Part shown: positions 1-64,000 of the stretch, piece by piece
Layout: every line of letters starts with the position of its first letter
How positions within the stretch are numbered: position 1 is the first letter of the stretch
Origin: Coxiellaceae bacterium
GTDB lineage: Bacteria > Pseudomonadota > Gammaproteobacteria > Coxiellales > Coxiellaceae
Direction: 5' to 3'
Assembly: GCA_030680235.1 (NCBI GenBank)
Contig: JAUXWQ010000030.1
Coordinates: forward strand, 1-64,000
Length of the DNA: 64,000 bases
The notes under the pieces: model-generated
Seen by the model: the letters and a program-made list of their open reading frames with translations, nothing else
Database searches by the model: none
What the model was told of the DNA's origin: nothing
Program-made: the position numbers and the translations under genes

Positions 1-345
1 ATGTTTTACCGAATGTTGGAAAACTGGAGACTTTAGCGCAACTGCCTGATCGGAAAAATTTTCAATTAATTCGGGGAAGCGAGGTGATTTGCGAGGTCCA
101 AAACATGGGGAACGCATTTGGGTGAATTTGGACACCCTAGTATTAATCCTTTGAATAGACATACTTTATGGAATCATTTTATCGCAAGTATAAATAACCC
201 TGATGTTAATTCTAATTTTGTAATTCACGGTAAAAATGCTGTTAAAGACAAGATAGGAAATAATATATTCAATAAAGAAGAAGTTACGCCGCAACTGAAA
301 AAGGTTGTAGAATGGTATGCGAAAAAAACAAGCTGTCATGTTTGA
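1..345 (+). pseudogene. Broken ORF of unknown function, left-truncated by the window edge
   Basis: Two open stretches in different frames abut. One runs from the window edge to a TGA at 123-125 and ends ...EVQNMGNAFG. The other is open from about 118 and ends at 343-345, reading GEFGHPSINPLNRH onward. Dropping one G in the TTTGGG run at 117-122 would join them into one continuous protein, so a one-base frameshift is likely. The first frame has no start in view because it continues off the left edge. I recognise no domain. A genuine short gene starting with TTG at 118 is the alternative. It lies at the left of the mobile region, upstream of the AlpA-like gene. Confidence 0.4.
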
Positions 346-515
346 TGCGCTGAAACGAGGATAATCGACATGTTTATTTTATAAGTTAAATTCCCATGCG
401 GTTCAAAATTTACCCAGTAAATCTGAAAAATCCTAATAATCTGAAAAATTAACGATACTAATTGTTATTTATGTGACCTTGTTTGTTATCAAGTTAAACA
501 ACGTGGGGTAGCAAA

Positions 516-698
516 ATGACATGCGCAATCAAACCAGAATTTTTATTCATTAAAGACATTGAGCAATTGCTGAGGCGTAACAGGTTGACCCTTCGACGTA
601 TGTGGTATCGAGGAGAGTTTCCTGAGCCGACTGGTCGAATCAATAATCGTTTGTATTGGAAAGCCGATGTAATTGAGCAATGGATCGAGAGCAAATAA
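516..698 (+). CDS. AlpA-family helix-turn-helix regulator
   Basis: A 60-residue protein that matches the AlpA/MerR-like winged helix family of phage and satellite regulators. These usually switch on excision or replication genes. The sequence shows FIKDIEQLLRRNRLTLRRMW (recognition helix region), then a basic turn and the family-typical ending LYWKADVIEQWIES. A purine-rich site (GTGGGGT) lies just upstream of the ATG. The next gene follows within about 15 bases. Its position ahead of a primase gene is the classic layout of P4-like satellites and small integrative elements. Family assignment is firm; the regulated target is inferred. Confidence 0.85.
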   Translation: MTCAIKPEFLFIKDIEQLLRRNRLTLRRMWYRGEFPEPTGRINNRLYWKADVIEQWIESK

Positions 699-712
699 GC
701 AAGGGGGATTTT

Positions 713-937
713 ATGGTTGTAAAAAAAGAAACCCCTCTTGCATCTGTAAATGTAAAAGGGATAAGCAATGAAATTTCGCATGCTCATTTTACTAAATCGC
801 TACGTGATTGGCTAATAAAAAATAGTGTTGCAGCAGTAGATTTAAAAAACTATTTGGTAGCGGCCGGATCTGATGGAACTTTGCCACGAAAACAGTGTGC
901 CTGGTTGATACAGATATTAAATCTGAGTGGGGTGTAA
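713..937 (+). CDS. Small hypothetical protein of the mobile element
   Basis: A 74-residue protein of unknown function between the AlpA-like regulator and the primase. An in-frame ATG exists at 680, but AAGGGGGAT precedes the ATG at 713 at good spacing, so 713 is preferred. The sequence has a basic start (MVVKKE) and a C-terminal amphipathic part (RKQCAWLIQILNLSG). No transmembrane segment or known motif is seen. The stop lies 5 bases before the ATG of the primase gene, so the three genes are probably co-transcribed. A role in replication or excision is guessed from position only. Confidence 0.6.
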   Translation: MVVKKETPLASVNVKGISNEISHAHFTKSLRDWLIKNSVAAVDLKNYLVAAGSDGTLPRKQCAWLIQILNLSGV

Positions 938-942
938 ATAAA

Positions 943-3327
943 ATGGACTTTCAAAAAATGTTAAGTGACAGCATGTCTCATCACAGCATCATTACCAATG
1001 AGACAATTATTGCGGATGGTAGGCTTCGTAGGTTCCATGTTCAAGGTGATAAAACTGGCTCTAAAGATGGCTTTTACGCCTTGCATTGCACAGATGGTGT
1101 TTATTCTGGGATGTATGGTTCATGGCGTGTTAATAATGGCGAACAAATTAATTTTTGCTCAAAGCTTAAAGAAGACTTCACGCTTGAAGAGCGCAAAGCA
1201 CACATAGAGAGTATTAATAAATCAAAGTCGCTTTTTGAAGAAGAGAAAAAGCATCGTCAGAATGAAGCCAAAGTAACAGCAAAGCGCATCTGGGGTGAAT
1301 CAAAGCCCGCTGACGTGAGTCATCCATATCTAATTAAAAAACAAATTAAGGCGTTTAGATTACGTTGTGATTCTGACAATAGATTGATTGTTCCGCTTTA
1401 TGGAATTGATAATCAATTACATTCGCTGCAATTTATTTCAGTAGATGGCGATAAAAGATTTTTGCTAGGCGGTGCTGTAACAGGTAATTACTTTCCTATT
1501 GGAAATGATAAAACGCCAAAAGACAGAATTTATATTGGCGAGGGAGTAGCTACTTGCATAACGATTCATGAAGTCACTGGTTGTGCCGTTGCCTGTGCGT
1601 TTAACTGCGGAAATTTGCTTCCTGTTGCACAAATAATGCGAACTAAATATCCAGATGCGGAAGTTATTTTGGCTGCTGACAACGATATTTACACGCCAAA
1701 TAACCCTGGTTTAAGTAAGGCGAAAGAAGCGGCTAACGCAGTTAATGCCAAGCTTATATATCCTGATTTCACAAATATTGATACATCAACCAGGCCAACT
1801 GACTTTAATGATTTGATGTGTCTTGCTGGAATTGAAGATGTCAAAAAGCAATTAGAGGTCGCTATTGTAAAAGTTGAGACGGCTGGAAGTTTGCCAAAGT
1901 CACTACCTGATTCAGCAACAAGTGTAATGCCTTTTGACATTGAAATGCTGCCAAAATCAATTTCTGATTACGTGATTGATGTTGCGGAACGTCAACAATG
2001 CCCGATAGATTTTGTGGCGGTTACCGCGCTTTGTGCTTTATCCGCGGTGCTTGGGCGAAAAATCTTAATTTGTCCAAAGCAAAATGATGATTGGACGATA
2101 ACACCTAATCTTTGGGGTGCAATTATTGGGCGGCCATCTGCAATGAAAAGTCCCGCAATGAAAGCTGCGTTAGAACCACTGAAGTCTATCGAATCTGATG
2201 CTGCAAAGCAATATGAGCTTGCAAAGCAGGATTATGAAACAACCAAGGAATTGTTGGAGCTTGGCAAAGCATCTGCAAAGGAAGAGGCAAGAAAGCAATT
2301 AAAAGCTAAAAAAACTGAAGAAGCGAAAGCAACTTTAACCGCTGCAAATTTCATTGAGCCACCGCCTACACGCAAACGACTTATAATCAATGACTCTACG
2401 GTCGAGAAGTTTGGCGAGCTATTGAACGAAAACCCAAACGGGCTATTACTTGTTCGAGATGAATTGTCGGGCTGGCTATCCAAACTCGCGAAGGAAGAGT
2501 ATCAATCTGATCGCGCATTTTATTTGGAGTGCTTCGATGGTAATGGGCACTTTATTTATGATCGTATTGGTCGCGGTACGATTGACATAAAAAATACAAC
2601 ACTTTCAATCATTGGTGGTATTCAACCTAGTAAAATAATCCCATTGGTACGTAGTGCAATTAAAGGCACAGCGGATGATGGATTGGTTCAAAGATTACAG
2701 CTCGCTGTATGGCCAGATGATAATAAAAACTGGGCGTGGGTTGATCGAGCTCCCAATACAGAAGCGAAAAACAATTATCACCGCGTTTTTGAATCATTGA
2801 ATAATTTGAATCCTGAAGCGGCTGATGGTGGCCAAAAGTGTTTACGTTTTACACGCGAGGCACAGGTTTTATTTATTCAATGGATGGAAGAAAATCAAAA
2901 AAAAGCTCGAGCTGATGAAATACACCCTGCACTTGAAAGTTGTTTGTTAAAGCTCCCAAAAACTGTTGCTTCAATAGCGCTGTTATTGCAGATAGTAGAC
3001 GACACTCAGTCTGTTGCTGTAGATGATACAGCAATGATTAGAGCATTATCTTGGGCGAGGTATTTAATAACGCATGCTGAACGTTTATACAATGCTACCA
3101 ATCAAGATTTAGTCAATGCGCATCTAATATTGGAGCGCTTAAATAAATTGAATGATGAGTTTTCTGTGCGTGACGTCCTGCGCAAAGGATGGGCAGGTTT
3201 AAGCGATCTTGAAACGATACGGGGGGCATTGGAGTATCTCGTCGATTATAAGCATTTAACTGTAACTGTGAAGTCTGCAACATCGTCGGGTGGGAGACCA
3301 ACCACTTATTATAGGAAAACAAGTTAG
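943..3327 (+). CDS. Toprim/DUF3987 primase-helicase of an integrative element
   Basis: A 794-residue replication protein. The N-terminal half carries a Toprim-like primase region: IYIGEGVAT near residue 196 (catalytic Glu), AADND near 245 (acidic pair), and TRPTDFNDL. The C-terminal half matches DUF3987, a P-loop module with a Walker A-like GRPSAMKS near residue 395 and the acidic LLLVRDELSGWL near 500. Such proteins start replication of satellites, plasmids and integrative elements. A GTG at 895 would add 16 residues, but GGGGTG upstream of the ATG at 943 favours the shorter form. The frame is intact, so the element may still replicate. Family assignment is confident; primase activity is inferred from the motifs. 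Confidence 0.85.
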   Translation: MDFQKMLSDSMSHHSIITNETIIADGRLRRFHVQGDKTGSKDGFYALHCTDGVYSGMYGSWRVNNGEQINFCSKLKEDFTLEERKAHIESINKSKSLFEEEKKHRQNEAKVTAKRIWGESKPADVSHPYLIKKQIKAFRLRCDSDNRLIVPLYGIDNQLHSLQFISVDGDKRFLLGGAVTGNYFPIGNDKTPKDRIYIGEGVATCITIHEVTGCAVACAFNCGNLLPVAQIMRTKYPDAEVILAADNDIYTPNNPGLSKAKEAANAVNAKLIYPDFTNIDTSTRPTDFNDLMCLAGIEDVKKQLEVAIVKVETAGSLPKSLPDSATSVMPFDIEMLPKSISDYVIDVAERQQCPIDFVAVTALCALSAVLGRKILICPKQNDDWTITPNLWGAIIGRPSAMKSPAMKAALEPLKSIESDAAKQYELAKQDYETTKELLELGKASAKEEARKQLKAKKTEEAKATLTAANFIEPPPTRKRLIINDSTVEKFGELLNENPNGLLLVRDELSGWLSKLAKEEYQSDRAFYLECFDGNGHFIYDRIGRGTIDIKNTTLSIIGGIQPSKIIPLVRSAIKGTADDGLVQRLQLAVWPDDNKNWAWVDRAPNTEAKNNYHRVFESLNNLNPEAADGGQKCLRFTREAQVLFIQWMEENQKKARADEIHPALESCLLKLPKTVASIALLLQIVDDTQSVAVDDTAMIRALSWARYLITHAERLYNATNQDLVNAHLILERLNKLNDEFSVRDVLRKGWAGLSDLETIRGALEYLVDYKHLTVTVKSATSSGGRPTTYYRKTS

Positions 3328-3355
3328 TGAGAGAATGAAAAAGCACCAAAGACGA

Positions 3356-3398
3356 ACCGCCAAAACCGACGAAACTAGGTTTTGTCAGTTTTGGCGGT
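3356..3398. repeat. Inverted repeat after the primase gene (hairpin or origin-like)
   Basis: ACCGCCAAAACCGAC at 3356-3370 is repeated inverted as GTCAGTTTTGGCGGT at 3384-3398, with 14 of 15 positions pairing. A second nested pair, CAAAACC with GGTTTTG, can form an alternative stem. No T-run follows, so it is not a textbook intrinsic terminator. It sits 29 bases after the primase stop and could be a transcript-end hairpin or a binding or origin site. Confidence 0.6.
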
Positions 3399-3540
3399 AC
3401 TGTTTTAGCGCTTTTGGAAGTAAGGGAATAAAAAAACACATATTAATGACGCATGCCTTCGACTTGATATTGTCACAATTAATTAATACCGGGAAAGTAA
3501 GATCTCTAACGAATTAAATACATTTTTTATGGAGAATTTC

Positions 3541-4020
3541 ATGACAACAGAAATAGCCCCTAATTTATCTGATGGTGTGTCGCTATCCATCAAGCTTGAT
3601 GAAAGTAAGGAGAAATTAAATGATCATGTGTTTCTCCTTAGTGCGGTGGCAAATAATAAATTTCCAGATCCTGATTTTAATAGGAAAGAATCGATGGATG
3701 AGAGTGAGCAATTTATTGACGCTATGGGCGCAGAGGGGTGCGTGCAAAAAATGCTTGCAGCGCAAATGCTGTCTATTCATCGGATGCAGCAGATATCAGT
3801 TAATGAGTCATTGTCTTCAAGGAACAATGCGAATAAACAGTACTACACCAATGCGGTGGTTAAGCTTTCCAATGCGTTTGTCCAACAGGCCTCTTTGCTT
3901 GCTAAGTTGCAAGGTCATAGCAATCAAAAAATAATTGTGGAGCATGTCGATGTTCATAGTGGTGGTCAAGCTATTGTTGGTAATGTTTTGGGTGTTAAGG
4001 GGTCTCAGGATAAAAAATGA
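3541..4020 (+). CDS. Hypothetical protein paired with the HGG-motif protein
   Basis: A 159-residue soluble protein with no motif I can name with certainty. It is acidic at the N-terminus and rich in helix formers, and its central part (CVQKMLAAQMLSIHRMQQ) is probably helical. An ATG lies at 3529, but GGAG between the two ATGs points to 3541. The gene overlaps the next one in an ATGA, so the two are translationally coupled. Pairs of this kind occur in prophages and integrative elements, which suggests a packaging or element-maintenance role; that is inference. Confidence 0.6.
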   Translation: MTTEIAPNLSDGVSLSIKLDESKEKLNDHVFLLSAVANNKFPDPDFNRKESMDESEQFIDAMGAEGCVQKMLAAQMLSIHRMQQISVNESLSSRNNANKQYYTNAVVKLSNAFVQQASLLAKLQGHSNQKIIVEHVDVHSGGQAIVGNVLGVKGSQDKK

Positions 4021-4295
4021 AAACGACCTCTTGTACCGAGCTAAAACAGTATGCTTTTGATAATGCGCCGAGGTGTGGTGCGAAAACCAAACGAAGAAAT
4101 GGCGCTCCTTGTATGGCGCCTGCTGTGCGAGGCAAGCAACGCTGTCGTATTCATGGGGGTAGTAAAGGAAGTGGCGCTAAGCTAGGGAACGTCAACGCAT
4201 TGAAGCATGGCTTTACGACCAAGCAGTCAAAAAACATAAGAAAAGAGATTAAAAAATGTCTTACTTTTAAAGTTCATGACAGTCCTTTGTCATGA
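4017..4295 (+). CDS. HGGxSTG-like small basic protein
   Basis: A 92-residue basic protein. It shows a Cys-rich N-terminal part (PRCGAKTKRRNGAPC), then RCRIHGGSKGSGAKLGN and NALKHGFTT. This is the HGG...NALKHG signature of small phage- and element-associated proteins found near terminase or replication genes. The two Cys near 20 and 32, another at 43 and the following His could bind a metal. It overlaps the upstream gene by 4 bases. The exact function is not known for the family. Confidence 0.75.
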   Translation: MKTTSCTELKQYAFDNAPRCGAKTKRRNGAPCMAPAVRGKQRCRIHGGSKGSGAKLGNVNALKHGFTTKQSKNIRKEIKKCLTFKVHDSPLS

Positions 4296-4374
4296 GAAGG
4301 GCTCGAACGACTATCTTCTACAGAACCAAAAACTGTTACAGAAAAAAGACGTCCGAATGAGAAACTAATAACGG

Positions 4375-4893
4375 TTAACTCGAATAAATGTTCTCCAAAA
4401 TTATATCGCGAGCAGGATGGACAATGCCCTCATAGCTGGCATCAGTATGACAATAAGAGCCTGACTGAATAAGAAGATTAGCACCCTCTACAACGTCGCC
4501 CTGCATTATTAATTTAACTCCTACTGTACAGCTTGCCGTGGTGCCCGTCGGTTGAGAGTTTTTGTAAACACTGGCTGTATACGTGGTGTAACAATTATAA
4601 GGGAACGCAACAGACTTCGGGTCAATTTTTATTTCATTCTGTGGGTTTGGTGTAGTTGGGTCGGGCGAAGAGGCATTTATATCGATTGTTTTAGGAAATG
4701 AAATCCCCGGGCAGCTGCCTGTATCGCTATCTGTCCATTTTCCAAACTGGGACTGGGTGTTTGGAGCTGAACCTGCTTCTCTTAAAACACTATAGTACTC
4801 GACAAAGTCATTTGATTGGCCTGCAAAAACTGATGCAGGAGCAATGAAGTATAAAAATAAACACAAAATTAAAATATTTTTTAGATTTACCAT
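4375..4893 (-). CDS. Hypothetical exported protein
   Basis: A 172-residue protein with a clear signal peptide: NLKN, a hydrophobic stretch LILCLFLYFIAPA, and an A-x-A-like cleavage site near SVFAG. The mature part is rich in Ser, Thr, Pro and Asn and has five Cys, so disulfide bonding in the periplasm or outside the cell is plausible. No known domain is recognised. It is the last of four minus-strand genes for exported proteins that read against the replication genes, likely cargo of the element. The 31 bases around its start resemble the start region of the gene at 5593-5814. Confidence 0.6.
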   Translation of the reverse strand: MVNLKNILILCLFLYFIAPASVFAGQSNDFVEYYSVLREAGSAPNTQSQFGKWTDSDTGSCPGISFPKTIDINASSPDPTTPNPQNEIKIDPKSVAFPYNCYTTYTASVYKNSQPTGTTASCTVGVKLIMQGDVVEGANLLIQSGSYCHTDASYEGIVHPARDIILENIYSS

Positions 4894-4972
4894 GTTGCAA
4901 TCTCTCTATGTTTCTCATTGTTTGTTGGATTAATACCCTTGTTTTTTGGGGATTTTGTTTACATATGACGAT

Positions 4973-5548
4973 TCATTCCTGGGGTTTAGGCATCATACTT
5001 TTTATGTAATTTGTGATAGCTTGATCGCTTCCGCTGCAATTTCGCCCAGTTAATGTTTTATACCGCGCCTCCTCAGAGATATAATACAATAGACAGGATT
5101 CGAGGTCGTGCTCTGCTAGAGATTTTGCAATTTGAGCATTTTGCGTTAAATCTGGCATTCTATTTTTTTTATATTCATCCGATATGGTAGTCGCATATTG
5201 ATTTGCGTATAAAGAAAATTGGCTTGCTTCAGCCAAAATGCTGTTTTGCAGTCCAAGAAATTCACCTGTATGCACATTACCCACGCCTCGTTTTTCAAAA
5301 AATCCTTTCCACCATGAAAAATTCTCTGGGTGCGTTTTTATTAAATCAATTATTTTTTTATAGTCACCAACTATAAGTAGAGTTAAGAAAATATCATTCG
5401 ATAAGCAAGCTACTTCTTTTTTTAGCGCCGCTTGTTGCTCAGTGCGTTGTTCCGAAATCTGAAGCATAGCGGAATAATAAGAAGTATCTGCTTGCACCGC
5501 TGTATTGAATATTAAAATCAAGAAAACAAAAAATATTTTAATTCTCAT
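4973..5548 (-). CDS. Hypothetical exported protein
   Basis: A 191-residue protein from the ATG at 5548; a TTG at 5563 is a less likely start. The signal peptide reads MRIKIFFVFLILIFNTAVQA with a cleavage site before DTS. The mature part is mostly charged and probably helical, with a few Cys (CLSND, ESCLLY, GRNCSG). No family is recognised. It belongs to the run of minus-strand secreted or lipid-anchored genes in the island. A GAGTG purine tract lies upstream of the chosen start. Confidence 0.6.
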   Translation of the reverse strand: MRIKIFFVFLILIFNTAVQADTSYYSAMLQISEQRTEQQAALKKEVACLSNDIFLTLLIVGDYKKIIDLIKTHPENFSWWKGFFEKRGVGNVHTGEFLGLQNSILAEASQFSLYANQYATTISDEYKKNRMPDLTQNAQIAKSLAEHDLESCLLYYISEEARYKTLTGRNCSGSDQAITNYIKSMMPKPQE

Positions 5549-5592
5549 CTTATCACTCGTCAATTAACTAAAAATTTTATTTTAATGTGAAA

Positions 5593-5814
5593 TTATCCTA
5601 AGAGTTTTGGGTGTCTTTGTGTCAATAGATTATTATGATATGAAAGGCCAGTTCTTTTAGATTCGTATGGATTCATGCTTCTGTGTGGCATGATATAAGT
5701 TCCACTTCTATGAGCGTAGCCTCTTACCATATGTGATGCCAATGTAACGGTAGAGGTTAAAAACATAGAACCTAAAAGCACACACCACATAAAAATATTT
5801 TTTATATTTCTCAT
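5593..5814 (-). CDS. Small hypothetical exported protein
   Basis: A 73-residue protein. The first 27 residues form a signal peptide (MRNIKNIFMW, hydrophobic VLLGSMFL, then TLA before SHM). The mature part is about 46 residues, basic and rich in His, Arg, Tyr and Ser (MPHRSMNPYESKRTG). Secretion is likely; the function is unknown. Its start context is almost the same as that of the gene at 4375-4893, which suggests a duplicated 5' cassette. Confidence 0.5.
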   Translation of the reverse strand: MRNIKNIFMWCVLLGSMFLTSTVTLASHMVRGYAHRSGTYIMPHRSMNPYESKRTGLSYHNNLLTQRHPKLLG

Positions 5815-5865
5815 GTTGCAATACCATTTATTTTTTAATCGGTTACTTAGTTGATATTCACGAAA

Positions 5866-6117
5866 TTATGATAGTCCGGTTGCGAAAAGCCCTGAGTTTG
5901 TGGCTCTGTATGCGTCAGCATCTGCTATATATGCTGCTTTGTATCCGTCACAAGCTGAAATATTTTTAGGATTCTGCTCAAGACAGTGGGTATATAACTC
6001 TTTTTCTTTCATCATTTCATTTCGTGATTTTGCTTGTGCCATAGCGGCTTGGACGTAGCAGCCAGAAAGGAGTGAGCATGTAATGGCAAGCGACGTTAGA
6101 ATTAACAGTTTTTTCAT
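5866..6117 (-). CDS. Small lipoprotein of unknown function
   Basis: An 83-residue protein with a standard lipoprotein signal: MKKLLILTSLAI followed by the lipobox LLSGC, with Cys at residue 20. The mature part is short and charged with two further Cys (YTHCLEQNPKNISACDG), which could form a disulfide. It is the first gene of the minus-strand exported set, with GGAGGTG in the region upstream, and is divergent from the repressor gene at 6386. The space between the two probably holds both promoters. Confidence 0.65.
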   Translation of the reverse strand: MKKLLILTSLAITCSLLSGCYVQAAMAQAKSRNEMMKEKELYTHCLEQNPKNISACDGYKAAYIADADAYRATNSGLFATGLS

Positions 6118-6310
6118 AAAAAAGACCTCGGTTAAATTTAAATTGTTACACCTCCTTTTGTGATTTTCGTAGTCCGTAGTTTTATAAACATTGAAGGATG
6201 AAGTAAATATTTGTCCATCTTCCTGGGTATGGAGTGGATGACTTTATGTGAGTCATCTCAAGACATCCTATAGCTCAGGCGGCACTATACCCCTCTTTTT
6301 AGTAAAAATA

Positions 6311-6357
6311 TAGGATTCCTAAGTATCAAAAAAAATCAAAAACTTAGATTCTCTAAG
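6311..6357. promoter_or_regulatory. Candidate repressor operators upstream of the XRE gene
   Basis: Two short palindromes lie 30-75 bases before the repressor start. TAGGATTCCTA is at 6311-6321 and CTTAGATTCTCTAAG at 6343-6357. They share the GATTC...CTAAG half-site, and they lie between the repressor and the divergent exported-protein genes. Such paired sites fit autoregulation by a Cro/CI-type protein. This is seen in the sequence only; binding is inferred. Confidence 0.4.
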
Positions 6358-6385
6358 CTGGTAAGTAATGTACTTGCGAGCTTAA

Positions 6386-6685
6386 ATGATCGACTCCCCT
6401 ATTCAAAAGAGACTTAAAGAAGCCCGAAAAGCAGCTCGGCTTTCTCAGAAAAACCTGGGGATTGCAGCAGGTATGGATGAGTTTTCTGCAAGCGCGCGCA
6501 TGAATCATTACGAAAAAGGCAGGCATGCCCCTGATTACTCAATGCTAAAACGTATTGGTAGCGTGCTTAAGCTCCCCGTTGCATATTTTTATGCTGACTC
6601 GGATGAATTGGCGCAATGGATAAGGTTGTTTGCCCAAGCAGGGAAGGCTCGGCGAGCTAAGATGTTAAAAGATACGATGCCATAG
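6386..6685 (+). CDS. XRE-family (Cro/CI-type) transcriptional regulator
   Basis: A 99-residue DNA-binding protein. The HTH occupies residues 6-65: IQKRLKEARKAARLSQKNLG, then AAGMDEFSASARMNHYEKG and the family-typical RHAPDYSMLKRIGSVLKLPV. A short C-terminal helical tail follows. It probably represses element genes and may control the divergent exported-protein set, because two palindromes lie just upstream. It is the only intact regulator on this side of the island. Family certain; targets inferred. Confidence 0.85.
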   Translation: MIDSPIQKRLKEARKAARLSQKNLGIAAGMDEFSASARMNHYEKGRHAPDYSMLKRIGSVLKLPVAYFYADSDELAQWIRLFAQAGKARRAKMLKDTMP

Positions 6686-6689
6686 GTAA

Positions 6690-6830
6690 GCCAAAATTAG
6701 ATGGGGTGTGTGGTCTTGAGCGTGTAGAGTGAGCAACATAGCAGCGCTTAATATCATTCGCATTGTCAAAGCGCTCAAAGTTGAAGTGGGCGAGTTATTC
6801 CCAGCTATTCGCGGCCTTTCTGTTGAGTAA
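6690..6830 (+). pseudogene. Frameshifted remnant of a second XRE regulator
   Basis: The frame from 6729 to the TAA at 6828-6830 reads NIAALNIIRIVKALKVEVGE plus LFPAI. This is the last helix and tail of a standard XRE protein (usually NISLxNIxRIAxALKVxxGELF). Just upstream in another frame is GLERVE, matching the usual VERGERN. The two halves are out of frame and the front of the HTH is missing. It is a decayed repressor gene between the island and the tRNA. Confidence 0.65.
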
Positions 6831-6971
6831 TTTTAAATCAAACAAATCGAATATTTTTTGATCAAATAAAATTAAGTGTACCCAATGTTGTACCCAAATG
6901 ATTTTTTTCAGAAAAAAACAGCGAGAAATACAGCTTGAAAATCGGATCTAACTACTTGAATCTAAACAAGA

Positions 6972-7044
6972 AGCTGGCGAAAGGATTTGAACCCTCGACC
7001 CGCTGATTACAAATCAGCTGCTCTACCAACTGAGCTACGCCAGC
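6972..7044 (-). tRNA. tRNA-Thr (anticodon UGU)
   Basis: Read on the minus strand, the acceptor pair is GCTGGCG/CGCCAGC. The D-arm is GCTCAGTTGGTAGAGC, the anticodon arm is GCTGA-TTTGTAA-TCAGC (anticodon TGT, reading ACA), and the T-arm contains GGGTTCAAATCC. CCA is not encoded. The 3' end faces the mobile-element region, a typical integration target. Confidence 0.95.
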
Positions 7045-7086
7045 GTTAAGATGGTGCATAATATATAAAACTTTGGTGGGATGCAA

Positions 7087-7836
7087 ATGTTTGAATCACT
7101 TTTTTCTGAATTATCGCTACAAGCTCAATTTGTACATCTATGGTTGTCTTATTTGTCGCCTGTAAGAGATCATGATGGGCATCTTGAAGCGTGTCTATCA
7201 GAAGCGGAAGTCGCGCATGCCGATCGGTTTATTAAAGAATCAGACCGACAAAAATACATCGCAGGCAGAGTGATCGTGAGAAATCTACTTGCGCGGTATT
7301 TGGGCCATTCCCCAGAAGAAATTGTTTTTTTGACAGGCACTCATGGCAAGCCTTATTTAAAAAATTTCCCGCTCCATTTTAATTTCTCTCATGTAGGGGA
7401 TTATTTGTTGTTGGGTGTAACACGTGATCAGGCAATAGGCGTTGATATTGAACATCATCGAGACAGTAAAGATCACATGGAAATTGCGAAGCGTTTTTTT
7501 GCGCCATCAGAATATGCGCAATTGATCGCACAGCCCGTATTAGCGCAGACAAGATACTTCTATCAATATTGGACGCTGAAAGAAGCATTTATTAAAGCAA
7601 CAGGGCAAGGCTTGTCTTTTGGCTTGTCTAACTTTGAAGTGTCAGTTGCAGAGCAAATTCTCCTTGATCCTCCTTTTTCGACGGGGAGGGGGAATTGTTT
7701 GTTATCTGTGCATGGCGATGTTGCTGCTGTCAAAGATTGGACATTACAATCTGTTATATTTCCAGAATTACCCAATTATTTTGGTGCATTTTGCGTAGAA
7801 GGGCAGTGTAACGGAGTGAAATTCTATGTATATTAA
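7087..7836 (+). CDS. 4'-phosphopantetheinyl transferase (Sfp/AcpT type)
   Basis: About 249 residues. It moves the phosphopantetheine arm of CoA onto carrier proteins. Seen are [14 protein letters not shown], the metal-binding GVDIE and the helix motif [18 protein letters not shown]. These are the hallmarks of the Sfp-like family rather than AcpS. Two ATGs occur (7081, 7087); GGTGGG is better spaced for 7087. The stop overlaps the in-frame ATG at 7836 just ahead of parC, so the two may share a transcript. Whether the partner is fatty-acid ACP or a peptide/polyketide carrier cannot be read here; no such carrier gene is in the window. Confidence 0.85.
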
Positions 7837-7865
7837 TGCCTAAAATTAAACGGAAAGAGTTTATT

Positions 7866-10112
7866 ATGGCTACGTCCACTCCTCAAAATACCAATGTTGA
7901 ACAACAGTCTATTTACGCTTTTAGCGAAAAGGCTTATCTCGATTACGCAATGTATGTGATCTTAGATCGTGCACTCCCACATCTTGCTGATGGCCTAAAA
8001 CCTGTGCAGCGCCGCATTGTCTACGCAATGTCCGAATTGGGCTTAAAAAATACCGCAAAATATAAAAAATCGGCACGTACCATTGGTGACGTGATCGGTA
8101 AGTTCCATCCGCATGGAGACAGTGCGTGTTATGAAGCCATGGTCTTGATGGCGCAGCCATTTTCTTATCGCTATCCCTTGGTTGATGGGCAAGGAAACTT
8201 TGGCTCAAGTGATGATCCTAAATCTTTTGCTGCGATGCGTTATACGGAGTCACGCTTAACAGGTTATGCAAATGCATTGCTCTCCGAATTACAGCAAGGC
8301 ACAACGGATTGGTCGCCGAATTTCGATGGCACAATGAATGAGCCAACCCTATTGCCTGCGCGTTTGCCGAATGTTTTATTAAATGGCGCATCCGGTATTG
8401 CGGTTGGTATGGCAACGGACGTCCCTCCTCATAATTTGACTGAAGTTGTAGATGCTTGCATTCATTTATTAGAAAATCCAAAAGCCACTTTGGCAGATAT
8501 TACGGATATTGTACAAGCACCCGATTTTCCAACGAAAGCAGAAATTATTACGCCGCGCGATGAAATTAAAAAAATGTATGAAACCGGAAACGGTAGCGTG
8601 CGTGCGCGTGCAACGTATACGATGGAAGATGGCGATATTATTGTGACGGCATTGCCGCATCAAACCTCGGCAAGCAAAATTCTCGAACAAATTGCAGCAC
8701 AAATGCAAGATAAGAAATTGCCGACTGTATCCGATTTACGTGATGAATCAGATCATGAAAACCCCACGCGACTGGTCATTACGCCACGTTCCAATCGTGT
8801 TGATATCGAACAATTGATGTCGCATTTATTTGCAACCACTGAATTAGAGCGTACCTATCGCATCAATTTAAATTTGATTGGATTAAATGGCCGTCCACAG
8901 GTGAAATCATTATTAATGATTTTAACGGAATGGTTGGAATATCGTCTTGAAACCGTGCGTCGACGTTTACAATTCCGTCTCGATTATATTTTAAATCGCT
9001 TGCATATTTTAGATGGGTTGTTAGCCGTTTATTTAAATATTGATGAAGTGATTCGCATTATTCGTCATGAAGATGAACCTAAATCTGCCTTGATGAAAAA
9101 ATTTAAATTAAGTGACATTCAAACAGAAGCAATTTTAGAAATTAAATTGCGTCAATTGGCAAAATTGGAAGAAGTTAAAATCCGCGATGAACAAAGTGCA
9201 TTAAGTGCTGAGCGTGATGAGATCGAAAAAACCTTATCTTCTCAAGCAAGAATGAAAACACTGGTTAAAAATGAATTAAAAGAAGATCAAAAAAATTACG
9301 GAGATAAAAGACGCTCACCGATTATTTCACGTAAAATGGCAGAAGCGATTCGTTTTGAGGATTTACAGCCAGCAGAAAACATGACAGTTGTCTTGTCGAA
9401 AAAAGGTTGGATTCGCGCAGGTAAAGGTCATGAAGTCGATGGTAAGACATTAAGCTATCGTGCGGGTGATGAATTCCATAGTCAAATTCTCGGTAAAAGT
9501 ACCGACCAAGTGCTGTTCTTAGATTCTGCCGGAAAAAGTTATACCTTAGCGGTGAGTACTTTGCCATCAGCGCGTGGGCAGGGTGATCCGCTATCATCCA
9601 AAATATCAATTACGCCGGGGGCGGAAATTGTTGGTATGTTAATTGGTAAGATGGATGCCCGTGTTTTATTGGCATCGGATGCGGGTTACGGATTTATTAC
9701 CACTATTGAAAATTTAATCAGTAAAAATAAAAATGGTAAGGCGATGTTAAAATGCCCGGATAATTCGCGCGCCTTATTGCCAAAATTTATTACTGATATG
9801 GATTCGCAATACATAGCGGTATTAACGAACGAAGGGCATTTATTAGTATTTCCTGTTGCAGAATTGCCTGAATTACCAAAAGGTAAGGGCAATAAAATGA
9901 TTCAAATTCCATCGGCAAAAATAAAATCTCGTGAAGAATATTGTGTGGGTATGACGGTATTATCTGAAAAAGAGTCGTTAGTACTAACAGCGGGTAAACG
10001 ACAATTAACGTTAAAGCCAAGTGATTTGAGCTCATTTCATGGTGAGCGTGCGCGTCGTGGGAATTTATTGCCGCGCGGATTTCGCGGGGTGACGGCGGTG
10101 GATGTGGGTTAG
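7866..10112 (+). CDS. parC: DNA topoisomerase IV subunit A
   Basis: A 748-residue protein close in length and sequence to gammaproteobacterial ParC. It cuts and rejoins DNA with ParE to decatenate chromosomes. The start region ([20 protein letters not shown]), [12 protein letters not shown] and the catalytic AAMRYTE (Tyr about 126) are all present. At the quinolone-resistance positions the residues are Ser (about 86) and Glu (about 90), as in susceptible wild-type enzymes. The C-terminal beta-pinwheel repeats are retained. An upstream ATG at 7836 would add 10 residues, but AAAGAG before 7866 and family alignment favour 7866. A strong bidirectional terminator follows. Confidence 0.97.
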
Positions 10113-10136
10113 AATGCGTAGTTATTTCAGACCTGT

Positions 10137-10170
10137 AAATCCCCCCGACGCTGCGCGTCGGGGGGATTTT
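10137..10170. terminator. Strong bidirectional intrinsic terminator
   Basis: AAATCCCCCCGACGC and GCGTCGGGGGGATTTT form a perfect GC-rich stem with a 3-4 base loop, flanked by A-run and T-run on the two sides. It lies between convergent parC and the minus-strand gene ending at 10191. Confidence 0.9.
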
Positions 10171-10190
10171 AAGATCTAGTTCAGCGAGTC

Positions 10191-10805
10191 TTAACACTTT
10201 TTAGCAATGAGGGTATTTCCAATATCATCATCTGCCATGCAGACATTATCTTTTCCAAATATGGCTGCAATATCATCAAGAAAACGAACAGCCGGTTTGT
10301 TTGCTTGAAACCAGCATTCTGTGTCTTCCGGTTTTGAGCCGCTAGATACTTCTGTATTATTTCTTCGAAATACTTTAAAAAAAGCGGTACCGTTAGGTTT
10401 TAATGCGCTATGCGCAAGCGCAATGTGCTTTTTACGCTCTTCGGGATGTTCGATCACATTTAAAATGCTCAGTGAAGTTACTGTGTCAACAGGTGCATTT
10501 CTTACTGTGTTCAGTGCGGCGTTATTTTCTGCTTCAGAAAGCTCATAGGGATTATAGGAATAGCTTGTTACGCCATAGTGGTTTTTCAAATACGCTTGGC
10601 TTGGGTATTTTGTGCTTTCACCCAAGTTTAAATTTGTGGTTCCTCGCATAAGAGGCAAGGTATCAAAGGCACACCATCCTGATGTTTCATCAAGTACGGC
10701 TTCGTCCACTCTTACCACTTCGCCTGAGTTTCTTGTTTGGTAAGAACCTGAAACGATGCAATAAGGATTATTAGGTGCTGAACCTGGCATGTCGGACCAA
10801 TGCAT
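10191..10805 (-). CDS. Methyltransferase-like protein, substrate unknown
   Basis: A 204-residue protein. The middle (SILNVIEHPEERKKHIALAH, then SALKPNGTAFFKVFRRN) matches motifs IV-VI of class I SAM methyltransferases. There the 'nvieH' segment and the 'LKPGG' turn are typical. The glycine-rich motif I that normally binds SAM is not clear at the N-terminus. The protein may thus be a divergent or inactive member. The N-terminal part (MHWSDMPGSAPNNPYCIVSG) is unfamiliar. It is a lone minus-strand gene facing parC across a terminator. Confidence 0.6.
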   Translation of the reverse strand: MHWSDMPGSAPNNPYCIVSGSYQTRNSGEVVRVDEAVLDETSGWCAFDTLPLMRGTTNLNLGESTKYPSQAYLKNHYGVTSYSYNPYELSEAENNAALNTVRNAPVDTVTSLSILNVIEHPEERKKHIALAHSALKPNGTAFFKVFRRNNTEVSSGSKPEDTECWFQANKPAVRFLDDIAAIFGKDNVCMADDDIGNTLIAKKC

Positions 10806-11154
10806 TGGGGGTATCTCTTTGGTAGTATTTTAAAGCAATGTGTTTCGTTAAAAAAAACATTATAGGTATCTGTATATTAAATTAATATTAATTGGGTGTG
10901 ATGTTAGGGGCTAAAATGCATTTTTACCGTGCATTGGACACAGAGCCTTATTCGTAATTAAATATTTTAAACATGACTTATCCTACTTGGCAATTAAGAC
11001 AGAATTTTAATAATAGAGATAATTGTTATTTTAGATGGTTCTGATAGAAAATAACTATCGATGTAATTCGTGCATGTTCCCAGAAATGGCAAGTTAATTT
11101 TTGCACGACTTCTAAGTAAGTGCTAATCTAAGTTGATATACACGAGGATCTTGT
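10806..11154. other. AT-rich intergenic region, no gene seen
   Basis: The 349 bases between divergent genes contain no convincing ORF or RNA. They are AT-rich and should hold the promoters of both neighbours, but no clear -35/-10 pair can be singled out. Confidence 0.6.
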
Positions 11155-11664
11155 ATGCACTATATTCAAAACAATTTATTACAGAACGAAAAGTTACTTT
11201 ATGCAGTCCGTCCGCATTGGGTGATTTTCTCATCGGGTGTGTGGGCTATTGTTTTCGCAATTTACTTTTGGCTTTTTTCAGACATTGCATCATTAAATAT
11301 GGCAGTTTATGCGAATTATAGTGCACGAGATATCTTAGCGGCTGGTCTTTTCTTGATGGGTGCTTATTGGTTTTTGCGTGCGCTTATTTTTTATAAAAAT
11401 GCAGAATATGGTGTAACCGATAAGCGCGTGATTGTTAAAATTGGTTGGATTCACCGTGAATCTCTAGAGTTAATGCTGGATAAAGTGGAAGGTGTTTTGG
11501 TAGATCAAAATATTAGTGGTCGATTGTTGGGATACGGCACAATTACCGTTGTGGGGACGGGTGGGACAAAAGACAGCTATCAATTTATTTCGCATCCTTT
11601 GCGTTTTAGAAAAGAAGTGCAGCAAGCGGTAGAAAATTCTGAAGAACGGTTTAGGCCGAGGTAG
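11155..11664 (+). CDS. PH-domain (bPH2/YdbS-like) membrane protein
   Basis: A 169-residue inner-membrane protein. Two transmembrane helices lie near residues 22-42 (WVIFSSGVWAIVFAIYFWLF) and 60-80 (ILAAGLFLMGAYWFLRALIF). A bacterial PH domain follows, with the typical YGVTDKRVIVKIGWIHRESL and a later VVGTGGTKDSYQFISHP. The YdbS/DUF304 family has no agreed function; roles in envelope stress or lipid handling have been proposed. ACGAGG upstream supports this start. It appears monocistronic. Confidence 0.85.
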   Translation: MHYIQNNLLQNEKLLYAVRPHWVIFSSGVWAIVFAIYFWLFSDIASLNMAVYANYSARDILAAGLFLMGAYWFLRALIFYKNAEYGVTDKRVIVKIGWIHRESLELMLDKVEGVLVDQNISGRLLGYGTITVVGTGGTKDSYQFISHPLRFRKEVQQAVENSEERFRPR

Positions 11665-11704
11665 GATCTGCATCGAATCAGCACTAAAAATAAGCGGATT
11701 CAAT

Positions 11705-11847
11705 AGACTTCTTTTCAAACCTCGATTAACGGATGATTTCATCGAAAAAATTTTCTCAAAATCCTCACATACTGACGTGTATGCTCCGGTTTTTCGAAAA
11801 TTTTTTCTGCGAACTCACCTTGTTACTCAAGGTTTGGAAAGAAGTCT
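11705..11847. repeat. Palindromic repeat, degenerate relative of the 175-bp family
   Basis: The ends pair as inverted repeats: AGACTTCTTTTCAAACCT at 11705 and AGGTTTGGAAAGAAGTCT ending at 11847, with 17 of 18 matching. An inner pair of GAAAAAATTTT arms flanks the core CTCACATACTGACGTGTATG. That core is nearly identical to the centre of the element at 44767-44941. No clear flanking duplication is seen. It lies between two convergent genes. Confidence 0.65.
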
Positions 11848-11866
11848 AATGAGAGCTGAATAGTGA

Positions 11867-12838
11867 TTAGAAATCTTTATGCAGCATTCCCGGCACCTCG
11901 CGTGCTAGTTTAGGTACTAAAAATCCGGGCAGCATTTTTTTGAGTTCACGCATTATTTCAAGCGCTTTTTCTTCAGGGACTTCAAAATGCGCGCTACCAT
12001 CGACTTTATCTAATAAGTGTAAATAGTAAGGCAACACCCCAGCGGAAAATAATTTTTTATGTAGGGCGCTCAATACCATGGCATCGTCATTAACATTTTT
12101 TAATAAAACAGATTGGTTTAATAGCGTAATCGCATTTAATTTTTTTAAGGCTGTTAAAACGGCATCATCAAGCTCATTGGGATGATTACTATGTACAACC
12201 ATGATTGTTTGAAAGCGTGAATGACTTAGGGTGGCTACCAAGTCATCAGTAATGCGTTGCGGAATAACAATGGGTAATCGCGTGTGAATGCGCAAGCGTT
12301 GTAGGTTAGGAATGTCTTCCAGTTGTCGAATAAATTCTGCAAGCAAATGATCTTTTAAAACCAGGGGATCCCCACCACTTAAAATGACTTCTTCTATCGA
12401 TACATCATTGCGAATGTAGTTGAGCGTTTTTTCCCAATTGTCACGCCCCGGTAAATTATTTTCATAGGGAAAGTGACGGCGAAAACAATAGCGACAATGA
12501 ATGGCACAACCACCCGTTAAGGTGAGTAATACACGATGGGGATATTTGTGTAATAAACCAGGCACTGGATTTTTTTTGCTTTCTTCGGTGGGATCTGTCG
12601 AATAGCCTGGAAATTTTTGGTGCTCAATAGCCTGAGGCAATACTTGTAACAATAGTGGATCGAATGGATTTCCTTTTTTCATGCGGGCAACAAATTCGCG
12701 TGGTGCGCGTAAAGGGAGTGCGGAGGTGGCAATATCGGCAGGGGATATTGATAGAAGCGCACATAACTCTGATATGTCCGTTACCGCGTGTGCGAGCGCT
12801 TGTTGCCAAGTTTCGTGTGTGTTTTTCATTACGCGCAT
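11867..12838 (-). CDS. epmB: EF-P (R)-beta-lysylation protein, radical SAM aminomutase
   Basis: A 323-residue KamA-like radical SAM enzyme. EpmB converts lysine to (R)-beta-lysine, which EpmA then attaches to elongation factor P to ease translation of polyproline. The cluster motif CAIHCRYC (Cys about 111, 115, 118) is followed by FRRHFPYE. Downstream are ILSGGDPLVLKD, RLPIVIPQRIT and the PLP-lysine region PYYLHLLDKVDGSAHF. Length and order match E. coli EpmB rather than the longer lysine 2,3-aminomutases. An in-frame ATG at 12829 is an equal start. epmA and efp are not in the window. Confidence 0.93.
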   Translation of the reverse strand: MRVMKNTHETWQQALAHAVTDISELCALLSISPADIATSALPLRAPREFVARMKKGNPFDPLLLQVLPQAIEHQKFPGYSTDPTEESKKNPVPGLLHKYPHRVLLTLTGGCAIHCRYCFRRHFPYENNLPGRDNWEKTLNYIRNDVSIEEVILSGGDPLVLKDHLLAEFIRQLEDIPNLQRLRIHTRLPIVIPQRITDDLVATLSHSRFQTIMVVHSNHPNELDDAVLTALKKLNAITLLNQSVLLKNVNDDAMVLSALHKKLFSAGVLPYYLHLLDKVDGSAHFEVPEEKALEIMRELKKMLPGFLVPKLAREVPGMLHKDF

Positions 12839-12872
12839 TAGACCATATTATGTCGTGTTTCGCATAGCGATC

Positions 12873-13045
12873 CAGCAATTCCCGGTGAACAAAAAATTTT
12901 CATCTTTTGGCGATCTTGAACGGTAATTTGTTTCGAAAATGCTCATGGACTTCATGACCACTGCGCTTTTCTCAACAAATTACCGTTCAACCTCGCCTAA
13001 AATCTGAAAATTAGCGGTTTTTCAGGCATTCGCCGGGAACTGCTG
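12873..13045. mobile_element. MITE-like palindromic element, family 1 (copy A)
   Basis: A 173-bp non-coding element with ends CAGCAATTCCCGGTGAA and the inverted TTCGCCGGGAACTGCTG. Almost the whole element is one imperfect palindrome, including GAACGGTAATTTGTT with its inverse AACAAATTACCGTTC. It is flanked by the exact 8-bp direct repeat TAGCGATC (12865-12872 and 13046-13053), a target-site duplication. It lies between epmB and the LuxR-type gene. No transposase is encoded. Confidence 0.85.
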
Positions 13046-13084
13046 TAGCGATCATGCATCCATAATTCAGAGTTTATTTTGAGG

Positions 13085-13501
13085 TTAATGCGTTGTTAGT
13101 TGCATCCCTTCTTTTTCTAATTGTTGTAATAGTGATGTTTGTAATATTTTATCAATAAGCATTTTTTTATTTTTACACTTTAATTTCAATTTTAGATTTT
13201 TGACATAAAATTCAACGGTGCGTGCAGACAATGCCATTTTTGCAGCGGCTTCTGCAATGGTGTTACTCTGCATTAACCAAAACATGGACTCTGCTTCACG
13301 TTTTGTAAGGTAAACATTTGGGAAGTGATCGCCCAAATAATACATGCGTAAATCACGCGCCTCTTTTTGTATTCCAAAATTTTCAAGCTCATCTGAAAAG
13401 AAGCCATTGCCAGCAGTAGAAAAGTTTTCATGAGATAATAAAAAAGAGCGTGAATTTGATTTTTGTAATACTTCATTGAGTACGGAATCCCAGTAATGCA
13501 T
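13085..13501 (-). CDS. LuxR-type HTH transcriptional regulator
   Basis: A 138-residue protein. The C-terminal two thirds form a LuxR/GerE helix-turn-helix: LTKREAESMFWLMQSNTIAE, AAAKMALSARTVEFYVKNL, then KLKLKCKNKKMLIDKI. The N-terminal part is short and matches no sensor domain, so it is an orphan regulator. A start at 13534 is possible, but AGGAGG sits just upstream of the ATG at 13501. Similar single-domain regulators are frequent in Legionellales, which supports the taxonomic guess. Targets unknown. Confidence 0.8.
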   Translation of the reverse strand: MHYWDSVLNEVLQKSNSRSFLLSHENFSTAGNGFFSDELENFGIQKEARDLRMYYLGDHFPNVYLTKREAESMFWLMQSNTIAEAAAKMALSARTVEFYVKNLKLKLKCKNKKMLIDKILQTSLLQQLEKEGMQLTTH

Positions 13502-13663
13502 GCAACCTCCTATGTTTTTTTGAGGCGCGATCATAAGGTGATTTTATCGTTGCTGCAATACCGTGTTTTGAATATCAGTCGGGGGCCGAATCATGCGCGT
13601 TGTCTGATGCGAGCCGCGAGTGTAGCGAGCGATCAATGACAATGGGTCTCATCAGTTCCTAGA

Positions 13664-14065
13664 TTAAGCAGAAAAAGAAGAGCCGCAACCGCAGGTCGTT
13701 TTTGCATTAGGATTTTTAATCACAAACTGTGCACCATGAATATCTTCTCGATAATCAATTGTGGCACCGTTGAGGTATTGAAAACTCATCATGTCAATGA
13801 GTAGTTTTACAGTAGCAGTGCCGCTGCCCCCTTCATCTTCGCCTTCAGAAATCGTTTTTTCGACAATAACATCGTCATCATTAATTGTTTCATCAAAGGT
13901 AAATCCGTACTGGAATCCTGAGCAGCCACCACCCGTAATAAAAACACGAAGACAGAGCTTTGGGTTATTTTCTTCCGCAATGAGCGAGAAAACCTTGCGC
14001 GCGGCAGCGTCTGTGAAGATAATTGAATTACTGTTTGTTTGTTCGGATAGGGATAATGTTGTCAT
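13664..14065 (-). CDS. erpA: Iron-sulfur cluster insertion protein ErpA
   Basis: A 133-residue A-type Fe-S carrier. It hands [2Fe-2S] or [4Fe-4S] clusters to apoproteins such as those of isoprenoid synthesis. The three ligand cysteines are present: [11 protein letters not shown] (Cys48) and the C-terminal [11 protein letters not shown] (Cys125, Cys127). It is about 20 residues longer than E. coli ErpA, with a Glu/Gly-rich insert ([13 protein letters not shown]) in the middle. It fits ErpA better than IscA because it stands alone outside an isc operon; IscA is the alternative. Confidence 0.88.
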
Positions 14066-14101
14066 GTAGGCATTATTCAGGCTTTTGCTGAGAGTTTCAA
14101 G

Positions 14102-14245
14102 ATGAATATTGTAACTATGATTTGTATTGGTATTGGTTTAGTGTGTTTATATTACGATGCATTGATGGTAGAGGCGCCTGATGACAACGTTCCAGCCACT
14201 ATTCAAAAAATTGTCGATTCTGTACATAAAGGGAAATTCAATTAA
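14102..14245 (+). CDS. 47-residue predicted membrane microprotein upstream of hemJ
   Basis: An open frame of 47 codons starting [20 protein letters not shown], which is one hydrophobic helix, then a charged tail with [23 protein letters not shown] lies upstream of the ATG. Its TAA overlaps the hemJ ATG (TAATG), a standard translational-coupling layout. The gene is too short for default gene callers. A role linked to HemJ or haem synthesis is inferred from coupling only. Confidence 0.6.
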
Positions 14246-14664
14246 TGTTGTGGATATTAGCGTTTCATGTCATTGCGATGGTCGCTTGGTTTGCAGGCTT
14301 ATTTTATTTGCCACGATTATTTGTGTATCACGCCGATGCACACGATAGCATTTCACAGGAACGCTTTAAAATCATGGAGCGAAAATTGTTTTGGATGATT
14401 ATGACGCCAGCGGCTGTTCTCACGACCGTTTTAGGATTAATCATGCTTATTCCCAATTGGCCTTTGTATAGTGACCAGCCGTGGATGATAGGAAAGTTAG
14501 CGCTAGCTGCATTTTTGTGTCTGTATCATGTTTGTTGTGGATTTTTAGTGGTGGAATTTAAGCATGATCGAAATCCATTTCCTGCGGTTTTTTATCGCTT
14601 TTTTAATGAAATCCCAACGCTGTTATTGATTGGGATTATTATTTTTGTGATTGTGAAGCCGTGA
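14245..14664 (+). CDS. hemJ: Protoporphyrinogen IX oxidase HemJ
   Basis: A 139-residue integral membrane protein with four predicted helices. It matches HemJ, the oxygen-independent enzyme that oxidises protoporphyrinogen IX in most proteobacteria lacking HemG/HemY. The N-terminal FHVIAMVAWFAGLFYLPRLF carries the conserved His. RKLFWMIMTPAAVLT and the C-terminal FYRFFNEIPTLLLIGII are also typical. Start is coupled to the upstream microprotein by TAATG. The TGA stop itself begins a GTGACTG tract that recurs at other gene ends. hemL lies close by, giving a small haem cluster. Confidence 0.92.
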   Translation: MLWILAFHVIAMVAWFAGLFYLPRLFVYHADAHDSISQERFKIMERKLFWMIMTPAAVLTTVLGLIMLIPNWPLYSDQPWMIGKLALAAFLCLYHVCCGFLVVEFKHDRNPFPAVFYRFFNEIPTLLLIGIIIFVIVKP

Positions 14665-14780
14665 CTGTGTCAGACTTAAAATTTAGCATTCTTAGGAATG
14701 TATAGTGGACGCTAATCTTTTGAGTAATACGCTTTTGCTCAGTCACAGTCTCAGTCACAGTCACAGTCTCAGTCACACTG
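14662..14780. repeat. Inverted GTGACT/CAGTCA hexamer tracts between hemJ and rubredoxin
   Basis: TGACTGTGTCAG starts at the hemJ stop codon (14662). The long tract of CAGTCA/CAGTCT units at 14738-14780 contains the rubredoxin stop (TCA at 14773 on this strand). The two tracts face each other across about 64 bases that hold a small CATTC-TTAG-GAATG hairpin. They may act together as a bidirectional terminator. Confidence 0.75.
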
Positions 14781-14943
14781 CTATCTTTTCAAAATCCGCT
14801 TTGATTGCACCGCATAAGGGGCACGTCCAATCTTCTGGTACATCTGCCCATTTCGTACCGGGTGGAATATTTTCTTCGGGCAATCCTGCTTCCTCATCGT
14901 AAATAAATCCACAGAGCAGACAAATATATTTTTCGTATGACAT
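14773..14943 (-). CDS. Rubredoxin
   Basis: A 56-residue redox protein with the two iron-binding pairs CLLCG and CPLCG, the typical FIYDEEAGLPEENIPPGTKW, and VPEDWTCPLCG. It carries one Fe bound by four Cys and shuttles electrons, for instance to oxygenases or peroxide-detoxifying enzymes. The start MSYEKYIC matches the family; longer readings are not needed. It is divergent from hemL with only 36 bases between the starts. The stop codon lies inside a CAGTCA repeat tract. Confidence 0.95.
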   Translation of the reverse strand: MSYEKYICLLCGFIYDEEAGLPEENIPPGTKWADVPEDWTCPLCGAIKADFEKIAV

Positions 14944-14979
14944 AATACAGGCCTTTTTTAAGTCACAGGAGTTTTTCTC

Positions 14980-16266
14980 ATGCGCAACAATAGTCGTTCT
15001 GCAGCCGATTTTCAAATAGCAAAGCAATTTATTCCAGGTGGCGTGAATTCTCCTGTGCGTGCATTTAAAGCCGTCGGTGGTGAGCCGCTTTTTATTGAGT
15101 CTGCAGAAGGGGCTTATTTAACCGATGTGGATGGTAATCGCTATGTGGATTACGTGGGTTCATGGGGGCCAATGGTATTGGGCCATGCAGATCCGATCGT
15201 CATTCAAGCAGTAATTGATACTGCAAAAAAAGGATTGAGTTTTGGGGCACCTTGTGAAAATGAAATCACACTGGCAAAAATGATTTGTGAGCGTGTAGAT
15301 TCCATCGACAAAGTACGTATGGTGAATTCAGGTACTGAAGCCACGATGACCGCCATTCGCATAGCGCGAGGGGTCACGGGTCGCGATAAAATTGTGAAGT
15401 TTGAAGGTTGTTATCATGGGCATTCTGATTGTTTACTCGTAAAGGCAGGTTCCGGGGCATTAACCTTTGGGGCACCAAGTTCTCCTGGTGTGCCAGCAGG
15501 TGCGGCCAATGACACGCTGGTTGCGGACTTTAACAACTTAAATTCCGTGCTCGCTTTATTTGAAAAACACGGCGCTGATATTGCTGCCATTATTGTTGAG
15601 CCCATTTCGGGCAACATGAATATGGTTTTACCCTTACCTGGTTTTTTAAGTGGCTTGCGTGAAATTTGTGATCACTATGGTGCCTTATTAATTTTTGATG
15701 AAGTGATGACGGGGTTTCGCGTCGGATATCAAGGTGTGCAAAGCTTTGTCGATGTTGTCCCCGATATCACAACCCTTGGAAAAATTATAGGGGGTGGAAT
15801 GCCGGTAGGTGCTGTGGGCGGACGTGCAGACATTATGGATCAGCTCTCGCCCTCGGGCAGTATTTATCAGGCAGGAACCTTGTCTGGAAATCCAGTGGCA
15901 ATGGCAGCGGGGATTGCGATGTTGCAGCAATTAACATCGGAAAAATACGCTATTTTATCTGAAAAAACGAAAATGTTAATGGAAGGATTGCACGCACGTG
16001 CTAAGGCCGCTGGCATTCCTTTCCATGTGAATTATCACACGGGCATGTTTGGATTATTTTTTATAGACAAGCAATCGATTCACACTTTTGCGGATGTCAT
16101 GCAGTGCAATTTAGCGCATTTTAATGCGTTTTTTGCAGGCATGTTGAATGCAGGTATTTATTTGGCGCCATCCGCTTATGAAGCAGGATTTATATCGTTA
16201 GCGCATGGGGAGGTTGAGATTCAAAAAACGTTGGATGCAGCTGAACAAGTATTTTCAAAAGTGTGA
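14980..16266 (+). CDS. hemL: Glutamate-1-semialdehyde 2,1-aminomutase
   Basis: A 428-residue PLP enzyme. It converts glutamate-1-semialdehyde to 5-aminolevulinate, the first haem precursor in the C5 pathway. The PLP lysine is in [18 protein letters not shown] (about Lys268). [11 protein letters not shown] and [14 protein letters not shown] are family signatures, and the length is standard. CAGGAG precedes the ATG. It is divergent from rubredoxin and close to hemJ. No sign of damage. Confidence 0.97.
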
Positions 16267-16407
16267 TGTTTTATTGTTTCTTGGTTTTAGGTCCAGTGAA
16301 ATTGCACTAAATTGTTGAAATTGTTCATAATTTCTACAATATACGCAATTGAACTTCTGCTTTTTATTCTGGATAATAGGTGATCATTTTTATTCGGGGT
16401 TTCTTTC

Positions 16408-18009
16408 ATGAAACGACTAGGGACTTTACTGCTTGGCAGCTTCTTATTGTCCGCAGCACAAGCGGATGACTTGATGCAAGTCTATGGGCAAGCCGTTGAG
16501 AGTGATCCTATTTTTGCACAAGCTCAGTCAACCTGGCATTCACAAAAAATGAATATACCTATTGCGGAAGCGGGATATTTGCCGCAGCTCAATCTTTCCG
16601 GTAATTGGGGTCGTACTTACCAAAATTTATCGCCAATCTCGCCAGGGTATCCCAATTATGCGTGGGGCTATGGCTATACACTTACTTTAACGCAGCAGAT
16701 TTTTAATCTTCAGGCGTGGGAAAAAATTAAAGGTGCCAAAGCCAATGTAAAATCTGCAACGGCAACGTATTTGGCAGCGCAACAATCTTTAATGCAGCGA
16801 ACCGCGCAGGCATATTTTAATGTGCTACAGGCGTATGATCGCTTGCGTTATACCATCGCGGATAAACGTGCCGTATGGCAACAATTTTTGATGGCGCGCG
16901 AACAGTTTCGTGTGGGATTGATTGCGGTTACTGATGAATACGATGCGCGCTCACGTTACGATAAAGTCGTTGCGCAACAAATTGCAGCACAAAATAATCT
17001 AAATATTCAGCTAGAAGATTTGCGTGTTATTACAGGTCATGATTATAAATCATTGAGTAGGCTTGGTAAGCGCTTACCCTTAGTAACGCCGATGCCTAAC
17101 AATATGGAACGGTGGGTGGATGTTGCCACTGCCCAAAATTACAGCATTAAAGCACAAAGTTTTGCTGTGACAGCAGCAATGGATAATATTAAAGTGCAAG
17201 CGGCAGGGGGTTATCCTTCCTTGGGATTGCAAGGAACAAGTGGTCAAGTATTGGGAAGTTATCCTGGTCTTGGTAGCGTGACGCAAACCTCAGGAACGTT
17301 AGGTATAGCCTTATCGTACAATCCCATACAGGGAGGCTCTGTCATTGCTTCAACCAGACAAGCACGTTATGACTATGTCACTGCTTCTGCTGCCTTAGAG
17401 CAAGCACATCGTCAGGTGGTGGATCAAGCGCGTACAAGTTTTTTGAGTGTGCTCTCTTTCATGAGTCAAGTGAAAGCAGACAAAGAAAGTATAATGTCAT
17501 CGAAAAGCGCATTTGCAGCAACGGAAGCGGGATTTAAAGTTGGCACACGTACGATGGTGGATGTGTTAAATGATTTGTCTGGGGTATATTCCTCACAGCA
17601 AGCCTATGCAAATGATCAATATGCTTACATTAACAATCTCATTGCGTTGAAAGCGGCTGCAGGGACATTGAGTGTAAAAGATTTGGAAGATATTAATAAA
17701 TGGTTAGGCAAGCAAATTGTTTTTCCTGAAAAAACCAGCGTTGGTAAAGTGCCAACAGAAAATGATAAGCGTGATGTGTTAATCACGAATGATATTGATG
17801 GTATTCAGACGAAGACAGAACAAAAAATAGTACCGGTGTCTGCGAAAACAGTGGTTAAACCCGTTGTGTCAGCGTCTGCTTCAATCCCTAGCGCACCAGC
17901 GTCAACGCCGGTGCCCGTATTTGCGCCGACACAATCAATCACGCCCATTCCTGCACCGGCTACGCCACAATCGTCTGGGTTAGCATTACCACCACCAAAA
18001 GCATCGTAG
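16408..18009 (+). CDS. tolC: TolC-type outer-membrane efflux channel
   Basis: A 533-residue protein. A signal peptide (MKRLGTLLLGSFLLSAAQA) is followed by the two OEP repeats of long alpha-helical hairpins and strands. The start of the mature part (DLMQVYGQAVESDPIFAQAQ) and RTAQAYFNVLQAYDRL match TolC closely. After the usual end near residue 440 comes a Pro/Ala/Ser/Val-rich tail of about 80 residues (PVVSASASIPSAPASTPVPV), which is unusual. It stands alone between hemL and pdxB, as in type I secretion or drug efflux with separately encoded partners. Confidence 0.88.
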   Translation: MKRLGTLLLGSFLLSAAQADDLMQVYGQAVESDPIFAQAQSTWHSQKMNIPIAEAGYLPQLNLSGNWGRTYQNLSPISPGYPNYAWGYGYTLTLTQQIFNLQAWEKIKGAKANVKSATATYLAAQQSLMQRTAQAYFNVLQAYDRLRYTIADKRAVWQQFLMAREQFRVGLIAVTDEYDARSRYDKVVAQQIAAQNNLNIQLEDLRVITGHDYKSLSRLGKRLPLVTPMPNNMERWVDVATAQNYSIKAQSFAVTAAMDNIKVQAAGGYPSLGLQGTSGQVLGSYPGLGSVTQTSGTLGIALSYNPIQGGSVIASTRQARYDYVTASAALEQAHRQVVDQARTSFLSVLSFMSQVKADKESIMSSKSAFAATEAGFKVGTRTMVDVLNDLSGVYSSQQAYANDQYAYINNLIALKAAAGTLSVKDLEDINKWLGKQIVFPEKTSVGKVPTENDKRDVLITNDIDGIQTKTEQKIVPVSAKTVVKPVVSASASIPSAPASTPVPVFAPTQSITPIPAPATPQSSGLALPPPKAS

Positions 18010-18027
18010 TGGTAGGGTTATTGTAAC

Positions 18028-18154
18028 TGTTTGGTGCGAGCACAAATGTTTGGTGCGAGCATGAGCGTTAGCGAGTGTATTTTTCATAGGTATCGAAACA
18101 AAAACACTCGCTAACGCTCATGCTCACACCAAACATTTGTGCTCGCATCAAGCA
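18028..18154. repeat. Long palindrome with 51-bp arms at the tolC/pdxB junction
   Basis: The left arm (18028-18078) and right arm (18104-18154) pair at about 48 of 51 positions, separated by 25 bases. The motif TGTTTGGTGCGAGCA occurs twice in the left arm. The right arm includes the pdxB stop and last two codons. It lies between convergent tolC and pdxB and can act as a terminator in both directions. Confidence 0.85.
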
Positions 18155-19173
18155 TTTGCTGGCATTAAGCACGATGTCTTACGCAGCACATAATTTTTTC
18201 TTTCAGTAATAAAAACATCCGCCACAGTATTTTTATCGATAAATGCAGTACGAAATGCTTTTGTATGTGCCAGCGGATCATAATGCAACAAACAATTGTC
18301 TAAAGAAATTTTGGTCGGTGCTGTATTTTTAATAACAGGGGGCGCAGTATTTTTTTTCTCCCACCCAAAAAATTGCGCAGCTTGATCAAAAATCATCGTT
18401 GTCGCACGTTGCTTTGCTTCAAGGGTATATCCTGCAATGTGTGGTGTTGCAATGGTTAATCGATGTAATAATTCAAGTGAAATCGTGGGCTCATTTTCAA
18501 ATACATCAAGACATAAAATAAGATCTTGGTGATTCAATAAGGCATTTTGATTAATAACACTACCCCGTGCTGTATTGATTAATACCGCATTTTTTTTCAT
18601 CAAGGATAATTCTTCTTCATCAATCATATGATAGGTGGGGTATAATCCTGTTTTCGTTAGGGGAGTGTGTATTGTGATGACATCAGAATCAGCTAATAAT
18701 TTTTCAAGTGAGGTTGAATAATCATTTAACACAAAAGGATCATAAGACAGTACGGTAAATCCTACTGTATTTAATAAGCTAGCAATTAATTTTCCGATTC
18801 TCCCATAACCAATAATGCCAGCAACCCCCTGTTCTTTTAATTGCCCAGAATGAATGAGCGCTGCAATAGCGCATAACACATATTCTGCAACAGCTTGGCT
18901 ATTAGCACCGGCGGCATTTGCAAAAAAAATAGCATGGTCTGCTAAATAGTGGGTATCAATGTGATCAATACCGGTTGTTGCTGACCCTACAAATTTCACG
19001 GCAGTATTTTTTAATAAGGGTTCATTAACAGTCGTAACCGTACGCGTGAGTAATAAATCCGCATCCGTTAAATCAGAATTGGCTATTTTTTCACCGGGCA
19101 GTAAAACAACCTTGTCGAAATGACTGAAAAAGCAATCAATATAGGGGATTTTATCATCCGCAACGAGTTTCAC
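18148..19173 (-). CDS. pdxB: Erythronate-4-phosphate dehydrogenase
   Basis: A 341-residue D-2-hydroxyacid dehydrogenase of the PdxB type. It oxidises 4-phosphoerythronate in the DXP-dependent route to vitamin B6. Seen are KLVADDKIPYI, FVGSATTGIDHID, the NAD site IIGYGRIG, NTARGSVIN and TPHIAGYTLEAK. The C-terminal dimer domain is present but shorter than in E. coli (378 residues), ending near ERKNYVLRK. The last codons and stop sit inside the long palindrome. It is divergent from the pump operon. Confidence 0.9.
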   Translation of the reverse strand: MKLVADDKIPYIDCFFSHFDKVVLLPGEKIANSDLTDADLLLTRTVTTVNEPLLKNTAVKFVGSATTGIDHIDTHYLADHAIFFANAAGANSQAVAEYVLCAIAALIHSGQLKEQGVAGIIGYGRIGKLIASLLNTVGFTVLSYDPFVLNDYSTSLEKLLADSDVITIHTPLTKTGLYPTYHMIDEEELSLMKKNAVLINTARGSVINQNALLNHQDLILCLDVFENEPTISLELLHRLTIATPHIAGYTLEAKQRATTMIFDQAAQFFGWEKKNTAPPVIKNTAPTKISLDNCLLHYDPLAHTKAFRTAFIDKNTVADVFITERKNYVLRKTSCLMPANA

Positions 19174-19242
19174 ACTTAATACCCCGCATGCTGTTTTTAC
19201 GGTAGACTAACAGAGGTTTATGATCGAGAAAAGGCGTAGTCA

Positions 19243-20892
19243 ATGCGGCGATTGCTTGTACACTATTTTCTACTAGCAACGTCGCTTTGTACGCCTGTCT
19301 TTGCGTCCCTTGATTTACCGCCACCTTCCGCACCGACAACCCCAGTTCCAGCTACTGCATTACCGATGCCTGCTGCACCACCAACCCTCGCGCCTAATTT
19401 GGTGGATGATCGGGTGAATGGAGACGCCGTAGCGGGGTATCGTATGCGACGATTGGCTGAGCGCGATCAAAGCGCTTCTTATAATCATCCTTATCAGCCT
19501 GTGATTGATGCAAACGTGATGCAATTGCCAACGCCGACGAGATTGCCTGGGAAGCCGCGTCATCTCAGTTTAAATGAAGCCATTGCAATCGCACTGCGTA
19601 ATAATCCTGCGACAAAAATTGCTGAATTACAGCGTATCTTAGATAAATTTGGATTAGAAACATCGATTCATGATCGCTATGCGCCTATCTGGAATCCGCT
19701 TGTTTTATCAGGCTTAACGCAAAGTGGTGCTACGCCTACACCGGCTTGGGGTGTTGGCGGCGGGGTTGCTGTAACCGGTATGGCGGGTACAAAAGTTGGC
19801 GTGACGTACTCTAATAATTTGCTGAATAACCCTGGCATCGGTGTGTTATCGATTACGCAGCCTTTATTACAAGGTTTTGGTAAGCAATTCAATGAAATTA
19901 CTTATGACAACGCGATGGATGCTGAGGCCATTGCAAAATTGAATTTTAAAAATAGCGTGATAAACGTTGTGATCAGTGTTATTGCCAATTATCGTTCTTT
20001 GGTTGAGGCCTATCAAAATTTAGCGCTCAGTAAAGAATCCTTAAAAAGCCAAGAGCAGTCTGTTGCACAAACCAAAATACAAGTGACAGTAGGGCGCATG
20101 GCACAGAGTGATTTTGTTCAACAGCAAGCAACAGTCGAAAGCACACGGCTTAGCGTGGTTCAGCAACAAATTGCACTACAAGATGCGTATCAAGCATTTT
20201 TAACGGCTTTAGGTTTGGTGCCTTCTGCTAATATTGTGATTGATCAAACGGTGGATATTGGTAATAAAGAAGAAACAATACCGAGCCAAGAAAGATGTGT
20301 TGCGATTGCGCTTAAAAATAATATTGCTTATCAAACGGCATTAATACAATTACGCAGCACAGAGCGTTCCTTAATCACAGCAGAAAACAATAAAAAATGG
20401 CAGTTAGGCGTAACGGGTTCAATTGGGCTTGGAACACAAAGCACAGCATCAGGTGGTACGCCAACGGTGCCTTATGAGAGTAATCCTCAGCTCAGTGTGA
20501 ACTTATCAATTCCGATTGATAATGTCGATCTGCAATCTGCCGTGGTCAATGCAAAAGTTCAGATTGAAAATGCGAAATTAAATTTAGAGCAAACGAAAGA
20601 AAATTTAGTACGACAAGTGATTAACCAATGGTTAACCGTTCAAAATGCGTATCAGCAGATTCACGTTGCAAAAGTTGCTTTGGATATGCAGGTAAAAACG
20701 CTCAATAATACAAAACTTCAGTTAAAATATGGTAAATCGAGTGTTTTTGAAGAGACGACCTTGGAAACCAATGTGTTGCAGCAACAGACATCTTATGTAG
20801 CCACAGAAATTTCTTATTTAAATGCGGTCACGGCCTTGAATCAAACGTTGGCGTTAACTTTGGATAATCGACACGTGAAATTGAGGTACTGA
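19243..20892 (+). CDS. TolC-family outer-membrane channel of the pump operon
   Basis: A 549-residue OEP-family protein. It has a signal peptide (RRLLVHYFLLATSLCTPVFA), then a Pro/Ala-rich segment to about residue 55 (PPPSAPTTPVPATALPMPAA). Next come the tandem OEP domains (LSLNEAIAIALRNNPATKIA; LITAENNKKWQLGVTGSIG). It differs from the stand-alone TolC. Its stop overlaps the ATG of the adaptor gene, so the operon order is outer-membrane channel, adaptor, ATPase, permease: a full tripartite exporter. Confidence 0.87.
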   Translation: MRRLLVHYFLLATSLCTPVFASLDLPPPSAPTTPVPATALPMPAAPPTLAPNLVDDRVNGDAVAGYRMRRLAERDQSASYNHPYQPVIDANVMQLPTPTRLPGKPRHLSLNEAIAIALRNNPATKIAELQRILDKFGLETSIHDRYAPIWNPLVLSGLTQSGATPTPAWGVGGGVAVTGMAGTKVGVTYSNNLLNNPGIGVLSITQPLLQGFGKQFNEITYDNAMDAEAIAKLNFKNSVINVVISVIANYRSLVEAYQNLALSKESLKSQEQSVAQTKIQVTVGRMAQSDFVQQQATVESTRLSVVQQQIALQDAYQAFLTALGLVPSANIVIDQTVDIGNKEETIPSQERCVAIALKNNIAYQTALIQLRSTERSLITAENNKKWQLGVTGSIGLGTQSTASGGTPTVPYESNPQLSVNLSIPIDNVDLQSAVVNAKVQIENAKLNLEQTKENLVRQVINQWLTVQNAYQQIHVAKVALDMQVKTLNNTKLQLKYGKSSVFEETTLETNVLQQQTSYVATEISYLNAVTALNQTLALTLDNRHVKLRY

Positions 20893-22061
20893 TGAAAAAA
20901 ATCATTTTATATTGCGTGATCATCTATTGCCTTGTTGGCATGACCGGATGTGAGCATAAGAAAAAAATAGTTTCACACAAACCGCAACTCATCGTAGCAA
21001 CAGAACAAACGCCCGTGCGTCAATTATTTTTTTCGGGCACTTTAGCGCCTATTAGCGCTGTTGCTGTTGAAAGCCCAGTGACAGGTATTGTCTCTACTAT
21101 GGGATTTACGTATGGCGAGCGGGTGAAAGAAGGGCAAAGCCTTTTTACCATTGCCTCTCATGAATTAGCAGAAAATTATCGCAAAGCGATTGGAGATTAC
21201 CTCTTAAAAAAGCAAACGTATGAAACACAAAAAACGGGTTATGCAGGTGAGCAAGTACTTTATAAAGCAGGTGTTGTTTCAAGAAATGATTATGAAAACA
21301 CCAAATCACAATATGAAAATGCTTCCTTAAGTTATTTAGAATCACGGTATGCATTGGAAAAGATATTGCGTACGGCGAATGTGGATTCAAAAGAAATTGA
21401 GGTTTTATCGCTTGCAGAAACCGATCGTGTGAATGCCATTATGCAGCGACATTTTCATGATGTGACCGTTGCTGCGCCAAAAGCAGGGGTTGCTTTGTAT
21501 CCGCAACCAAAGACAGGTTCGGACGGCGCGACATCCGATGGGAAATTATCCGTTGGTTCTTTAATTAAGGAAGGACAATTATTAATTTCTATTGGGGATT
21601 TATCAGGATTGAGTGCGATATTTAATGTGAGTGAAGTCGATATCAATAGCATTAAACAAGGTATGCCAGTGATTGTAACAGGCAGTGCATTTCCTGGTAT
21701 TGCCTTAAAGGGTGTCGTGAGTTCTGTCTCTGCACAAGCGAATCAAGGAGGCGCAGGAGATAGTAGCGCGCTTAGTATGTTTGCGGTAGGCGTAACGATG
21801 CCGCAAGTGGATGTAAAATCATTGGCGCATATTCGTGTTGGAATGACGGCAAAATTTGAAATTGATATTCGTTCTGCACCGCAAATTATGTTGCCGGTTA
21901 ACGCTGTTTTTCAAAGCAAAGGTCAGAATATGGTACGCATTCAAGATGCAACAGGTAATGAACATAGTGTGCCTGTTGTGACAGGTGAAACGTCTCCAAC
22001 ACAAATTGTGATTGTGAGTGGTGTTAAAGCGGGTGACAAGGTTGTTGTGCCGGGATTGTGA
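20892..22061 (+). CDS. Periplasmic adaptor (MacA/HlyD-like) lipoprotein
   Basis: A 389-residue membrane-fusion protein. A lipoprotein signal ends in LVGMTGC (Cys about 20), so it is anchored by lipid rather than by a helix. The lipoyl half-motif (VESPVTGIVSTMGFTYGERV), a helical hairpin (residues about 90-165) and the barrel domains follow. It links the outer-membrane channel to the ABC permease. Its TGA stop is the first unit of a GTGACT hexamer tract. A MacA-like role is inferred from the following ATPase and permease; the substrate is unknown. Confidence 0.87.
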   Translation: MKKIILYCVIIYCLVGMTGCEHKKKIVSHKPQLIVATEQTPVRQLFFSGTLAPISAVAVESPVTGIVSTMGFTYGERVKEGQSLFTIASHELAENYRKAIGDYLLKKQTYETQKTGYAGEQVLYKAGVVSRNDYENTKSQYENASLSYLESRYALEKILRTANVDSKEIEVLSLAETDRVNAIMQRHFHDVTVAAPKAGVALYPQPKTGSDGATSDGKLSVGSLIKEGQLLISIGDLSGLSAIFNVSEVDINSIKQGMPVIVTGSAFPGIALKGVVSSVSAQANQGGAGDSSALSMFAVGVTMPQVDVKSLAHIRVGMTAKFEIDIRSAPQIMLPVNAVFQSKGQNMVRIQDATGNEHSVPVVTGETSPTQIVIVSGVKAGDKVVVPGL

Positions 22062-22216
22062 CTGTGACTGTGACTGTGACTGTGACAGTTGACTGTGACT
22101 GTATTGGAGGTATCGTTTAATGTAATCCAAAATAGTTACGAAACATTTCATTTTCACATTCACACGGTTAATTTATACTATATTGTGCCTCTGACACAGT
22201 CACAGTCACAGTCACA
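22057..22216. repeat. Inverted hexamer tracts between adaptor and ATPase genes
   Basis: TGTGACTGTGACTG units run from the adaptor stop (22059-22061) to 22102. The inverse CAGTCACAGTCACA units run at 22191-22216. About 90 bases of non-coding DNA lie between. The two tracts can pair to form a long stem inside the pump operon, upstream of the ATPase start at 22234. Confidence 0.8.
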
Positions 22217-22233
22217 AATCCTCGGATAACCAA

Positions 22234-22914
22234 ATGATCAAATTCGACAATGTCAAAAAAATCTATCGCATGGGTGATACCGTTTTTGAGGCATTGAAGG
22301 GTATCAGTTTTACGATTGAGCAAGGGGATTTGGTGAGTATCGTTGGCCCATCTGGCTCGGGCAAATCGACAACGATGAATATTTTAGGGTTGCTTGACAA
22401 ACCCACCAGTGGGAAATATTTTTTAGATGGTATTGATACCTCAGCATTTTCGGGTGATAAATTATCTGCACTTCGCAATCGTCGTTTAGGATTTATTTTT
22501 CAACAATTTTTTTTACTGCCTAAATTAACGGCAATTGATAATGTTATGTTGCCATTAGGCTATCGCCATGATGAAAAATATCATTCACATGAAATGGAAG
22601 CAATGGCGATGGCGATGCTTGAAAAAGTGAATATGGCGAAATTCGCACATCATAAACCAACAGAATTATCAGGTGGTCAGCAGCAACGCGTTGCCATTGC
22701 GCGTGCATTAATTGGAAAGCCAAGCATTATTTTAGCGGATGAACCAACGGGGGCGCTAGACACAACAACGAGTCAACAAATTATGGAATTGTTGATCGAA
22801 GAAATGGAAGCGTCGAAAACAACAGTGGTCATCATTACGCATTCGCTAGATATTGCGAAACAGTGTCGCCGCGCAATTCATGTGCGCGATGGGTTGATTC
22901 AGGAGTCGACATGA
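22234..22914 (+). CDS. ABC transporter ATPase (MacB/LolD-like)
   Basis: A 226-residue nucleotide-binding subunit. Walker A is GPSGSGKST, the Q-loop region FIFQQFFLLPKLTAIDNV, the signature LSGGQQQRVAIARAL and Walker B IILADEPTGALD. It belongs to the MacB/LolD/FtsE group. It overlaps the permease start by ATGA, so the two are made together; in E. coli MacB these are one protein, here they are split. It powers the mechanotransmission of the tripartite pump. Confidence 0.93.
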   Translation: MIKFDNVKKIYRMGDTVFEALKGISFTIEQGDLVSIVGPSGSGKSTTMNILGLLDKPTSGKYFLDGIDTSAFSGDKLSALRNRRLGFIFQQFFLLPKLTAIDNVMLPLGYRHDEKYHSHEMEAMAMAMLEKVNMAKFAHHKPTELSGGQQQRVAIARALIGKPSIILADEPTGALDTTTSQQIMELLIEEMEASKTTVVIITHSLDIAKQCRRAIHVRDGLIQEST

Positions 22915-24089
22915 AATTGATATCAGAGGCATTCCTTAATTTATTTAGCGCAAAATTACGGTCTTTTTTAGCAATTTTAGGGGTGCTCGTTGGAACGGGT
23001 TCTGTGGTTGCGTTAATTTCATCGAGTCAGTTAGCAACAGCACATGCCTTATCAGAATTTAAAAAATTAGGAACGAATTTATTATCTGTTTATATTCGGG
23101 ATGAAAATCCTGGTGCGCAAAACACCAATAGCAAACAATTTGAATTAAGTGATGTTCCTGCTATTCAAGCGGCTTCAAAACAAATTGCGTTAATTGCACC
23201 TTATACGGTTTCTTTTCAATCACTCTATTATGGCGATACAAATTTAAATGGACAAATCATTGGTGCAACAAACACGTTTGCTGAAATTGCAAAAATAAAT
23301 TTGAAGGCGGGTCGTTTCGTTTCTTATTTAGATGCGCATAACTTTTATTGTGTATTGGGTAGTGATATTGCTGAAAAAATTGAAGAGGCGGGTGCGAATC
23401 CAATGAATAATCAGATTCGTGCTGGCGATATGATGTTTACGGTTATCGGTGTTTTAAAAAAATGGCCAGATAATTTATTTATTGCGGCAAATATCAATGG
23501 CAGCATTATTGTGCCGTTAGAAACTTCGTATTTACTCAGCAAAAATACTGAAATTAATAATGTTTTAATCCGTTTAGTGCCACATCCAGATGTTAGCTTA
23601 GCAAAATCAGATATTGGTTTGGCGATGAAAACACTGTTGCCGCAAAAAACAGCGATATTTAACAGTCCAGAACAATTGATTAAGATGGTCGCAAAATCAC
23701 GAGAAACAATGTCCTTGTTGTTGATTGCCATTGGTAGTATTTCTCTGGTCGTGGGTGGAATTGGTGTGATGAATATTATGTTGGTATCGGTGATTGAGCG
23801 TCGACGAGAAATTGGTATTCGTATGGCAATTGGTGCGCGTCAAATCGATATTTTACGGATGTTTCTTCTGGAATCCATACTGTTGACAGTATTCGGCGGC
23901 TTGCTGGGGATTGGTATCGGTGTTTTGTCCTCTTATATTTTTGCGATGGTGACAGGCTGGCAATTTTATTTTTATTTGACACCGGTAGTTTTGGGGTTTG
24001 TTGTTTCTGTTCTAGTGGGTATTATTTCTGGTTTTTATCCTGCTTGGCGTGCGTCGAAATTAGATCCGATTTTGTGTATGACGACATAA
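22911..24089 (+). CDS. ABC transporter permease (MacB/FtsX-like)
   Basis: About 392 residues. One N-terminal helix (LRSFLAILGVLVGTGSVVAL) is followed by a large periplasmic domain (residues about 45-265). Three C-terminal helices bear the FtsX-type VVGGIGVMNIMLVSVIERRR and EIGIRMAIGARQ. This is the MacB periplasmic-core architecture. The start at 22911 overlaps the ATPase stop; an upstream frame from 22863 is not needed. It completes the exporter with the channel and adaptor. Confidence 0.92.
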   Translation: MKLISEAFLNLFSAKLRSFLAILGVLVGTGSVVALISSSQLATAHALSEFKKLGTNLLSVYIRDENPGAQNTNSKQFELSDVPAIQAASKQIALIAPYTVSFQSLYYGDTNLNGQIIGATNTFAEIAKINLKAGRFVSYLDAHNFYCVLGSDIAEKIEEAGANPMNNQIRAGDMMFTVIGVLKKWPDNLFIAANINGSIIVPLETSYLLSKNTEINNVLIRLVPHPDVSLAKSDIGLAMKTLLPQKTAIFNSPEQLIKMVAKSRETMSLLLIAIGSISLVVGGIGVMNIMLVSVIERRREIGIRMAIGARQIDILRMFLLESILLTVFGGLLGIGIGVLSSYIFAMVTGWQFYFYLTPVVLGFVVSVLVGIISGFYPAWRASKLDPILCMTT

Positions 24090-24112
24090 GAAACATGGCG
24101 GGCCCATATAGC

Positions 24113-24619
24113 TCACTGTTTTTTTTCAAATTGTTCTTTCAGTGCTTGTTTGCGATGCTCATGTTCTTGGGAGTAAGAGAGCATCATTTGTTTGCGGGCA
24201 ATACTTTCTTCATAGCGTCTACGATCGATGTCATTACGCATTTCAAGCGGTTTTATATGGATAGGTTTGCTTTCCTTATTCAGAGCGACCATTGTGAAAT
24301 AACAAGAATTGGTGTGGCGAATTTCACCTGTTTCTAAGTTTTCTGCAACTACTTTAATGCCAATCTCCATTGAGGTCCGACCAACATAATTCACATTGGC
24401 ATAGCAAGTCACTAATTCACCGATATGAATAGCCCGCTTAAATAAGACTTGATCAACAGAAAGTGTCACGACATAGTGGCCAGAATAACGCGCTGCACAA
24501 GCGTAGGCGACTCTATCCAGTAATTGCAATAAATGACCGCCATGGATATTGCCTGCAAAGTTGGCTTTCTCCGGCGTCATTACTTCAGACATCATTAAAC
24601 TTCTACGGTCATCATCCAT
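24113..24619 (-). CDS. Acyl-CoA thioesterase (YciA/BACH hotdog fold)
   Basis: A 168-residue single-hotdog thioesterase that releases CoA from acyl-CoA. Seen are TPEKANFAGNIHGGHLLQLL, with the usual NxxGxxxGG pattern, VTLSVDQVLFKRAIHIGEL, YVGRTSMEIGIKV and TNSCYFTMVAL. The C-terminal 40 residues are charged and helical (QEHEHRKQALKEQFEKKQ), longer than YciA. A GTG at 24655 is possible, but GGGAG before the ATG at 24619 is better. It lies just after the permease gene and may share its mRNA. Confidence 0.88.
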   Translation of the reverse strand: MDDDRRSLMMSEVMTPEKANFAGNIHGGHLLQLLDRVAYACAARYSGHYVVTLSVDQVLFKRAIHIGELVTCYANVNYVGRTSMEIGIKVVAENLETGEIRHTNSCYFTMVALNKESKPIHIKPLEMRNDIDRRRYEESIARKQMMLSYSQEHEHRKQALKEQFEKKQ

Positions 24620-24637
24620 GATTTTAGCTCCCTTGGA

Positions 24638-24663
24638 GTGACTGTTCACTGTCACTGTTTCAG
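24638..24663. repeat. Short GTGACTG tract at the permease stop
   Basis: GTGACTGTTCACTGTCAC is a near-palindrome. The stop codon of the minus-strand permease (TCA at 24652 on this strand) lies inside it. It belongs to the same hexamer type as the tracts near 14.7 and 22 kb. Confidence 0.6.
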
Positions 24664-26220
24664 TGCAAATTCCATATGCGCTTTCGATTGCTTTTGAGAC
24701 AACCTAAATTTGCTTGCCAATAAGACTATGATAACTGAAAAAACAGCTAAAACGATCAAATCATAACCAAATGGTAGAATATTTTTACCGCCACCGAAGC
24801 TACCGAGGTAAGAAATCAAAGTTAAACCGCCAATGTAAGGCCACATCCAAGTGGATGATCTCCAGTCGAGCGGTGTTTCTTTGTGTTTTTTTGAAAGGGT
24901 GCGATAGGTGATTAATACGATAAAACCAGCAATGAAGCCTAGAAATAATTTCGAAATAATTTCCCAGCCATTGAAATAACTGAACATCGTGCAAAAATAA
25001 AAGGCGATGGTGGCCCATATTTTTCCAAGAGGCAACTTAAAAGGTCTTTTTTTATCGGGCGCTTGATCGCGCAAGGCAATTAAACAGATTGGCCCAATCG
25101 TGTAAGTAAATGTCATCAGTGACGTTAAAAAGGCAATCATTTTATTCCAGCCAGGCAGGGGTGCAAATAAGCACATCCCAAATAGGAAATTGATTAAGAC
25201 GGCATAAATAGGGGTGTTGCGTTTACTTAATGTTTGTAAAAATTCCGGAAGATAACCATTAAGACTTTTGCTGCGTAGGGATTGTGCCGCGCCATTGGTG
25301 TAGATTAGTGAAGCTGCGAAGGGTCCCACCATTGCACCAACGAATAATAGGGGGATTAAGGCATGCAAACCATCTTGGTGTAAAATGGCTGCAAGTGGGC
25401 TATTTGCGCGATCAAGCGTTAATTTGCTCCAACCGTTGATTAAGTTATGGGGTGTAAGGGAGGTTAAAAACGCCATTTGTAATCCCACATAAATAAATAG
25501 TGAAAACACAATCGAGCCGATAATAGCAAAGGGTAAGCTAAACGATGGATTTTTTGCGGTGCCGCTTAACTCGCAAGCTTGTGTAAAGCCATTGAATGCA
25601 TAAATCATTCCGCCTGCTGAAATGGCTGTGAGTACACCTTTCATGCCCATGGGTAAAAACTGGGCGTGATTAGGGTGAATGATCTTACTGGGTTCGAAAT
25701 AATACGCAAAAATCACTGTCACGATAATAACAGGAATCAAAATTTTCATAAAAGTGAGTGTGGTATTTGAGCGCAATAGCCAGCGTAATGAATAGGCATT
25801 AATCACTGAAATGAGTAGCATCAAGCCTGTTGCCACAGCGTACCCATTTTGCGTTAAGCTGGCGCTGGGCTGGATTAGTGAAGGATAATAAAAACTGAGA
25901 TACTGAACTATTGCCTGGACCTCAGTGGCTGGAATTGACGCGTAACAAAGCCAAATAATCCAGCTATACATAAAACCAACCAGTGTGCCATGTGTGATGT
26001 GTGGAATGCGCGTACTGGACCCCATGATAGGCAGCATGGTAGTTAATTCAGCAAAGACGAATGCAACGAAGGTGATACACACGCCAGCAATTAACCAGCC
26101 TAGTAATGCGCCAGGTCCCGCAATGGTGCTTGCGTAATAGGCGGAAAATAACCAGCCAGAACCTAAAATAGCGCTAACTGACGTAAATAAGAGAGACAGT
26201 GTTCCGACAGATCGCTGCAT
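24652..26220 (-). CDS. APC-superfamily amino-acid permease
   Basis: A 522-residue inner-membrane transporter with about 12-14 hydrophobic helices. It starts with the APC motif VSAILGSGWLFSAYYAS, followed by TTMLPIMGSSTRIPHITHG. Later are AGGMIYAFNGFTQACELSGT and loop residues typical of the family. It probably exchanges or imports amino acids or related compounds; the substrate is not set by sequence. A longer reading from 26280 would add an RHRHSHSH stretch made by the upstream repeat tract. AAGGA before the ATG at 26220 makes the short form more likely. Confidence 0.88.
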   Translation of the reverse strand: MQRSVGTLSLLFTSVSAILGSGWLFSAYYASTIAGPGALLGWLIAGVCITFVAFVFAELTTMLPIMGSSTRIPHITHGTLVGFMYSWIIWLCYASIPATEVQAIVQYLSFYYPSLIQPSASLTQNGYAVATGLMLLISVINAYSLRWLLRSNTTLTFMKILIPVIIVTVIFAYYFEPSKIIHPNHAQFLPMGMKGVLTAISAGGMIYAFNGFTQACELSGTAKNPSFSLPFAIIGSIVFSLFIYVGLQMAFLTSLTPHNLINGWSKLTLDRANSPLAAILHQDGLHALIPLLFVGAMVGPFAASLIYTNGAAQSLRSKSLNGYLPEFLQTLSKRNTPIYAVLINFLFGMCLFAPLPGWNKMIAFLTSLMTFTYTIGPICLIALRDQAPDKKRPFKLPLGKIWATIAFYFCTMFSYFNGWEIISKLFLGFIAGFIVLITYRTLSKKHKETPLDWRSSTWMWPYIGGLTLISYLGSFGGGKNILPFGYDLIVLAVFSVIIVLLASKFRLSQKQSKAHMEFALKQ

Positions 26221-26246
26221 GGAGAGAATCCTTTTTAAGTAATAAT

Positions 26247-26365
26247 TGTGACTGTGACTGTGTCTGTGTCTGAGGTACAATCCATTGTAAACTTTCTCCT
26301 AAAAATCAGGAAAGTTTTGGTTGTGGCTTGTACTAAATTATTCCTCGGACACGGTCACTGTTACG
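26247..26365. repeat. Inverted hexamer tracts between permease and polA
   Basis: TGTGACTGTGACTGTGTCTG at 26247-26275 and the inverse CCTCGGACACGGTCACTGTT at 26343-26365 face each other. An inner AACTTTC...GAAAGTT hairpin and a GTACAA/TTGTAC pair lie between. The tracts are in the divergent promoter region of the permease gene and polA. The arrangement matches those at 14.7 and 22.1 kb. Confidence 0.7.
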
Positions 26366-26394
26366 CTTAATTTCTTCTAACATAGATTGAGTAT

Positions 26395-29133
26395 ATGAGC
26401 AAAAAATTAATTTTAATCGATGGATCATCCTATTTATTTCGTGCATATCATGCATTGCCGCCATTAATGACCTCTAAAAACCATCCGACAGGCGCTATGT
26501 ATGGTGTGATTAACATGATCAGAAAACTCATGTTATCACATCCATCAGAGTATATTGCTGTCGTGTTTGATCCGAAAGGAAAAACCGTGCGTCATGGTAT
26601 TTATCCTGAATACAAAGCAAATCGTACAGCAATGCCGGATGAATTACGCGCACAAATTCAACCATTGCATGAAATTATTCGTGCAATGGGGTTGCCACTG
26701 ATTATTCAAGACGGTGTTGAAGCAGATGATGTGATTGGCACACTTGCTGTTTATGCTGAAAAACACGGAATAAAAACGCTTATTTCAACGATGGATAAGG
26801 ATATGGCGCAATTGGTCAATGCGCATGTTACCTTAATTAATACGATGAGTGATCGCACGTATGATATTGTTGGTGTGAAAGAAAAATTTGGTGTGATGCC
26901 GAATCAAATTATTGATTATTTAGCGCTGATGGGTGATACCTCCGATAACATCCCCGGCATTCCTAAGGTAGGGCCAAAAACTGCGGTTAATTGGCTCGAG
27001 AAATATCATTCAATAGATAATATTGTAAAAAATGCCAATGATATTACTGGAAAGATTGGTGAAAATTTACGGAATAATTTAGATAATTTAGCATTATCAA
27101 AAAAACTAGTGACCATTGATTGTGATGTACCTATTAAAATTGATTTGCATCATTTAGAAAAAAAGTCAGAAGATGATCAAAAACTACGTGAATTATTTGC
27201 AGAGTATGAATTTACATCTTGGTTGAAAGCCTTAAACTTATCACACTCACACTCACACTCACACTCACACTCACACTCACACGCACACTCACACTATCAT
27301 GCCATTCAAGATGAAACCTCTTTTGAAGCATTTCTGAAGCGATTGGAAAACGCGACGGTATTTGCATTGGATACTGAAACAACGAGCATTGATGCTATGC
27401 GTGCAGAATTAGTAGGCATGTCATTTTCAGTGAAAGCCCATAAAGCCGTTTACATTCCTTTTCTGCATAAAACAGCATCTTCAATCGAGGCGATAGAAGC
27501 GCCAGCAACTGCAGCCTCACCGCCACAATTAAACCGTGAATACGTGCTTGAAAAATTAAAGCCTATTTTTCAAGATAAAAACAAAACGATTATTGGTCAA
27601 AATATTAAGTACGACTATAAAGTGTTAAAAAACCATGGTGTAACCATTGAAGCAGCAATGGAAGATACGATGCTTGAATCTTATGTGTTAAATAGTGTTG
27701 CGTCGCGACATGACATGGATACGCTCGCCTTAAAATATTTATCTCATAACACAATTAAATTTGAAGAGGTTGCGGGTAGTGGTTCGAAACAAATTACCTT
27801 TGATTATGTGCCCATTGATAAAGCAACGGAATATGCTGCAGAAGATGCGGATGTGACACTGCAGTTACATCAGGTGTTAATGCCTAAAATTCTTGAAGAA
27901 AAGTCAGTTGAGTCTGTGCTAAGAAATATTGAATGGCCTTTAATGAAAATTTTAGCAGACATGGAATTTTATGGTGTATTAATTGATGTGCCAAAATTAC
28001 AAAAGCAAAGTGCAGAACTAGCAATACGAATAGATACTTTAGAAAAACGCGCTTTTGAATTAGCAGAAGAAACGTTTAATTTAAGTTCGCCTAAGCAGTT
28101 GCAAATGATTTTATTTGAAAAAATGAAATTGCCGATTATTAAGAAAACGCCAACGGGGGCGGCATCAACAGATGAATCCGTGATGCAAGAATTGGCTTAC
28201 GATTATGAATTGCCGAAAATTATTATGGAGTATCGTCAGTGTTCGAAATTAAAATCAACCTATGCTGATGCGCTGCCCTTATTGGTTAATCCTAAAACGC
28301 ATCGCGTACACACCTCGTATAATCAAGCGGTAACGTCAACAGGAAGGTTGTCATCCAACAATCCTAATTTACAAAACATACCTATCAAAACGGAAGAAGG
28401 TCGAAAAATTCGACAAGCGTTTATTGCACCTAAAAATTATAAAATAGTCTCTGCCGATTATTCACAAATTGAACTGCGAATTATGGCGCATTTATCGAAA
28501 GACCCTGGATTATTGGCTGCTTTTGCAAAGGGGCTTGATATTCATGCTGCAACGGCTTCTGAGGTATTTGGTGTTGCCTTAAATGATGTAACGAGTGAAA
28601 TGCGTCGTCATGCAAAAGCCATTAATTTTGGATTATTGTACGGCATGTCTGCCTTTGGTTTGGCAAAACAATTGGGTGTTTCACGTGAAGATGCGCAAAA
28701 ATATATGGACCTTTATTTTACGCGTTATCCAAATGTGCATGCATATATGGAAGGTGCGCGACAATTTGCAAAAGAAAAGGGTTACGTTGAAACCTTATCT
28801 GGCAGACGATTATTTATTCCTGATATTAATGCGAGTAATCATATGCGTCGTATGGCGGCGGAACGTGCAGCGATTAATGCGCCATTACAAGGTACCGCAG
28901 CCGATTTAATTAAATTGGCGATGATTGACATGAGTAAAGGGGGCGTGTTCAGTCAAGGTGAGGTATTTAAGATGACCATGCAAGTCCATGATGAATTGAT
29001 TTTTGAAGTGCATGAGGATCATGTGCCCGAAGCCTGTGATTTGATTAAAAACGCCATGGAAAATGCATTTAAATTGGATGTGCCTTTAGAAGTTGCCATT
29101 GGGGTTGGTGATAATTGGGATGAAGCACATTAG
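26395..29133 (+). CDS. polA: DNA polymerase I
   Basis: A 912-residue protein with three domains. The 5' nuclease is residues 1-280 (LIDGSSYLFRAYHALPPL; GDTSDNIPGIPKVGPKTA). The proofreading domain is about 305-500 with its acidic residues kept (FALDTET, Asp326/Glu328; NIKYDYK; EDADVT). The polymerase is about 510-912 (DYSQIELR, RHAKAINFGLLYGMSAFGL, QVHDELIFEV). Between the first two domains, residues 283-300 are a Ser-His repeat encoded by a hexamer array, not seen in E. coli PolA. It repairs DNA and replaces RNA primers. All catalytic motifs are intact. Confidence 0.97.
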   Translation: MSKKLILIDGSSYLFRAYHALPPLMTSKNHPTGAMYGVINMIRKLMLSHPSEYIAVVFDPKGKTVRHGIYPEYKANRTAMPDELRAQIQPLHEIIRAMGLPLIIQDGVEADDVIGTLAVYAEKHGIKTLISTMDKDMAQLVNAHVTLINTMSDRTYDIVGVKEKFGVMPNQIIDYLALMGDTSDNIPGIPKVGPKTAVNWLEKYHSIDNIVKNANDITGKIGENLRNNLDNLALSKKLVTIDCDVPIKIDLHHLEKKSEDDQKLRELFAEYEFTSWLKALNLSHSHSHSHSHSHSHAHSHYHAIQDETSFEAFLKRLENATVFALDTETTSIDAMRAELVGMSFSVKAHKAVYIPFLHKTASSIEAIEAPATAASPPQLNREYVLEKLKPIFQDKNKTIIGQNIKYDYKVLKNHGVTIEAAMEDTMLESYVLNSVASRHDMDTLALKYLSHNTIKFEEVAGSGSKQITFDYVPIDKATEYAAEDADVTLQLHQVLMPKILEEKSVESVLRNIEWPLMKILADMEFYGVLIDVPKLQKQSAELAIRIDTLEKRAFELAEETFNLSSPKQLQMILFEKMKLPIIKKTPTGAASTDESVMQELAYDYELPKIIMEYRQCSKLKSTYADALPLLVNPKTHRVHTSYNQAVTSTGRLSSNNPNLQNIPIKTEEGRKIRQAFIAPKNYKIVSADYSQIELRIMAHLSKDPGLLAAFAKGLDIHAATASEVFGVALNDVTSEMRRHAKAINFGLLYGMSAFGLAKQLGVSREDAQKYMDLYFTRYPNVHAYMEGARQFAKEKGYVETLSGRRLFIPDINASNHMRRMAAERAAINAPLQGTAADLIKLAMIDMSKGGVFSQGEVFKMTMQVHDELIFEVHEDHVPEACDLIKNAMENAFKLDVPLEVAIGVGDNWDEAH
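27241..27294 (+). repeat. In-frame TCACAC hexamer array in polA
   Basis: Nine TCACAC-type units (one changed to GCACAC) in frame encode seven Ser-His pairs, then AH and SH. The array lies in the linker between the 5' nuclease and 3'-5' exonuclease domains. A unit count that varies by slippage would change the linker by two residues and keep the frame. Confidence 0.9.
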
Positions 29134-29359
29134 CGTCTTACTGTATCAAGCCCCAAATCAATTATGGCCCCTCATTTATAGACCAACTATAAGCTTATAC
29201 TTTATGATAGTGCCCATTTTGTTCATTTTGTTATTGTAAAGTATATTTTTTTGTTTGAAGTATGTTATGGTAGTAGTGCTAATTATTAATATTTATTAGG
29301 AGTTTTTGCATAAAGCATATAAAACGGTTATGCATTAAGGGTTCAAGGAAGAGGTGACT

Positions 29360-30568
29360 ATGAATTTCAATAAAAAAACGCTTGCATTGGTTTTAGTAGT
29401 AAGTTGCGGTGCATTGGTGGCCATGAAGGAAGTGGAATCCGCTAATAAGGCTTCTGCTGCAGCAGAAAAGCCTACAGCAGAAAAGCCTACAGCAGCAAAG
29501 CCTATAGCAGAAAATCCTACAGTAATGAATCTACCGGCTCCGAATAATACGGTAGCGGAGAGGTCTTCAGTCTCGGAAGCGACTATAGCCACAGCGAATA
29601 CTAAGAAAACAAATGTTTTAGCGATGAACGCGCCAGCTGCGAACCCCGTAGTAATGAATGCAGCAGCAATAAATGTATCGGCATCGCAAGCTGCAGCAAC
29701 GAAGGCTGCAGCAACGAAGGTTGCGGCAACGAATAATACACCCATAAAAAAAACCAAGTATAGCAACAATCAAAAAACGACGGTTGAAACATTGTCTGAT
29801 GGCACGATTATCAAAAAATCAGGTAAAAACATTACTGTTATTTTACCGCCATTAACTAAACAAGAGCTCGTAGCGCAAGCACACAATAGCCTTGTAACCA
29901 CAGGCGCTGGCTCACCCACCGCGTCTATCGCAGCACCCAATGCCTTCGGTGGGGGTGGTACGATTATCTTCGCCAATGGCAGTTATGTTAATCATTGGCC
30001 ACAAACCAGTGTTTCTGATGGTTTCGGTGGCGCTGGTATCTCAGTTGGTAATCCTTATAAATACGTTGCGGCGTTGATCAGTGTCAATTTAGCCTCGCTT
30101 GGTTTTAATGAGAACGCCTTCGGTAGCAATAGTGGCATCAGCTTACGATTAAATCATTATTTTAATCCTACAACGGCTATTGCCATTGGTGCGGGTAACT
30201 TGATTGGTTGGGGTACCGCAAACGGACTTTCTAAAAACTATTATGCTTCTCTGACAAAAGCGTTTTATCTTGGTATTCCAATGTCAATTAACGTGGGCGC
30301 TGGATCAGGTGCGCTTAACAACTCATTGGTTGCGACTAACTCTGATGGCAACATATATCCTTTTGCCAGTGCAGGATTTACGTTATTTAAAAACTTCTCC
30401 GCGATCGCCGATTGGACGTCACGTCAAGTTAATTTGGGTGGTACTTATACCTTGGTTTGCATCCCAAAAGTCCCTATTTTTTTTGGTGCCTATGCGATGA
30501 ACGTAGCGGGCTATCAAAATACAAAGACCTTCTTTCAAGGAACGGTAGGTTTGTCATATCAATTCTAA
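29360..30568 (+). CDS. Exported outer-membrane beta-barrel-like protein with low-complexity linker
   Basis: A 402-residue protein. A signal peptide (FNKKTLALVLVVSCGALVAM) is followed by an Ala/Pro/Lys/Thr-rich segment to about residue 135. This contains four EKPTA-like repeats and an AATKAAATK tract. The C-terminal 200 residues show alternating strands rich in Gly and aromatic residues (YASLTKAFYLGIPMSIN; FFGAYAMNVAGYQ). The end is GTVGLSYQF, a C-terminal aromatic signature for the BAM complex. A surface barrel tethered by a flexible linker is inferred. A second exported protein follows 23 bases later. Confidence 0.7.
   Translation: MNFNKKTLALVLVVSCGALVAMKEVESANKASAAAEKPTAEKPTAAKPIAENPTVMNLPAPNNTVAERSSVSEATIATANTKKTNVLAMNAPAANPVVMNAAAINVSASQAAATKAAATKVAATNNTPIKKTKYSNNQKTTVETLSDGTIIKKSGKNITVILPPLTKQELVAQAHNSLVTTGAGSPTASIAAPNAFGGGGTIIFANGSYVNHWPQTSVSDGFGGAGISVGNPYKYVAALISVNLASLGFNENAFGSNSGISLRLNHYFNPTTAIAIGAGNLIGWGTANGLSKNYYASLTKAFYLGIPMSINVGAGSGALNNSLVATNSDGNIYPFASAGFTLFKNFSAIADWTSRQVNLGGTYTLVCIPKVPIFFGAYAMNVAGYQNTKTFFQGTVGLSYQF
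29462..29521 (+). repeat. 15-bp tandem repeats encoding EKPTA units
   Basis: Four degenerate 15-base units like GCAGAAAAGCCTACA encode AEKPT, AEKPT, AAKPI and AENPT in the linker of the exported barrel protein. They are in frame and could vary in number. Confidence 0.75.
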
Positions 30569-30591
30569 TGGATTTTGTAAGGGGATAAAAA

Positions 30592-30981
30592 ATGAAATTT
30601 ACATTGTCAAAGCGAGTGTCTGTGGCAGTTGTTCTAGTTTCAATTTCTGCTTTTATGATGCCGACGACGTTGATGGCTCAAGATGCTGTTAATTATTCTG
30701 GGAGCAGCAGGATGCCCAGCTCTTTAATAGCGATCGGGCCTTTAGGGCCTGGAGTAACGCTCACTGTTCTACGGAACGACGCAACAGTTGCAAAAATTAC
30801 AAACACTACTGGCTCGCCGATGAGTAATTCAGCTGTTCAAGCAGCTGTATCTGGAGCAATGATGGGTGGTGGTAGTTCATCTTCAGCCGTAAACGTTGCT
30901 GGTAACTCATCAGCAACTGCAGCAGCAGGCGCTGCTACCGCACAGGCATCACAAGCCGCAGCTACGGCGCCGTCTTCCTAA
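30592..30981 (+). CDS. Small exported Ala/Ser-rich protein
   Basis: A 129-residue protein. A signal peptide (KFTLSKRVSVAVVLVSISAF, cleavage near LMA-Q) leads to a short mature chain of about 100 residues. It ends in an Ala/Ser/Gly-rich low-complexity stretch (SATAAAGAATAQASQAAATA). No domain is recognised. It is 23 bases after the barrel protein, with a strong hairpin terminator behind it, so the two form a small operon for exported products. The function is unknown. Confidence 0.65.
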   Translation: MKFTLSKRVSVAVVLVSISAFMMPTTLMAQDAVNYSGSSRMPSSLIAIGPLGPGVTLTVLRNDATVAKITNTTGSPMSNSAVQAAVSGAMMGGGSSSSAVNVAGNSSATAAAGAATAQASQAAATAPSS

Positions 30982-31016
30982 GTCTTAGAGCCTGGAGATC
31001 TTAAACAGGCTCTTAA

Positions 31017-31052
31017 GCAACGAGGCGCGATGAATCGCATCTCGTTGCTTTT
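31017..31052 (+). terminator. Intrinsic terminator after the exported-protein operon
   Basis: GCAACGAG and CTCGTTGC form an 8-bp stem around an inner GCGATGAATCGC hairpin and are followed by TTTT. It lies 36 bases after the stop of the Ala/Ser-rich gene. Confidence 0.8.
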
Positions 31053-31297
31053 AAGGGACGTGCACGCATTAACCAAAACGGTTAAAAAAATTTCATTTCA
31101 GGTTTTTTATCGATAGTATTTTATCAGAAAATATCATTTTCCTAGTTTTTCTGTCCTTGAGGTTATTACCATCAAACAACCGTTAAATACGACCAAAAAT
31201 AGTCGCCTTCTGGCCTATCGACAATTTCTATGTTATCCATTAGGATCACTTTAGACTTTATTTCCCCGGGGGGTATGTAAGTACGGATACAAGGCTT
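31053..31297. other. Intergenic region leading into the polysaccharide locus
   Basis: About 245 AT-rich bases with no convincing ORF. They probably hold the promoter of the polysaccharide locus. No JUMPstart/ops-like element was found. Confidence 0.5.
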
Positions 31298-31390
31298 ATG
31301 GAAAATAAAAGTGTTTTAGTTATAGGCGCTGCAGGTTTTATTGGATTTTATTATTATGAATGTACTATGGATGGTTTCTGGATTTCCTAA
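31298..31390 (+). pseudogene. 5' fragment of an SDR-type nucleotide-sugar epimerase gene
   Basis: The frame MENKSVLVIGAAGFIG is the NAD-binding start of an extended SDR epimerase (GxxGFIG). It then runs into unrelated codons and stops after 30 residues. The rest of the gene is gone, and the downstream glycosyltransferase starts inside it at 31356. It marks a deletion or recombination join at the left border of the polysaccharide locus. Confidence 0.6.
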
Positions 31391-32525
31391 AAATACGAAT
31401 AGTCCTTCTTGTATGTATTATTGGCATGCCTTTGAAGCTTTAGAAAAATTAGGGTGCACGCAGATTATTTTAGAGATAGCCGCTTGGAAACCATTTTTAG
31501 AAAAAAAAAATACGGCGCATTCTGAAAAAATAATGTATTTTGGAAAGTATTTGTCGATACCACGTTTCTATTGGCGCGGCGTTTCAAATTTATTTTGCTT
31601 GCTACAAAATTATTTTCTTTTTAAGAAAATTATTGGTAAGCATCCGATTGATGTCATTCACGCGCATGGTGAAATCTGTGGCTTTGTTGCTAATTTTCTG
31701 GGAAAAAAATTCAATATTCCTGTCGTTTTAACACTGCATGGGATCGAAACTACTGCAAGAATGTGGCAAGGATTATCCAGAAAACAATTTTTAAAGACGC
31801 TAAATGCTGTAGACCGGTTGATCTTTGTCGGAGAACCTTTGCAAAGATATTTTCATGGATTATTGATGCGACAGGAGCACTGTCGTATTTTGCATAACGG
31901 TGTTCGCTTACCAGAAGAACGTTGCGATAATAAACAAGCGTCGACATTCCCGATTCGTATTATCAGTGTGAGTCTTTTGGTGGAAGGTAAGGGTATTGAT
32001 CTTAATTTACGGGCATTGGCTAAGCTGAAAAAAATGGGAATTGAGAATTGGGTCTATATTATTGCAGGTGATGGGATCAAACGAGAAACTTATCAAAAAA
32101 TGGCTGTGATGCTGGATATTTCAGAGCAAATTAAATGGTTAGGTGCTTGCTCTCACGATGAAGTTTATGCTCATTTATCGACAGCAGATGTTTTTTGTTT
32201 GCCGTCTTACCGAGAAGCTTTTGGTATAGCTTATTTAGAAGCTATGGCACATGGATTAATTACAATTGGGGTGAAGCATCAAGGCCCTGCTGCATTTATT
32301 AGTCATGAGAAAACAGGGTTTCTCGTGAATCCTGAAGATGTCGATGATCTAGCGAATACCTTGCAAGCGGTGATGCAAAAGTACGATGATATGCAAGCAA
32401 TACGAGAAGCAGCAAGAAAGCATGCTTTTTCTTCTTTTTCTTGGGAAGTGTATGCTAAAAAACTAGTGAATATCTATGAAGAAATGGATGAATGTAACGC
32501 GAGAAAAATAAGCAATGCGTATTAG
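31356..32525 (+). CDS. GT4-family glycosyltransferase
   Basis: A 389-residue GT-B enzyme. The N-terminal half has IDVIHAHGEICGFVANFLG and VVLTLHG. The C-terminal half has IISVSLLVEGKGIDLNLRAL, IIAGDG and DVFCLPSYREAFGIAYLEAM, the E-x7-E-like nucleotide-sugar motif of GT4. It adds a sugar from a nucleotide donor at the cytoplasmic face. The ATG at 31356 is preferred to a TTG at 31341. It overlaps the next gene by 11 bases and heads the operon. Confidence 0.88.
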   Translation: MNVLWMVSGFPKNTNSPSCMYYWHAFEALEKLGCTQIILEIAAWKPFLEKKNTAHSEKIMYFGKYLSIPRFYWRGVSNLFCLLQNYFLFKKIIGKHPIDVIHAHGEICGFVANFLGKKFNIPVVLTLHGIETTARMWQGLSRKQFLKTLNAVDRLIFVGEPLQRYFHGLLMRQEHCRILHNGVRLPEERCDNKQASTFPIRIISVSLLVEGKGIDLNLRALAKLKKMGIENWVYIIAGDGIKRETYQKMAVMLDISEQIKWLGACSHDEVYAHLSTADVFCLPSYREAFGIAYLEAMAHGLITIGVKHQGPAAFISHEKTGFLVNPEDVDDLANTLQAVMQKYDDMQAIREAARKHAFSSFSWEVYAKKLVNIYEEMDECNARKISNAY

Positions 32526-33798
32526 AAAGTTATCATTTTTTGAATGGATGTTTCCTTTGATGGTGCTTGCTTTTTTGGCGCAAGGGACTCAGTTTATGGC
32601 TGTTTCACATGTGAGCGACCTGCGTTTTCTTTTTTTAGGGCTGTTGTTTTTATTCTTTTTTTTAAATAGAAGCATGTTGGGTTCAATTGAAAATGGATGG
32701 TGGCTTCTATTGCTCTTAATTTATCTGATGTGGTGTATGTCAACCACACTGTGGTCTGAAGTGTTTTCACTGAGTCTTGGTAAGAGTGTAGTATTTGCAG
32801 TTACAGTCGTTACCTTAATTTCTGCGGGCACTGCGTGGATACTTACTATTGGCTTTACACGTGGCTTTTCATGGCTGTTTCCAGTGTTAATCATGGTATT
32901 AATATCGGGACTGCTAGGGGGTTCTGCAAATGATAAAATTGGCATAGTTGATTTATATTCTGGATTATCAGGAAATGCAAATAATTTCGGGTTTCTAACA
33001 GCAATTGTGTCTTCATTGCTACTTTGGAAGTGTTTTCAGTCGAGAGAAAAAAAAGGGATGTTTTTTGTTTGGTTCATACTATTTTTAATCGACACGCATT
33101 TTTTATTTTCAAGCTATTCTCGTAGTGCTATCGTTGTTTTTTTATGTATTTTGTTGCTTTTTATACTGAATTTTCAGTTCTCAAAAAAAATAGTGATTGG
33201 GCTTGCCGGCATTTTTTCAATCGTGATTGTCCTTTTGGTTCTGCCGACGAGCTATGTAGAGGCAAAGATTTCCCCTTATATCCTCAAGGGAACCTCTATG
33301 GATACTCAAAATACTTTTCTCAAAGCAGTTCTTCACTCCCGGGCAGGCGTTTGGAAAATATCTTACGAACAAGCCTTAAAAGGTGGTGTTGTGGGAGGGG
33401 GATTTGGAGCGACCATTGGGCAGAAAAATATTAATATAAATTCCATGCTGCATCAATCTACAATGGGATATGGTCGTGAAAAAAGTAATTCTGAGTTAAG
33501 TATTATGGAAGAAACGGGTATTATTGGTTTGGTTTTGTTTGTGCTGATAATTGTATTTTTCTTTTTTTATGTTATGCCTTATTACTTTTATCTTAAAGGG
33601 GATGAGAAGGTTGCGATGGGATTGACCTTGGGTGTGTTGCTTGGCTTGTTGTTAGAAACCTTGGTAGAAGCGTGGTGGGATTCTTTGGGGCCTGAGGTTA
33701 TTTGTTTTTGGACATGCATTGGTATGATTTTCGGTATGATTAAACTTATTAAAGAAAAAATGTATTTAGATGAATTAAAGAATCGGAGTGCTATGTGA
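32515..33798 (+). CDS. Wzy/O-antigen-ligase-like membrane protein
   Basis: A 427-residue protein with about 11-12 hydrophobic helices. It has a large periplasmic loop near residues 245-330 bearing HSRAGVWKISYEQALKGGVV and GGGFGATIG. This matches the WaaL/Wzy superfamily, which polymerises repeat units or joins glycans to a carrier at the periplasmic side. Polymerase versus ligase cannot be told from sequence. It is coupled to the upstream glycosyltransferase (11-base overlap) and to the deacetylase (GTGA overlap). Confidence 0.8.
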   Translation: MRIRKLSFFEWMFPLMVLAFLAQGTQFMAVSHVSDLRFLFLGLLFLFFFLNRSMLGSIENGWWLLLLLIYLMWCMSTTLWSEVFSLSLGKSVVFAVTVVTLISAGTAWILTIGFTRGFSWLFPVLIMVLISGLLGGSANDKIGIVDLYSGLSGNANNFGFLTAIVSSLLLWKCFQSREKKGMFFVWFILFLIDTHFLFSSYSRSAIVVFLCILLLFILNFQFSKKIVIGLAGIFSIVIVLLVLPTSYVEAKISPYILKGTSMDTQNTFLKAVLHSRAGVWKISYEQALKGGVVGGGFGATIGQKNININSMLHQSTMGYGREKSNSELSIMEETGIIGLVLFVLIIVFFFFYVMPYYFYLKGDEKVAMGLTLGVLLGLLLETLVEAWWDSLGPEVICFWTCIGMIFGMIKLIKEKMYLDELKNRSAM

Positions 33799-34580
33799 AC
33801 GCATTGCGTTGGAAGCGGAAGATTGGAAAACTATACGCGCATCTATATGCTCAGTCGAATAATCGCTGTATTATTCTGATTTATCATGCTGTGGGGTATG
33901 GCCCCTGGGCGATATCGCCTGATAGTTTTCAAGCACAAATAAGCTGGTTGCAAAAACACTGTGACATTGTTTCATTATCTGAACTGTTGAAGCCATCAGA
34001 TTATTCCCCTCGGATTCGTGTAGCAATTACTTTTGATGATGGTTATGCTTGTTTGTATCAGCATGTGTTACCGTTTTTAAAAAAGGCGACAGTTTATTTA
34101 AATACGAATTGGATTGGTGACGAGCCCTTATATCGAATAAATTCAAATTCAGAGTTGGGACACTATCCTAGTGAGCAGTTTTTAACATGGGATGAAGTAA
34201 AAATACTTGAGCAAAGTGGATGGGAAATTGGTTCCCATGGTGCGGATCATCTTGATTTAACACAGCAAGCAGCTGAAAAAATTGCTAGTGAATTAAGACA
34301 TTCTAAAGAGCATATTGAAAATAAATTGCAAAAACCGTGTCATCATTTTGCATATACCTGGGGACGTCATAACAAGAATCTTCGGAACACTGTTGCAACT
34401 GTGGGATATCACACGGCGGTTGCTGCACATCATCAGATGCTGAGTCACACAGATGATGTTTTTTCATTGCCGCGGTTAAATGTTGATCGAAATTACAGTC
34501 TTGATGATTTTAAGCGCGTTGTTTTAGGAGAATGGGATTTTATTCGATTTGTGCACCGAGTGAGAAACATTGCTTTATGA
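33795..34580 (+). CDS. Polysaccharide deacetylase (NodB-like)
   Basis: A 261-residue carbohydrate esterase 4-type enzyme that removes N- or O-acetyl groups from glycans. The metal and catalytic motifs are there: VAITFDDGYACLYQHVL (TFDDGY) and EIGSHGADHLDLT (SHG-x-DH, two His). No signal peptide is seen, so it may act on lipid-linked or nucleotide precursors in the cytoplasm. It starts with GTG in a GTGA overlap with the preceding gene and overlaps the next gene by ATGA. Confidence 0.87.
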   Translation: MNALRWKRKIGKLYAHLYAQSNNRCIILIYHAVGYGPWAISPDSFQAQISWLQKHCDIVSLSELLKPSDYSPRIRVAITFDDGYACLYQHVLPFLKKATVYLNTNWIGDEPLYRINSNSELGHYPSEQFLTWDEVKILEQSGWEIGSHGADHLDLTQQAAEKIASELRHSKEHIENKLQKPCHHFAYTWGRHNKNLRNTVATVGYHTAVAAHHQMLSHTDDVFSLPRLNVDRNYSLDDFKRVVLGEWDFIRFVHRVRNIAL

Positions 34581-35740
34581 AATTAGTGATTAATGCTTTT
34601 AATATACAAATTGGTGGTGGATTAATGCATCTGATTGAGCTTTTATCAGCGGCAGATCCACAGCGTTACGGATTTTCAAAAGTTGTTATTTTTGCAGGAG
34701 AAAAAACTTTAGCGCAATTGCCAGAAAAAAGTTGGCTTGAAAAAAAAAGCCATCCAAAATTAAATGGAAATTTTTTAAGTAGAATCAAATGGAATTTGTT
34801 TTATCTGAATCGCGAGCTGCAAGATACAGCCCTTTTGTTTATCCCAGGTGGCACTTATCTTGGAAAATTCAGGCCATTTGTTGGAATGTTCCAAAACGCA
34901 CTCCCTTTTGAGCCAAAAGAAACAAAACAGTTTTTGGTTTCTGCACCTACAAGTTTTTTGAAATGGCGTTTATTGAGAATAACGCAAGGGGCGACATTTT
35001 CACAAAATACAGCAGCTATCTCTCCTTCTGGCTATTTAAAATCTATCATTATACAAGCCGTAAAAAAAACAGTAGTTCGGAATTTTTCTGTTATTCCACA
35101 TGGAATTAATCCTATTTTTTTTGCTGCTCCAAGAATTGAGAATAAATTGCTTAGCCAAAAAGCTGAAATTCATATTTCCTATGTTTCGCGAATTGATATT
35201 TATAAACATCAGTCAATGGTAGTTCATGCTGTTGCTGCGTTACGTAAAACAGGATTACCCGTTGTGCTCCATTTGTATGGAGACTGTGGTCACCCACTTG
35301 CGATGCAAAAAATGCATGAAGCGATGCATTCTGTGGATCCTGGAAAACAATTTATTGTTTATCATGGCTATATTGAGTATGAAAATCTCCCGATAATTTA
35401 TCAAAAAACAGATATTTTTGTTTTTGCCTCTAGTTGCGAAAGCATTTCTAGTATTTTATTGGAAGCAATGGCCTCTGGATTGCCAATTGCTTGTTCTAAA
35501 ATACCGGTAGCGTCAGAAGTTGTCAAAAATGCAGGGGTATATTTTGATCCTGAAGATACAGATGATATAAAACGCGCAATAGCTTTATTGATTTCAGATG
35601 ACAAGTTAAGAAGTGATTTGGCACAAAAGGCATATTTATATGCAACAGAATACAGTTGGAAAAATTGTGCTGATAAAACCTTTGCATTATTACAAAAAAC
35701 GGCTGAGTGTTATGGAAAAAAAGCATGCGCAAAAAACTAA
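34577..35740 (+). CDS. GT4-family glycosyltransferase
   Basis: A 387-residue GT-B enzyme. The acceptor half begins KLVINAFNIQIGGGLMHLIE. The donor half has ISYVSRIDIYKHQSMVVHAV and FVFASSCESISSILLEAMAS, with the conserved acidic pair, and then GLPIACSKIPVASEV. Starts at 34577 in an ATGA overlap with the deacetylase. It belongs to the same operon and adds one sugar of the repeat unit; the sugar cannot be assigned. Confidence 0.88.
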   Translation: MKLVINAFNIQIGGGLMHLIELLSAADPQRYGFSKVVIFAGEKTLAQLPEKSWLEKKSHPKLNGNFLSRIKWNLFYLNRELQDTALLFIPGGTYLGKFRPFVGMFQNALPFEPKETKQFLVSAPTSFLKWRLLRITQGATFSQNTAAISPSGYLKSIIIQAVKKTVVRNFSVIPHGINPIFFAAPRIENKLLSQKAEIHISYVSRIDIYKHQSMVVHAVAALRKTGLPVVLHLYGDCGHPLAMQKMHEAMHSVDPGKQFIVYHGYIEYENLPIIYQKTDIFVFASSCESISSILLEAMASGLPIACSKIPVASEVVKNAGVYFDPEDTDDIKRAIALLISDDKLRSDLAQKAYLYATEYSWKNCADKTFALLQKTAECYGKKACAKN

Positions 35741-37251
35741 ATATCTTGGATTCAACATTGCTTGATGAGTGCGTTCGCGTTAAAAATTTAGGTTTTATAA
35801 GGGTTAAGAAAATAGAAAAGCAGTACTTTGTTAGAGAAGCTTTTTTGTCAAAAATAATCGCTTACGTCAATGAAATTGGCATTAAAAATACCTTTTTTAA
35901 AGTAGTGAGTAGACATAAAGAAAAAATTCGCAATAAAAAATATTTATCCGTCGGTTTTGGCCGAGTGCTGGATTCCAAAAGTGCTGCATTTTCTGAAAAT
36001 GAGACTATTATTTTCATCGCTTATAACCATCCTGCTTATCCAGAGCGCCTTGTGCTTCATCAGAATTTTGTAAAAAAAATACAGCCAATACAATCCAATG
36101 AAGAAAAAGTTTTTTTTGGAAAAGAGGATGGGTTTTTAGATATTACTTGGACGCCATTTTTGGCATGGTCACCTTTTTCTGGTGTTACAGCGCCACATGT
36201 CGATGCGCATATCTGGCAACGTATCGAAGAGTATTGGATTCAATTCTTTAAAGAAAATAAATTAAATGGTATTGCAATTCAATCCACCCCCACTTTGGAA
36301 ATAAAAGAATGTGCTGCGAAAAAAAGTATTAAAAAAACAGGTGTTTTATTTGGTTATGGAAACTATGCTAAAACGATTATATTGCCTAACCTTCACAAAG
36401 ATATTGCTATAACGTGCATCCATGAAATTGATCCAGCACAAATTATGCCGATGAAAAAAAATATCCGCTATGATACCAGTCCCTTTTTAAGAGAAAATGA
36501 GAGATATGATGCTTTTTTTATTGCTGGATATCACCATACGCATGCGGATCTTGCAATTTCTGCGCTTAAAATGAATTCAGATGCTATTGTAGAAAAGCCT
36601 ATTGTAATAACACGTAATCAGTTACAAAATTTATTGGTGGCAATGTCAAAGTCAACTGCTGGCCTTTATGCCTGCTATCAAAGACGTTATCATATTTTTA
36701 ATACCTACCTTTTTCAGGATTTTAAGATTAAAAAAGGTGATCCTATTTCTTATTTTGCAATTGTTTATGAAGAACAATTACCCGAGTACCATTGGTATCG
36801 TTGGCCAGCTTCTCGTAGCAATATTATTTCGAATGGGTGTCACTGGATAGATCATTTTTTATTTTTAAACAATTATTCAGAGCCTGTTAATTTTTATGCA
36901 AAAAAAATCTCTAATCATGAGACTTTTGTTTTTATCACGCTTGAAAATGGTGCAGCATTTACCTTGACGCTATCACATACAGGTAGCTCGAGAATTGGTA
37001 TGCAGGATTATATTGAGTTACGTTCTCAAGATGCGACAGCTAAAATCATTAATAGTAAAACGTATTTTGCTGAAAATTCATCGCGTGTACTCAGAAAAAC
37101 GGCTGTGCAAAAGTTTGATGCTTTTAAAAGAATGTATTGCAAAATTTCAGAAGACATTGGTAATACAGCACGTTCAAAATTAAATGAAAATCCAAAACAG
37201 ATGGAATCAACTTTGTCTTTGATTCTTGATTTAGATGAGCAAATTTTATGA
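35725..37251 (+). CDS. Gfo/Idh/MocA oxidoreductase with N-terminal extension
   Basis: A 508-residue protein. The C-terminal 300 residues form a Gfo/Idh/MocA enzyme: nucleotide-binding GVLFGYGNYAKT near residue 205, YDAFFIAGYHHTHADLAI, and VEKPIVIT (the EKP catalytic Lys). The first 205 residues are a separate domain I do not recognise. They contain FIAYNHPAYPERLVLHQNFV. It lies directly before the bi-domain oxidoreductase and overlaps it by 4 bases, so the two probably act on the same nucleotide sugar. The upstream gene overlaps its start by 16 bases. Confidence 0.82.
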   Translation: MRKKLNILDSTLLDECVRVKNLGFIRVKKIEKQYFVREAFLSKIIAYVNEIGIKNTFFKVVSRHKEKIRNKKYLSVGFGRVLDSKSAAFSENETIIFIAYNHPAYPERLVLHQNFVKKIQPIQSNEEKVFFGKEDGFLDITWTPFLAWSPFSGVTAPHVDAHIWQRIEEYWIQFFKENKLNGIAIQSTPTLEIKECAAKKSIKKTGVLFGYGNYAKTIILPNLHKDIAITCIHEIDPAQIMPMKKNIRYDTSPFLRENERYDAFFIAGYHHTHADLAISALKMNSDAIVEKPIVITRNQLQNLLVAMSKSTAGLYACYQRRYHIFNTYLFQDFKIKKGDPISYFAIVYEEQLPEYHWYRWPASRSNIISNGCHWIDHFLFLNNYSEPVNFYAKKISNHETFVFITLENGAAFTLTLSHTGSSRIGMQDYIELRSQDATAKIINSKTYFAENSSRVLRKTAVQKFDAFKRMYCKISEDIGNTARSKLNENPKQMESTLSLILDLDEQIL

Positions 37252-39356
37252 AGCAATTATTACAATCGCTTAAAACAGGTGACCTCAGCTTAATAGAAGT
37301 ACCTTCTCCACTAGCATCAGAGAATCATGTGTTAATAAAAACACGCTGTTCTTTAATATCTTCAGGTACTGAACGCATGTTAATGGACTTTGGTAAAGCG
37401 ACTATTTTTGGAAAAATCAAACAACAACCCGAAAAAGTGGCTCAAGTTTTTGATAAGATTCGGACAGATGGACTGGTTACTACCTTAGAAGCAGTACAAG
37501 CGAAGTTAGATCAACCCATACCCTTGGGGTATTGCAATGTAGGCACTGTGTTAGAAAATACAAATGGTGCGCGGCATTTTCAAGTGGGCGATCGTGTGAT
37601 TAGCAATGGAGCACATGCAGAAGTGGTTTGTGTCCCTAAGAATTTATGCGTAAAAATTCCTGAGGTTGTTGATGATGAATCTGCTACATTTGCAGTATTA
37701 GGTGCAATTGCACTACAAGGTATTCGTCTTATAAAACCTGATTTGGGTGAGTGTGTTGTTGTTATTGGCCTTGGGCTTATCGGTCAATTGGCTGTGCAGT
37801 TATTAATTGCTCAGGGTTGTCGTGTACTGGGCATTGATTTTGATGAAAGGCGGTGTGTTTTAGCAAAATCTTTTGGCGCTGATGTTTTTTGCGTAAATGA
37901 GAATAATAATTCTGTTGACTATGCAATGGCATTTTCGCGTTATCGGGGTGTTGATGCAGTATTAATCACCGCATCGACTGACAGTAATCAACCAATACAG
38001 CAAGCAGCACACATGTGTCGTCAGCGTGGACGCATTGTGTTGATTGGTGTTGTTGGCCTGCAATTATCGAGAGAAGATTTTTACAAAAAAGAAATTACTT
38101 TTCAGGTGTCTTGTTCCTATGGTCCTGGTCGTTATGATCCTCATTACGAACAGAAAGGAAATGATTATCCTGTTGGGTTTGTGCGTTGGACAGAGAATCG
38201 CAATATCGAAGCTGTTTTAGATATGATGGCAATGGGTAAAATTACTATTGCTCCGTTGATCACACACCGATTTATATTTTTCGAGGCAGTAGCCGCTTAT
38301 CGCGTTTTGGATGATCGAGATGCTTTGGGTATTTTATTAAAATATGCCACTGAAAAACAGGAGAAAGTGTCTGACAATTTCACTGATACTTGTCCAAATA
38401 ATACTGAAAAAAGTATCATTGTGGGCTGTGCAGGGGCTGGTAATTTTGCTTCGCGTATCTTATTACCACAATTTAAAAAACAGCCAGTTTTCTTAGATAC
38501 CTTAGTTTCTAAAAATGGTGTAACAGCTGCTATTTATGCTAAAAAAAATGGATTTTTGCAGGCAAGCTGCCAATTTTCAGATCTCATTAAAAATAAAAAA
38601 ATTAATACTGTTATTATTGTAACACCACATCATTTGCATGCGGATCAAATCATTCTTGCATTACAGGCAGGAAAGCATGTTTATGTTGAAAAACCTTTAG
38701 CAATTACCATTGAGCAGTTGGATCGTGTTGTAGAAACCTATAATTCTTTAAAAACTAAACCTGTTGTGATGATAGGATTTAACCGTCGTTTTTCACCATT
38801 GGTTGTAAAGATGAAAGCATTGCTATCGGATTTGGTTGAGCCTAAAAACATAGTGATGATGGTTAATGCAAAATTTATCCCTAAAGAACATTGGACGCAG
38901 GATAATGATATTGGAGGCGGGAGATTAATTGGAGAGGCGTGTCATTTTATAGATTTGGTAAGATTCATAGCGGATTCACCTATCGCTCATGTCTCGATAA
39001 GCAATTTGCAATCTGATAAGTATTGTAAGAATGAAAATTTTACAGTAACGTTAACTTTTGAGAATGGATCAATGGGAGCGGTGCACTATTTTGCAAATGG
39101 GCATACGCGGTTTCCGAAAGAACGATTAGAAGTGTTTTGTGCAGGAAAAATTTTACAGTTGGATAATTTTAGAAAATTGAACACCTTTGGATTTCGGCAG
39201 TCGGGTAAGCTATTTTCATGGCGTCAGCAAAAAGGGTATTCGGAAGCAATTGATGCATTTGTATCCGCTGTAACACATGGCTTGCCATCACCCATTTTAT
39301 TTTCTGAGATTGTTGAAACGACAAGAGCTTGCTTGCAATGTCATGAGTCCGATTAA
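37248..39356 (+). CDS. Bi-domain oxidoreductase (zinc-type ADH plus Gfo/Idh/MocA)
   Basis: A 702-residue fusion. Residues 1-360 are a medium-chain dehydrogenase/reductase (SSGTERMLMDFGKATIFGK; IPLGYCNVGTV; NAD site VVIGLGLIGQLAVQLLIAQG). Residues 388-702 are a Gfo/Idh/MocA domain (VGCAGAGNFASRILLPQF; VTPHHLHADQI; HVYVEKPLAIT, then IGFNRRFSPL). Proteins of this type sit in surface-polysaccharide clusters with a heparinase-like gene, as here. It probably carries out two redox steps on one sugar; the substrate is unknown. It is the most distinctive enzyme of the cluster. Confidence 0.88.
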   Translation: MKQLLQSLKTGDLSLIEVPSPLASENHVLIKTRCSLISSGTERMLMDFGKATIFGKIKQQPEKVAQVFDKIRTDGLVTTLEAVQAKLDQPIPLGYCNVGTVLENTNGARHFQVGDRVISNGAHAEVVCVPKNLCVKIPEVVDDESATFAVLGAIALQGIRLIKPDLGECVVVIGLGLIGQLAVQLLIAQGCRVLGIDFDERRCVLAKSFGADVFCVNENNNSVDYAMAFSRYRGVDAVLITASTDSNQPIQQAAHMCRQRGRIVLIGVVGLQLSREDFYKKEITFQVSCSYGPGRYDPHYEQKGNDYPVGFVRWTENRNIEAVLDMMAMGKITIAPLITHRFIFFEAVAAYRVLDDRDALGILLKYATEKQEKVSDNFTDTCPNNTEKSIIVGCAGAGNFASRILLPQFKKQPVFLDTLVSKNGVTAAIYAKKNGFLQASCQFSDLIKNKKINTVIIVTPHHLHADQIILALQAGKHVYVEKPLAITIEQLDRVVETYNSLKTKPVVMIGFNRRFSPLVVKMKALLSDLVEPKNIVMMVNAKFIPKEHWTQDNDIGGGRLIGEACHFIDLVRFIADSPIAHVSISNLQSDKYCKNENFTVTLTFENGSMGAVHYFANGHTRFPKERLEVFCAGKILQLDNFRKLNTFGFRQSGKLFSWRQQKGYSEAIDAFVSAVTHGLPSPILFSEIVETTRACLQCHESD

Positions 39357-39369
39357 AAGTGTGGGTTAA

Positions 39370-39540
39370 GGTAACTTCTCAAAACCTCGGGGCAATTGAG
39401 GTGTCGAGCGAAGCGTTTCCCCCTTTAAAAAAGGGGGATTAAGGGGGATTTTATATAAAAATCCCTTCTGTCCTCCCTTTTACAAAGGGAGGGACCCTTC
39501 GTTTAACACCTCAATTTCCCCGGGTTTTTGAGAAGTCACC
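39370..39540. repeat. Palindromic repeat with G-rich core, family 3
   Basis: A 171-bp non-coding repeat. The arms pair: GGTAACTTCTCAAAACC with the inverse GGTTTTTGAGAAGTCACC, and GGGGCAATTGAGGTGT with ACACCTCAATTTCCCC. The middle has CCCCCTTTAAAAAAGGGGGA and a TTAAGGGGGATTTT motif. Similar GGGGG/CCCCC blocks recur at 61.2 kb. It lies between the bi-domain oxidoreductase and wecC. Confidence 0.75.
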
Positions 39541-39567
39541 AATCAAGTATTAATCTGGAGTGGGTAA

Positions 39568-40794
39568 ATGGATTTACGCGTTTGTATTATTGGATTAGGT
39601 TATATTGGCCTTCCTACCGCTGCATTGTTAGCAAATCATGGATTTCAAGTCTTAGGGGTAGATATTAATCCGGCAGTTGTTAAGGTAGTTAATGAGGGTG
39701 AAATTCACATTGTTGAATTAGGGCTTGAAGCTTTAGTAAAAGCAGCTGTTGTTTCGAAAAAACTAAGCGCATCGCTTGTGCCTGAGATTGCAGATGTATT
39801 TATTATTTCAGTGCCAACTCCCTTTACGAATGAAAAGCAGCCGGATTTATCTTATGTGATGAAAGCAGCTGAAAATGTTGCACCTTTCTTGCGAGAAAAT
39901 AATCTTGTTATTTTAGAGTCTACTTCTCCCGTTGGAACGACGCACAAAGTACAACAGCATATTTATTCCTTAAGGCCAGATTTAAAAAATTTATATATTG
40001 CTTATTGTCCTGAGCGCGTTATTCCTGGGCGAATCCTCAAAGAATTGATTGAAAACGATCGTATTGTGGGTGGGGTAGATGAGTTTTCAACAGAAAGGGC
40101 AAGGTGGTTTTATTCAAAATTTGTGAAGGGCAATGTGCTTGTAACGGATGCGTGTACGGCAGAAATGACAAAGCTCACTGAGAATGCATTTCGGGATGTT
40201 AATATTGCCTTTGCAAATGAATTATCTATGATATGCGATGAATTAAAATTAGATGTCTGGGAATTAATTCGTTTGGCAAATCATCATCCAAGAGTTGATA
40301 TTTTGCAGCCTGGACCCGGCGTTGGTGGGCATTGTATTGCAGTTGACCCTTGGTTTATTGTTTCAAAAACACCTGACGTGGCTCAATTGATTAAAAAAGC
40401 GCGTGAAGTGAATATGGAAAAGAAAGCTTGGGTTATTCGTAAAATTAAAAAAGCGGCGGCAAACTATGAGAATCCTACTATTGCGTGTCTTGGCATTACG
40501 TTTAAGCCAGATGTTGATGATTTACGCGAATCTCCTGCTAAAAAAATTGTAGAATCTTTGATGGATGCGAATGTAGGCAAAGTTATCGTTTGTGAGCCGC
40601 ATTTACTCTATTCTGACAAATTTACCTTGATGTCAGCCGATCAGGCAATTCTAAGGGCGGATATTGTTGTGGTGCTTGTGGATCATCGCGAATTTAAAAA
40701 CATCCCTTTGGATTTCTTTGAAGGAAAAATAGTGATAGATACTAGGGGTTGTTTTACACAGGCAGAGACTATATCTGAAGCGGTGTATGCCTAA
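39568..40794 (+). CDS. wecC: UDP-N-acetyl-D-mannosamine dehydrogenase
   Basis: A 408-residue UDP-sugar dehydrogenase. It oxidises UDP-ManNAc to UDP-ManNAcA. It shows the NAD fold (VCIIGLGYIGLPTAALLANH), ESTSPVGTTHKV, YCPERVIPGRIL, KLTENAFRDVNIAFANELS and the active-site loop GPGVGGHCIAVDPWF (catalytic Cys). These match WecC rather than Ugd. Its partner WecB lies at 43480-44667. The stop overlaps the heparinase-like gene by 8 bases. A ManNAcA-type sugar is therefore expected in the glycan. Confidence 0.92.
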   Translation: MDLRVCIIGLGYIGLPTAALLANHGFQVLGVDINPAVVKVVNEGEIHIVELGLEALVKAAVVSKKLSASLVPEIADVFIISVPTPFTNEKQPDLSYVMKAAENVAPFLRENNLVILESTSPVGTTHKVQQHIYSLRPDLKNLYIAYCPERVIPGRILKELIENDRIVGGVDEFSTERARWFYSKFVKGNVLVTDACTAEMTKLTENAFRDVNIAFANELSMICDELKLDVWELIRLANHHPRVDILQPGPGVGGHCIAVDPWFIVSKTPDVAQLIKKAREVNMEKKAWVIRKIKKAAANYENPTIACLGITFKPDVDDLRESPAKKIVESLMDANVGKVIVCEPHLLYSDKFTLMSADQAILRADIVVVLVDHREFKNIPLDFFEGKIVIDTRGCFTQAETISEAVYA

Positions 40795-42361
40795 AATAGC
40801 TTTATATTTTCATACAATTCGATATTTAAAAATGTCGCAGATTTTTTGGCGAATGATAAAAGCTATCAAAAAACCAAGCATTTCTTTTACTGTGGACCGC
40901 ATCATCGTTTTAAATCCTGATAATTTTATTGAGCCAATTTTGCATCAAACAAAATTTATTGAAGGTAATCATATTATTTTCCTAAATAAGGCCTTATCAC
41001 TGGATTGTATTTGGAAAAATAGTCAACAAGAATCCAAGCTATGGCAGTATCATTTGCATTACTTTAATGGACTATTATCTTGTGATAAAAATACAGTATT
41101 TAAAATGACAGAATTGTTGCAATTCTGGTTAATCTATTATCCACCTTGTACAAAAATGGCATGGGATCCTTACCCAATTTCTATTCGAATTGTTAATTTA
41201 ATTAAATATCAGTTTATATATAGTAATTTATCGGCAGACTTATTAAAAAATATTTATTTACAAGCCCGTTTTCTTTATGAGACTCCTGAGTATCATTTGT
41301 TGGGCAATCATTTGCTTGAAAATGCAAAGGCGCTTGTATTTTCGGGATTTTTTTTTGAAGGGGATGAACCACGAAAATGGGCTCAATTAGGGTTGCACAT
41401 TTTACATCAGGAAATACCAAGGCAGATATTAGACGATGGCGGATTTTTTGAATTATCGCCAATGTATCATGCATTAATGCAAGAATTGATGTTGGATATT
41501 TATAATTTATTTCAGGCCTATCAAATCCCATTTCCTGCGTTATGGGGAATTAAATTGCAAAAAATGCGTTTTTGGTTAAAAGCAATGACCCATCCAGATG
41601 GCCAATTGTCATTTTTTAATGATTCAGCATTGTATATAGCGCCAACGCTGTTTGATTTGGAAGGCTATGCAAAGCGCTTGCATTTACCTGATGTTGAGTC
41701 GTCTTTAGAAGGTATCACGCATTTGAAAGAGAGCGGCTATATTCGTCTTCAAAAAAACAAGTGGGTTGCCATTTTAGATTGTGCAAAGATAGGACCAGAT
41801 TATTTGCCAGCGCATGGACATGCAGATACATTATCATTCGAGCTTTCTCTGAATGGAAAGCGAATTATCGTTAACTCTGGTACAAGCACCTATTCTGATT
41901 TAAAACAGCGACAATGGGAACGATCGACTGCGGCACATAATACAGTTGAAATCAATAATCAGAATTCTTCTGATACATGGTCTTTTTTTCGTGTTGGAAA
42001 ACGCGCTTATCCTTGTCAATTGAAAATCCAGGAAAATGAACAGTATTATACAGTAGTGTGTGGTCATACTGGATATAAAAAATGTAATGTCATGCCGATA
42101 CGCCAATGGATAATGACGGATCATCTATTTTCTATTGAGGATAATATTGGAGTAAAAAACAAGGGTGTTGTGAGATTTTATTTGCATCCAGCCTTTGTTT
42201 TTTCAGAAAAAATAGAAGGGCTTAGTGAGAGTGCATTTTATCCTGAGTTTGGAAAAATGATACCATCAAACGTAATAGCAAGACAATTTTATCAGACTAC
42301 TAAATTGACAATTTCTTTTGATAAAGATTGCATTAATGATTTTCGGTTGAATTTTTCATAA
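40787..42361 (+). CDS. Heparinase II/III-like (alginate-lyase-type) protein
   Basis: A 524-residue protein. The N-terminal helical toroid has ending motifs like KLWQYHLHYFNGLLS and PISIRIVNLIKY. The C-terminal beta-sandwich has AHGHADTLSFELSLNGKRI, NSGTSTYSDL and WERSTAAHNTVEIN. These match the heparinase II/III family. The motif with His (PAHGHADT) and Tyr residues is compatible with lyase activity on uronic-acid polymers, in line with the adjacent wecC. No signal peptide is seen. It ends 70 bases inside the convergent glycosyltransferase gene. Confidence 0.85.
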   Translation: MPKIALYFHTIRYLKMSQIFWRMIKAIKKPSISFTVDRIIVLNPDNFIEPILHQTKFIEGNHIIFLNKALSLDCIWKNSQQESKLWQYHLHYFNGLLSCDKNTVFKMTELLQFWLIYYPPCTKMAWDPYPISIRIVNLIKYQFIYSNLSADLLKNIYLQARFLYETPEYHLLGNHLLENAKALVFSGFFFEGDEPRKWAQLGLHILHQEIPRQILDDGGFFELSPMYHALMQELMLDIYNLFQAYQIPFPALWGIKLQKMRFWLKAMTHPDGQLSFFNDSALYIAPTLFDLEGYAKRLHLPDVESSLEGITHLKESGYIRLQKNKWVAILDCAKIGPDYLPAHGHADTLSFELSLNGKRIIVNSGTSTYSDLKQRQWERSTAAHNTVEINNQNSSDTWSFFRVGKRAYPCQLKIQENEQYYTVVCGHTGYKKCNVMPIRQWIMTDHLFSIEDNIGVKNKGVVRFYLHPAFVFSEKIEGLSESAFYPEFGKMIPSNVIARQFYQTTKLTISFDKDCINDFRLNFS

Positions 42362-43470
42362 AATAAAGTGGTGTCTCGTTCAGTCTCTTGATTTTGCATA
42401 AGCACACGTAATTTTTCTAAGCCTAGGGCTCCATCGCAGGGTGGGAATACTTCGGTATGACTGACATGTTCTTGTAAAAATCTTTCAGAATAACCAGAAA
42501 TTCCAGCCAATATAGGTTTTCCTGTCATCGTGTATTCAAATATTTTCGAAGGCAAGACGCGCTCAAATGGCTCGTGTTTTCCTAAATGTAAGAATAAGAT
42601 ATCTGCATTTTGGTATTCTCTAATTAAAGCTTCTCTTGATATGGGATCAATAATTTCAATATTCTTCAAGCCAGCACAAGCCGCTTTTAAGGCTTGTAAT
42701 TTTCCGCCGCTGCCAATAATTTTAAATAGGCATTCTTCTATTGTGTGTTGTGCAAGATAAGGAATGATTTTTTCAAGTGCTTGTCCTAAACCAATATTGC
42801 CAGCATATAAAATGGTTTTTATTTTGTTTTTATTTTTTGTCGTTGTTATATTATTAAAGCAAACATCGACTCCGTTGGATATATAAGTAAGATGGCAAGC
42901 AGAATTAATTTTAGATAATAAGTAAGAAGCAAAATCAGGAGAAACTAAATTGATGACCGAGGCTTTTTTAAAGGTATAATTTTCCACCTGCTTAAAAATC
43001 GGTAAAAATAGGATTTTAATGGGCCTTGACAATAAGGCTTCCATGGTTTCAGTGAAAATATCTCGGATATCAAGCAGTAGAGGGCAGCGATATTTTTTTG
43101 CGGCATTGGCTGCTAAAAACGCGGTGAATAGGCGAGATGATGTGGCTACGACACAGTCATACTTTTTCTTTTTTCTTAAAAATTTTTTAACAGAAAAATA
43201 ATAGGCTGCGAAGGCTTTTGCCTGGTCAATAAATCCAGAATGATGGCAAGGTAATTGCACGCGACAAATATGTAGGTTTTCTTCTTGTTCATAAGCTTGT
43301 GTTTTTGCTTGGTAATTTGAGTATCGGTTTGGCATTGTAGTGACTAGATCAATATGGATATTGAGTGATTTAGCAAGGGGTATTAGCTCATTAATTAAGG
43401 CTGCTGTTCTGAAAGAACCGGCGCATAAATCTGGCGTGTAATAAAAGCTTAATAGTAAAATTCGTTTCAT
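42292..43470 (-). CDS. GT4-family glycosyltransferase (minus strand)
   Basis: A 392-residue GT-B enzyme with a WbpH/WcaI-like beginning (RILLLSFYYTPDLCAGSFRT). Donor-domain motifs are TILYAGNIGLGQALEKIIPY, FKIIGSGGKLQALK and NADILFLHLGKHEPFERVLP, followed by KIFEYTMTGKPILAG. It transfers a sugar, perhaps ManNAc or ManNAcA, because it lies beside wecB on the same strand. Its 3' end overlaps the end of the heparinase-like gene by 70 bases in antisense. Confidence 0.87.
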   Translation of the reverse strand: MKRILLLSFYYTPDLCAGSFRTAALINELIPLAKSLNIHIDLVTTMPNRYSNYQAKTQAYEQEENLHICRVQLPCHHSGFIDQAKAFAAYYFSVKKFLRKKKKYDCVVATSSRLFTAFLAANAAKKYRCPLLLDIRDIFTETMEALLSRPIKILFLPIFKQVENYTFKKASVINLVSPDFASYLLSKINSACHLTYISNGVDVCFNNITTTKNKNKIKTILYAGNIGLGQALEKIIPYLAQHTIEECLFKIIGSGGKLQALKAACAGLKNIEIIDPISREALIREYQNADILFLHLGKHEPFERVLPSKIFEYTMTGKPILAGISGYSERFLQEHVSHTEVFPPCDGALGLEKLRVLMQNQETERDTTLFYEKFNRKSLMQSLSKEIVNLVV

Positions 43471-43479
43471 TGCTTGATC

Positions 43480-44667
43480 CTAGATTTCAGCGAGAACTTG
43501 CTTTTTAGAGGCAGTGTTGTCATGAGGTATTTTGCTTAAAATAAATTGCGTAATACGTTCAGATGCTTTTCCATCGCCATAAGGATTAGCAATTGTGGAT
43601 ATTTTTTCATAGCGAGTTGCATCCGACATTAAGGATTCTGTTTCGACAACAATCTTGTCGGTGTCTGTGCCGGTTAAAATAACAACGCCTGCTGCAACGC
43701 CTTCAGGTCGTTCCGTGACTGATCTTGTCACTAGCACGGGTTTCCCAAAAGAAGGTGCTTCTTCTTGAACGCCGCCGGAATCTGAAATAATTAATGTTGC
43801 TTTATCCATTAAATAAACAAAGCTGTCATAGTCGACTGGTTCAATGAGGTGAATATTAGGAAGACAAGATAAGTTTTCATAAACAGGTTTTTGCACGTTT
43901 GGATTTAAGTGTACTGGATAAATAAAGTGCCAATCAGGATGTTGTGTTGCAAGTTGACGAAAAGCAGTGCAAATACGTAAAAATCCTTCTCCAAAATTTT
44001 CGCGTCGATGACCCGTGATCAAAATCATTTTTTTTTTGTGCACAAGGATATTTTGAATGGCGTCACTGAATAGGCTTAAATAGTTTTTTTTAGCATTTAC
44101 TTTTTCACGCATCCAAAATAGGGCGTCAATCACAGTATTTCCAGTGACAATAATATTTTCATCGGGAATATTTTCTTGCAATAGATTTTTTTTTGCGTTG
44201 AGCGTGGGGGCAAAATGAAACTCTGCAATACGTGAAATAACGGCGCGATTCATTTCTTCTGGAAAAGGCGCATATATATTATGTGTACGTAGTCCTGCTT
44301 CCACATGCGCCACAGGAATTTTTTCATAGAAGGCGGCTAGTGCAGCTGCCATTGCGGAAGTGGTATCGCCTTGAACTAAGACAAGATTGGGTTTATGTTG
44401 CTTTAGGATTATCTGCATTCCTTTAAGAACGCGCGTGGTAATGGCGCTTAGGTCTTGATTAGGAGACATGATATTTAAATCATGATCGGGTATGATTTCA
44501 AAAGACCGTAAAACACGATCGAGCATTTCACGGTGTTGTCCTGTAACGCAAACAATATGTTCAATGTCGTGTGTATGTTTTCTTAGTTCATGGACAATGG
44601 GCGCCATTTTAATGGCGGAAGGGCGTGTACATAAAACACTAAGGACCTTAATGGCAGCTGCATCCAT
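43480..44667 (-). CDS. wecB: UDP-N-acetylglucosamine 2-epimerase (non-hydrolysing)
   Basis: A 395-residue GT-B-fold epimerase. It interconverts UDP-GlcNAc and UDP-ManNAc. Seen are VLSVLCTRPSAIKMAPIVHE (usual GTRPEAIKMAP, here with Cys and Ser), LVLVQGDTTSAMAAALAAF, HVEAGLRT, PFPEEMNRAVISRIAEFHF, TGHRRENFGEGF and SDSGGVQEEAPSFGKPVLV. It supplies WecC. It is on the minus strand with the GT4 gene. The MITE-like copy B lies about 100 bases upstream of its start, in the divergent region with the dehydratase gene. Confidence 0.93.
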   Translation of the reverse strand: MDAAAIKVLSVLCTRPSAIKMAPIVHELRKHTHDIEHIVCVTGQHREMLDRVLRSFEIIPDHDLNIMSPNQDLSAITTRVLKGMQIILKQHKPNLVLVQGDTTSAMAAALAAFYEKIPVAHVEAGLRTHNIYAPFPEEMNRAVISRIAEFHFAPTLNAKKNLLQENIPDENIIVTGNTVIDALFWMREKVNAKKNYLSLFSDAIQNILVHKKKMILITGHRRENFGEGFLRICTAFRQLATQHPDWHFIYPVHLNPNVQKPVYENLSCLPNIHLIEPVDYDSFVYLMDKATLIISDSGGVQEEAPSFGKPVLVTRSVTERPEGVAAGVVILTGTDTDKIVVETESLMSDATRYEKISTIANPYGDGKASERITQFILSKIPHDNTASKKQVLAEI

Positions 44668-44766
44668 GCGAAAATACCTTGCAATGTAAGTTGGTAGAAA
44701 CTTACGTTATCAGTAAGCAATAGTATGTTACCTATCAAAGGGGAGTCAACATTTTTAACGAGTTGC

Positions 44767-44941
44767 CAGGAGTTCCCACTGAAGCCCATTCTTTTCATGT
44801 TTGGGTGAGGTTGGACGATAATTTGTTTCGAAAATACTCACATGCTAACGTGTATGTGCCGCTTTTCTCAACAAATTATCGTCCAGCCTCACCTCAAATT
44901 TGAAAAGTCGTGGTTTTCCAAATATTCAGCGGGAACTACTG
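44767..44941. mobile_element. MITE-like palindromic element, family 1 (copy B)
   Basis: A 175-bp non-coding element with ends CAGGAGTTCCCACTGAA and the inverted TTCAGCGGGAACTACTG. Inner arms GGACGATAATTTGTT and AACAAATTATCGTCC pair around CTCACATGCTAACGTGTATG. It is flanked by a 9-bp direct repeat ACGAGTTGC (44758-44766 and 44942-44950). Copy A at 12873 shares ends, layout and the TTTGTTTCGAAAAT arm. It lies between divergent wecB and the WbpM-like gene. Confidence 0.88.
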
Positions 44942-45021
44942 ACGAGTTGCTTCTGAAAGTAGCTATTTGAATCATTTATAATTGAGGTGTATTGTTCTCG
45001 CAAAATATAAGGAACATTTTC

Positions 45022-46902
45022 ATGGATAGAATTAAGAATTTTATAATCAATGCAAGATTACTTGTATTTGTGCATGATATTATTATGGTTGGGCTCGCAT
45101 GGATGAGCGCCTATCTTGTTCGTCAGAATTTAATGTTTATTCCAGATCAGTTTCTTAAACAGTCTGTTTCATTGTTGCCGATCATAGTGCTCATACAAAC
45201 GAGTTCCTTTATCTTGTTTGGGCTATATCGAGGCATGTGGCGTTTTGCATCTATCCCTGATTTGATGCGAATTGTAAAATCTATCTTGCTTGGTGTGATT
45301 ATATTTCTTCTTTACACCTATTTTATTTCTGATTTTAAAGTCATTCCCCGCTCTATTCCCTTACTCTACGCTGTTTTCCTGATGATTTTTTTATCTTTTG
45401 GACGATTAATGGTGCGTTTGTATAAAGAACCACGGTATTACGCCGATCCTAACAACGTTAAGCGCGTATTGATTGTTGGTTCTGGTATGGAAGCAGAAAA
45501 ATTAATTCGAGAAATTATTTCAACCAAGCAGTTACACTATCAGCCTGTCGGAATTGTTGATAAAGACAAGTCAAAACGTCACACAGAAATTCATGGTATA
45601 CGTATTCTGGGAGATTTTCAAAGCATTGAAAAAATTGTTTTACAAAATGAGATCGATCTTATTTTTATCGCTGTTAGCAATGCATCAGCAAAAGAAATGG
45701 ATGTTATTTTAAGGGCATGTCAATCTTCAAAAGTGCCTTTTCGCATTATTCCAAGCCTGGGTGAACAGCTTCGACAGTCTAAGCTGCTTCACACATTACG
45801 TGAAGTAAGTTTAGACGATTTGCTCGGTCGCGAGACTTATCAAGTAGACACTAAAGCTTTTGAGCATGCAATCAAATATAAAAAAATAGTGGTCACTGGA
45901 GGGGGTGGCTCTATTGGATCAGAATTATGTCGTCAAATTGCAAGTTTATATCCGTCAGAATTACTGATTATAGATCATAGTGAGTCAAATTTATATCATG
46001 TTGATTTGATGTTAAGAGAAAACTTCCCATCGCTGAAGTTAACAATCGCTTTAATGGATATCACAAAATTAGCTTTACTAGCGACATTTTTTGAAAAACA
46101 TCGGCCAGAGATTGTATTTCATGCGGCAGCCTATAAGCATGTGCCTATGCTTGAAAATCAGTTATTAATTGCTGTTTATAATAATGTCATTGGTAGTAAA
46201 AATGTAGTAGATATGGCGGTAAAATATAAAGCAGAGGTCTTTGTTCAAGTCTCCACAGATAAGGCGGTCAATCCAACAAACATTATGGGATTAACAAAAC
46301 GTGTTGCAGAAATATATGCTCAGCATCAATCCTCACATGATACTAAAATTATTACGGTCAGATTTGGCAATGTATTGGGTTCGGTCGGTAGTGTTGTTCC
46401 CTTGTTTAAAAGACAATTAGAACGTGGCGGACCGCTTACGATCACACATCCTGATATTACACGGTATTTTATGACGATTCCTGAAGCTTCCCGTTTGATT
46501 TTACAAGCGATGGTGATGGGTGAAGGCGGTGAAATTTTTGTCTTGGATATGGGAAAATCTGTCAAAATTAGAGAGTTGGCTGAGCGCATAATTTTCCTTG
46601 CAGGAAAAAAACTCGATGAGGATATTAAAATTGTTTATACAGGCTTAAGGCCAGGTGAAAAACTGTATGAGGAGTTATTTTACAGTCGAGAAAATGTAAT
46701 TAATACAAAACATCAAAAAATATTTTTAGCTGAAAATGTGCGGCACACTGTTGATGTGGGCACTATTTTTTCTGACATCATGCTTGCGTGTGAAGGTCGG
46801 GACGAAAATAAGATTTTGGCGATGTTAATAAGATTGGTTCCTGAGTATGCTAAAGCAGAATTGGATGTAACTATAAAGAGACAAGAGGAAATGCTTGTGT
46901 AA
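45022..46902 (+). CDS. WbpM/FlaA1-type nucleotide-sugar 4,6-dehydratase (membrane-bound)
   Basis: A 626-residue protein. Four N-terminal membrane helices (residues about 10-125) are followed by a CoA-binding-like domain (VKRVLIVGSGMEAEKLIREI). A C-terminal SDR domain from about residue 290 has VTGGGGSIGSELCRQIASLY, VFHAAAYKHVPMLE and VSTDKAVNPTNIMGLTKR. The Met-x3-Lys in place of Tyr-x3-Lys is normal for this long group. It makes UDP-4-keto-6-deoxy-HexNAc for the rare sugars of the cluster. A TTG at 44992 is possible; AAGGA before the ATG at 45022 is better. Confidence 0.92.
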   Translation: MDRIKNFIINARLLVFVHDIIMVGLAWMSAYLVRQNLMFIPDQFLKQSVSLLPIIVLIQTSSFILFGLYRGMWRFASIPDLMRIVKSILLGVIIFLLYTYFISDFKVIPRSIPLLYAVFLMIFLSFGRLMVRLYKEPRYYADPNNVKRVLIVGSGMEAEKLIREIISTKQLHYQPVGIVDKDKSKRHTEIHGIRILGDFQSIEKIVLQNEIDLIFIAVSNASAKEMDVILRACQSSKVPFRIIPSLGEQLRQSKLLHTLREVSLDDLLGRETYQVDTKAFEHAIKYKKIVVTGGGGSIGSELCRQIASLYPSELLIIDHSESNLYHVDLMLRENFPSLKLTIALMDITKLALLATFFEKHRPEIVFHAAAYKHVPMLENQLLIAVYNNVIGSKNVVDMAVKYKAEVFVQVSTDKAVNPTNIMGLTKRVAEIYAQHQSSHDTKIITVRFGNVLGSVGSVVPLFKRQLERGGPLTITHPDITRYFMTIPEASRLILQAMVMGEGGEIFVLDMGKSVKIRELAERIIFLAGKKLDEDIKIVYTGLRPGEKLYEELFYSRENVINTKHQKIFLAENVRHTVDVGTIFSDIMLACEGRDENKILAMLIRLVPEYAKAELDVTIKRQEEMLV

Positions 46903-46904
46903 TT

Positions 46905-47028
46905 GTAACTACTCACTTCGTTAGAAAGAAACGCCGCTGTTGGGGGCTTTTCCGCGAAAAATTAAAACAAAAAATCACCTCAGCATTGACATTTTTCATT
47001 GCTTATACGACGAGGGGCAAGTAGTTAT
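46905..47028. mobile_element. MITE-like element, family 2 (copy D)
   Basis: A 124-bp non-coding element starting GTAACTACTCACTTCG and ending GGGCAAGTAGTTAT, so its ends are inverted repeats. It is flanked by the exact 8-bp repeat GTGTAATT (46897-46904 and 47029-47036). The left copy includes the stop codon of the WbpM-like gene. The body is near-identical, on the opposite strand, to the copy at 54892-55001. Confidence 0.88.
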
Positions 47029-47067
47029 GTGTAATTTATCGTATCAAAAATTTTTGGGGAAAAGCTT

Positions 47068-48273
47068 GTGAACAAAAAAAGAAATATTGCTGTTATCACG
47101 GGCACACGTGCTGAGTATGGCTTGTTGCGTAATTTATTGAAAGAAATTCAATCGGATTTTTTCCTGAAACTTCAGCTTATTGTGACCGGGATGCATTTAT
47201 CACCTGAGTTTGATCTAACCTATCAATTAATTGAGAATGATGGCTTTTTAATTGATGCAAAGATTGAGATGCTTTTATCGAGTGATACTTCAGTCGGTAT
47301 TGCGAAGTCTGTTGGCATAGGCGTGCTTGGATTTTCGGATTGTTTTGAACGTTTAAAGCCTGATTTAATTGTTGTCCTAGGCGATCGATTTGAAATATTA
47401 GCGGCCGTACAAACCGCAATGATAATGAAAATTCCTGTTGCGCATCTTCATGGTGGGGAATTAACGCAAGGGGCGATTGATGACAGCATTCGTCATGCTA
47501 TTACAAAAATGTCACATCTGCATTTTACGGCAGCAGAAGTGTATCGAAATCGTGTGATTCAGCTTGGAGAGTCGCCGGATCGCGTGTTTAATGTGGGTGC
47601 ATTGGGCGTTGAAAGATTAAAAAAAAATATTTTATTGTCCAAAGAAGCGCTTGAGGAAATAGTAGACTTTCAATTTGGAACGCCTACTTTTTTAGTGACC
47701 TATCATCCAGCAACGCTATGTCTAGATAACATTCAAGAAGAGATGAAAGCTTTGTTTGATGCCTTGGACCAATTTCCACAATCAAAAATTATTTTTACAA
47801 AGGCAAATGCGGATGAAGCAGGGCGCTTTATTAATCAGGCAATAGATAATTACGTAATGAAAAATAATGGCCGTGTTAAGGCCTTTGTAAGCATGGGAGA
47901 TCTCAATTATCTGAGTGCTATGAAGCATGCTGATGCTGTAATAGGAAACTCATCAAGTGGTATTATTGAGACTCCCAGCTTACATAAGCCGACTGTTAAT
48001 ATTGGTAGACGTCAAGAAGGACGATTATTTGCAGATTCTGTCATTCAATGTGGTGTTAATATGGGCGATATACAGCAAGCGATTTTTAAGGCCGTATCAC
48101 TTGAATTTAGAAGGGTTGTGCAAAACACAATCTCACCTTATGATGCAGGGGATACGACAAATTTGATCGTTACTATTTTAAGAACAGTTAACTTAGAAAC
48201 GCTCACACAAAAGAAATTTTTTGATATCAAGGTTCAGGGATGTGACTATGAAAAAAACCTTTATCATTGCTGA
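47068..48273 (+). CDS. neuC: UDP-GlcNAc 2-epimerase, hydrolysing (NeuC/LegG type)
   Basis: A 401-residue hydrolysing epimerase that releases the free 2-epimerised hexosamine and starts nonulosonic-acid synthesis. Seen are NIAVITGTRAEYGLLRNLLK, VVLGDRFEILAAVQTAMI, AHLHGGELTQGAIDDSIRHA, ITKMSHLHFTA and GNSSSGIIETPSLHKPTVNI. The true substrate may be UDP-GlcNAc (sialic type) or a GDP/UDP diacetamido sugar (legionaminic type). GTG start. It overlaps the synthase gene by 26 bases, and NeuB, NeuD and PtmE-like genes follow. Confidence 0.9.
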   Translation: MNKKRNIAVITGTRAEYGLLRNLLKEIQSDFFLKLQLIVTGMHLSPEFDLTYQLIENDGFLIDAKIEMLLSSDTSVGIAKSVGIGVLGFSDCFERLKPDLIVVLGDRFEILAAVQTAMIMKIPVAHLHGGELTQGAIDDSIRHAITKMSHLHFTAAEVYRNRVIQLGESPDRVFNVGALGVERLKKNILLSKEALEEIVDFQFGTPTFLVTYHPATLCLDNIQEEMKALFDALDQFPQSKIIFTKANADEAGRFINQAIDNYVMKNNGRVKAFVSMGDLNYLSAMKHADAVIGNSSSGIIETPSLHKPTVNIGRRQEGRLFADSVIQCGVNMGDIQQAIFKAVSLEFRRVVQNTISPYDAGDTTNLIVTILRTVNLETLTQKKFFDIKVQGCDYEKNLYHC

Positions 48274-49324
48274 GGCTGGTGTCAACCACAATGGTGATCT
48301 GACATTAGCAAAACGGCTAATTGATGTTGCGGCAGATGCAGGCGCAAATGCCGTAAAATTTCAAACTTTTTCAGCAGATGCATTGGTGACAAAAACAGCG
48401 CCGAAGGCTGCTTATCAAATTTGTAATGCAAATACTACTGAATCTCAGTATGACATGTTAAAAAAACTGGAGTTGTCTCGAGAAAAGCATTTTTTCTTAA
48501 AGCAATATTGTGACGAAAAGAAAATTACTTTTTTTTCTACGCCTTTTGACCTCGATAGCGCGAATTTTCTATTACAGGACATGAAACTTTCCACAATTAA
48601 AATAGCCTCAGGTGAAATTACCAATGCGCTTTTGCTATTAAAGATTGCACGAGCACAGCCTAAGATTATTCTTTCGACAGGCATGGCAACTTTGGGTGAA
48701 ATTGAAGAAGCTTTAAGTATCATTGCTTTTGGACTTGTTGATGCTGCGCTACCGCCTTCAAAAAAAGCTTTTTTTTCGGCTTTTTCTTCGGAGTTGGGTC
48801 AACAAATGTTACGAGAAAAAGTAACCTTGTTACATTGCACATCCAATTACCCTGCGCAATTTCAAGATATTCATTTACGTGCAATGGATACACTTTCTTT
48901 TGCATTTGGTTTGCCCGTGGGGTATTCGGATCATTCTTTAGGAATCGCTGTTTCAATTGCGGCAGTTGCGCGCGGCGCTTGTGTGATAGAAAAACATTTT
49001 ACGCTAGATAAAAATTTGCCCGGACCTGATCATCAAGCATCTTTAGATCCTGTTGAATTGAAAAATATGATTTACGCTATTCGAGAGATTGAAGTCGCGC
49101 TAGGAAATACGACTAAGGCACCAACAGGTGCGGAATGTGAAACAAAAAATGTGGCGCGAAAAAGCCTCATTGCTGCAAACACAATTTTACCCGGTGAAAA
49201 ATTCACAGCTCAAACTATCACTGTAAAGCGACCTGGCATGGGTATTTCCGCTATTCATTATTGGGATTATTTAGATAAAAAGGCCTCAAGAAAATATGAG
49301 GCAGGTGATCTTATTTATGAATAA
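48248..49324 (+). CDS. neuB: Nonulosonic-acid synthase (NeuB/LegI type)
   Basis: A 358-residue enzyme that condenses phosphoenolpyruvate with ManNAc or a diacetamido hexose. Seen are FIIAEAGVNHNGDLTLAKRL, DAGANAVKFQTFSADALVTK, IKIASGEITN, LHCTSNYPAQF, PVGYSDHSLGIAVSIAAVAR and the SAF-type C-terminal antifreeze-like domain with VKRPGMGISAIHYWDYL. Its role is the key step to sialic or legionaminic acid. It overlaps the neuC-like gene and the acetyltransferase start (ATGAATAA). Sialic versus legionaminic is not settled by this gene alone. Confidence 0.93.
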   Translation: MKKTFIIAEAGVNHNGDLTLAKRLIDVAADAGANAVKFQTFSADALVTKTAPKAAYQICNANTTESQYDMLKKLELSREKHFFLKQYCDEKKITFFSTPFDLDSANFLLQDMKLSTIKIASGEITNALLLLKIARAQPKIILSTGMATLGEIEEALSIIAFGLVDAALPPSKKAFFSAFSSELGQQMLREKVTLLHCTSNYPAQFQDIHLRAMDTLSFAFGLPVGYSDHSLGIAVSIAAVARGACVIEKHFTLDKNLPGPDHQASLDPVELKNMIYAIREIEVALGNTTKAPTGAECETKNVARKSLIAANTILPGEKFTAQTITVKRPGMGISAIHYWDYLDKKASRKYEAGDLIYE

Positions 49325-49940
49325 ACCCCTCTATATTTTAGGTGCTGGTGGTCATGCAAAAGTCTTATTAGAAGCCTTAGGAAACAATATAACTGGTTTT
49401 TTAGAAATTGACTTAGACTTAATTGGCAAAAAATATGTAGATAAAACTGTTTTTTTACAAGAAGCAATTTTAAAAAAACAGGCGCCTAACAAAATTATGC
49501 TTGTTAATGGTTTGGGTTCTGTTGGATTGCCGATATTACGAAGAAGACAATATGAAGAATGTAAAGAGAAGGGATATCAGTTTTTATCTGTTTTCCATCG
49601 CACCAGTTATTTTTCAGAGGATGTGGTCTTTGGTGAAGGCTCACAACTATTACCGCGATCTGTGGTTTTAACAGGGTCAAAAATAGGTGCAAATACTATT
49701 ATTAACACTTCTTCATCGATTGATCATGACTGTATTATAGGTGCGCATGTGCATATTGCGCCAGGCTGTGTTTTGTCAGGCAATGTTAGCATTGGAAATG
49801 GGTGTCATATCGGTACAGGCGCAAAGATTATTCAGGGTGTTAGTGTTGGAGAGAATGTATTAATTGCAGCAGGCGCAGTAGTGATTCACGATATACCAGC
49901 AAATAGCCGCGTTGCAGGCGTGCCAGCAGTAGTTTTTTAA
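49317..49940 (+). CDS. NeuD-family sugar O-/N-acetyltransferase
   Basis: A 207-residue protein. The N-terminal Rossmann-like part (PLYILGAGGHAKVLLEALGN) is followed by left-handed beta-helix repeats (INTSSSIDHDCIIGAHVHIA; GNVSIGNGCHIGTGAKIIQG). The end is NSRVAGVPAVVF. The family acetylates nonulosonic acids or their precursors (NeuD, PglD, LegH). The start at 49317 overlaps the synthase stop. It is 8 bases before the nucleotidyltransferase gene. Confidence 0.9.
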   Translation: MNKPLYILGAGGHAKVLLEALGNNITGFLEIDLDLIGKKYVDKTVFLQEAILKKQAPNKIMLVNGLGSVGLPILRRRQYEECKEKGYQFLSVFHRTSYFSEDVVFGEGSQLLPRSVVLTGSKIGANTIINTSSSIDHDCIIGAHVHIAPGCVLSGNVSIGNGCHIGTGAKIIQGVSVGENVLIAAGAVVIHDIPANSRVAGVPAVVF

Positions 49941-49948
49941 GGATGATC

Positions 49949-51019
49949 ATGGATAAAAACGCATGGAAAGACGTTCTTGTGTCGCCAGAAATGACGGTGA
50001 TTGCAACGCTAGAAAGCATTTCAAAATCAGCGCTTCAAATCGCGCTTGTGGTTGATGAAAAACAATGTTTGCTGGGTGTCGTGACAGATGGTGATGTGCG
50101 TCGCCACTTGTTGTCTCAAGGAAAATTAGATGAGCCTGTCTTGCGGATAATGAATAAGAATCCAGCGGTTGGGACTCTTGCAGATACCAAAGAATATCTG
50201 TTAATAAAAATGAAAAATAAAAATATTTTACATCTTCCGATTGTGGATGATAATCGCAGGGTCATTGGGCTTGAACTTTTTTCATGCTTAACTAACAAAA
50301 ACAAACGAGAAAATTGGGTTATTTTTATGGCGGGAGGATTAGGTACTCGCCTTCATCCTTTAACATTAGATTATCCAAAGCCATTGGTTAAAATTTGGAA
50401 TAAAACAATTTTAGAGCTTTTATTAGAAAATTTTATTCAAAATGGATTTTATCGTTTTTATTTTTCGGTGAATTATAAAGCGCAAATGATTGAAGCGTAT
50501 TTTGGAAATGGTGAGCGGTGGGGGGTGGAAATTCGTTATTTACATGAAGAACGCGCATCGGGAACAATTGGTAGTTTACAGTTACTACAAGAAAAACCTG
50601 AGCAATCGTTTTTTGTTTTGAATGCAGATATTGTGACTAACCTCAATTTCTCTTGCATCCTTGATTTTCATAAAAATAATAATCAAAACCCAATAGCCAC
50701 GATGTGTGTGCGTCAATATGATAATAGAATACCTTATGGCGTAGTGAAGGTTGATGATCGATATCATTACTTGCTAGATATTGAAGAAAAACCTATAAGA
50801 AGCTATTTTATCAATGCAGGTATTTATATTTTAGAGCCGACCATTTTAGAGTGTTTTCCCAAAAATCAAGAGTATCTCGACATGCCAAATTTATTATTGC
50901 ATTTGGTCGGGCAAAAAAAATGTGTTTCAACTTTTCCTATTCAAGAATATTGGTTGGATATTGGATCTCATGAAAACTTAATGCAAGCAACAAATGATTA
51001 TCAAAGGATATTTGTATGA
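49949..51019 (+). CDS. CBS-domain nucleotidyltransferase (PtmE-like)
   Basis: A 356-residue protein. The N-terminal ~115 residues are a CBS pair (QIALVVDEKQCLLGVVTDGD; ILHLPIVDDNRRVIG). Next is a sugar-phosphate nucleotidyltransferase with FMAGGLGTRLHPLTLDYPKP and NADIVTNLNFSCILDFH. This matches PtmE, the enzyme that makes GDP-GlcN in the Campylobacter legionaminic-acid route. It points to a GDP-linked, legionaminic-type pathway rather than plain sialic acid. A second ATG at 49943 is two codons earlier; AAGGA fits 49949. Confidence 0.82.
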   Translation: MDKNAWKDVLVSPEMTVIATLESISKSALQIALVVDEKQCLLGVVTDGDVRRHLLSQGKLDEPVLRIMNKNPAVGTLADTKEYLLIKMKNKNILHLPIVDDNRRVIGLELFSCLTNKNKRENWVIFMAGGLGTRLHPLTLDYPKPLVKIWNKTILELLLENFIQNGFYRFYFSVNYKAQMIEAYFGNGERWGVEIRYLHEERASGTIGSLQLLQEKPEQSFFVLNADIVTNLNFSCILDFHKNNNQNPIATMCVRQYDNRIPYGVVKVDDRYHYLLDIEEKPIRSYFINAGIYILEPTILECFPKNQEYLDMPNLLLHLVGQKKCVSTFPIQEYWLDIGSHENLMQATNDYQRIFV

Positions 51020-51978
51020 TGGCTTGGCGAGATAATTTAAGTTCAAGTGAATGGGATACGCAATTAGCGAAAATGGGTGGGCATCCGTTACAGTCAGCCT
51101 TGTGGGGTGACGCAAGAATAAAATTTGAAGGCATTATTGATCAGCGTTTGGCCTTATATGATAAAGAAAATATAGTGGCACTTGTTCGCGCTGAAATGCG
51201 AGGCCTTAAATTATTGTTTACATTAATATGGATTCCACAGGGGCCAGCGCTTTCTCCCGATGTAGATTGTCATTTAATTTACAAAAAAATTAGTGATAAA
51301 CTTAAAAAGAATGCAAATGTAGTTTGTGCCACTTATCCATGGGCTGTAAAAAACACTGAAGGGATGGGTTCACGTAAAACCATTTGGATAGATTTAAAAA
51401 AAGGTAAAGAAAAGTTATGGGCTGATTTAGATAGTCAGTGGCGTTATGGCGTCCGTCGTGCAGAAAGAGAGGGAGCAATAGCGTATATTGCACAAGATGA
51501 ACAGGAACTTGAGGTGTTTTATCATTTGTGCCAGCAAGTCTCTCAAAATAAAAAATTTCAATTCAATGTATCGATTGATTTTATGCGATTTTTATTAAAA
51601 AACGGGAATGACAGTGGCGTGAGTGCAAAATTATTTGTGACTAAATATCAGAATGATATTGCGGCAGGAGCGCTTATTTTAAAGGTAGGTAAGCATATAC
51701 ACTATATGTGGGGTGCTGTTGATAGACGCTACAGCAAGGTACGTGTTGGTGAATTTATTCAATGGGCAGTTATCAATTGGGCTTGCGATCAAGGCTGTGA
51801 GCGTTACGATTTGGAAGGAATAGATGAAAATGCAAATCCAGGAACCGCGGCTTTTAAGAAGAAAATGGGGGGAGAAGAAATAGTCTTTCCATCTGCGGAT
51901 GTGGTGAATATTGGCTTTCGTGGAAAAATTATTGCGTCCTTTATCAAGAAAAAGCTTGGGGTTGTTGAAGCCATATAA
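51016..51978 (+). CDS. FemAB/GNAT-like acyltransferase
   Basis: A 320-residue protein of the FemAB/BioF2-like GNAT group. These proteins add amino acids or acyl groups to glycans or cell-wall lipids. Seen are a GNAT-like RRAEREGAIAYIAQDEQELE and IAAGALILKVGKHIHYMWGA. There follow RYSKVRVGEFIQWAVINWAC and the family-typical YDLEGIDENANPGTAAFKK. It starts in an ATGA overlap with the PtmE-like gene, so it belongs to the nonulosonate operon and may modify the sugar. No partner tRNA-binding part was recognised. Confidence 0.78.
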   Translation: MMAWRDNLSSSEWDTQLAKMGGHPLQSALWGDARIKFEGIIDQRLALYDKENIVALVRAEMRGLKLLFTLIWIPQGPALSPDVDCHLIYKKISDKLKKNANVVCATYPWAVKNTEGMGSRKTIWIDLKKGKEKLWADLDSQWRYGVRRAEREGAIAYIAQDEQELEVFYHLCQQVSQNKKFQFNVSIDFMRFLLKNGNDSGVSAKLFVTKYQNDIAAGALILKVGKHIHYMWGAVDRRYSKVRVGEFIQWAVINWACDQGCERYDLEGIDENANPGTAAFKKKMGGEEIVFPSADVVNIGFRGKIIASFIKKKLGVVEAI

Positions 51979-52034
51979 GTTTTATTATAGTTCTTCGACC
52001 TTTATCTTTATTGTCCAATTAGCAGTATGCGCTA

Positions 52035-52709
52035 GTGCATCAATCAAGGAGACTTGTTATTAATACTCAATATTTTTTACATGGTATAAAAGTAATGTTT
52101 GTAAGACCTAAACGTTTACTTAAGGTGCTAAAAAATCTGTTTTATGATTTGAAATATACTCGTTCTTTTTTGGGTGTTCCATTAAATAATCAAAATGATA
52201 TAGCCGGGTTCACACAAACAACAAGCACTGAATACACTGTTTTAGAAGAACTATTTTCTAATATCAGTATAGCAGCGCGTGATGTTATTGTTGATGTTGG
52301 TTGTGGTAAGGGAAGGGTATTGGCATGGCTGATGCATAAAAAGATTCAAAATAAAGTGATTGGTGTTGAAGTTGACCTATCTGTTGCAAGTGAAACAAAA
52401 GAAAGGATGCAACATTACAAGCAAATTGAAATATTAACTGGAGATATAACTGAAGAAGCATTCCCCCTAGAGGGTACGATTTTTTATTTATTTAACCCAT
52501 TCAGTGAACTCGTAATGCGAAAATTCATAGAAAGAATTGAAAATCATTTATTAGAAGGAGGAGATTTGGTAACAAATCGGTTTTTAATAGTTTATTACAA
52601 TTGCGCTCATTTGAACGCATTCGAAGAAAATCCCATTTGGAAAATTAAAAAATGCGGTGATTTTGATGGGTTGCCGGCAGCTATTATTTCAGCTGAATTT
52701 TCACGATAA
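52035..52709 (+). CDS. Class I SAM-dependent methyltransferase
   Basis: A 224-residue enzyme with clear motif I (VIVDVGCGKGRVLAWLMHKK), a motif II acidic residue (VIGVEVDLS) and LEGGDLVTNRFLIVYYN. It transfers a methyl group, probably to a sugar or lipid in this locus. The start is unsure: GTG at 52035 has no good ribosome site. AAGGAG at 52046 leads to no standard start at the right spacing, and ATG 52095 is the next choice. It lies 56 bases after the FemAB-like gene. Confidence 0.82.
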   Translation: MHQSRRLVINTQYFLHGIKVMFVRPKRLLKVLKNLFYDLKYTRSFLGVPLNNQNDIAGFTQTTSTEYTVLEELFSNISIAARDVIVDVGCGKGRVLAWLMHKKIQNKVIGVEVDLSVASETKERMQHYKQIEILTGDITEEAFPLEGTIFYLFNPFSELVMRKFIERIENHLLEGGDLVTNRFLIVYYNCAHLNAFEENPIWKIKKCGDFDGLPAAIISAEFSR

Positions 52710-52726
52710 TTTAACGTGGAAGCAAT

Positions 52727-53902
52727 ATGGTGAAAAATTGCTTAATATATAAGGAAGCGCTAGTGACTCAAAAAAATAAAAAAATACTAATGGTTTTTAT
52801 TGAGCCAACGCCCTATATTCTAGATTTGCTTGAAAAAGGTTTTTATCCCATTAAGGATCAGTTAGATATTGTTTTTTTAGCGCAAAATTTAACGCAGCAG
52901 TGGGATCTAAAATCACGTTCTATTTCATTTGATATTATGCAATCTTGGAAACAAACTTTTCAGTTGTTGCATCATATTTTTATAAAAAGACGATATCAGT
53001 TATTGCATTTGGCTGGTTGGAGTAATCCTCTGACGATATTGTTAATAATGACTGCGCGTATTTTTTTCATTCCAGTGACAGTGGAAAGCGATACGCAATT
53101 GAATAAAAATTTACCCTTCTGGAAGCAAGCAGTAAAAAAAATAGTTTATCCAATTTTATTTAAATTTCCAAATGGGTTTTTGCCCGGCGGAACGCGACAA
53201 GCTAAGTATTTATCTTATTATGGCGTTAATGACTCTAAAATAACCAATGCGCAAATGACGGTTGATGTGGAATATATCAGAAAATATGTGGATGATATTT
53301 CCTTTTTAAAAAGAGAAGAAGAGCGGTTGAAGTATGGGGCTTTAAATGATGACGTGGTGTTTTTATTTGTAGGGCGGCTATTAGATTTCAAAGGTATTCG
53401 TGAGTTAATTTCTGCGATGAAATTAATTCAGGATGAGCGCGCAAAGTTGTGGATTGTGGGCAGCGGTGAGTTGATGCATGAGGTTCAACAATCGGCATTG
53501 AGCACCAGAAAAATAAAGTATTTTGGTAGAATAACGGGTGATGATTTATGGAAAATTTACAATGCAGCAGATGTGTTTGTATTACCGTCGCATGCTGAAG
53601 CATGGGGATTGGTAGTGAACGAAGCGATGGCTTCGCGTAAGCCGGTTATTGTAACAGAGGGAGTGGGTTGTGTGGATGATCTGGTTAGGCATGGTCAAGA
53701 AGGTTTAATTATTCAGCCAAAACAGGTTGACTCACTGTGCAACGCTATGTATTTTATGTTAGAAAATAATGAAAAAAGAAAAATAATGGCTGAAAATGCG
53801 TCGCGTCATATCTCAAGTTGGATATTGCAAAACGAAGCAAATAATATGATTTTTGGCTGGAAAAAAATTGCAAGGACTGAAGTTACCAATTACGTTTATT
53901 GA
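52727..53902 (+). CDS. GT4-family glycosyltransferase
   Basis: A 391-residue GT-B enzyme. The donor half has FLFVGRLLDFKGIRELISAM, LWIVGSGELMHEVQQS, and ADVFVLPSHAEAWGLVVNEA with the acidic pair. The N-terminal half ends in the hydrophobic LTILLIMTARIFFIPVTVES. A GTG at 52763 with AAGGAAG upstream is a strong alternative start, giving 379 residues. It is the fourth GT4 enzyme of the cluster. Confidence 0.88.
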   Translation: MVKNCLIYKEALVTQKNKKILMVFIEPTPYILDLLEKGFYPIKDQLDIVFLAQNLTQQWDLKSRSISFDIMQSWKQTFQLLHHIFIKRRYQLLHLAGWSNPLTILLIMTARIFFIPVTVESDTQLNKNLPFWKQAVKKIVYPILFKFPNGFLPGGTRQAKYLSYYGVNDSKITNAQMTVDVEYIRKYVDDISFLKREEERLKYGALNDDVVFLFVGRLLDFKGIRELISAMKLIQDERAKLWIVGSGELMHEVQQSALSTRKIKYFGRITGDDLWKIYNAADVFVLPSHAEAWGLVVNEAMASRKPVIVTEGVGCVDDLVRHGQEGLIIQPKQVDSLCNAMYFMLENNEKRKIMAENASRHISSWILQNEANNMIFGWKKIARTEVTNYVY

Positions 53903-53923
53903 TGAAAATGACAGGGCGGTTAT

Positions 53924-54862
53924 ATGACCTATTACAGTATGCAATTTGGCAAAAAATTTTTATGTTTTGGCATTGGGGCTGGATTAGGAAATAGATTATT
54001 GACCTGGGCTAGATGTCGTATTTTTTCAAACATACATGGTGGTACTGTAATAACACCCATTTGGGCGCGCCCTGCCCTTGGGCAAATCCTACGAGGAGGG
54101 GTTGATTACCCCAGTTATTGTCGACAAATTGCGCTGTGGGGTCTTTTTCAAAAACGTGCAGGTGATATGGGTGTTTTTGCTGGGTATTTTAAGACGCGTC
54201 TCCTGAAAGTGATTGATGAACCAAGTAATTTAAATGATTTTCCAAATGAAGCTAAAGATAAAAAGATAATTTTTCAACATAATGCCTCTAATAGTTTTCA
54301 ACCACTTAATGGCTGGTCTGATTTTCTGTATAATGAATTGCGTGTCATCACTAAAAAAAAATATCTTGCGCTTGCAGATAAGCATAAATCTATTCCAGTT
54401 GGTATTGTGGTGCGTTGTGGTAATGATTTTGACGACCCCGCTTCTGATGAGAGCATTATATTAAAACGTGGTGAAAAAACCCCAGTCAAATGGTTTGCAC
54501 GAATGCTACAGGTCATTCGAAATGAGATTGGTGTGGATGTAGAGGCCTATATTGTTTCAGATGGTACAAGGCAACAATTGGCTGAATTATTGGCAATGAA
54601 AAACACCCATTTTGTCAGACCAGGTTCTGCGATCAGCGATCTTCTCACTATTTCACGCGCAAAAGTGTTGCTTGCTGCTGGCAGTAGTAGTTTTGCAGCG
54701 TGGGCTTCTTTTTTAGGGCAGATGCCAAGTGCATCTCATCCAGGGCAGCCGTTAACTGCGTGGAATATCATTCCAACACGCCAACAATTTATTGGTGAAG
54801 TTAATCCGCATCATCCTGATCCAAACTTTATTGAACAAGTTAAGCAGGCACTAATAAAATAG
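53924..54862 (+). CDS. Possible fucosyltransferase-fold (GT11/GT23-like) protein
   Basis: A 312-residue protein. The start has FGIGAGLGNRLLTWARCRIF, like the GxGNRL loop of GT11/GT23 enzymes. Later are VGIVVRCGNDFDDPAS (like the H-x-R-x-G-D region), EAYIVSDG, and SAISDLLTISRAKVLLAAGS with SFAAWASFLGQ. These match the acceptor- and donor-site order of alpha-1,2- and O-fucosyltransferases. The assignment is inferred from weak motifs; a new transferase family is possible. It is 22 bases after the GT4 gene. Confidence 0.55.
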   Translation: MTYYSMQFGKKFLCFGIGAGLGNRLLTWARCRIFSNIHGGTVITPIWARPALGQILRGGVDYPSYCRQIALWGLFQKRAGDMGVFAGYFKTRLLKVIDEPSNLNDFPNEAKDKKIIFQHNASNSFQPLNGWSDFLYNELRVITKKKYLALADKHKSIPVGIVVRCGNDFDDPASDESIILKRGEKTPVKWFARMLQVIRNEIGVDVEAYIVSDGTRQQLAELLAMKNTHFVRPGSAISDLLTISRAKVLLAAGSSSFAAWASFLGQMPSASHPGQPLTAWNIIPTRQQFIGEVNPHHPDPNFIEQVKQALIK

Positions 54863-54891
54863 CGGGAAAAGAAATAAAGGGTTTTAAAAAT

Positions 54892-55001
54892 GTAACTACT
54901 TGCGTCTCATCGTATAAATAATGAAAAATGTCGATGTTGAGGTGATTTTTCGCGAAAAAGCCCCAACAGCGGCGTTTCTTTCTAACGGAGTGAGTAGTTA
55001 C
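54892..55001. mobile_element. MITE-like element, family 2 (copy E)
   Basis: A 110-bp non-coding element with ends GTAACTACT and AGTAGTTAC. It is flanked by the exact 8-bp repeat TTAAAAAT (54884-54891 and 55002-55009). Its reverse complement matches copy D at 46905-47028 apart from a short internal deletion of about 13 bp. It lies between the transferase gene and the wzb-like gene. Confidence 0.88.
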
Positions 55002-55088
55002 TTAAAAATAATGGTAAGTTTCCTGCTTGTTGATAAACCAACATCTGGTATCTTTGTTCTTTTTAGTAAATTAGGCTGCGTGTAATTT

Positions 55089-55541
55089 ATGTTTAATAAA
55101 ATTTTATTTGTTTGTGTGGGAAATATTTGTCGTAGTCCAATGGCAGAGTATTGGGCCAAAGATCAATTACAAAAAGCGGGCATAGAAAATGTTCAGATAA
55201 GCTCTGCAGGACTGCGGGCAATGGTAGGTGTGCCAGCTGTAGAAGAAACAGCGCAAATTATGAGCCGTTTTGACATTGATGTTGCTTTACATCGTGCGCA
55301 ACAGATTACCAAAGCGAATCTTATTGCATCAGATATTATTTTTGTAATGGAGTCTTGGCAAATTAAAGAAAGTTTATTTGTTTTTCCAGGTGCACATGGT
55401 AAGATTTTTACACTTGGGAAATGGTGTGATGAGGAAATTCGAGATCCTTATCGGCAAGGTTTAGAAGCGTTTGAATTGACTTTTGAATCGATAAAAGAGA
55501 ATTGGGCTCTTTGGCAGAATCAATTATGGCAAAATGGATGA
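55089..55541 (+). CDS. wzb: Low-molecular-weight protein-tyrosine phosphatase (Wzb-like)
   Basis: A 150-residue cytoplasmic phosphatase. The P-loop is LFVCVGNICRSPMAEYWA (Cys and Arg of C-x5-R) and the general acid is in EIRDPYRQGLEAFE. It removes phosphate from the Wzc tyrosine kinase to allow polysaccharide export. It comes right before wza-like (ATGA overlap) and wzc-like genes, as in capsule/colanic-acid loci. All catalytic residues are present. Confidence 0.93.
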   Translation: MFNKILFVCVGNICRSPMAEYWAKDQLQKAGIENVQISSAGLRAMVGVPAVEETAQIMSRFDIDVALHRAQQITKANLIASDIIFVMESWQIKESLFVFPGAHGKIFTLGKWCDEEIRDPYRQGLEAFELTFESIKENWALWQNQLWQNG

Positions 55542-56329
55542 GAATGGCAAAAAGGATTTTTTTTCTGTTGCTTGTGTTCATCATCACGGGTTGTGCTATG
55601 ACAGGCACTTACATGAATCCCAACATTCCTGCGCCTAGGTATACGATCAATGGACAAGTTCTCCGAGTGAAATACGCTATCATTACTCCAACCTTGGTTC
55701 AAAGTTTTAATGCTGTGCATTTTTATCGAATCGGTCCCTACGATATCCTCAATATTATCGTATGGGATCATCCTGAGTTGACGACGCCGACTACGCAAAT
55801 GACCTCAGTGGCTGATTCTGGCACCTTGGTGAGCGAAGATGGTTTAATTAGTTTCCCTTTTGCAGGGACTTTTAAGGTAGCGGGTTTAAGTATCCCTGAG
55901 GCACAGCAAGTCATTGCGCAGCATCTTTCTAGATATGTCCGTAATCCACAAGTTTCTGTTCGGGTTGTTGCGTTTCGCAGTCAAGAAGTGCAAGTGATGG
56001 GAGAGGTTGGGGGTGTTAAAACAATTCCATTAGCAGATAAACCGCTTACCTTGTTGGATGCCATTAATGGGGCGGGTGGCACGAGCTTAATGTCTGCAAA
56101 CACGACAAAAATCTTTGTGATTCGGGGCAATTTGCGGAGCTTGATCGTGTTTGCTTTAGACGCACAGTCTCCACAGAATATGATGGCTGCACAGCGCTTT
56201 GTTCTGAAAAACAACGATATTATTTATGTGCCACCGCTTCCTGTTACTGATTGGAGCCGTATTTTCAGTCAGCTATTCCCATTTTTTGCGACAGGATTAA
56301 CAACAGCTGCTACCGTAAAAGCATTTTAA
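55538..56329 (+). CDS. wza: Polysaccharide export lipoprotein (Wza-like)
   Basis: A 263-residue outer-membrane lipoprotein. The signal and lipobox are KRIFFLLLVFIITGC. Next are the Poly_export domain (FYRIGPYDILNIIVWDHPEL), the SLBB domain (VQVMGEVGGVKTIPLADKPL) and the end NNDIIYVPPLPVTDWSR. It forms the exit pore for the glycan. It is shorter than E. coli Wza (379) and may lack the second SLBB/C-terminal helix. Start ATGs at 55526 and 55544 are also possible; 55538 overlaps the wzb stop. Confidence 0.88.
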   Translation: MRMAKRIFFLLLVFIITGCAMTGTYMNPNIPAPRYTINGQVLRVKYAIITPTLVQSFNAVHFYRIGPYDILNIIVWDHPELTTPTTQMTSVADSGTLVSEDGLISFPFAGTFKVAGLSIPEAQQVIAQHLSRYVRNPQVSVRVVAFRSQEVQVMGEVGGVKTIPLADKPLTLLDAINGAGGTSLMSANTTKIFVIRGNLRSLIVFALDAQSPQNMMAAQRFVLKNNDIIYVPPLPVTDWSRIFSQLFPFFATGLTTAATVKAF

Positions 56330-56346
56330 TAGGGATGTGTGTAAAA

Positions 56347-58527
56347 ATGAAGGAAGCAAATGGATTACGCTCAGCCGCTGCGCGTCCGCAGACCGATCAG
56401 TATTTTGAGGTTGATTTTCGGACTGTCATTGGGTTAATTAAAAATAGCTATAAAGTTGTTCTTATTACTGTGGCGTTATTTCTGGCGGTTGGAGTGTATT
56501 ATGCAACGACCAGGCCGCCTACTTACTTGTCCAGCGCGCTCATTCAAACCAGTGACTCTGGTATTTCAGATATGTTGGGAGGTGCTAACTCAGGTTTCAG
56601 GCGTCTTGGTCGGTATGGCCAAAATGCCAGCGCCTTGCAAATTGCCTTAATACAATCTCCTTATGTGCTTGGAGATGTTGCAAGCCGATTGGGCTTAGAT
56701 ATCCGGGTTTCTCCAATCAAATCGAAGAAAAAACAACCCGTCAATTTGACAGTGAATTATTTAGATATTCCTAATGTGTTACTAGCAAAGCCATTAATGG
56801 TAGTTGCGGGGAGTAATGGACAATATAACGTATTTACAAATACGGGAGAAAAGATAGGAAGTGGACTAGTTGGTCAACTCTTATCTACTGATTATTTTGG
56901 GAAGCCATTTCAAATACGTGTTGCTTCCATGACACAGTGGCCGGGTGCAGAATTTATTATTCAAAAAACACCACAAACTGAAGTCGCAGCAAGTTTGTCG
57001 AATCATTTGGATGTTTCTGAAACAGCTGAAGGAACAGGAATATTAAAGTTGAGTTTTTCTGCAACCTCTCCAGAAAGGGCTCAGAAAATTTTGAATGTGA
57101 TTTTGACATCCTTGATTGAAAAAAATCAGCAGCAAAAATCCGAACATATGCATAAGATGATCGACTTTATGTCAAAGCAATTGCCTATTTATCAGGGGTC
57201 TGTGAATAAAACTGAAAATCAGTTAAATCAGTATGCGATCAAAAGTGGTGTTTTTGATGTGCAATCAACGGGTCAAGCGATGCTTTCGAACATTAATGCA
57301 CTTCAAAATACCTTGGAGGATTTAAAATTCAAGAAAATGGCATTGTTGGAAAAATACACACCACTTTTTCCTTTAGTGGTTAGCGTTTCGAAAAAAGAAG
57401 CCGAAGTAGAATCAAAAATAGATGAGTTACAGCAAAAATTAAAAGATCTTCCTAAGGTCACGCAAGGTGAGTTGTTGTTAAAAAACAATCTTAAGATACA
57501 AGATCAAATTTATACGAATATGCAAATTAAAATGCAAGAAGCAGAGTTAATGAACTCAAGTACAGAGAGTGGCATTACAGTTTTAACAACCGCATCGTAT
57601 CCGATTTCACCATTGTCTGTAAAAAAATGGATGTATATAAGTGCAAGTATTGTGCTTGGCTTTATCACTGCATTTTTTGCAATTTTCATTAAATTTTTAT
57701 TAGCGCCTGTCATTGATGATCCAGATGAGGTTGAAAGTGCTTTAAATGTTGCCGTAGTGGGTATTTTGCCTTTCAGTGGAAAACAGAATCGTCAAACTAA
57801 AATGGTAAAACGTGGGTACAAAAAACACTATTTATTGTCAACAGTAGATTCTAAAGAGATGTGTGTTGAAAGTTTGCGAAGCATGAGGACAACGATCCAA
57901 ATGCAGTTACTAGAAGCGCGTGATAATGTGTTGGCGATTACCAGTTGTAGTCCTGGGGTTGGAAAAAGTTTTATCTCTAGCAATCTCGCAAAATTATTTA
58001 CAGATCTGGGTAAGCGCGTCTTGTTAATTGATGCCGATCTGCGTTTGGGTAAACTGCACGATGTGTTTGGCATTTTTAAGATGCCAGGATTGTCAAATTA
58101 TTTGAATGGTACAGAGACAGATCTTTCGTTGATTATTCAGAAAGGAGTGGTGGGTACCTTAGACGTGATGACAACGGGGGCTTATCCAGGAAACCCAGCC
58201 GAATTGTTGGCAACTGATAAATTTTCAACTTTAATTCAATTATTAAAATTACAGTATGACTTAATTATTTTTGACACCCCCCCGGTACTTGCTGTGACAG
58301 ATCCTGTACTTTTACTGCGTGCTTCACAAGTAAACTTAATGGTTTTGGGCGTTGGAAAAGACCACATGAAAGCCGCGTTGCACGTTAAGCGATTATTTGA
58401 TAGGTCCAATGTTACATTAACTGGATTGGTTTTTAATCACATCTTAGAAAATAGGCCAGGTTTTGGGGCAGTCTATGGTGGATATCATTATGGTAAATAC
58501 AACTACAATTACGCATATGATAAATAA
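56347..58527 (+). CDS. wzc: Polysaccharide co-polymerase tyrosine autokinase (Wzc-like)
   Basis: A 726-residue inner-membrane protein. The first helix is VVLITVALFLAVGVYY, followed by a Wzz domain with coiled coils and a second helix near residue 425. The cytoplasmic BY-kinase has Walker A SCSPGVGKS near residue 533, Walker A' VLLIDADLRLGK and Walker B LIIFDTPP. The C-terminus holds seven Tyr (YGGYHYGKYNYNYAYDK), the autophosphorylation cluster. It sets chain length and gates export with Wza and Wzb. Complete. Confidence 0.94.
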   Translation: MKEANGLRSAAARPQTDQYFEVDFRTVIGLIKNSYKVVLITVALFLAVGVYYATTRPPTYLSSALIQTSDSGISDMLGGANSGFRRLGRYGQNASALQIALIQSPYVLGDVASRLGLDIRVSPIKSKKKQPVNLTVNYLDIPNVLLAKPLMVVAGSNGQYNVFTNTGEKIGSGLVGQLLSTDYFGKPFQIRVASMTQWPGAEFIIQKTPQTEVAASLSNHLDVSETAEGTGILKLSFSATSPERAQKILNVILTSLIEKNQQQKSEHMHKMIDFMSKQLPIYQGSVNKTENQLNQYAIKSGVFDVQSTGQAMLSNINALQNTLEDLKFKKMALLEKYTPLFPLVVSVSKKEAEVESKIDELQQKLKDLPKVTQGELLLKNNLKIQDQIYTNMQIKMQEAELMNSSTESGITVLTTASYPISPLSVKKWMYISASIVLGFITAFFAIFIKFLLAPVIDDPDEVESALNVAVVGILPFSGKQNRQTKMVKRGYKKHYLLSTVDSKEMCVESLRSMRTTIQMQLLEARDNVLAITSCSPGVGKSFISSNLAKLFTDLGKRVLLIDADLRLGKLHDVFGIFKMPGLSNYLNGTETDLSLIIQKGVVGTLDVMTTGAYPGNPAELLATDKFSTLIQLLKLQYDLIIFDTPPVLAVTDPVLLLRASQVNLMVLGVGKDHMKAALHVKRLFDRSNVTLTGLVFNHILENRPGFGAVYGGYHYGKYNYNYAYDK

Positions 58528-58641
58528 TATTATTTGTACGTAACAGTAAAATATAGTAACTATTTAGCCACGCTGAATATAAAAAAATGAGCGGATTGAG
58601 CAAAGTCTGAACAGTTGCAAAATATATAAAGTGAATACACA

Positions 58642-60408
58642 ATGAAAACTTTCTTCCAGCGCTATTTTTTCTTGCTTGACTCCCAAGCTAAAAAACAATT
58701 ACCGTTATTATTGCTCATTTTTATTTCTTCCTCTTTTCTAGATATCATTGGCATTGGATTAGTCGGTGCCTTTTTATTATTAATCGTTAATTTTTCCAGT
58801 ATGCTGCAAAAATTACCGTTAAGCCTTCAATATTTTCTAAATCAGTTTAATCAAAATCACGTTATCTTTACTATCGGTATTGGCTTAGTATTTGCCTTTA
58901 TTTTAAAAGGATTTTGGGGAATTTATTCGCAAAAAAGAATTGTGCTTTTTTCCTCCCAGTTTGCCGTCAGATTAAAAATGCGTTTAATGGCGGGGTTTCA
59001 AAATGCGGATTATGCTTTTCATTTGCAACAGAATTCTGCGTATTTAATGAATAAGATTTCTCAGGTAGATAATTTTTCTAACAATGTATTATTGGCATCA
59101 CTTAACATGCTGTCCTCACTTTTTATTGTCTGCAGTGTTATTGCTTGTCTTGTTTCTTTGCATCCACTAGTAACATTTTTTCTGGCGGCGATGATTGGAC
59201 TGCTTTTTTTATGCTATGAGATTTTTGTTAAAAATGACATTGTTCGAATGGGAAAAGAATTAGCAACCTCCGCGGGTGAAATTAATAAGTTTATATTACA
59301 AGCGATGGGTGGATTAAAAGAAATACGTGTATTGGGTAAGGAAAATTATTTTAGAAATAAATTAAATAACGTCATTTCTGGTTATGCCCAAGCATTGGCC
59401 ACTTTCAATTCTTTACAGTTAATTCCTCGTTACGCCGTAGAGTCTGCTGCCTCTATCTTTTTAGTCGGCTTGGTATTGGGTGCATTGGTTATTGGCACAA
59501 GCCCTGTCAATATGATTCCCACACTGGGTATCTTTGCCACAGCGTGTATTCGCTTATTGCCCACCATTAGTCAGCTTATTAGCCAATTTAGTCAAATTCG
59601 TAGTGGTGCTTTTACTACTCAGTTAATTTACGAAGAAATAAATCTATTAGAAAATACTTATAAGAAAAATTTAGAAGCGATTAGCAGCAGTTTAATTTTT
59701 AAATCTTTTTCCCTTGATCGGGTTTTATTTCGTTATCCTAATGCAAAACAAGATGCTTTAGATAATATTAATTTAACTTTGCATCGTGGCCAGTCTATTG
59801 GTTTCATGGGCGCATCAGGCGCTGGTAAAAGTACTTTGGTCAGTATTTTTTTGGGATTATTGTCTCCTGACGCGGGTCAATTACTCGTTGATGGTTTCAC
59901 AATTAATAATTTACGCGAATGGCTTAACAATTTTGCCTACATCCCCCAGGCTATCTTTTTATTAGACGACACTTTAAAACGCAATATTGCGCTAGGGACA
60001 GAAGATTGTGATATCGATAATCAAAAATTACAAGAAGCAATTGCGATGGCACAATTATCTGAGGTCGTTTCCGAATTACCGAATGGTGCAGATACTTTAA
60101 TTGGTGAAAATGGTGTGCGATTATCTGGCGGACAACGTCAGCGTGTTGCTCTTGCACGTGCGCTTTACTATGAGCGTGAAATTATTATCATGGATGAAGC
60201 GACTTCTGCATTAGACAACGAAACTGAGCGTGAAGTGATTAACTCAATTAAAAAATTACATGGTGTAAAAACATTGATTGTGGTTGCACATCGTCTCACA
60301 ACATTACAATACTGCGATGTGGTTTATAAGCTTGAAAAAGGACGGATTATTGCGCAAGGGTCTTTTGATGATGTGGTTCGAAAGCAGGAGGTTGTCGATG
60401 TTCATTGA
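58642..60408 (+). CDS. PglK-like ABC flippase (permease-ATPase fusion)
   Basis: A 588-residue half-transporter. Six N-terminal helices (LLLLIFISSSFLDIIGIG; FIVCSVIACLVSLHPLVTFF) are followed by an ATPase. That domain has Walker A GASGAGKST, the signature LSGGQRQRVALARAL, Walker B IIIMDEATSALD and the H-loop VAHRLTTL. The LDIIGIGLVGAFL start is typical of PglK/oligosaccharide-lipid flippases. It likely flips undecaprenyl-linked units. The next gene overlaps it by 11 bases. Confidence 0.9.
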   Translation: MKTFFQRYFFLLDSQAKKQLPLLLLIFISSSFLDIIGIGLVGAFLLLIVNFSSMLQKLPLSLQYFLNQFNQNHVIFTIGIGLVFAFILKGFWGIYSQKRIVLFSSQFAVRLKMRLMAGFQNADYAFHLQQNSAYLMNKISQVDNFSNNVLLASLNMLSSLFIVCSVIACLVSLHPLVTFFLAAMIGLLFLCYEIFVKNDIVRMGKELATSAGEINKFILQAMGGLKEIRVLGKENYFRNKLNNVISGYAQALATFNSLQLIPRYAVESAASIFLVGLVLGALVIGTSPVNMIPTLGIFATACIRLLPTISQLISQFSQIRSGAFTTQLIYEEINLLENTYKKNLEAISSSLIFKSFSLDRVLFRYPNAKQDALDNINLTLHRGQSIGFMGASGAGKSTLVSIFLGLLSPDAGQLLVDGFTINNLREWLNNFAYIPQAIFLLDDTLKRNIALGTEDCDIDNQKLQEAIAMAQLSEVVSELPNGADTLIGENGVRLSGGQRQRVALARALYYEREIIIMDEATSALDNETEREVINSIKKLHGVKTLIVVAHRLTTLQYCDVVYKLEKGRIIAQGSFDDVVRKQEVVDVH

Positions 60409-61171
60409 AAACAAGACGGAAACAAATTGTTTAGCGTGTGAGAATCTAATAGATCAATTAGAAATTGGTCGTGGTTATTCACTAGATTTATCCTTGACAC
60501 AAAGTGAATTAAACAATATTCGATCTTTGTTGAATTTGCACTGGTTAAAAAATATCAAAAAATATTCTCCAGAAAATCTAGAGCGATTCTCAGAAAATGG
60601 GATTGAACGTTATCACGAATTGTCACATTTGATTGATCATCATGAAGCTTGGCCAAAATCAAACCGTATTTTTCCACAGAGTAGTGTTGATTATATTAGA
60701 TCAACATCATTGATTAAGGATCTAGAAAAAATTTACGGAGATTTTTCTATTTCAGATGAGGAAAACATCGGTCGTGAAGAAATGTATTGGCGTTTGGTGA
60801 GACCTGCGCAATCTTCTGATATGGGAGCATTACATGCAGATGCCTGGTTTTGGGAGCTGGGTCATGGTATTACACCGCCGAATACAAAACGTGTGAAGGT
60901 GTGGATTGCTTTATTTTGCGAGCCAGGCCTTAGTGGGTTACGTGTTGTCCCTGAATCGCATAAAAAAATGTGGCCTTATCATGGCGAATATCGTGATGGA
61001 TTTATGAAGCCGCAAATTGATATCAAAGAAGAAGATGTGAGTGCACAAACCGTTTATACAAAACCGGGCGATGCGATCGTTTTTCATGATAGATTACTGC
61101 ATGGTGGAGCGCCGAATACAAGTAAAAAAACCAGGGTCAGTATGGAATTTACAATGCTTATACGACAATAA
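60398..61171 (+). CDS. PhyH-type Fe(II)/2-oxoglutarate dioxygenase
   Basis: A 257-residue protein of the phytanoyl-CoA dioxygenase family. Seen are GALHADAWFWELGHGI (HxD iron ligands), RVVPESHKKMW, and PGDAIVFHDRLLHGGAPNTS (distal His and the Arg region RVSMEF). It would hydroxylate a substrate using iron and 2-oxoglutarate. AGGAGG precedes the ATG at 60398. The tight overlap with the flippase gene suggests a role on the glycan or its lipid; that is inferred. Confidence 0.82.
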   Translation: MFIENKTETNCLACENLIDQLEIGRGYSLDLSLTQSELNNIRSLLNLHWLKNIKKYSPENLERFSENGIERYHELSHLIDHHEAWPKSNRIFPQSSVDYIRSTSLIKDLEKIYGDFSISDEENIGREEMYWRLVRPAQSSDMGALHADAWFWELGHGITPPNTKRVKVWIALFCEPGLSGLRVVPESHKKMWPYHGEYRDGFMKPQIDIKEEDVSAQTVYTKPGDAIVFHDRLLHGGAPNTSKKTRVSMEFTMLIRQ

Positions 61172-61198
61172 TTTACTTTGTTCAGCGATATATGCGAA

Positions 61199-61294
61199 CG
61201 AAGCGATTACCCCCTTCAAAAACCATAGGTATATAAACCTCTGACACCCCCTTGAAAAAGGGGTTGATTGCGTAGCAAGCAGGGGGATTTATAT
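61199..61294. repeat. G-rich/C-rich non-coding repeat, family 3 relative
   Basis: CCCCCTTGAAAAAGGGG and AGGGGGATTTATAT resemble the core of the element at 39370-39540, including the shared GCGAAGCG-like lead-in. It lies between the dioxygenase and SIS genes and may form a hairpin terminator. Confidence 0.55.
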
Positions 61295-61313
61295 AATAAC
61301 CAAGGAATATAAC

Positions 61314-61943
61314 ATGGATTGTTCAGTTGAAGTTAAGACGCAATCGGTCACCTTACAAAAATGCATAACGCATTTTGCAAATATTCTTTCCGACACAGAA
61401 ATCACAACACAGCCACAAGCAGTTTTATCCCTTGATCATGGTTTAAAATCAATATTAAAAATTTTAATTCATTGTCGCGAAAAATCTGGGACGGTTTATG
61501 TAATTGGTAATGGCGGAAGTGCTGCTATTGCAAGCCACATGGTAATCGATCTGGTCAATATGGTAAAAATGCGTGCCATGGCAATGCTTGATCCCGCGGT
61601 CACAACCTGTATTTCCAACGATTATGGTTATGAGCAAATTTATGCAAAACAGTTATCGCAATTTATACGATCAGAAGATATATTGATTGCAATCAGCAGC
61701 TCTGGCAATTCAAAAAACATTATCAATGCAGTTGATATTGCAAAAAAAACATCTGCAAAAGTGATTACGCTCAGTGGATTTTCTGAAAATAATGCATTGC
61801 GACAAGTGGGTGATTATAATCTGTGGTTGAATTCAAAAGACTATGGACAAGTTGAAATTGGCCATGCATTCTTATTGCATTATTTGACAGACCGCTTGGC
61901 AGAAATGCTGAAATCCGATATAAATTTTGAGGAGATGATATGA
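61314..61943 (+). CDS. SIS-domain sugar-phosphate isomerase (GmhA-like)
   Basis: A 209-residue protein with SIS motifs VYVIGNGGSAAIASHMVIDL, ILIAISSSGNSKNIINAV and HAFLLHYLTDRLAEML. GmhA converts sedoheptulose-7-phosphate to D-glycero-manno-heptose-7-phosphate; this may be a paralogue for a modified heptose in the glycan, as in Campylobacter capsules. It overlaps the next gene by 4 bases. No kinase or guanylyltransferase of that route is inside the window. Confidence 0.8.
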   Translation: MDCSVEVKTQSVTLQKCITHFANILSDTEITTQPQAVLSLDHGLKSILKILIHCREKSGTVYVIGNGGSAAIASHMVIDLVNMVKMRAMAMLDPAVTTCISNDYGYEQIYAKQLSQFIRSEDILIAISSSGNSKNIINAVDIAKKTSAKVITLSGFSENNALRQVGDYNLWLNSKDYGQVEIGHAFLLHYLTDRLAEMLKSDINFEEMI

Positions 61944-62881
61944 ATATATTACTTACCGGCGGTTGCGGCTACAAAGGCAGCGTCCTAGTTCCTAAGTTAT
62001 TACGAGATAATCACACTGTTTTGGTTATCGACACGCAATGGTTTGGTAATTATCTACAACCCCACAAAAACTTAACGGTATTAAAAGCCGATGTTCGCGA
62101 ACCAAATCAAAATTGGTTTAAAGATATTGATACAGTTATTCATTTGGCATCAGTTGCTAACGATCCTTGTTCTGATCTAAACCCAAAATTAAGCTGGGAA
62201 ATTGGACCATTGGCAACCATGCGCATAACAGAAATGGCCATTAAAGCGGGCGTAAAACAATTTATTTATGCATCATCCGGTAGTGTTTATGGCGTGAATG
62301 ATTCACCCAAAGTCACTGAAGAATTACCATTGAATCCAATAACAGAATATAACAAAACAAAAATGGTGACGGAACGCGTTTTATTAAGTTATGCGGATAA
62401 ATTAGCAGTACAAATTGTTCGCCCAGCAACAGTCTGTGGTTATTCACCTCGAATGCGATTAGATGTTTCTGTCAACATGATGAGCATACAAGCACTAGCC
62501 AATAAATTAATGACAGTGTTTGGGGGTGATCAAGTACGGCCAAATATTCATATTGATGATATTACTGATTTGTATTTATTTTTATTGGAACATCCTGAAG
62601 TTCAAGGCGTATACAATGCAGGATTTGAAAATTTATCAATTTTAGAAATAGCACACTGTGTTCAAAAATATGTTGAAGCAGAAATTAAAGTTACACCCTC
62701 TAATGATCCGCGTTGTTATCGTTTATGTTCTGATAAATTACTAAAAACTGGCTTTAAACCTAAAAAAACGGTTGAAAATGCTATTCAAGAAATCGCTTTT
62801 CAATTCAACCAAAAACAATTAAAAAATGAAGATCGTTATTATAATTTGAAAACAATGAAATTATTGGGTGTTGAAAGTTGA
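61940..62881 (+). CDS. NAD-dependent epimerase/dehydratase
   Basis: A 313-residue extended SDR. The NAD site is NILLTGGCGYKGSVLVPKLL. The catalytic Ser is in YASSGSVYG and the Tyr-x3-Lys is YNKTK, so it should be active. The end region has DRYYNLKTM. It edits a nucleotide sugar; UDP-Glc/Gal, GDP-Man or GDP-heptose are possible substrates. It is coupled to the SIS gene and, by TTGA overlap, to the following SDR. Confidence 0.85.
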   Translation: MNILLTGGCGYKGSVLVPKLLRDNHTVLVIDTQWFGNYLQPHKNLTVLKADVREPNQNWFKDIDTVIHLASVANDPCSDLNPKLSWEIGPLATMRITEMAIKAGVKQFIYASSGSVYGVNDSPKVTEELPLNPITEYNKTKMVTERVLLSYADKLAVQIVRPATVCGYSPRMRLDVSVNMMSIQALANKLMTVFGGDQVRPNIHIDDITDLYLFLLEHPEVQGVYNAGFENLSILEIAHCVQKYVEAEIKVTPSNDPRCYRLCSDKLLKTGFKPKKTVENAIQEIAFQFNQKQLKNEDRYYNLKTMKLLGVES

Positions 62882-63864
62882 AATATTTAATTTTAGGTAG
62901 TAACTCATTTGCAGGGTCATCTTTGGTTAATTATTTATTGGCAAAAGAGCAGACTGTCATTGGCGTCAGTCGATCGCAAGAGCCAGACCCATTATTGCTT
63001 GCATACGCAAAAAATAAAAATATAAAATTATTTCGTTTTTATCAGTATGACATCAATAGCAATTTTAACGAGCTGATTTCATTAATTAATAGAGAAAAGC
63101 CGCAATTTATTATTGATTTTGCTGGTCAAGGCATGGTTGCAGAAAGTTGGAAAAACCCAGAACAATGGTATCAAACCAATTTTGTTGCCAAAGTGCGATT
63201 GCATAATCATTTAAGACAATGTGATTTTCTAGAGCGTTATATACGTGTTTCAACACCAGAAGTGTATGGCAGTGCAGATAATGCTGTAGATGAAACGCAA
63301 GCATTTAATCCCTCAACACCCTATGCTGTTTCACATGCAGCGATTGATATGAGTTTAAAAGCATTTTATCAACAGTATCAGTTTCCTGTTGTTTTAACGC
63401 GCTTTGCCAATTTTTATGGGCCACATCAACAATTATACCGCATTATTCCGAGGACTATCTTGTATTGTCTTTTGGGTAAGAAACTGCAATTGCATGGCGG
63501 TGGAAAATCAGAACGCGCCTTTATTTACGGTGATGATGTTGCTTCTGGTATTGATGCTGTTATTCAGACTGGTAGCTTAGGTGAAACCTATCACTTTTCT
63601 GCTGGTAATGTTATTTCAATTAAAAAATTAGTTGAAATTATTTGTAAAAAAATGAACGTTAACTTTAATGAGCTTGTGGAAATGAGTGCTGATAGACCTG
63701 GTAAAGATGCATTATACAGCATGAAAACCGACAAAGCTGAAGCTCATTTAAAGTGGTCGCCAAAAATCAGCTTAGAGAACGGAATACAAAATACAATTAA
63801 TTGGTTGCAGTCGAATGTAGAAAGTATTAAAACATTACCATTAGAATATATTCATAAATTATAG
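62878..63864 (+). CDS. NAD-dependent epimerase/dehydratase with altered active site
   Basis: A 328-residue extended SDR. Seen are KYLILGSNSFAGSSLVNYLL, VSTPEVYGSADNAVDETQAF, and FANFYGPHQQLYRIIPRTIL with FIYGDDVASGIDAVI, like GDP-mannose/dTDP-glucose 4,6-dehydratases. The usual Tyr-x3-Lys reads YAVSH: the lysine is replaced by His. The start is TTG overlapping the upstream stop, which is forced by the missing earlier in-frame ATG. Active as dehydratase is doubtful. Confidence 0.8.
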   Translation: MKYLILGSNSFAGSSLVNYLLAKEQTVIGVSRSQEPDPLLLAYAKNKNIKLFRFYQYDINSNFNELISLINREKPQFIIDFAGQGMVAESWKNPEQWYQTNFVAKVRLHNHLRQCDFLERYIRVSTPEVYGSADNAVDETQAFNPSTPYAVSHAAIDMSLKAFYQQYQFPVVLTRFANFYGPHQQLYRIIPRTILYCLLGKKLQLHGGGKSERAFIYGDDVASGIDAVIQTGSLGETYHFSAGNVISIKKLVEIICKKMNVNFNELVEMSADRPGKDALYSMKTDKAEAHLKWSPKISLENGIQNTINWLQSNVESIKTLPLEYIHKL

Positions 63865-63876
63865 GAATTTTTTACC

Positions 63877-64000
63877 ATGACGGTTGTTAATTTTTTACCA
63901 GAACAATATAAACAAGACAGTCAATTAGATATTAATCACAATTATCTTAGCCAGCAATTTTCTGATTGTGACATCCTTCTGGAAAAAATAAAAAATGTCG
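63877..64000 (+). CDS. Partial gene at the right edge
   Basis: An open frame starting MTVVNFLPEQYKQDSQLDIN runs off the window after about 41 codons. AGGA upstream supports the ATG. It is 12 bases after the previous stop and belongs to the same operon. The visible part suggests, weakly, the N-terminus of a DegT-type sugar aminotransferase; this is only a guess. Confidence 0.45.
   Translation, partial: MTVVNFLPEQYKQDSQLDINHNYLSQQFSDCDILLEKIKNV

Follow-up and report, generated by a model that had tools for sequence, protein, structure and literature searches.

What do two Gfo/Idh/MocA-type oxidoreductases, a WecC dehydrogenase and a heparinase II/III-like protein do together in one bacterial gene cluster? 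The question is raised by a locus in the window, that is, the whole 64,000-nucleotide stretch of Coxiellaceae DNA analysed here. A first-pass annotation had seen there redox modules plus a signal-less lyase-fold protein, in a pathway that it could not name. The features concerned, with the handles used below, are the following:

33795-34580, forward strand: polysaccharide deacetylase, a companion of GFOF in relatives
34532-35740, forward strand: GT4 glycosyltransferase, likewise a companion of GFOF in relatives
35707-37251, forward strand: GFOF, 514 aa, Gfo/Idh/MocA oxidoreductase with a putative, degenerate GroES-like front domain
37248-39356, forward strand: BIDOM, 702 aa, MDR (ADH) domain fused to a Gfo/Idh/MocA domain
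39568-40794, forward strand: WecC, 408 aa, UDP-N-acetyl-D-mannosamine dehydrogenase, an optional neighbour
40787-42361, forward strand: HEPAR, 524 aa, heparinase II/III-fold protein in which a signal peptide was not seen
42292-43470, reverse strand: WcaI-like GT4 glycosyltransferase, convergent with HEPAR and overlapping its 3' end
43480-44667, reverse strand: WecB, non-hydrolysing UDP-GlcNAc 2-epimerase, the UDP-ManNAc supplier for WecC

The domain calls previously made for the four genes from GFOF to HEPAR were borne out by the open reading frames and their Pfam matches, and the start and end given for the region were right. In the ORF listing, GFOF and BIDOM overlap by 4 nt and WecC and HEPAR by 8 nt, and chance ORFs are excluded because all are long and conserved. 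The short overlap, together with the ADH_zinc_N and GFO_IDH_MocA matches of BIDOM, confirmed the proposed bi-domain fusion overlapping a preceding Gfo gene. Promoter and terminator scans of the locus gave results no better than those from shuffles.

With regard to gene co-occurrence, HEPAR was found near BIDOM in 74 of 80 loci spread over many phyla (flanks of up to 10 kb examined), directly downstream of it in 54 of those 74. Of the six loci lacking HEPAR, three (L066, L080, L087) end at most 1.4 kb from BIDOM and a fourth (L036) at 2.8 kb. By our own count in a search of 369 gammaproteobacterial genomes, HEPAR lay within 15 kb of BIDOM in 18 of 21 close cases, and within clade I the distance matrices of the two proteins were correlated (r=0.58, p=0.0005). 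There is also a second subfamily of BIDOM, which lacks HEPAR. The pair was accompanied by biosynthetic surroundings in annotated loci of Proteobacteria, Bacteroidota and Actinomycetota, and catabolic genes (sulfatase, SusC/D, ABC importer) were absent beside it in the annotated loci. WcaI-like GT4 genes were present in 40/80 BIDOM loci, UDP-HexNAc 2-epimerase genes were linked in 37/80, and the convergent GT4 gene at 42292-43470 goes with HEPAR in relatives. BIDOM and HEPAR are a gene pair across many phyla whose role is to build surface sugars, not to digest them.

The proposal that all four genes form one unit fared differently in its parts. The BIDOM-HEPAR association withstood the test of frequent separation in other genomes, but GFOF and WecC are often separated from it, which leaves a near-fixed core of two genes with two variable neighbours. 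WecC, matched by the N-terminal, central and C-terminal UDPG_MGDP_dh domains of Pfam, scored 545.7 bits against PRK11064 (equivalog cut-off 459), as befits its first assignment; WecC-type genes occur in 23/80 BIDOM loci, and WecC is a common but optional neighbour of the pair. Among the 48 loci for which over 19 kb of sequence was available, only 23 carried a nucleotide-sugar 6-dehydrogenase in the flank, and a local uronic acid is therefore not always visible.

GFOF is a rare, dispensable neighbour. It was present in a single BIDOM locus of 80 (L034), two further loci having a short Gfo gene, and was absent from a near-complete relative (G003) in which BIDOM-WecC-HEPAR is kept. In four close relatives, it stands beside polysaccharide deacetylase and GT4 genes, 15-86 kb from BIDOM-HEPAR. 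Its Gfo/Idh/MocA part (residues 206-514; Pfam GFO_IDH_MocA at 214-316) carries the catalytic EKP lysine K297 as well as H379 and D382. No Pfam match, including ADH_N (PF08240), was found ahead of this part, a front-only HMM gave no match to single BIDOM sequences, and the fold search returned a list filled by the Gfo half, including the WlbA/GnnA-type fold. A likeness to BIDOM became visible only with a combined GFOF model and profile-profile comparison, in which front residues 47-134 aligned colinearly with BIDOM columns 72-154 (score 30.7, P 0.0018), a score reached by none of 200 column shuffles (maximum 24.6). The gene thus stands as first described, while its 205-residue front domain, then called unknown, is probably GroES-like: a putative, degenerate domain at residues ~20-130 would be followed by a linker up to 205. 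Most likely, on moderate evidence, it is the decayed GroES-like half of BIDOM's ADH domain, the NAD-binding half having been lost.

In BIDOM itself the two NAD sites are kept, as are the Lys/His/Asp residues of the Gfo domain, whereas the MDR zinc ligands are missing. Its residues 1-370 form the MDR (ADH) domain, with an NAD-type Asp197, and residues 388-702 the Gfo/Idh/MocA domain, with K482, H566 and D569. At the zinc-ligand positions, as inferred from motif, all 81 BIDOMs have Ser/Thr35 and Tyr95, which sets them apart from zinc-dependent ADHs, and the features of Gfo/Idh/MocA enzymes (Rossmann GxGxxA, EKP lysine, His/Asp dyad) are found both in the second half of BIDOM and in GFOF. Relatives of BIDOM are named 'bi-domain-containing oxidoreductase' by NCBI.

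HEPAR contains the Hepar_II_III_N and Hepar_II_III_C domains; its scores of 152.7 and 76.3 bits against PF07940 and PF16889 (gathering scores 24 and 22) place it in the superfamily, while its 78.7 bits against the HepC model NF045573 (NCBIfam) fell far below the curated cut-off of 700. It matched the 5jmd sequence with an E value of 2e-20. The predicted model (pLDDT 91.5) shows an (alpha/alpha)6 toroid and a beta-sandwich with Asn/Tyr/His catalytic residues, and its best-scoring fold matches were lyases, not the epimerase: Z was 26.2 for HepC/HepIII (rmsd 6.2, 465 aligned) and 18.7 for DS-epi1 6hzn (rmsd 4.6, 449 aligned). N174, Y227 and H343 align with HepIII Asn240, Tyr294 and His424, in a numbering that we take to include an offset of +24 for the HepIII signal peptide. 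Across the 69 homologues compared, N174, H175, Y227, Y369 and H384 were invariant; H343, present in HEPAR itself, is replaced by Pro in about a quarter of HEPARs, mostly of clade II, and the full HepIII Asn/Tyr/His set is kept in clade I. The DS-epi1 triad consists of His205/Tyr261/Tyr473 (PMC8006597). HEPAR H175/Y227/Y369, invariant in 69/69, match this triad by motif and spacing, not by residue-level superposition, and the conserved residues fit a lyase equally well.

In agreement with the first description of HEPAR as a heparinase II/III-like protein without signal peptide, both Pfam domains were found and, by a crude measure, no hydrophobic signal-like stretch was seen at the N-terminus. 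Such a stretch was likewise not found in 17 Vibrio proteins of the superfamily that were intended as a secreted control, so the measure is without a positive control. The N-terminal 18-mer of HEPAR has a moment of 0.51 and a net charge of +5.

A search of the literature on heparinase in O-antigen or capsule loci yielded one relevant paper, in which knockouts of VV0357 and VV0358 in Vibrio vulnificus YJ016 lost the capsule and complementation restored it (PMC6037467). Although these genes were equated with BIDOM and HEPAR by annotation alone, the need for a pair with matching annotations in capsule formation argues for a biosynthetic role. No match was obtained when a Vibrio BIDOM-HEPAR DNA was used to search E. 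coli genomes, so that the known O-antigen structures of that species were of no help. The product of the vps-type locus of V. cholerae contains L-GulNAcA, and HEPAR was considered as the missing VPS C5-epimerase for this sugar. Of six vps-type Vibrio regions retrieved, the two that were annotated by comparison with the window proteins gave a match to neither HEPAR nor BIDOM, and the VpsJ position was occupied by a protein of another family, 390 aa long and without a Pfam match; HEPAR was rejected for this role. A vps-type locus devoid of the cassette argues against a universal L-GulNAcA reading.

Our best guess for the chemistry of the pair is C5 inversion of a sugar acid. BIDOM and HEPAR would form a two-gene biosynthetic cassette in Wzx/Wzy-type surface-polysaccharide loci, in which HEPAR, cytoplasmic and probably membrane-bound, would act on a uronic acid residue in an undecaprenyl-linked repeat unit, in this locus plausibly D-ManNAcA made by WecB and WecC. 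Removal and re-addition of the proton at C5 would convert this residue to the L-series and leave the chain uncleaved; in its chemistry, HEPAR would be the bacterial equivalent of dermatan sulfate epimerase. BIDOM, as a zinc-free, NAD-dependent double dehydrogenase, would oxidise and re-reduce (epimerise), or else reduce, another position of a sugar in that unit, and GFOF would be an accessory oxidoreductase that probably arose from BIDOM when the MDR Rossmann half was lost. That HEPAR is a cytoplasmic uronate C5-epimerase on a lipid-linked repeat unit and BIDOM a redox enzyme that makes or epimerises a sugar of the same unit, the substrate being putative, is our leading reading, held tentatively at a little below an even chance. 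The wider claim, by which a hitherto unrecognised cassette of the cytoplasm, spread over several phyla, works on lipid-linked units before glycan export and inverts uronic acids at C5 as well as a second carbon, so that bacteria would harbour enzymes akin to dermatan sulfate epimerase, seems possible but rather unlikely.

The cytoplasmic lyase suggested at first could act in quality control, trimming or recycling stalled or misassembled lipid-linked glycan much as AlgL does for alginate, but inside the cell, with BIDOM making an ordinary nucleotide sugar. The complete HepIII set in clade I and the lyases as nearest folds speak for it, and signal-less superfamily members are common, the 17 Vibrio proteins included. 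Nonetheless, the V. vulnificus counterpart is essential for any capsule, as a clean-up enzyme need not be, which makes a lyase less likely than an epimerase (PMC6037467). Such a lyase would also leave the pairing with BIDOM unexplained and sits poorly with the lack of catabolic neighbours in the annotated loci, and we consider it improbable. Slightly less improbable is a route at the level of nucleotide sugars or monosaccharides, in which BIDOM would make a keto-uronate and proton transfer by HEPAR (epimerisation or dehydration) would yield a new activated sugar. This is consistent with the close linkage and correlated divergence of BIDOM and HEPAR, with the linked UDP-HexNAc 2-epimerases, and with the Gfo relatives WlbA and GnnA, which oxidise C3 of UDP-sugars. 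No member of the heparinase fold is known to use nucleotide sugars. Moreover, this fold accommodates oligosaccharides in an elongated cleft or tunnel (PMC11848413).

Least probable of all, in our estimate, is that the two enzymes are independent and linked only by transfer of the same modular sugar pathway, HEPAR being perhaps a non-catalytic glycan-binding subunit. The modular make-up and frequent transfer of polysaccharide loci fit this explanation, as does the HEPAR-less BIDOM subfamily, but the pairing across many phyla, the correlated divergence and the invariant catalytic residues stand against it. What the first-pass annotation took for an unnamed pathway is supported and lies in a polysaccharide biosynthesis locus, with HEPAR preferred as an epimerase.

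In many genomes, genes annotated as 'heparinase' or 'alginate lyase' and as 'bi-domain-containing oxidoreductase' look degradative or unassigned; a defined subset of them is the present pair in surface-glycan assembly loci, which corrects annotations of polysaccharide degradation. If HEPAR is an epimerase, it would provide an intracellular route to L-uronic acids and a new source of C5-epimerases, as well as a bacterial relative in which to study how a lyase fold gives rise to an epimerase, a question already posed by work on dermatan sulfate epimerase (PMC8006597, PMC11848413).

Among known systems, VV0357/VV0358 share with the pair the annotations (zinc-binding dehydrogenase and heparinase II/III-like), the linkage to a capsule locus and the requirement for capsule; they were, in contrast, called rare in the species, their wide distribution as a pair went unnoticed, and the dehydrogenase was taken for a membrane protein (PMC6037467). 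The UDP-sugar 3-dehydrogenases WlbA and GnnA share the Gfo fold with GFOF, and their catalytic Lys/His pattern also occurs in the second half of BIDOM, but they are single-domain enzymes with neither a fused MDR domain nor a heparinase partner. Heparinase III (HepC, PL12; 4mmh, 5jmd) resembles HEPAR in fold, sequence and the equivalents of Asn240/Tyr294/His424, but is secreted and degrades heparan sulfate, whereas HEPAR has no visible signal peptide and lies in a biosynthetic locus. Human DS-epi1 (6hzn) differs in acting in the Golgi, at the polymer level and on chondroitin, and no direct sequence match to it was found; like HEPAR, it has the two-domain fold, its His/Tyr/Tyr residues may have counterparts in HEPAR, to judge from motif and spacing, and it is a biosynthetic enzyme built on a lyase fold.

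The four open reading frames, which the first-pass annotation had read as one unit, were found where it had placed them, with two junctions overlapping by 4 nt and 8 nt and with 211 nt separating WecC from the gene before it, and domain and family profile searches agreed with the domain content it had assigned:

35707-37251, forward strand: GFOF, a Gfo/Idh/MocA oxidoreductase with a front domain (residues to 205)
37248-39356, forward strand: BIDOM, a zinc-free MDR (ADH) domain fused to a Gfo/Idh/MocA domain
39568-40794, forward strand: WecC, UDP-N-acetyl-D-mannosamine dehydrogenase
40787-42361, forward strand: HEPAR, a heparinase II/III-fold protein

The window comes from a 2.03-Mb gammaproteobacterial draft genome, and its surroundings form a large polysaccharide locus, with glycosyltransferases and a protein weakly similar to O-antigen ligase upstream and WecB downstream. 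Beyond WecB, we read the sequences as PglF-, NeuC/NeuB/NeuD/PtmE- and Wza/Wzb/Wzc-like proteins plus a putative ABC flippase; the NeuC/NeuB/NeuD/PtmE-like genes (47068-51019) would constitute a nonulosonic acid pathway within the same surface-glycan locus. HEPAR and a convergent GT4 gene share 70 nt at the HEPAR 3' end (42292-42361), and the relatives L026 and L027 retain a similar overlap.

BIDOM and HEPAR are a real, deeply conserved, unnamed biosynthetic pair built from known families. Species genomes were scanned with a BIDOM alignment, and counts rest on the best 80 loci among the matches listed, which cover Proteobacteria, Nitrospirota, Acidobacteriota, Verrucomicrobiota, Planctomycetota, Bacillota and others. 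HEPAR lay within the examined flank (up to 10 kb) in 74 of these 80, and in 54 it was the next gene downstream. Among the six loci without it, the contig ends at most 1.4 kb from BIDOM in three and at 2.8 kb in one. In our own count over 369 gammaproteobacterial genomes, HEPAR was at most 15 kb away in 22 of the 31 carrying BIDOM and in 18/21 when only high-scoring BIDOMs were considered, while it was often missing beside a lower-scoring subfamily (650-720 bits). BIDOM and HEPAR divergences were correlated (Mantel r 0.40 overall; 0.58, p 0.0005, in clade I), to which common organismal descent contributes. Annotated plasmids of Sphingobium, Parabacteroides and Streptomyces carry the pair under the names bi-domain-containing oxidoreductase and heparinase or alginate lyase, accompanied by wecB/wecC in the first two genera. 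Among the best 80 loci, a WcaI-like GT4 was near BIDOM in 40, a UDP-HexNAc 2-epimerase in 37 and WecC-type genes in 23.

Two BIDOMs (L030:6466-8640 and L044:10001-12139) have no HEPAR in the examined flank though the contig runs on, L044 having WecB/WecC nearby; they would be good cases for separating the functions of the two proteins. In Streptomyces sp. KN37, the gene next after BIDOM and its heparinase-like companion (L183:11166-12689) encodes a right-handed parallel beta-helix protein, and this fold also occurs in alginate epimerases. A distant second BIDOM subfamily (650-720 bits), with no HEPAR neighbour, was found in the same family of genomes:

G001:C17:193188-195275, second-subfamily BIDOM
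G002:C4:50328-52451, second-subfamily BIDOM
G005:C6:16680-18809, second-subfamily BIDOM
G012:C12:19542-21674, second-subfamily BIDOM
G014:C4:23409-25553, second-subfamily BIDOM

GFOF is an accessory gene, linked yet optional, because it belongs to a separate module in the closest relatives and stands beside BIDOM-HEPAR in distant genomes. In the former (L021-L024) it is grouped with polysaccharide deacetylase and GT4 genes. BIDOM, WecC and HEPAR stand with the convergent GT4 in a block of their own (L026, L027), and L028 has BIDOM-HEPAR without WecC. On one contig, the modules are about 68 kb (G004), 80 kb (G001), 86 kb (G006) or 15 kb (G014) apart, and G003, which like G004 belongs to the same genus as the window's genome, has the BIDOM-WecC-HEPAR block but lacks GFOF. 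Farther from the window's genome, GFOF does adjoin the pair, contiguously in G190 and L034 and within the same locus in G070 and G330. Full-length GFOF occurs in 4 of the 369 gammaproteobacterial genomes, all four among the 31 with BIDOM, and short Gfo genes lacking a complete front domain closely precede BIDOM in G163, G235, G201, L065 and L108. The proposed four-gene unit thus holds for the BIDOM-HEPAR pairing and not for GFOF, nor for WecC, given its limited occurrence near BIDOM.

In 80-81 of 81 BIDOM sequences, the MDR half keeps GxGxxG and Asp197 (NAD type), has Ser/Thr35 and Tyr95 in place of the zinc Cys/His, and the Gfo half retains the EKP Lys482, His566 and Asp569. The GFOF profile model matches many BIDOMs at residues 60-143 plus the Gfo half. 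When the front domain was compared on its own with the MDR half of BIDOM, profile against profile, the match was colinear (score 30.7, P 0.0018; best of 200 column-shuffled controls, 24.6), and strands are predicted at the expected GroES-like positions. The front domain had no Pfam match, and fold searching, its list filled by the Gfo half, gave no confirmation. From profile and predicted structure, it is probably a GroES-like domain that has decayed and lost its Rossmann partner.

The AlphaFold model of HEPAR is confident (pLDDT 91.5) and best matched heparinase III (Z 26.2, rmsd 6.2, 465 aligned), followed by PL17, PL33 and other lyases; human dermatan sulfate epimerase 1 (DS-epi1) gave Z 18.7, rmsd 4.6 and 449 aligned. 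In the HepC alignment, N174, Y227 and H343 fall on the catalytic Asn240, Tyr294 and His424 (HepC numbering). N174, H175, Y227, D347, Y369, H384 and R439 are invariant in 69/69 sequences, and position 343 is His in 51 and Pro in 18. According to the authors who solved the DS-epi1 and PL33 structures, a single catalytic apparatus serves both lyases and epimerases with this fold (PMC8006597, PMC11848413). H175/Y227/Y369 fit the DS-epi1 triad His205/Tyr261/Tyr473 (PMC8006597) by motif and spacing. A signal-peptide-like stretch was absent from 68/69 HEPARs by a crude hydrophobicity measure, under which the Vibrio proteins meant as positive control were also signal-less; residues 13-30 form a cationic amphipathic segment.

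In V. vulnificus YJ016, capsule depends on both VV0357 (zinc-binding dehydrogenase) and VV0358 (heparinase II/III-like), as published knockouts and their complementation show (PMC6037467). By annotation and consecutive numbering they fit BIDOM and HEPAR, and since they are required to make polymer, the analogy argues for a building step contributed by the pair, not breakdown. The known non-cleaving reaction on the heparinase fold is uronate C5 epimerisation. As polymerisation is periplasmic in Wzx/Wzy-type loci and HEPAR shows no signal peptide, it would have to act on the lipid-linked repeat unit or on a precursor, epimerising uronate C5 inside the cell. A cytoplasmic uronate C5-epimerase, with BIDOM as a redox enzyme acting on a sugar in the same unit, is our leading explanation, held tentatively and at somewhat less than even confidence; a uronic-acid-forming dehydrogenase was nearby in only 23 of 48 well-covered loci.

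In V. cholerae, the product of the vps-type locus is a polysaccharide containing L-GulNAcA (PMC3901696). Two such Vibrio regions, annotated against the window proteins, contained neither BIDOM nor HEPAR, which speaks against the two-gene cassette as the general L-GulNAcA route. In the vps-type locus of G436, the VpsJ-position protein (L175:7110-8282, reverse strand) belongs to a 390-aa family with no Pfam match, and its gene lies between those for a GT4 and a WecG-like protein. Because VPS L-GulNAcA arises via a C5-epimerase of unknown identity (PMC4432689), this VpsJ-position family is a candidate for that enzyme.
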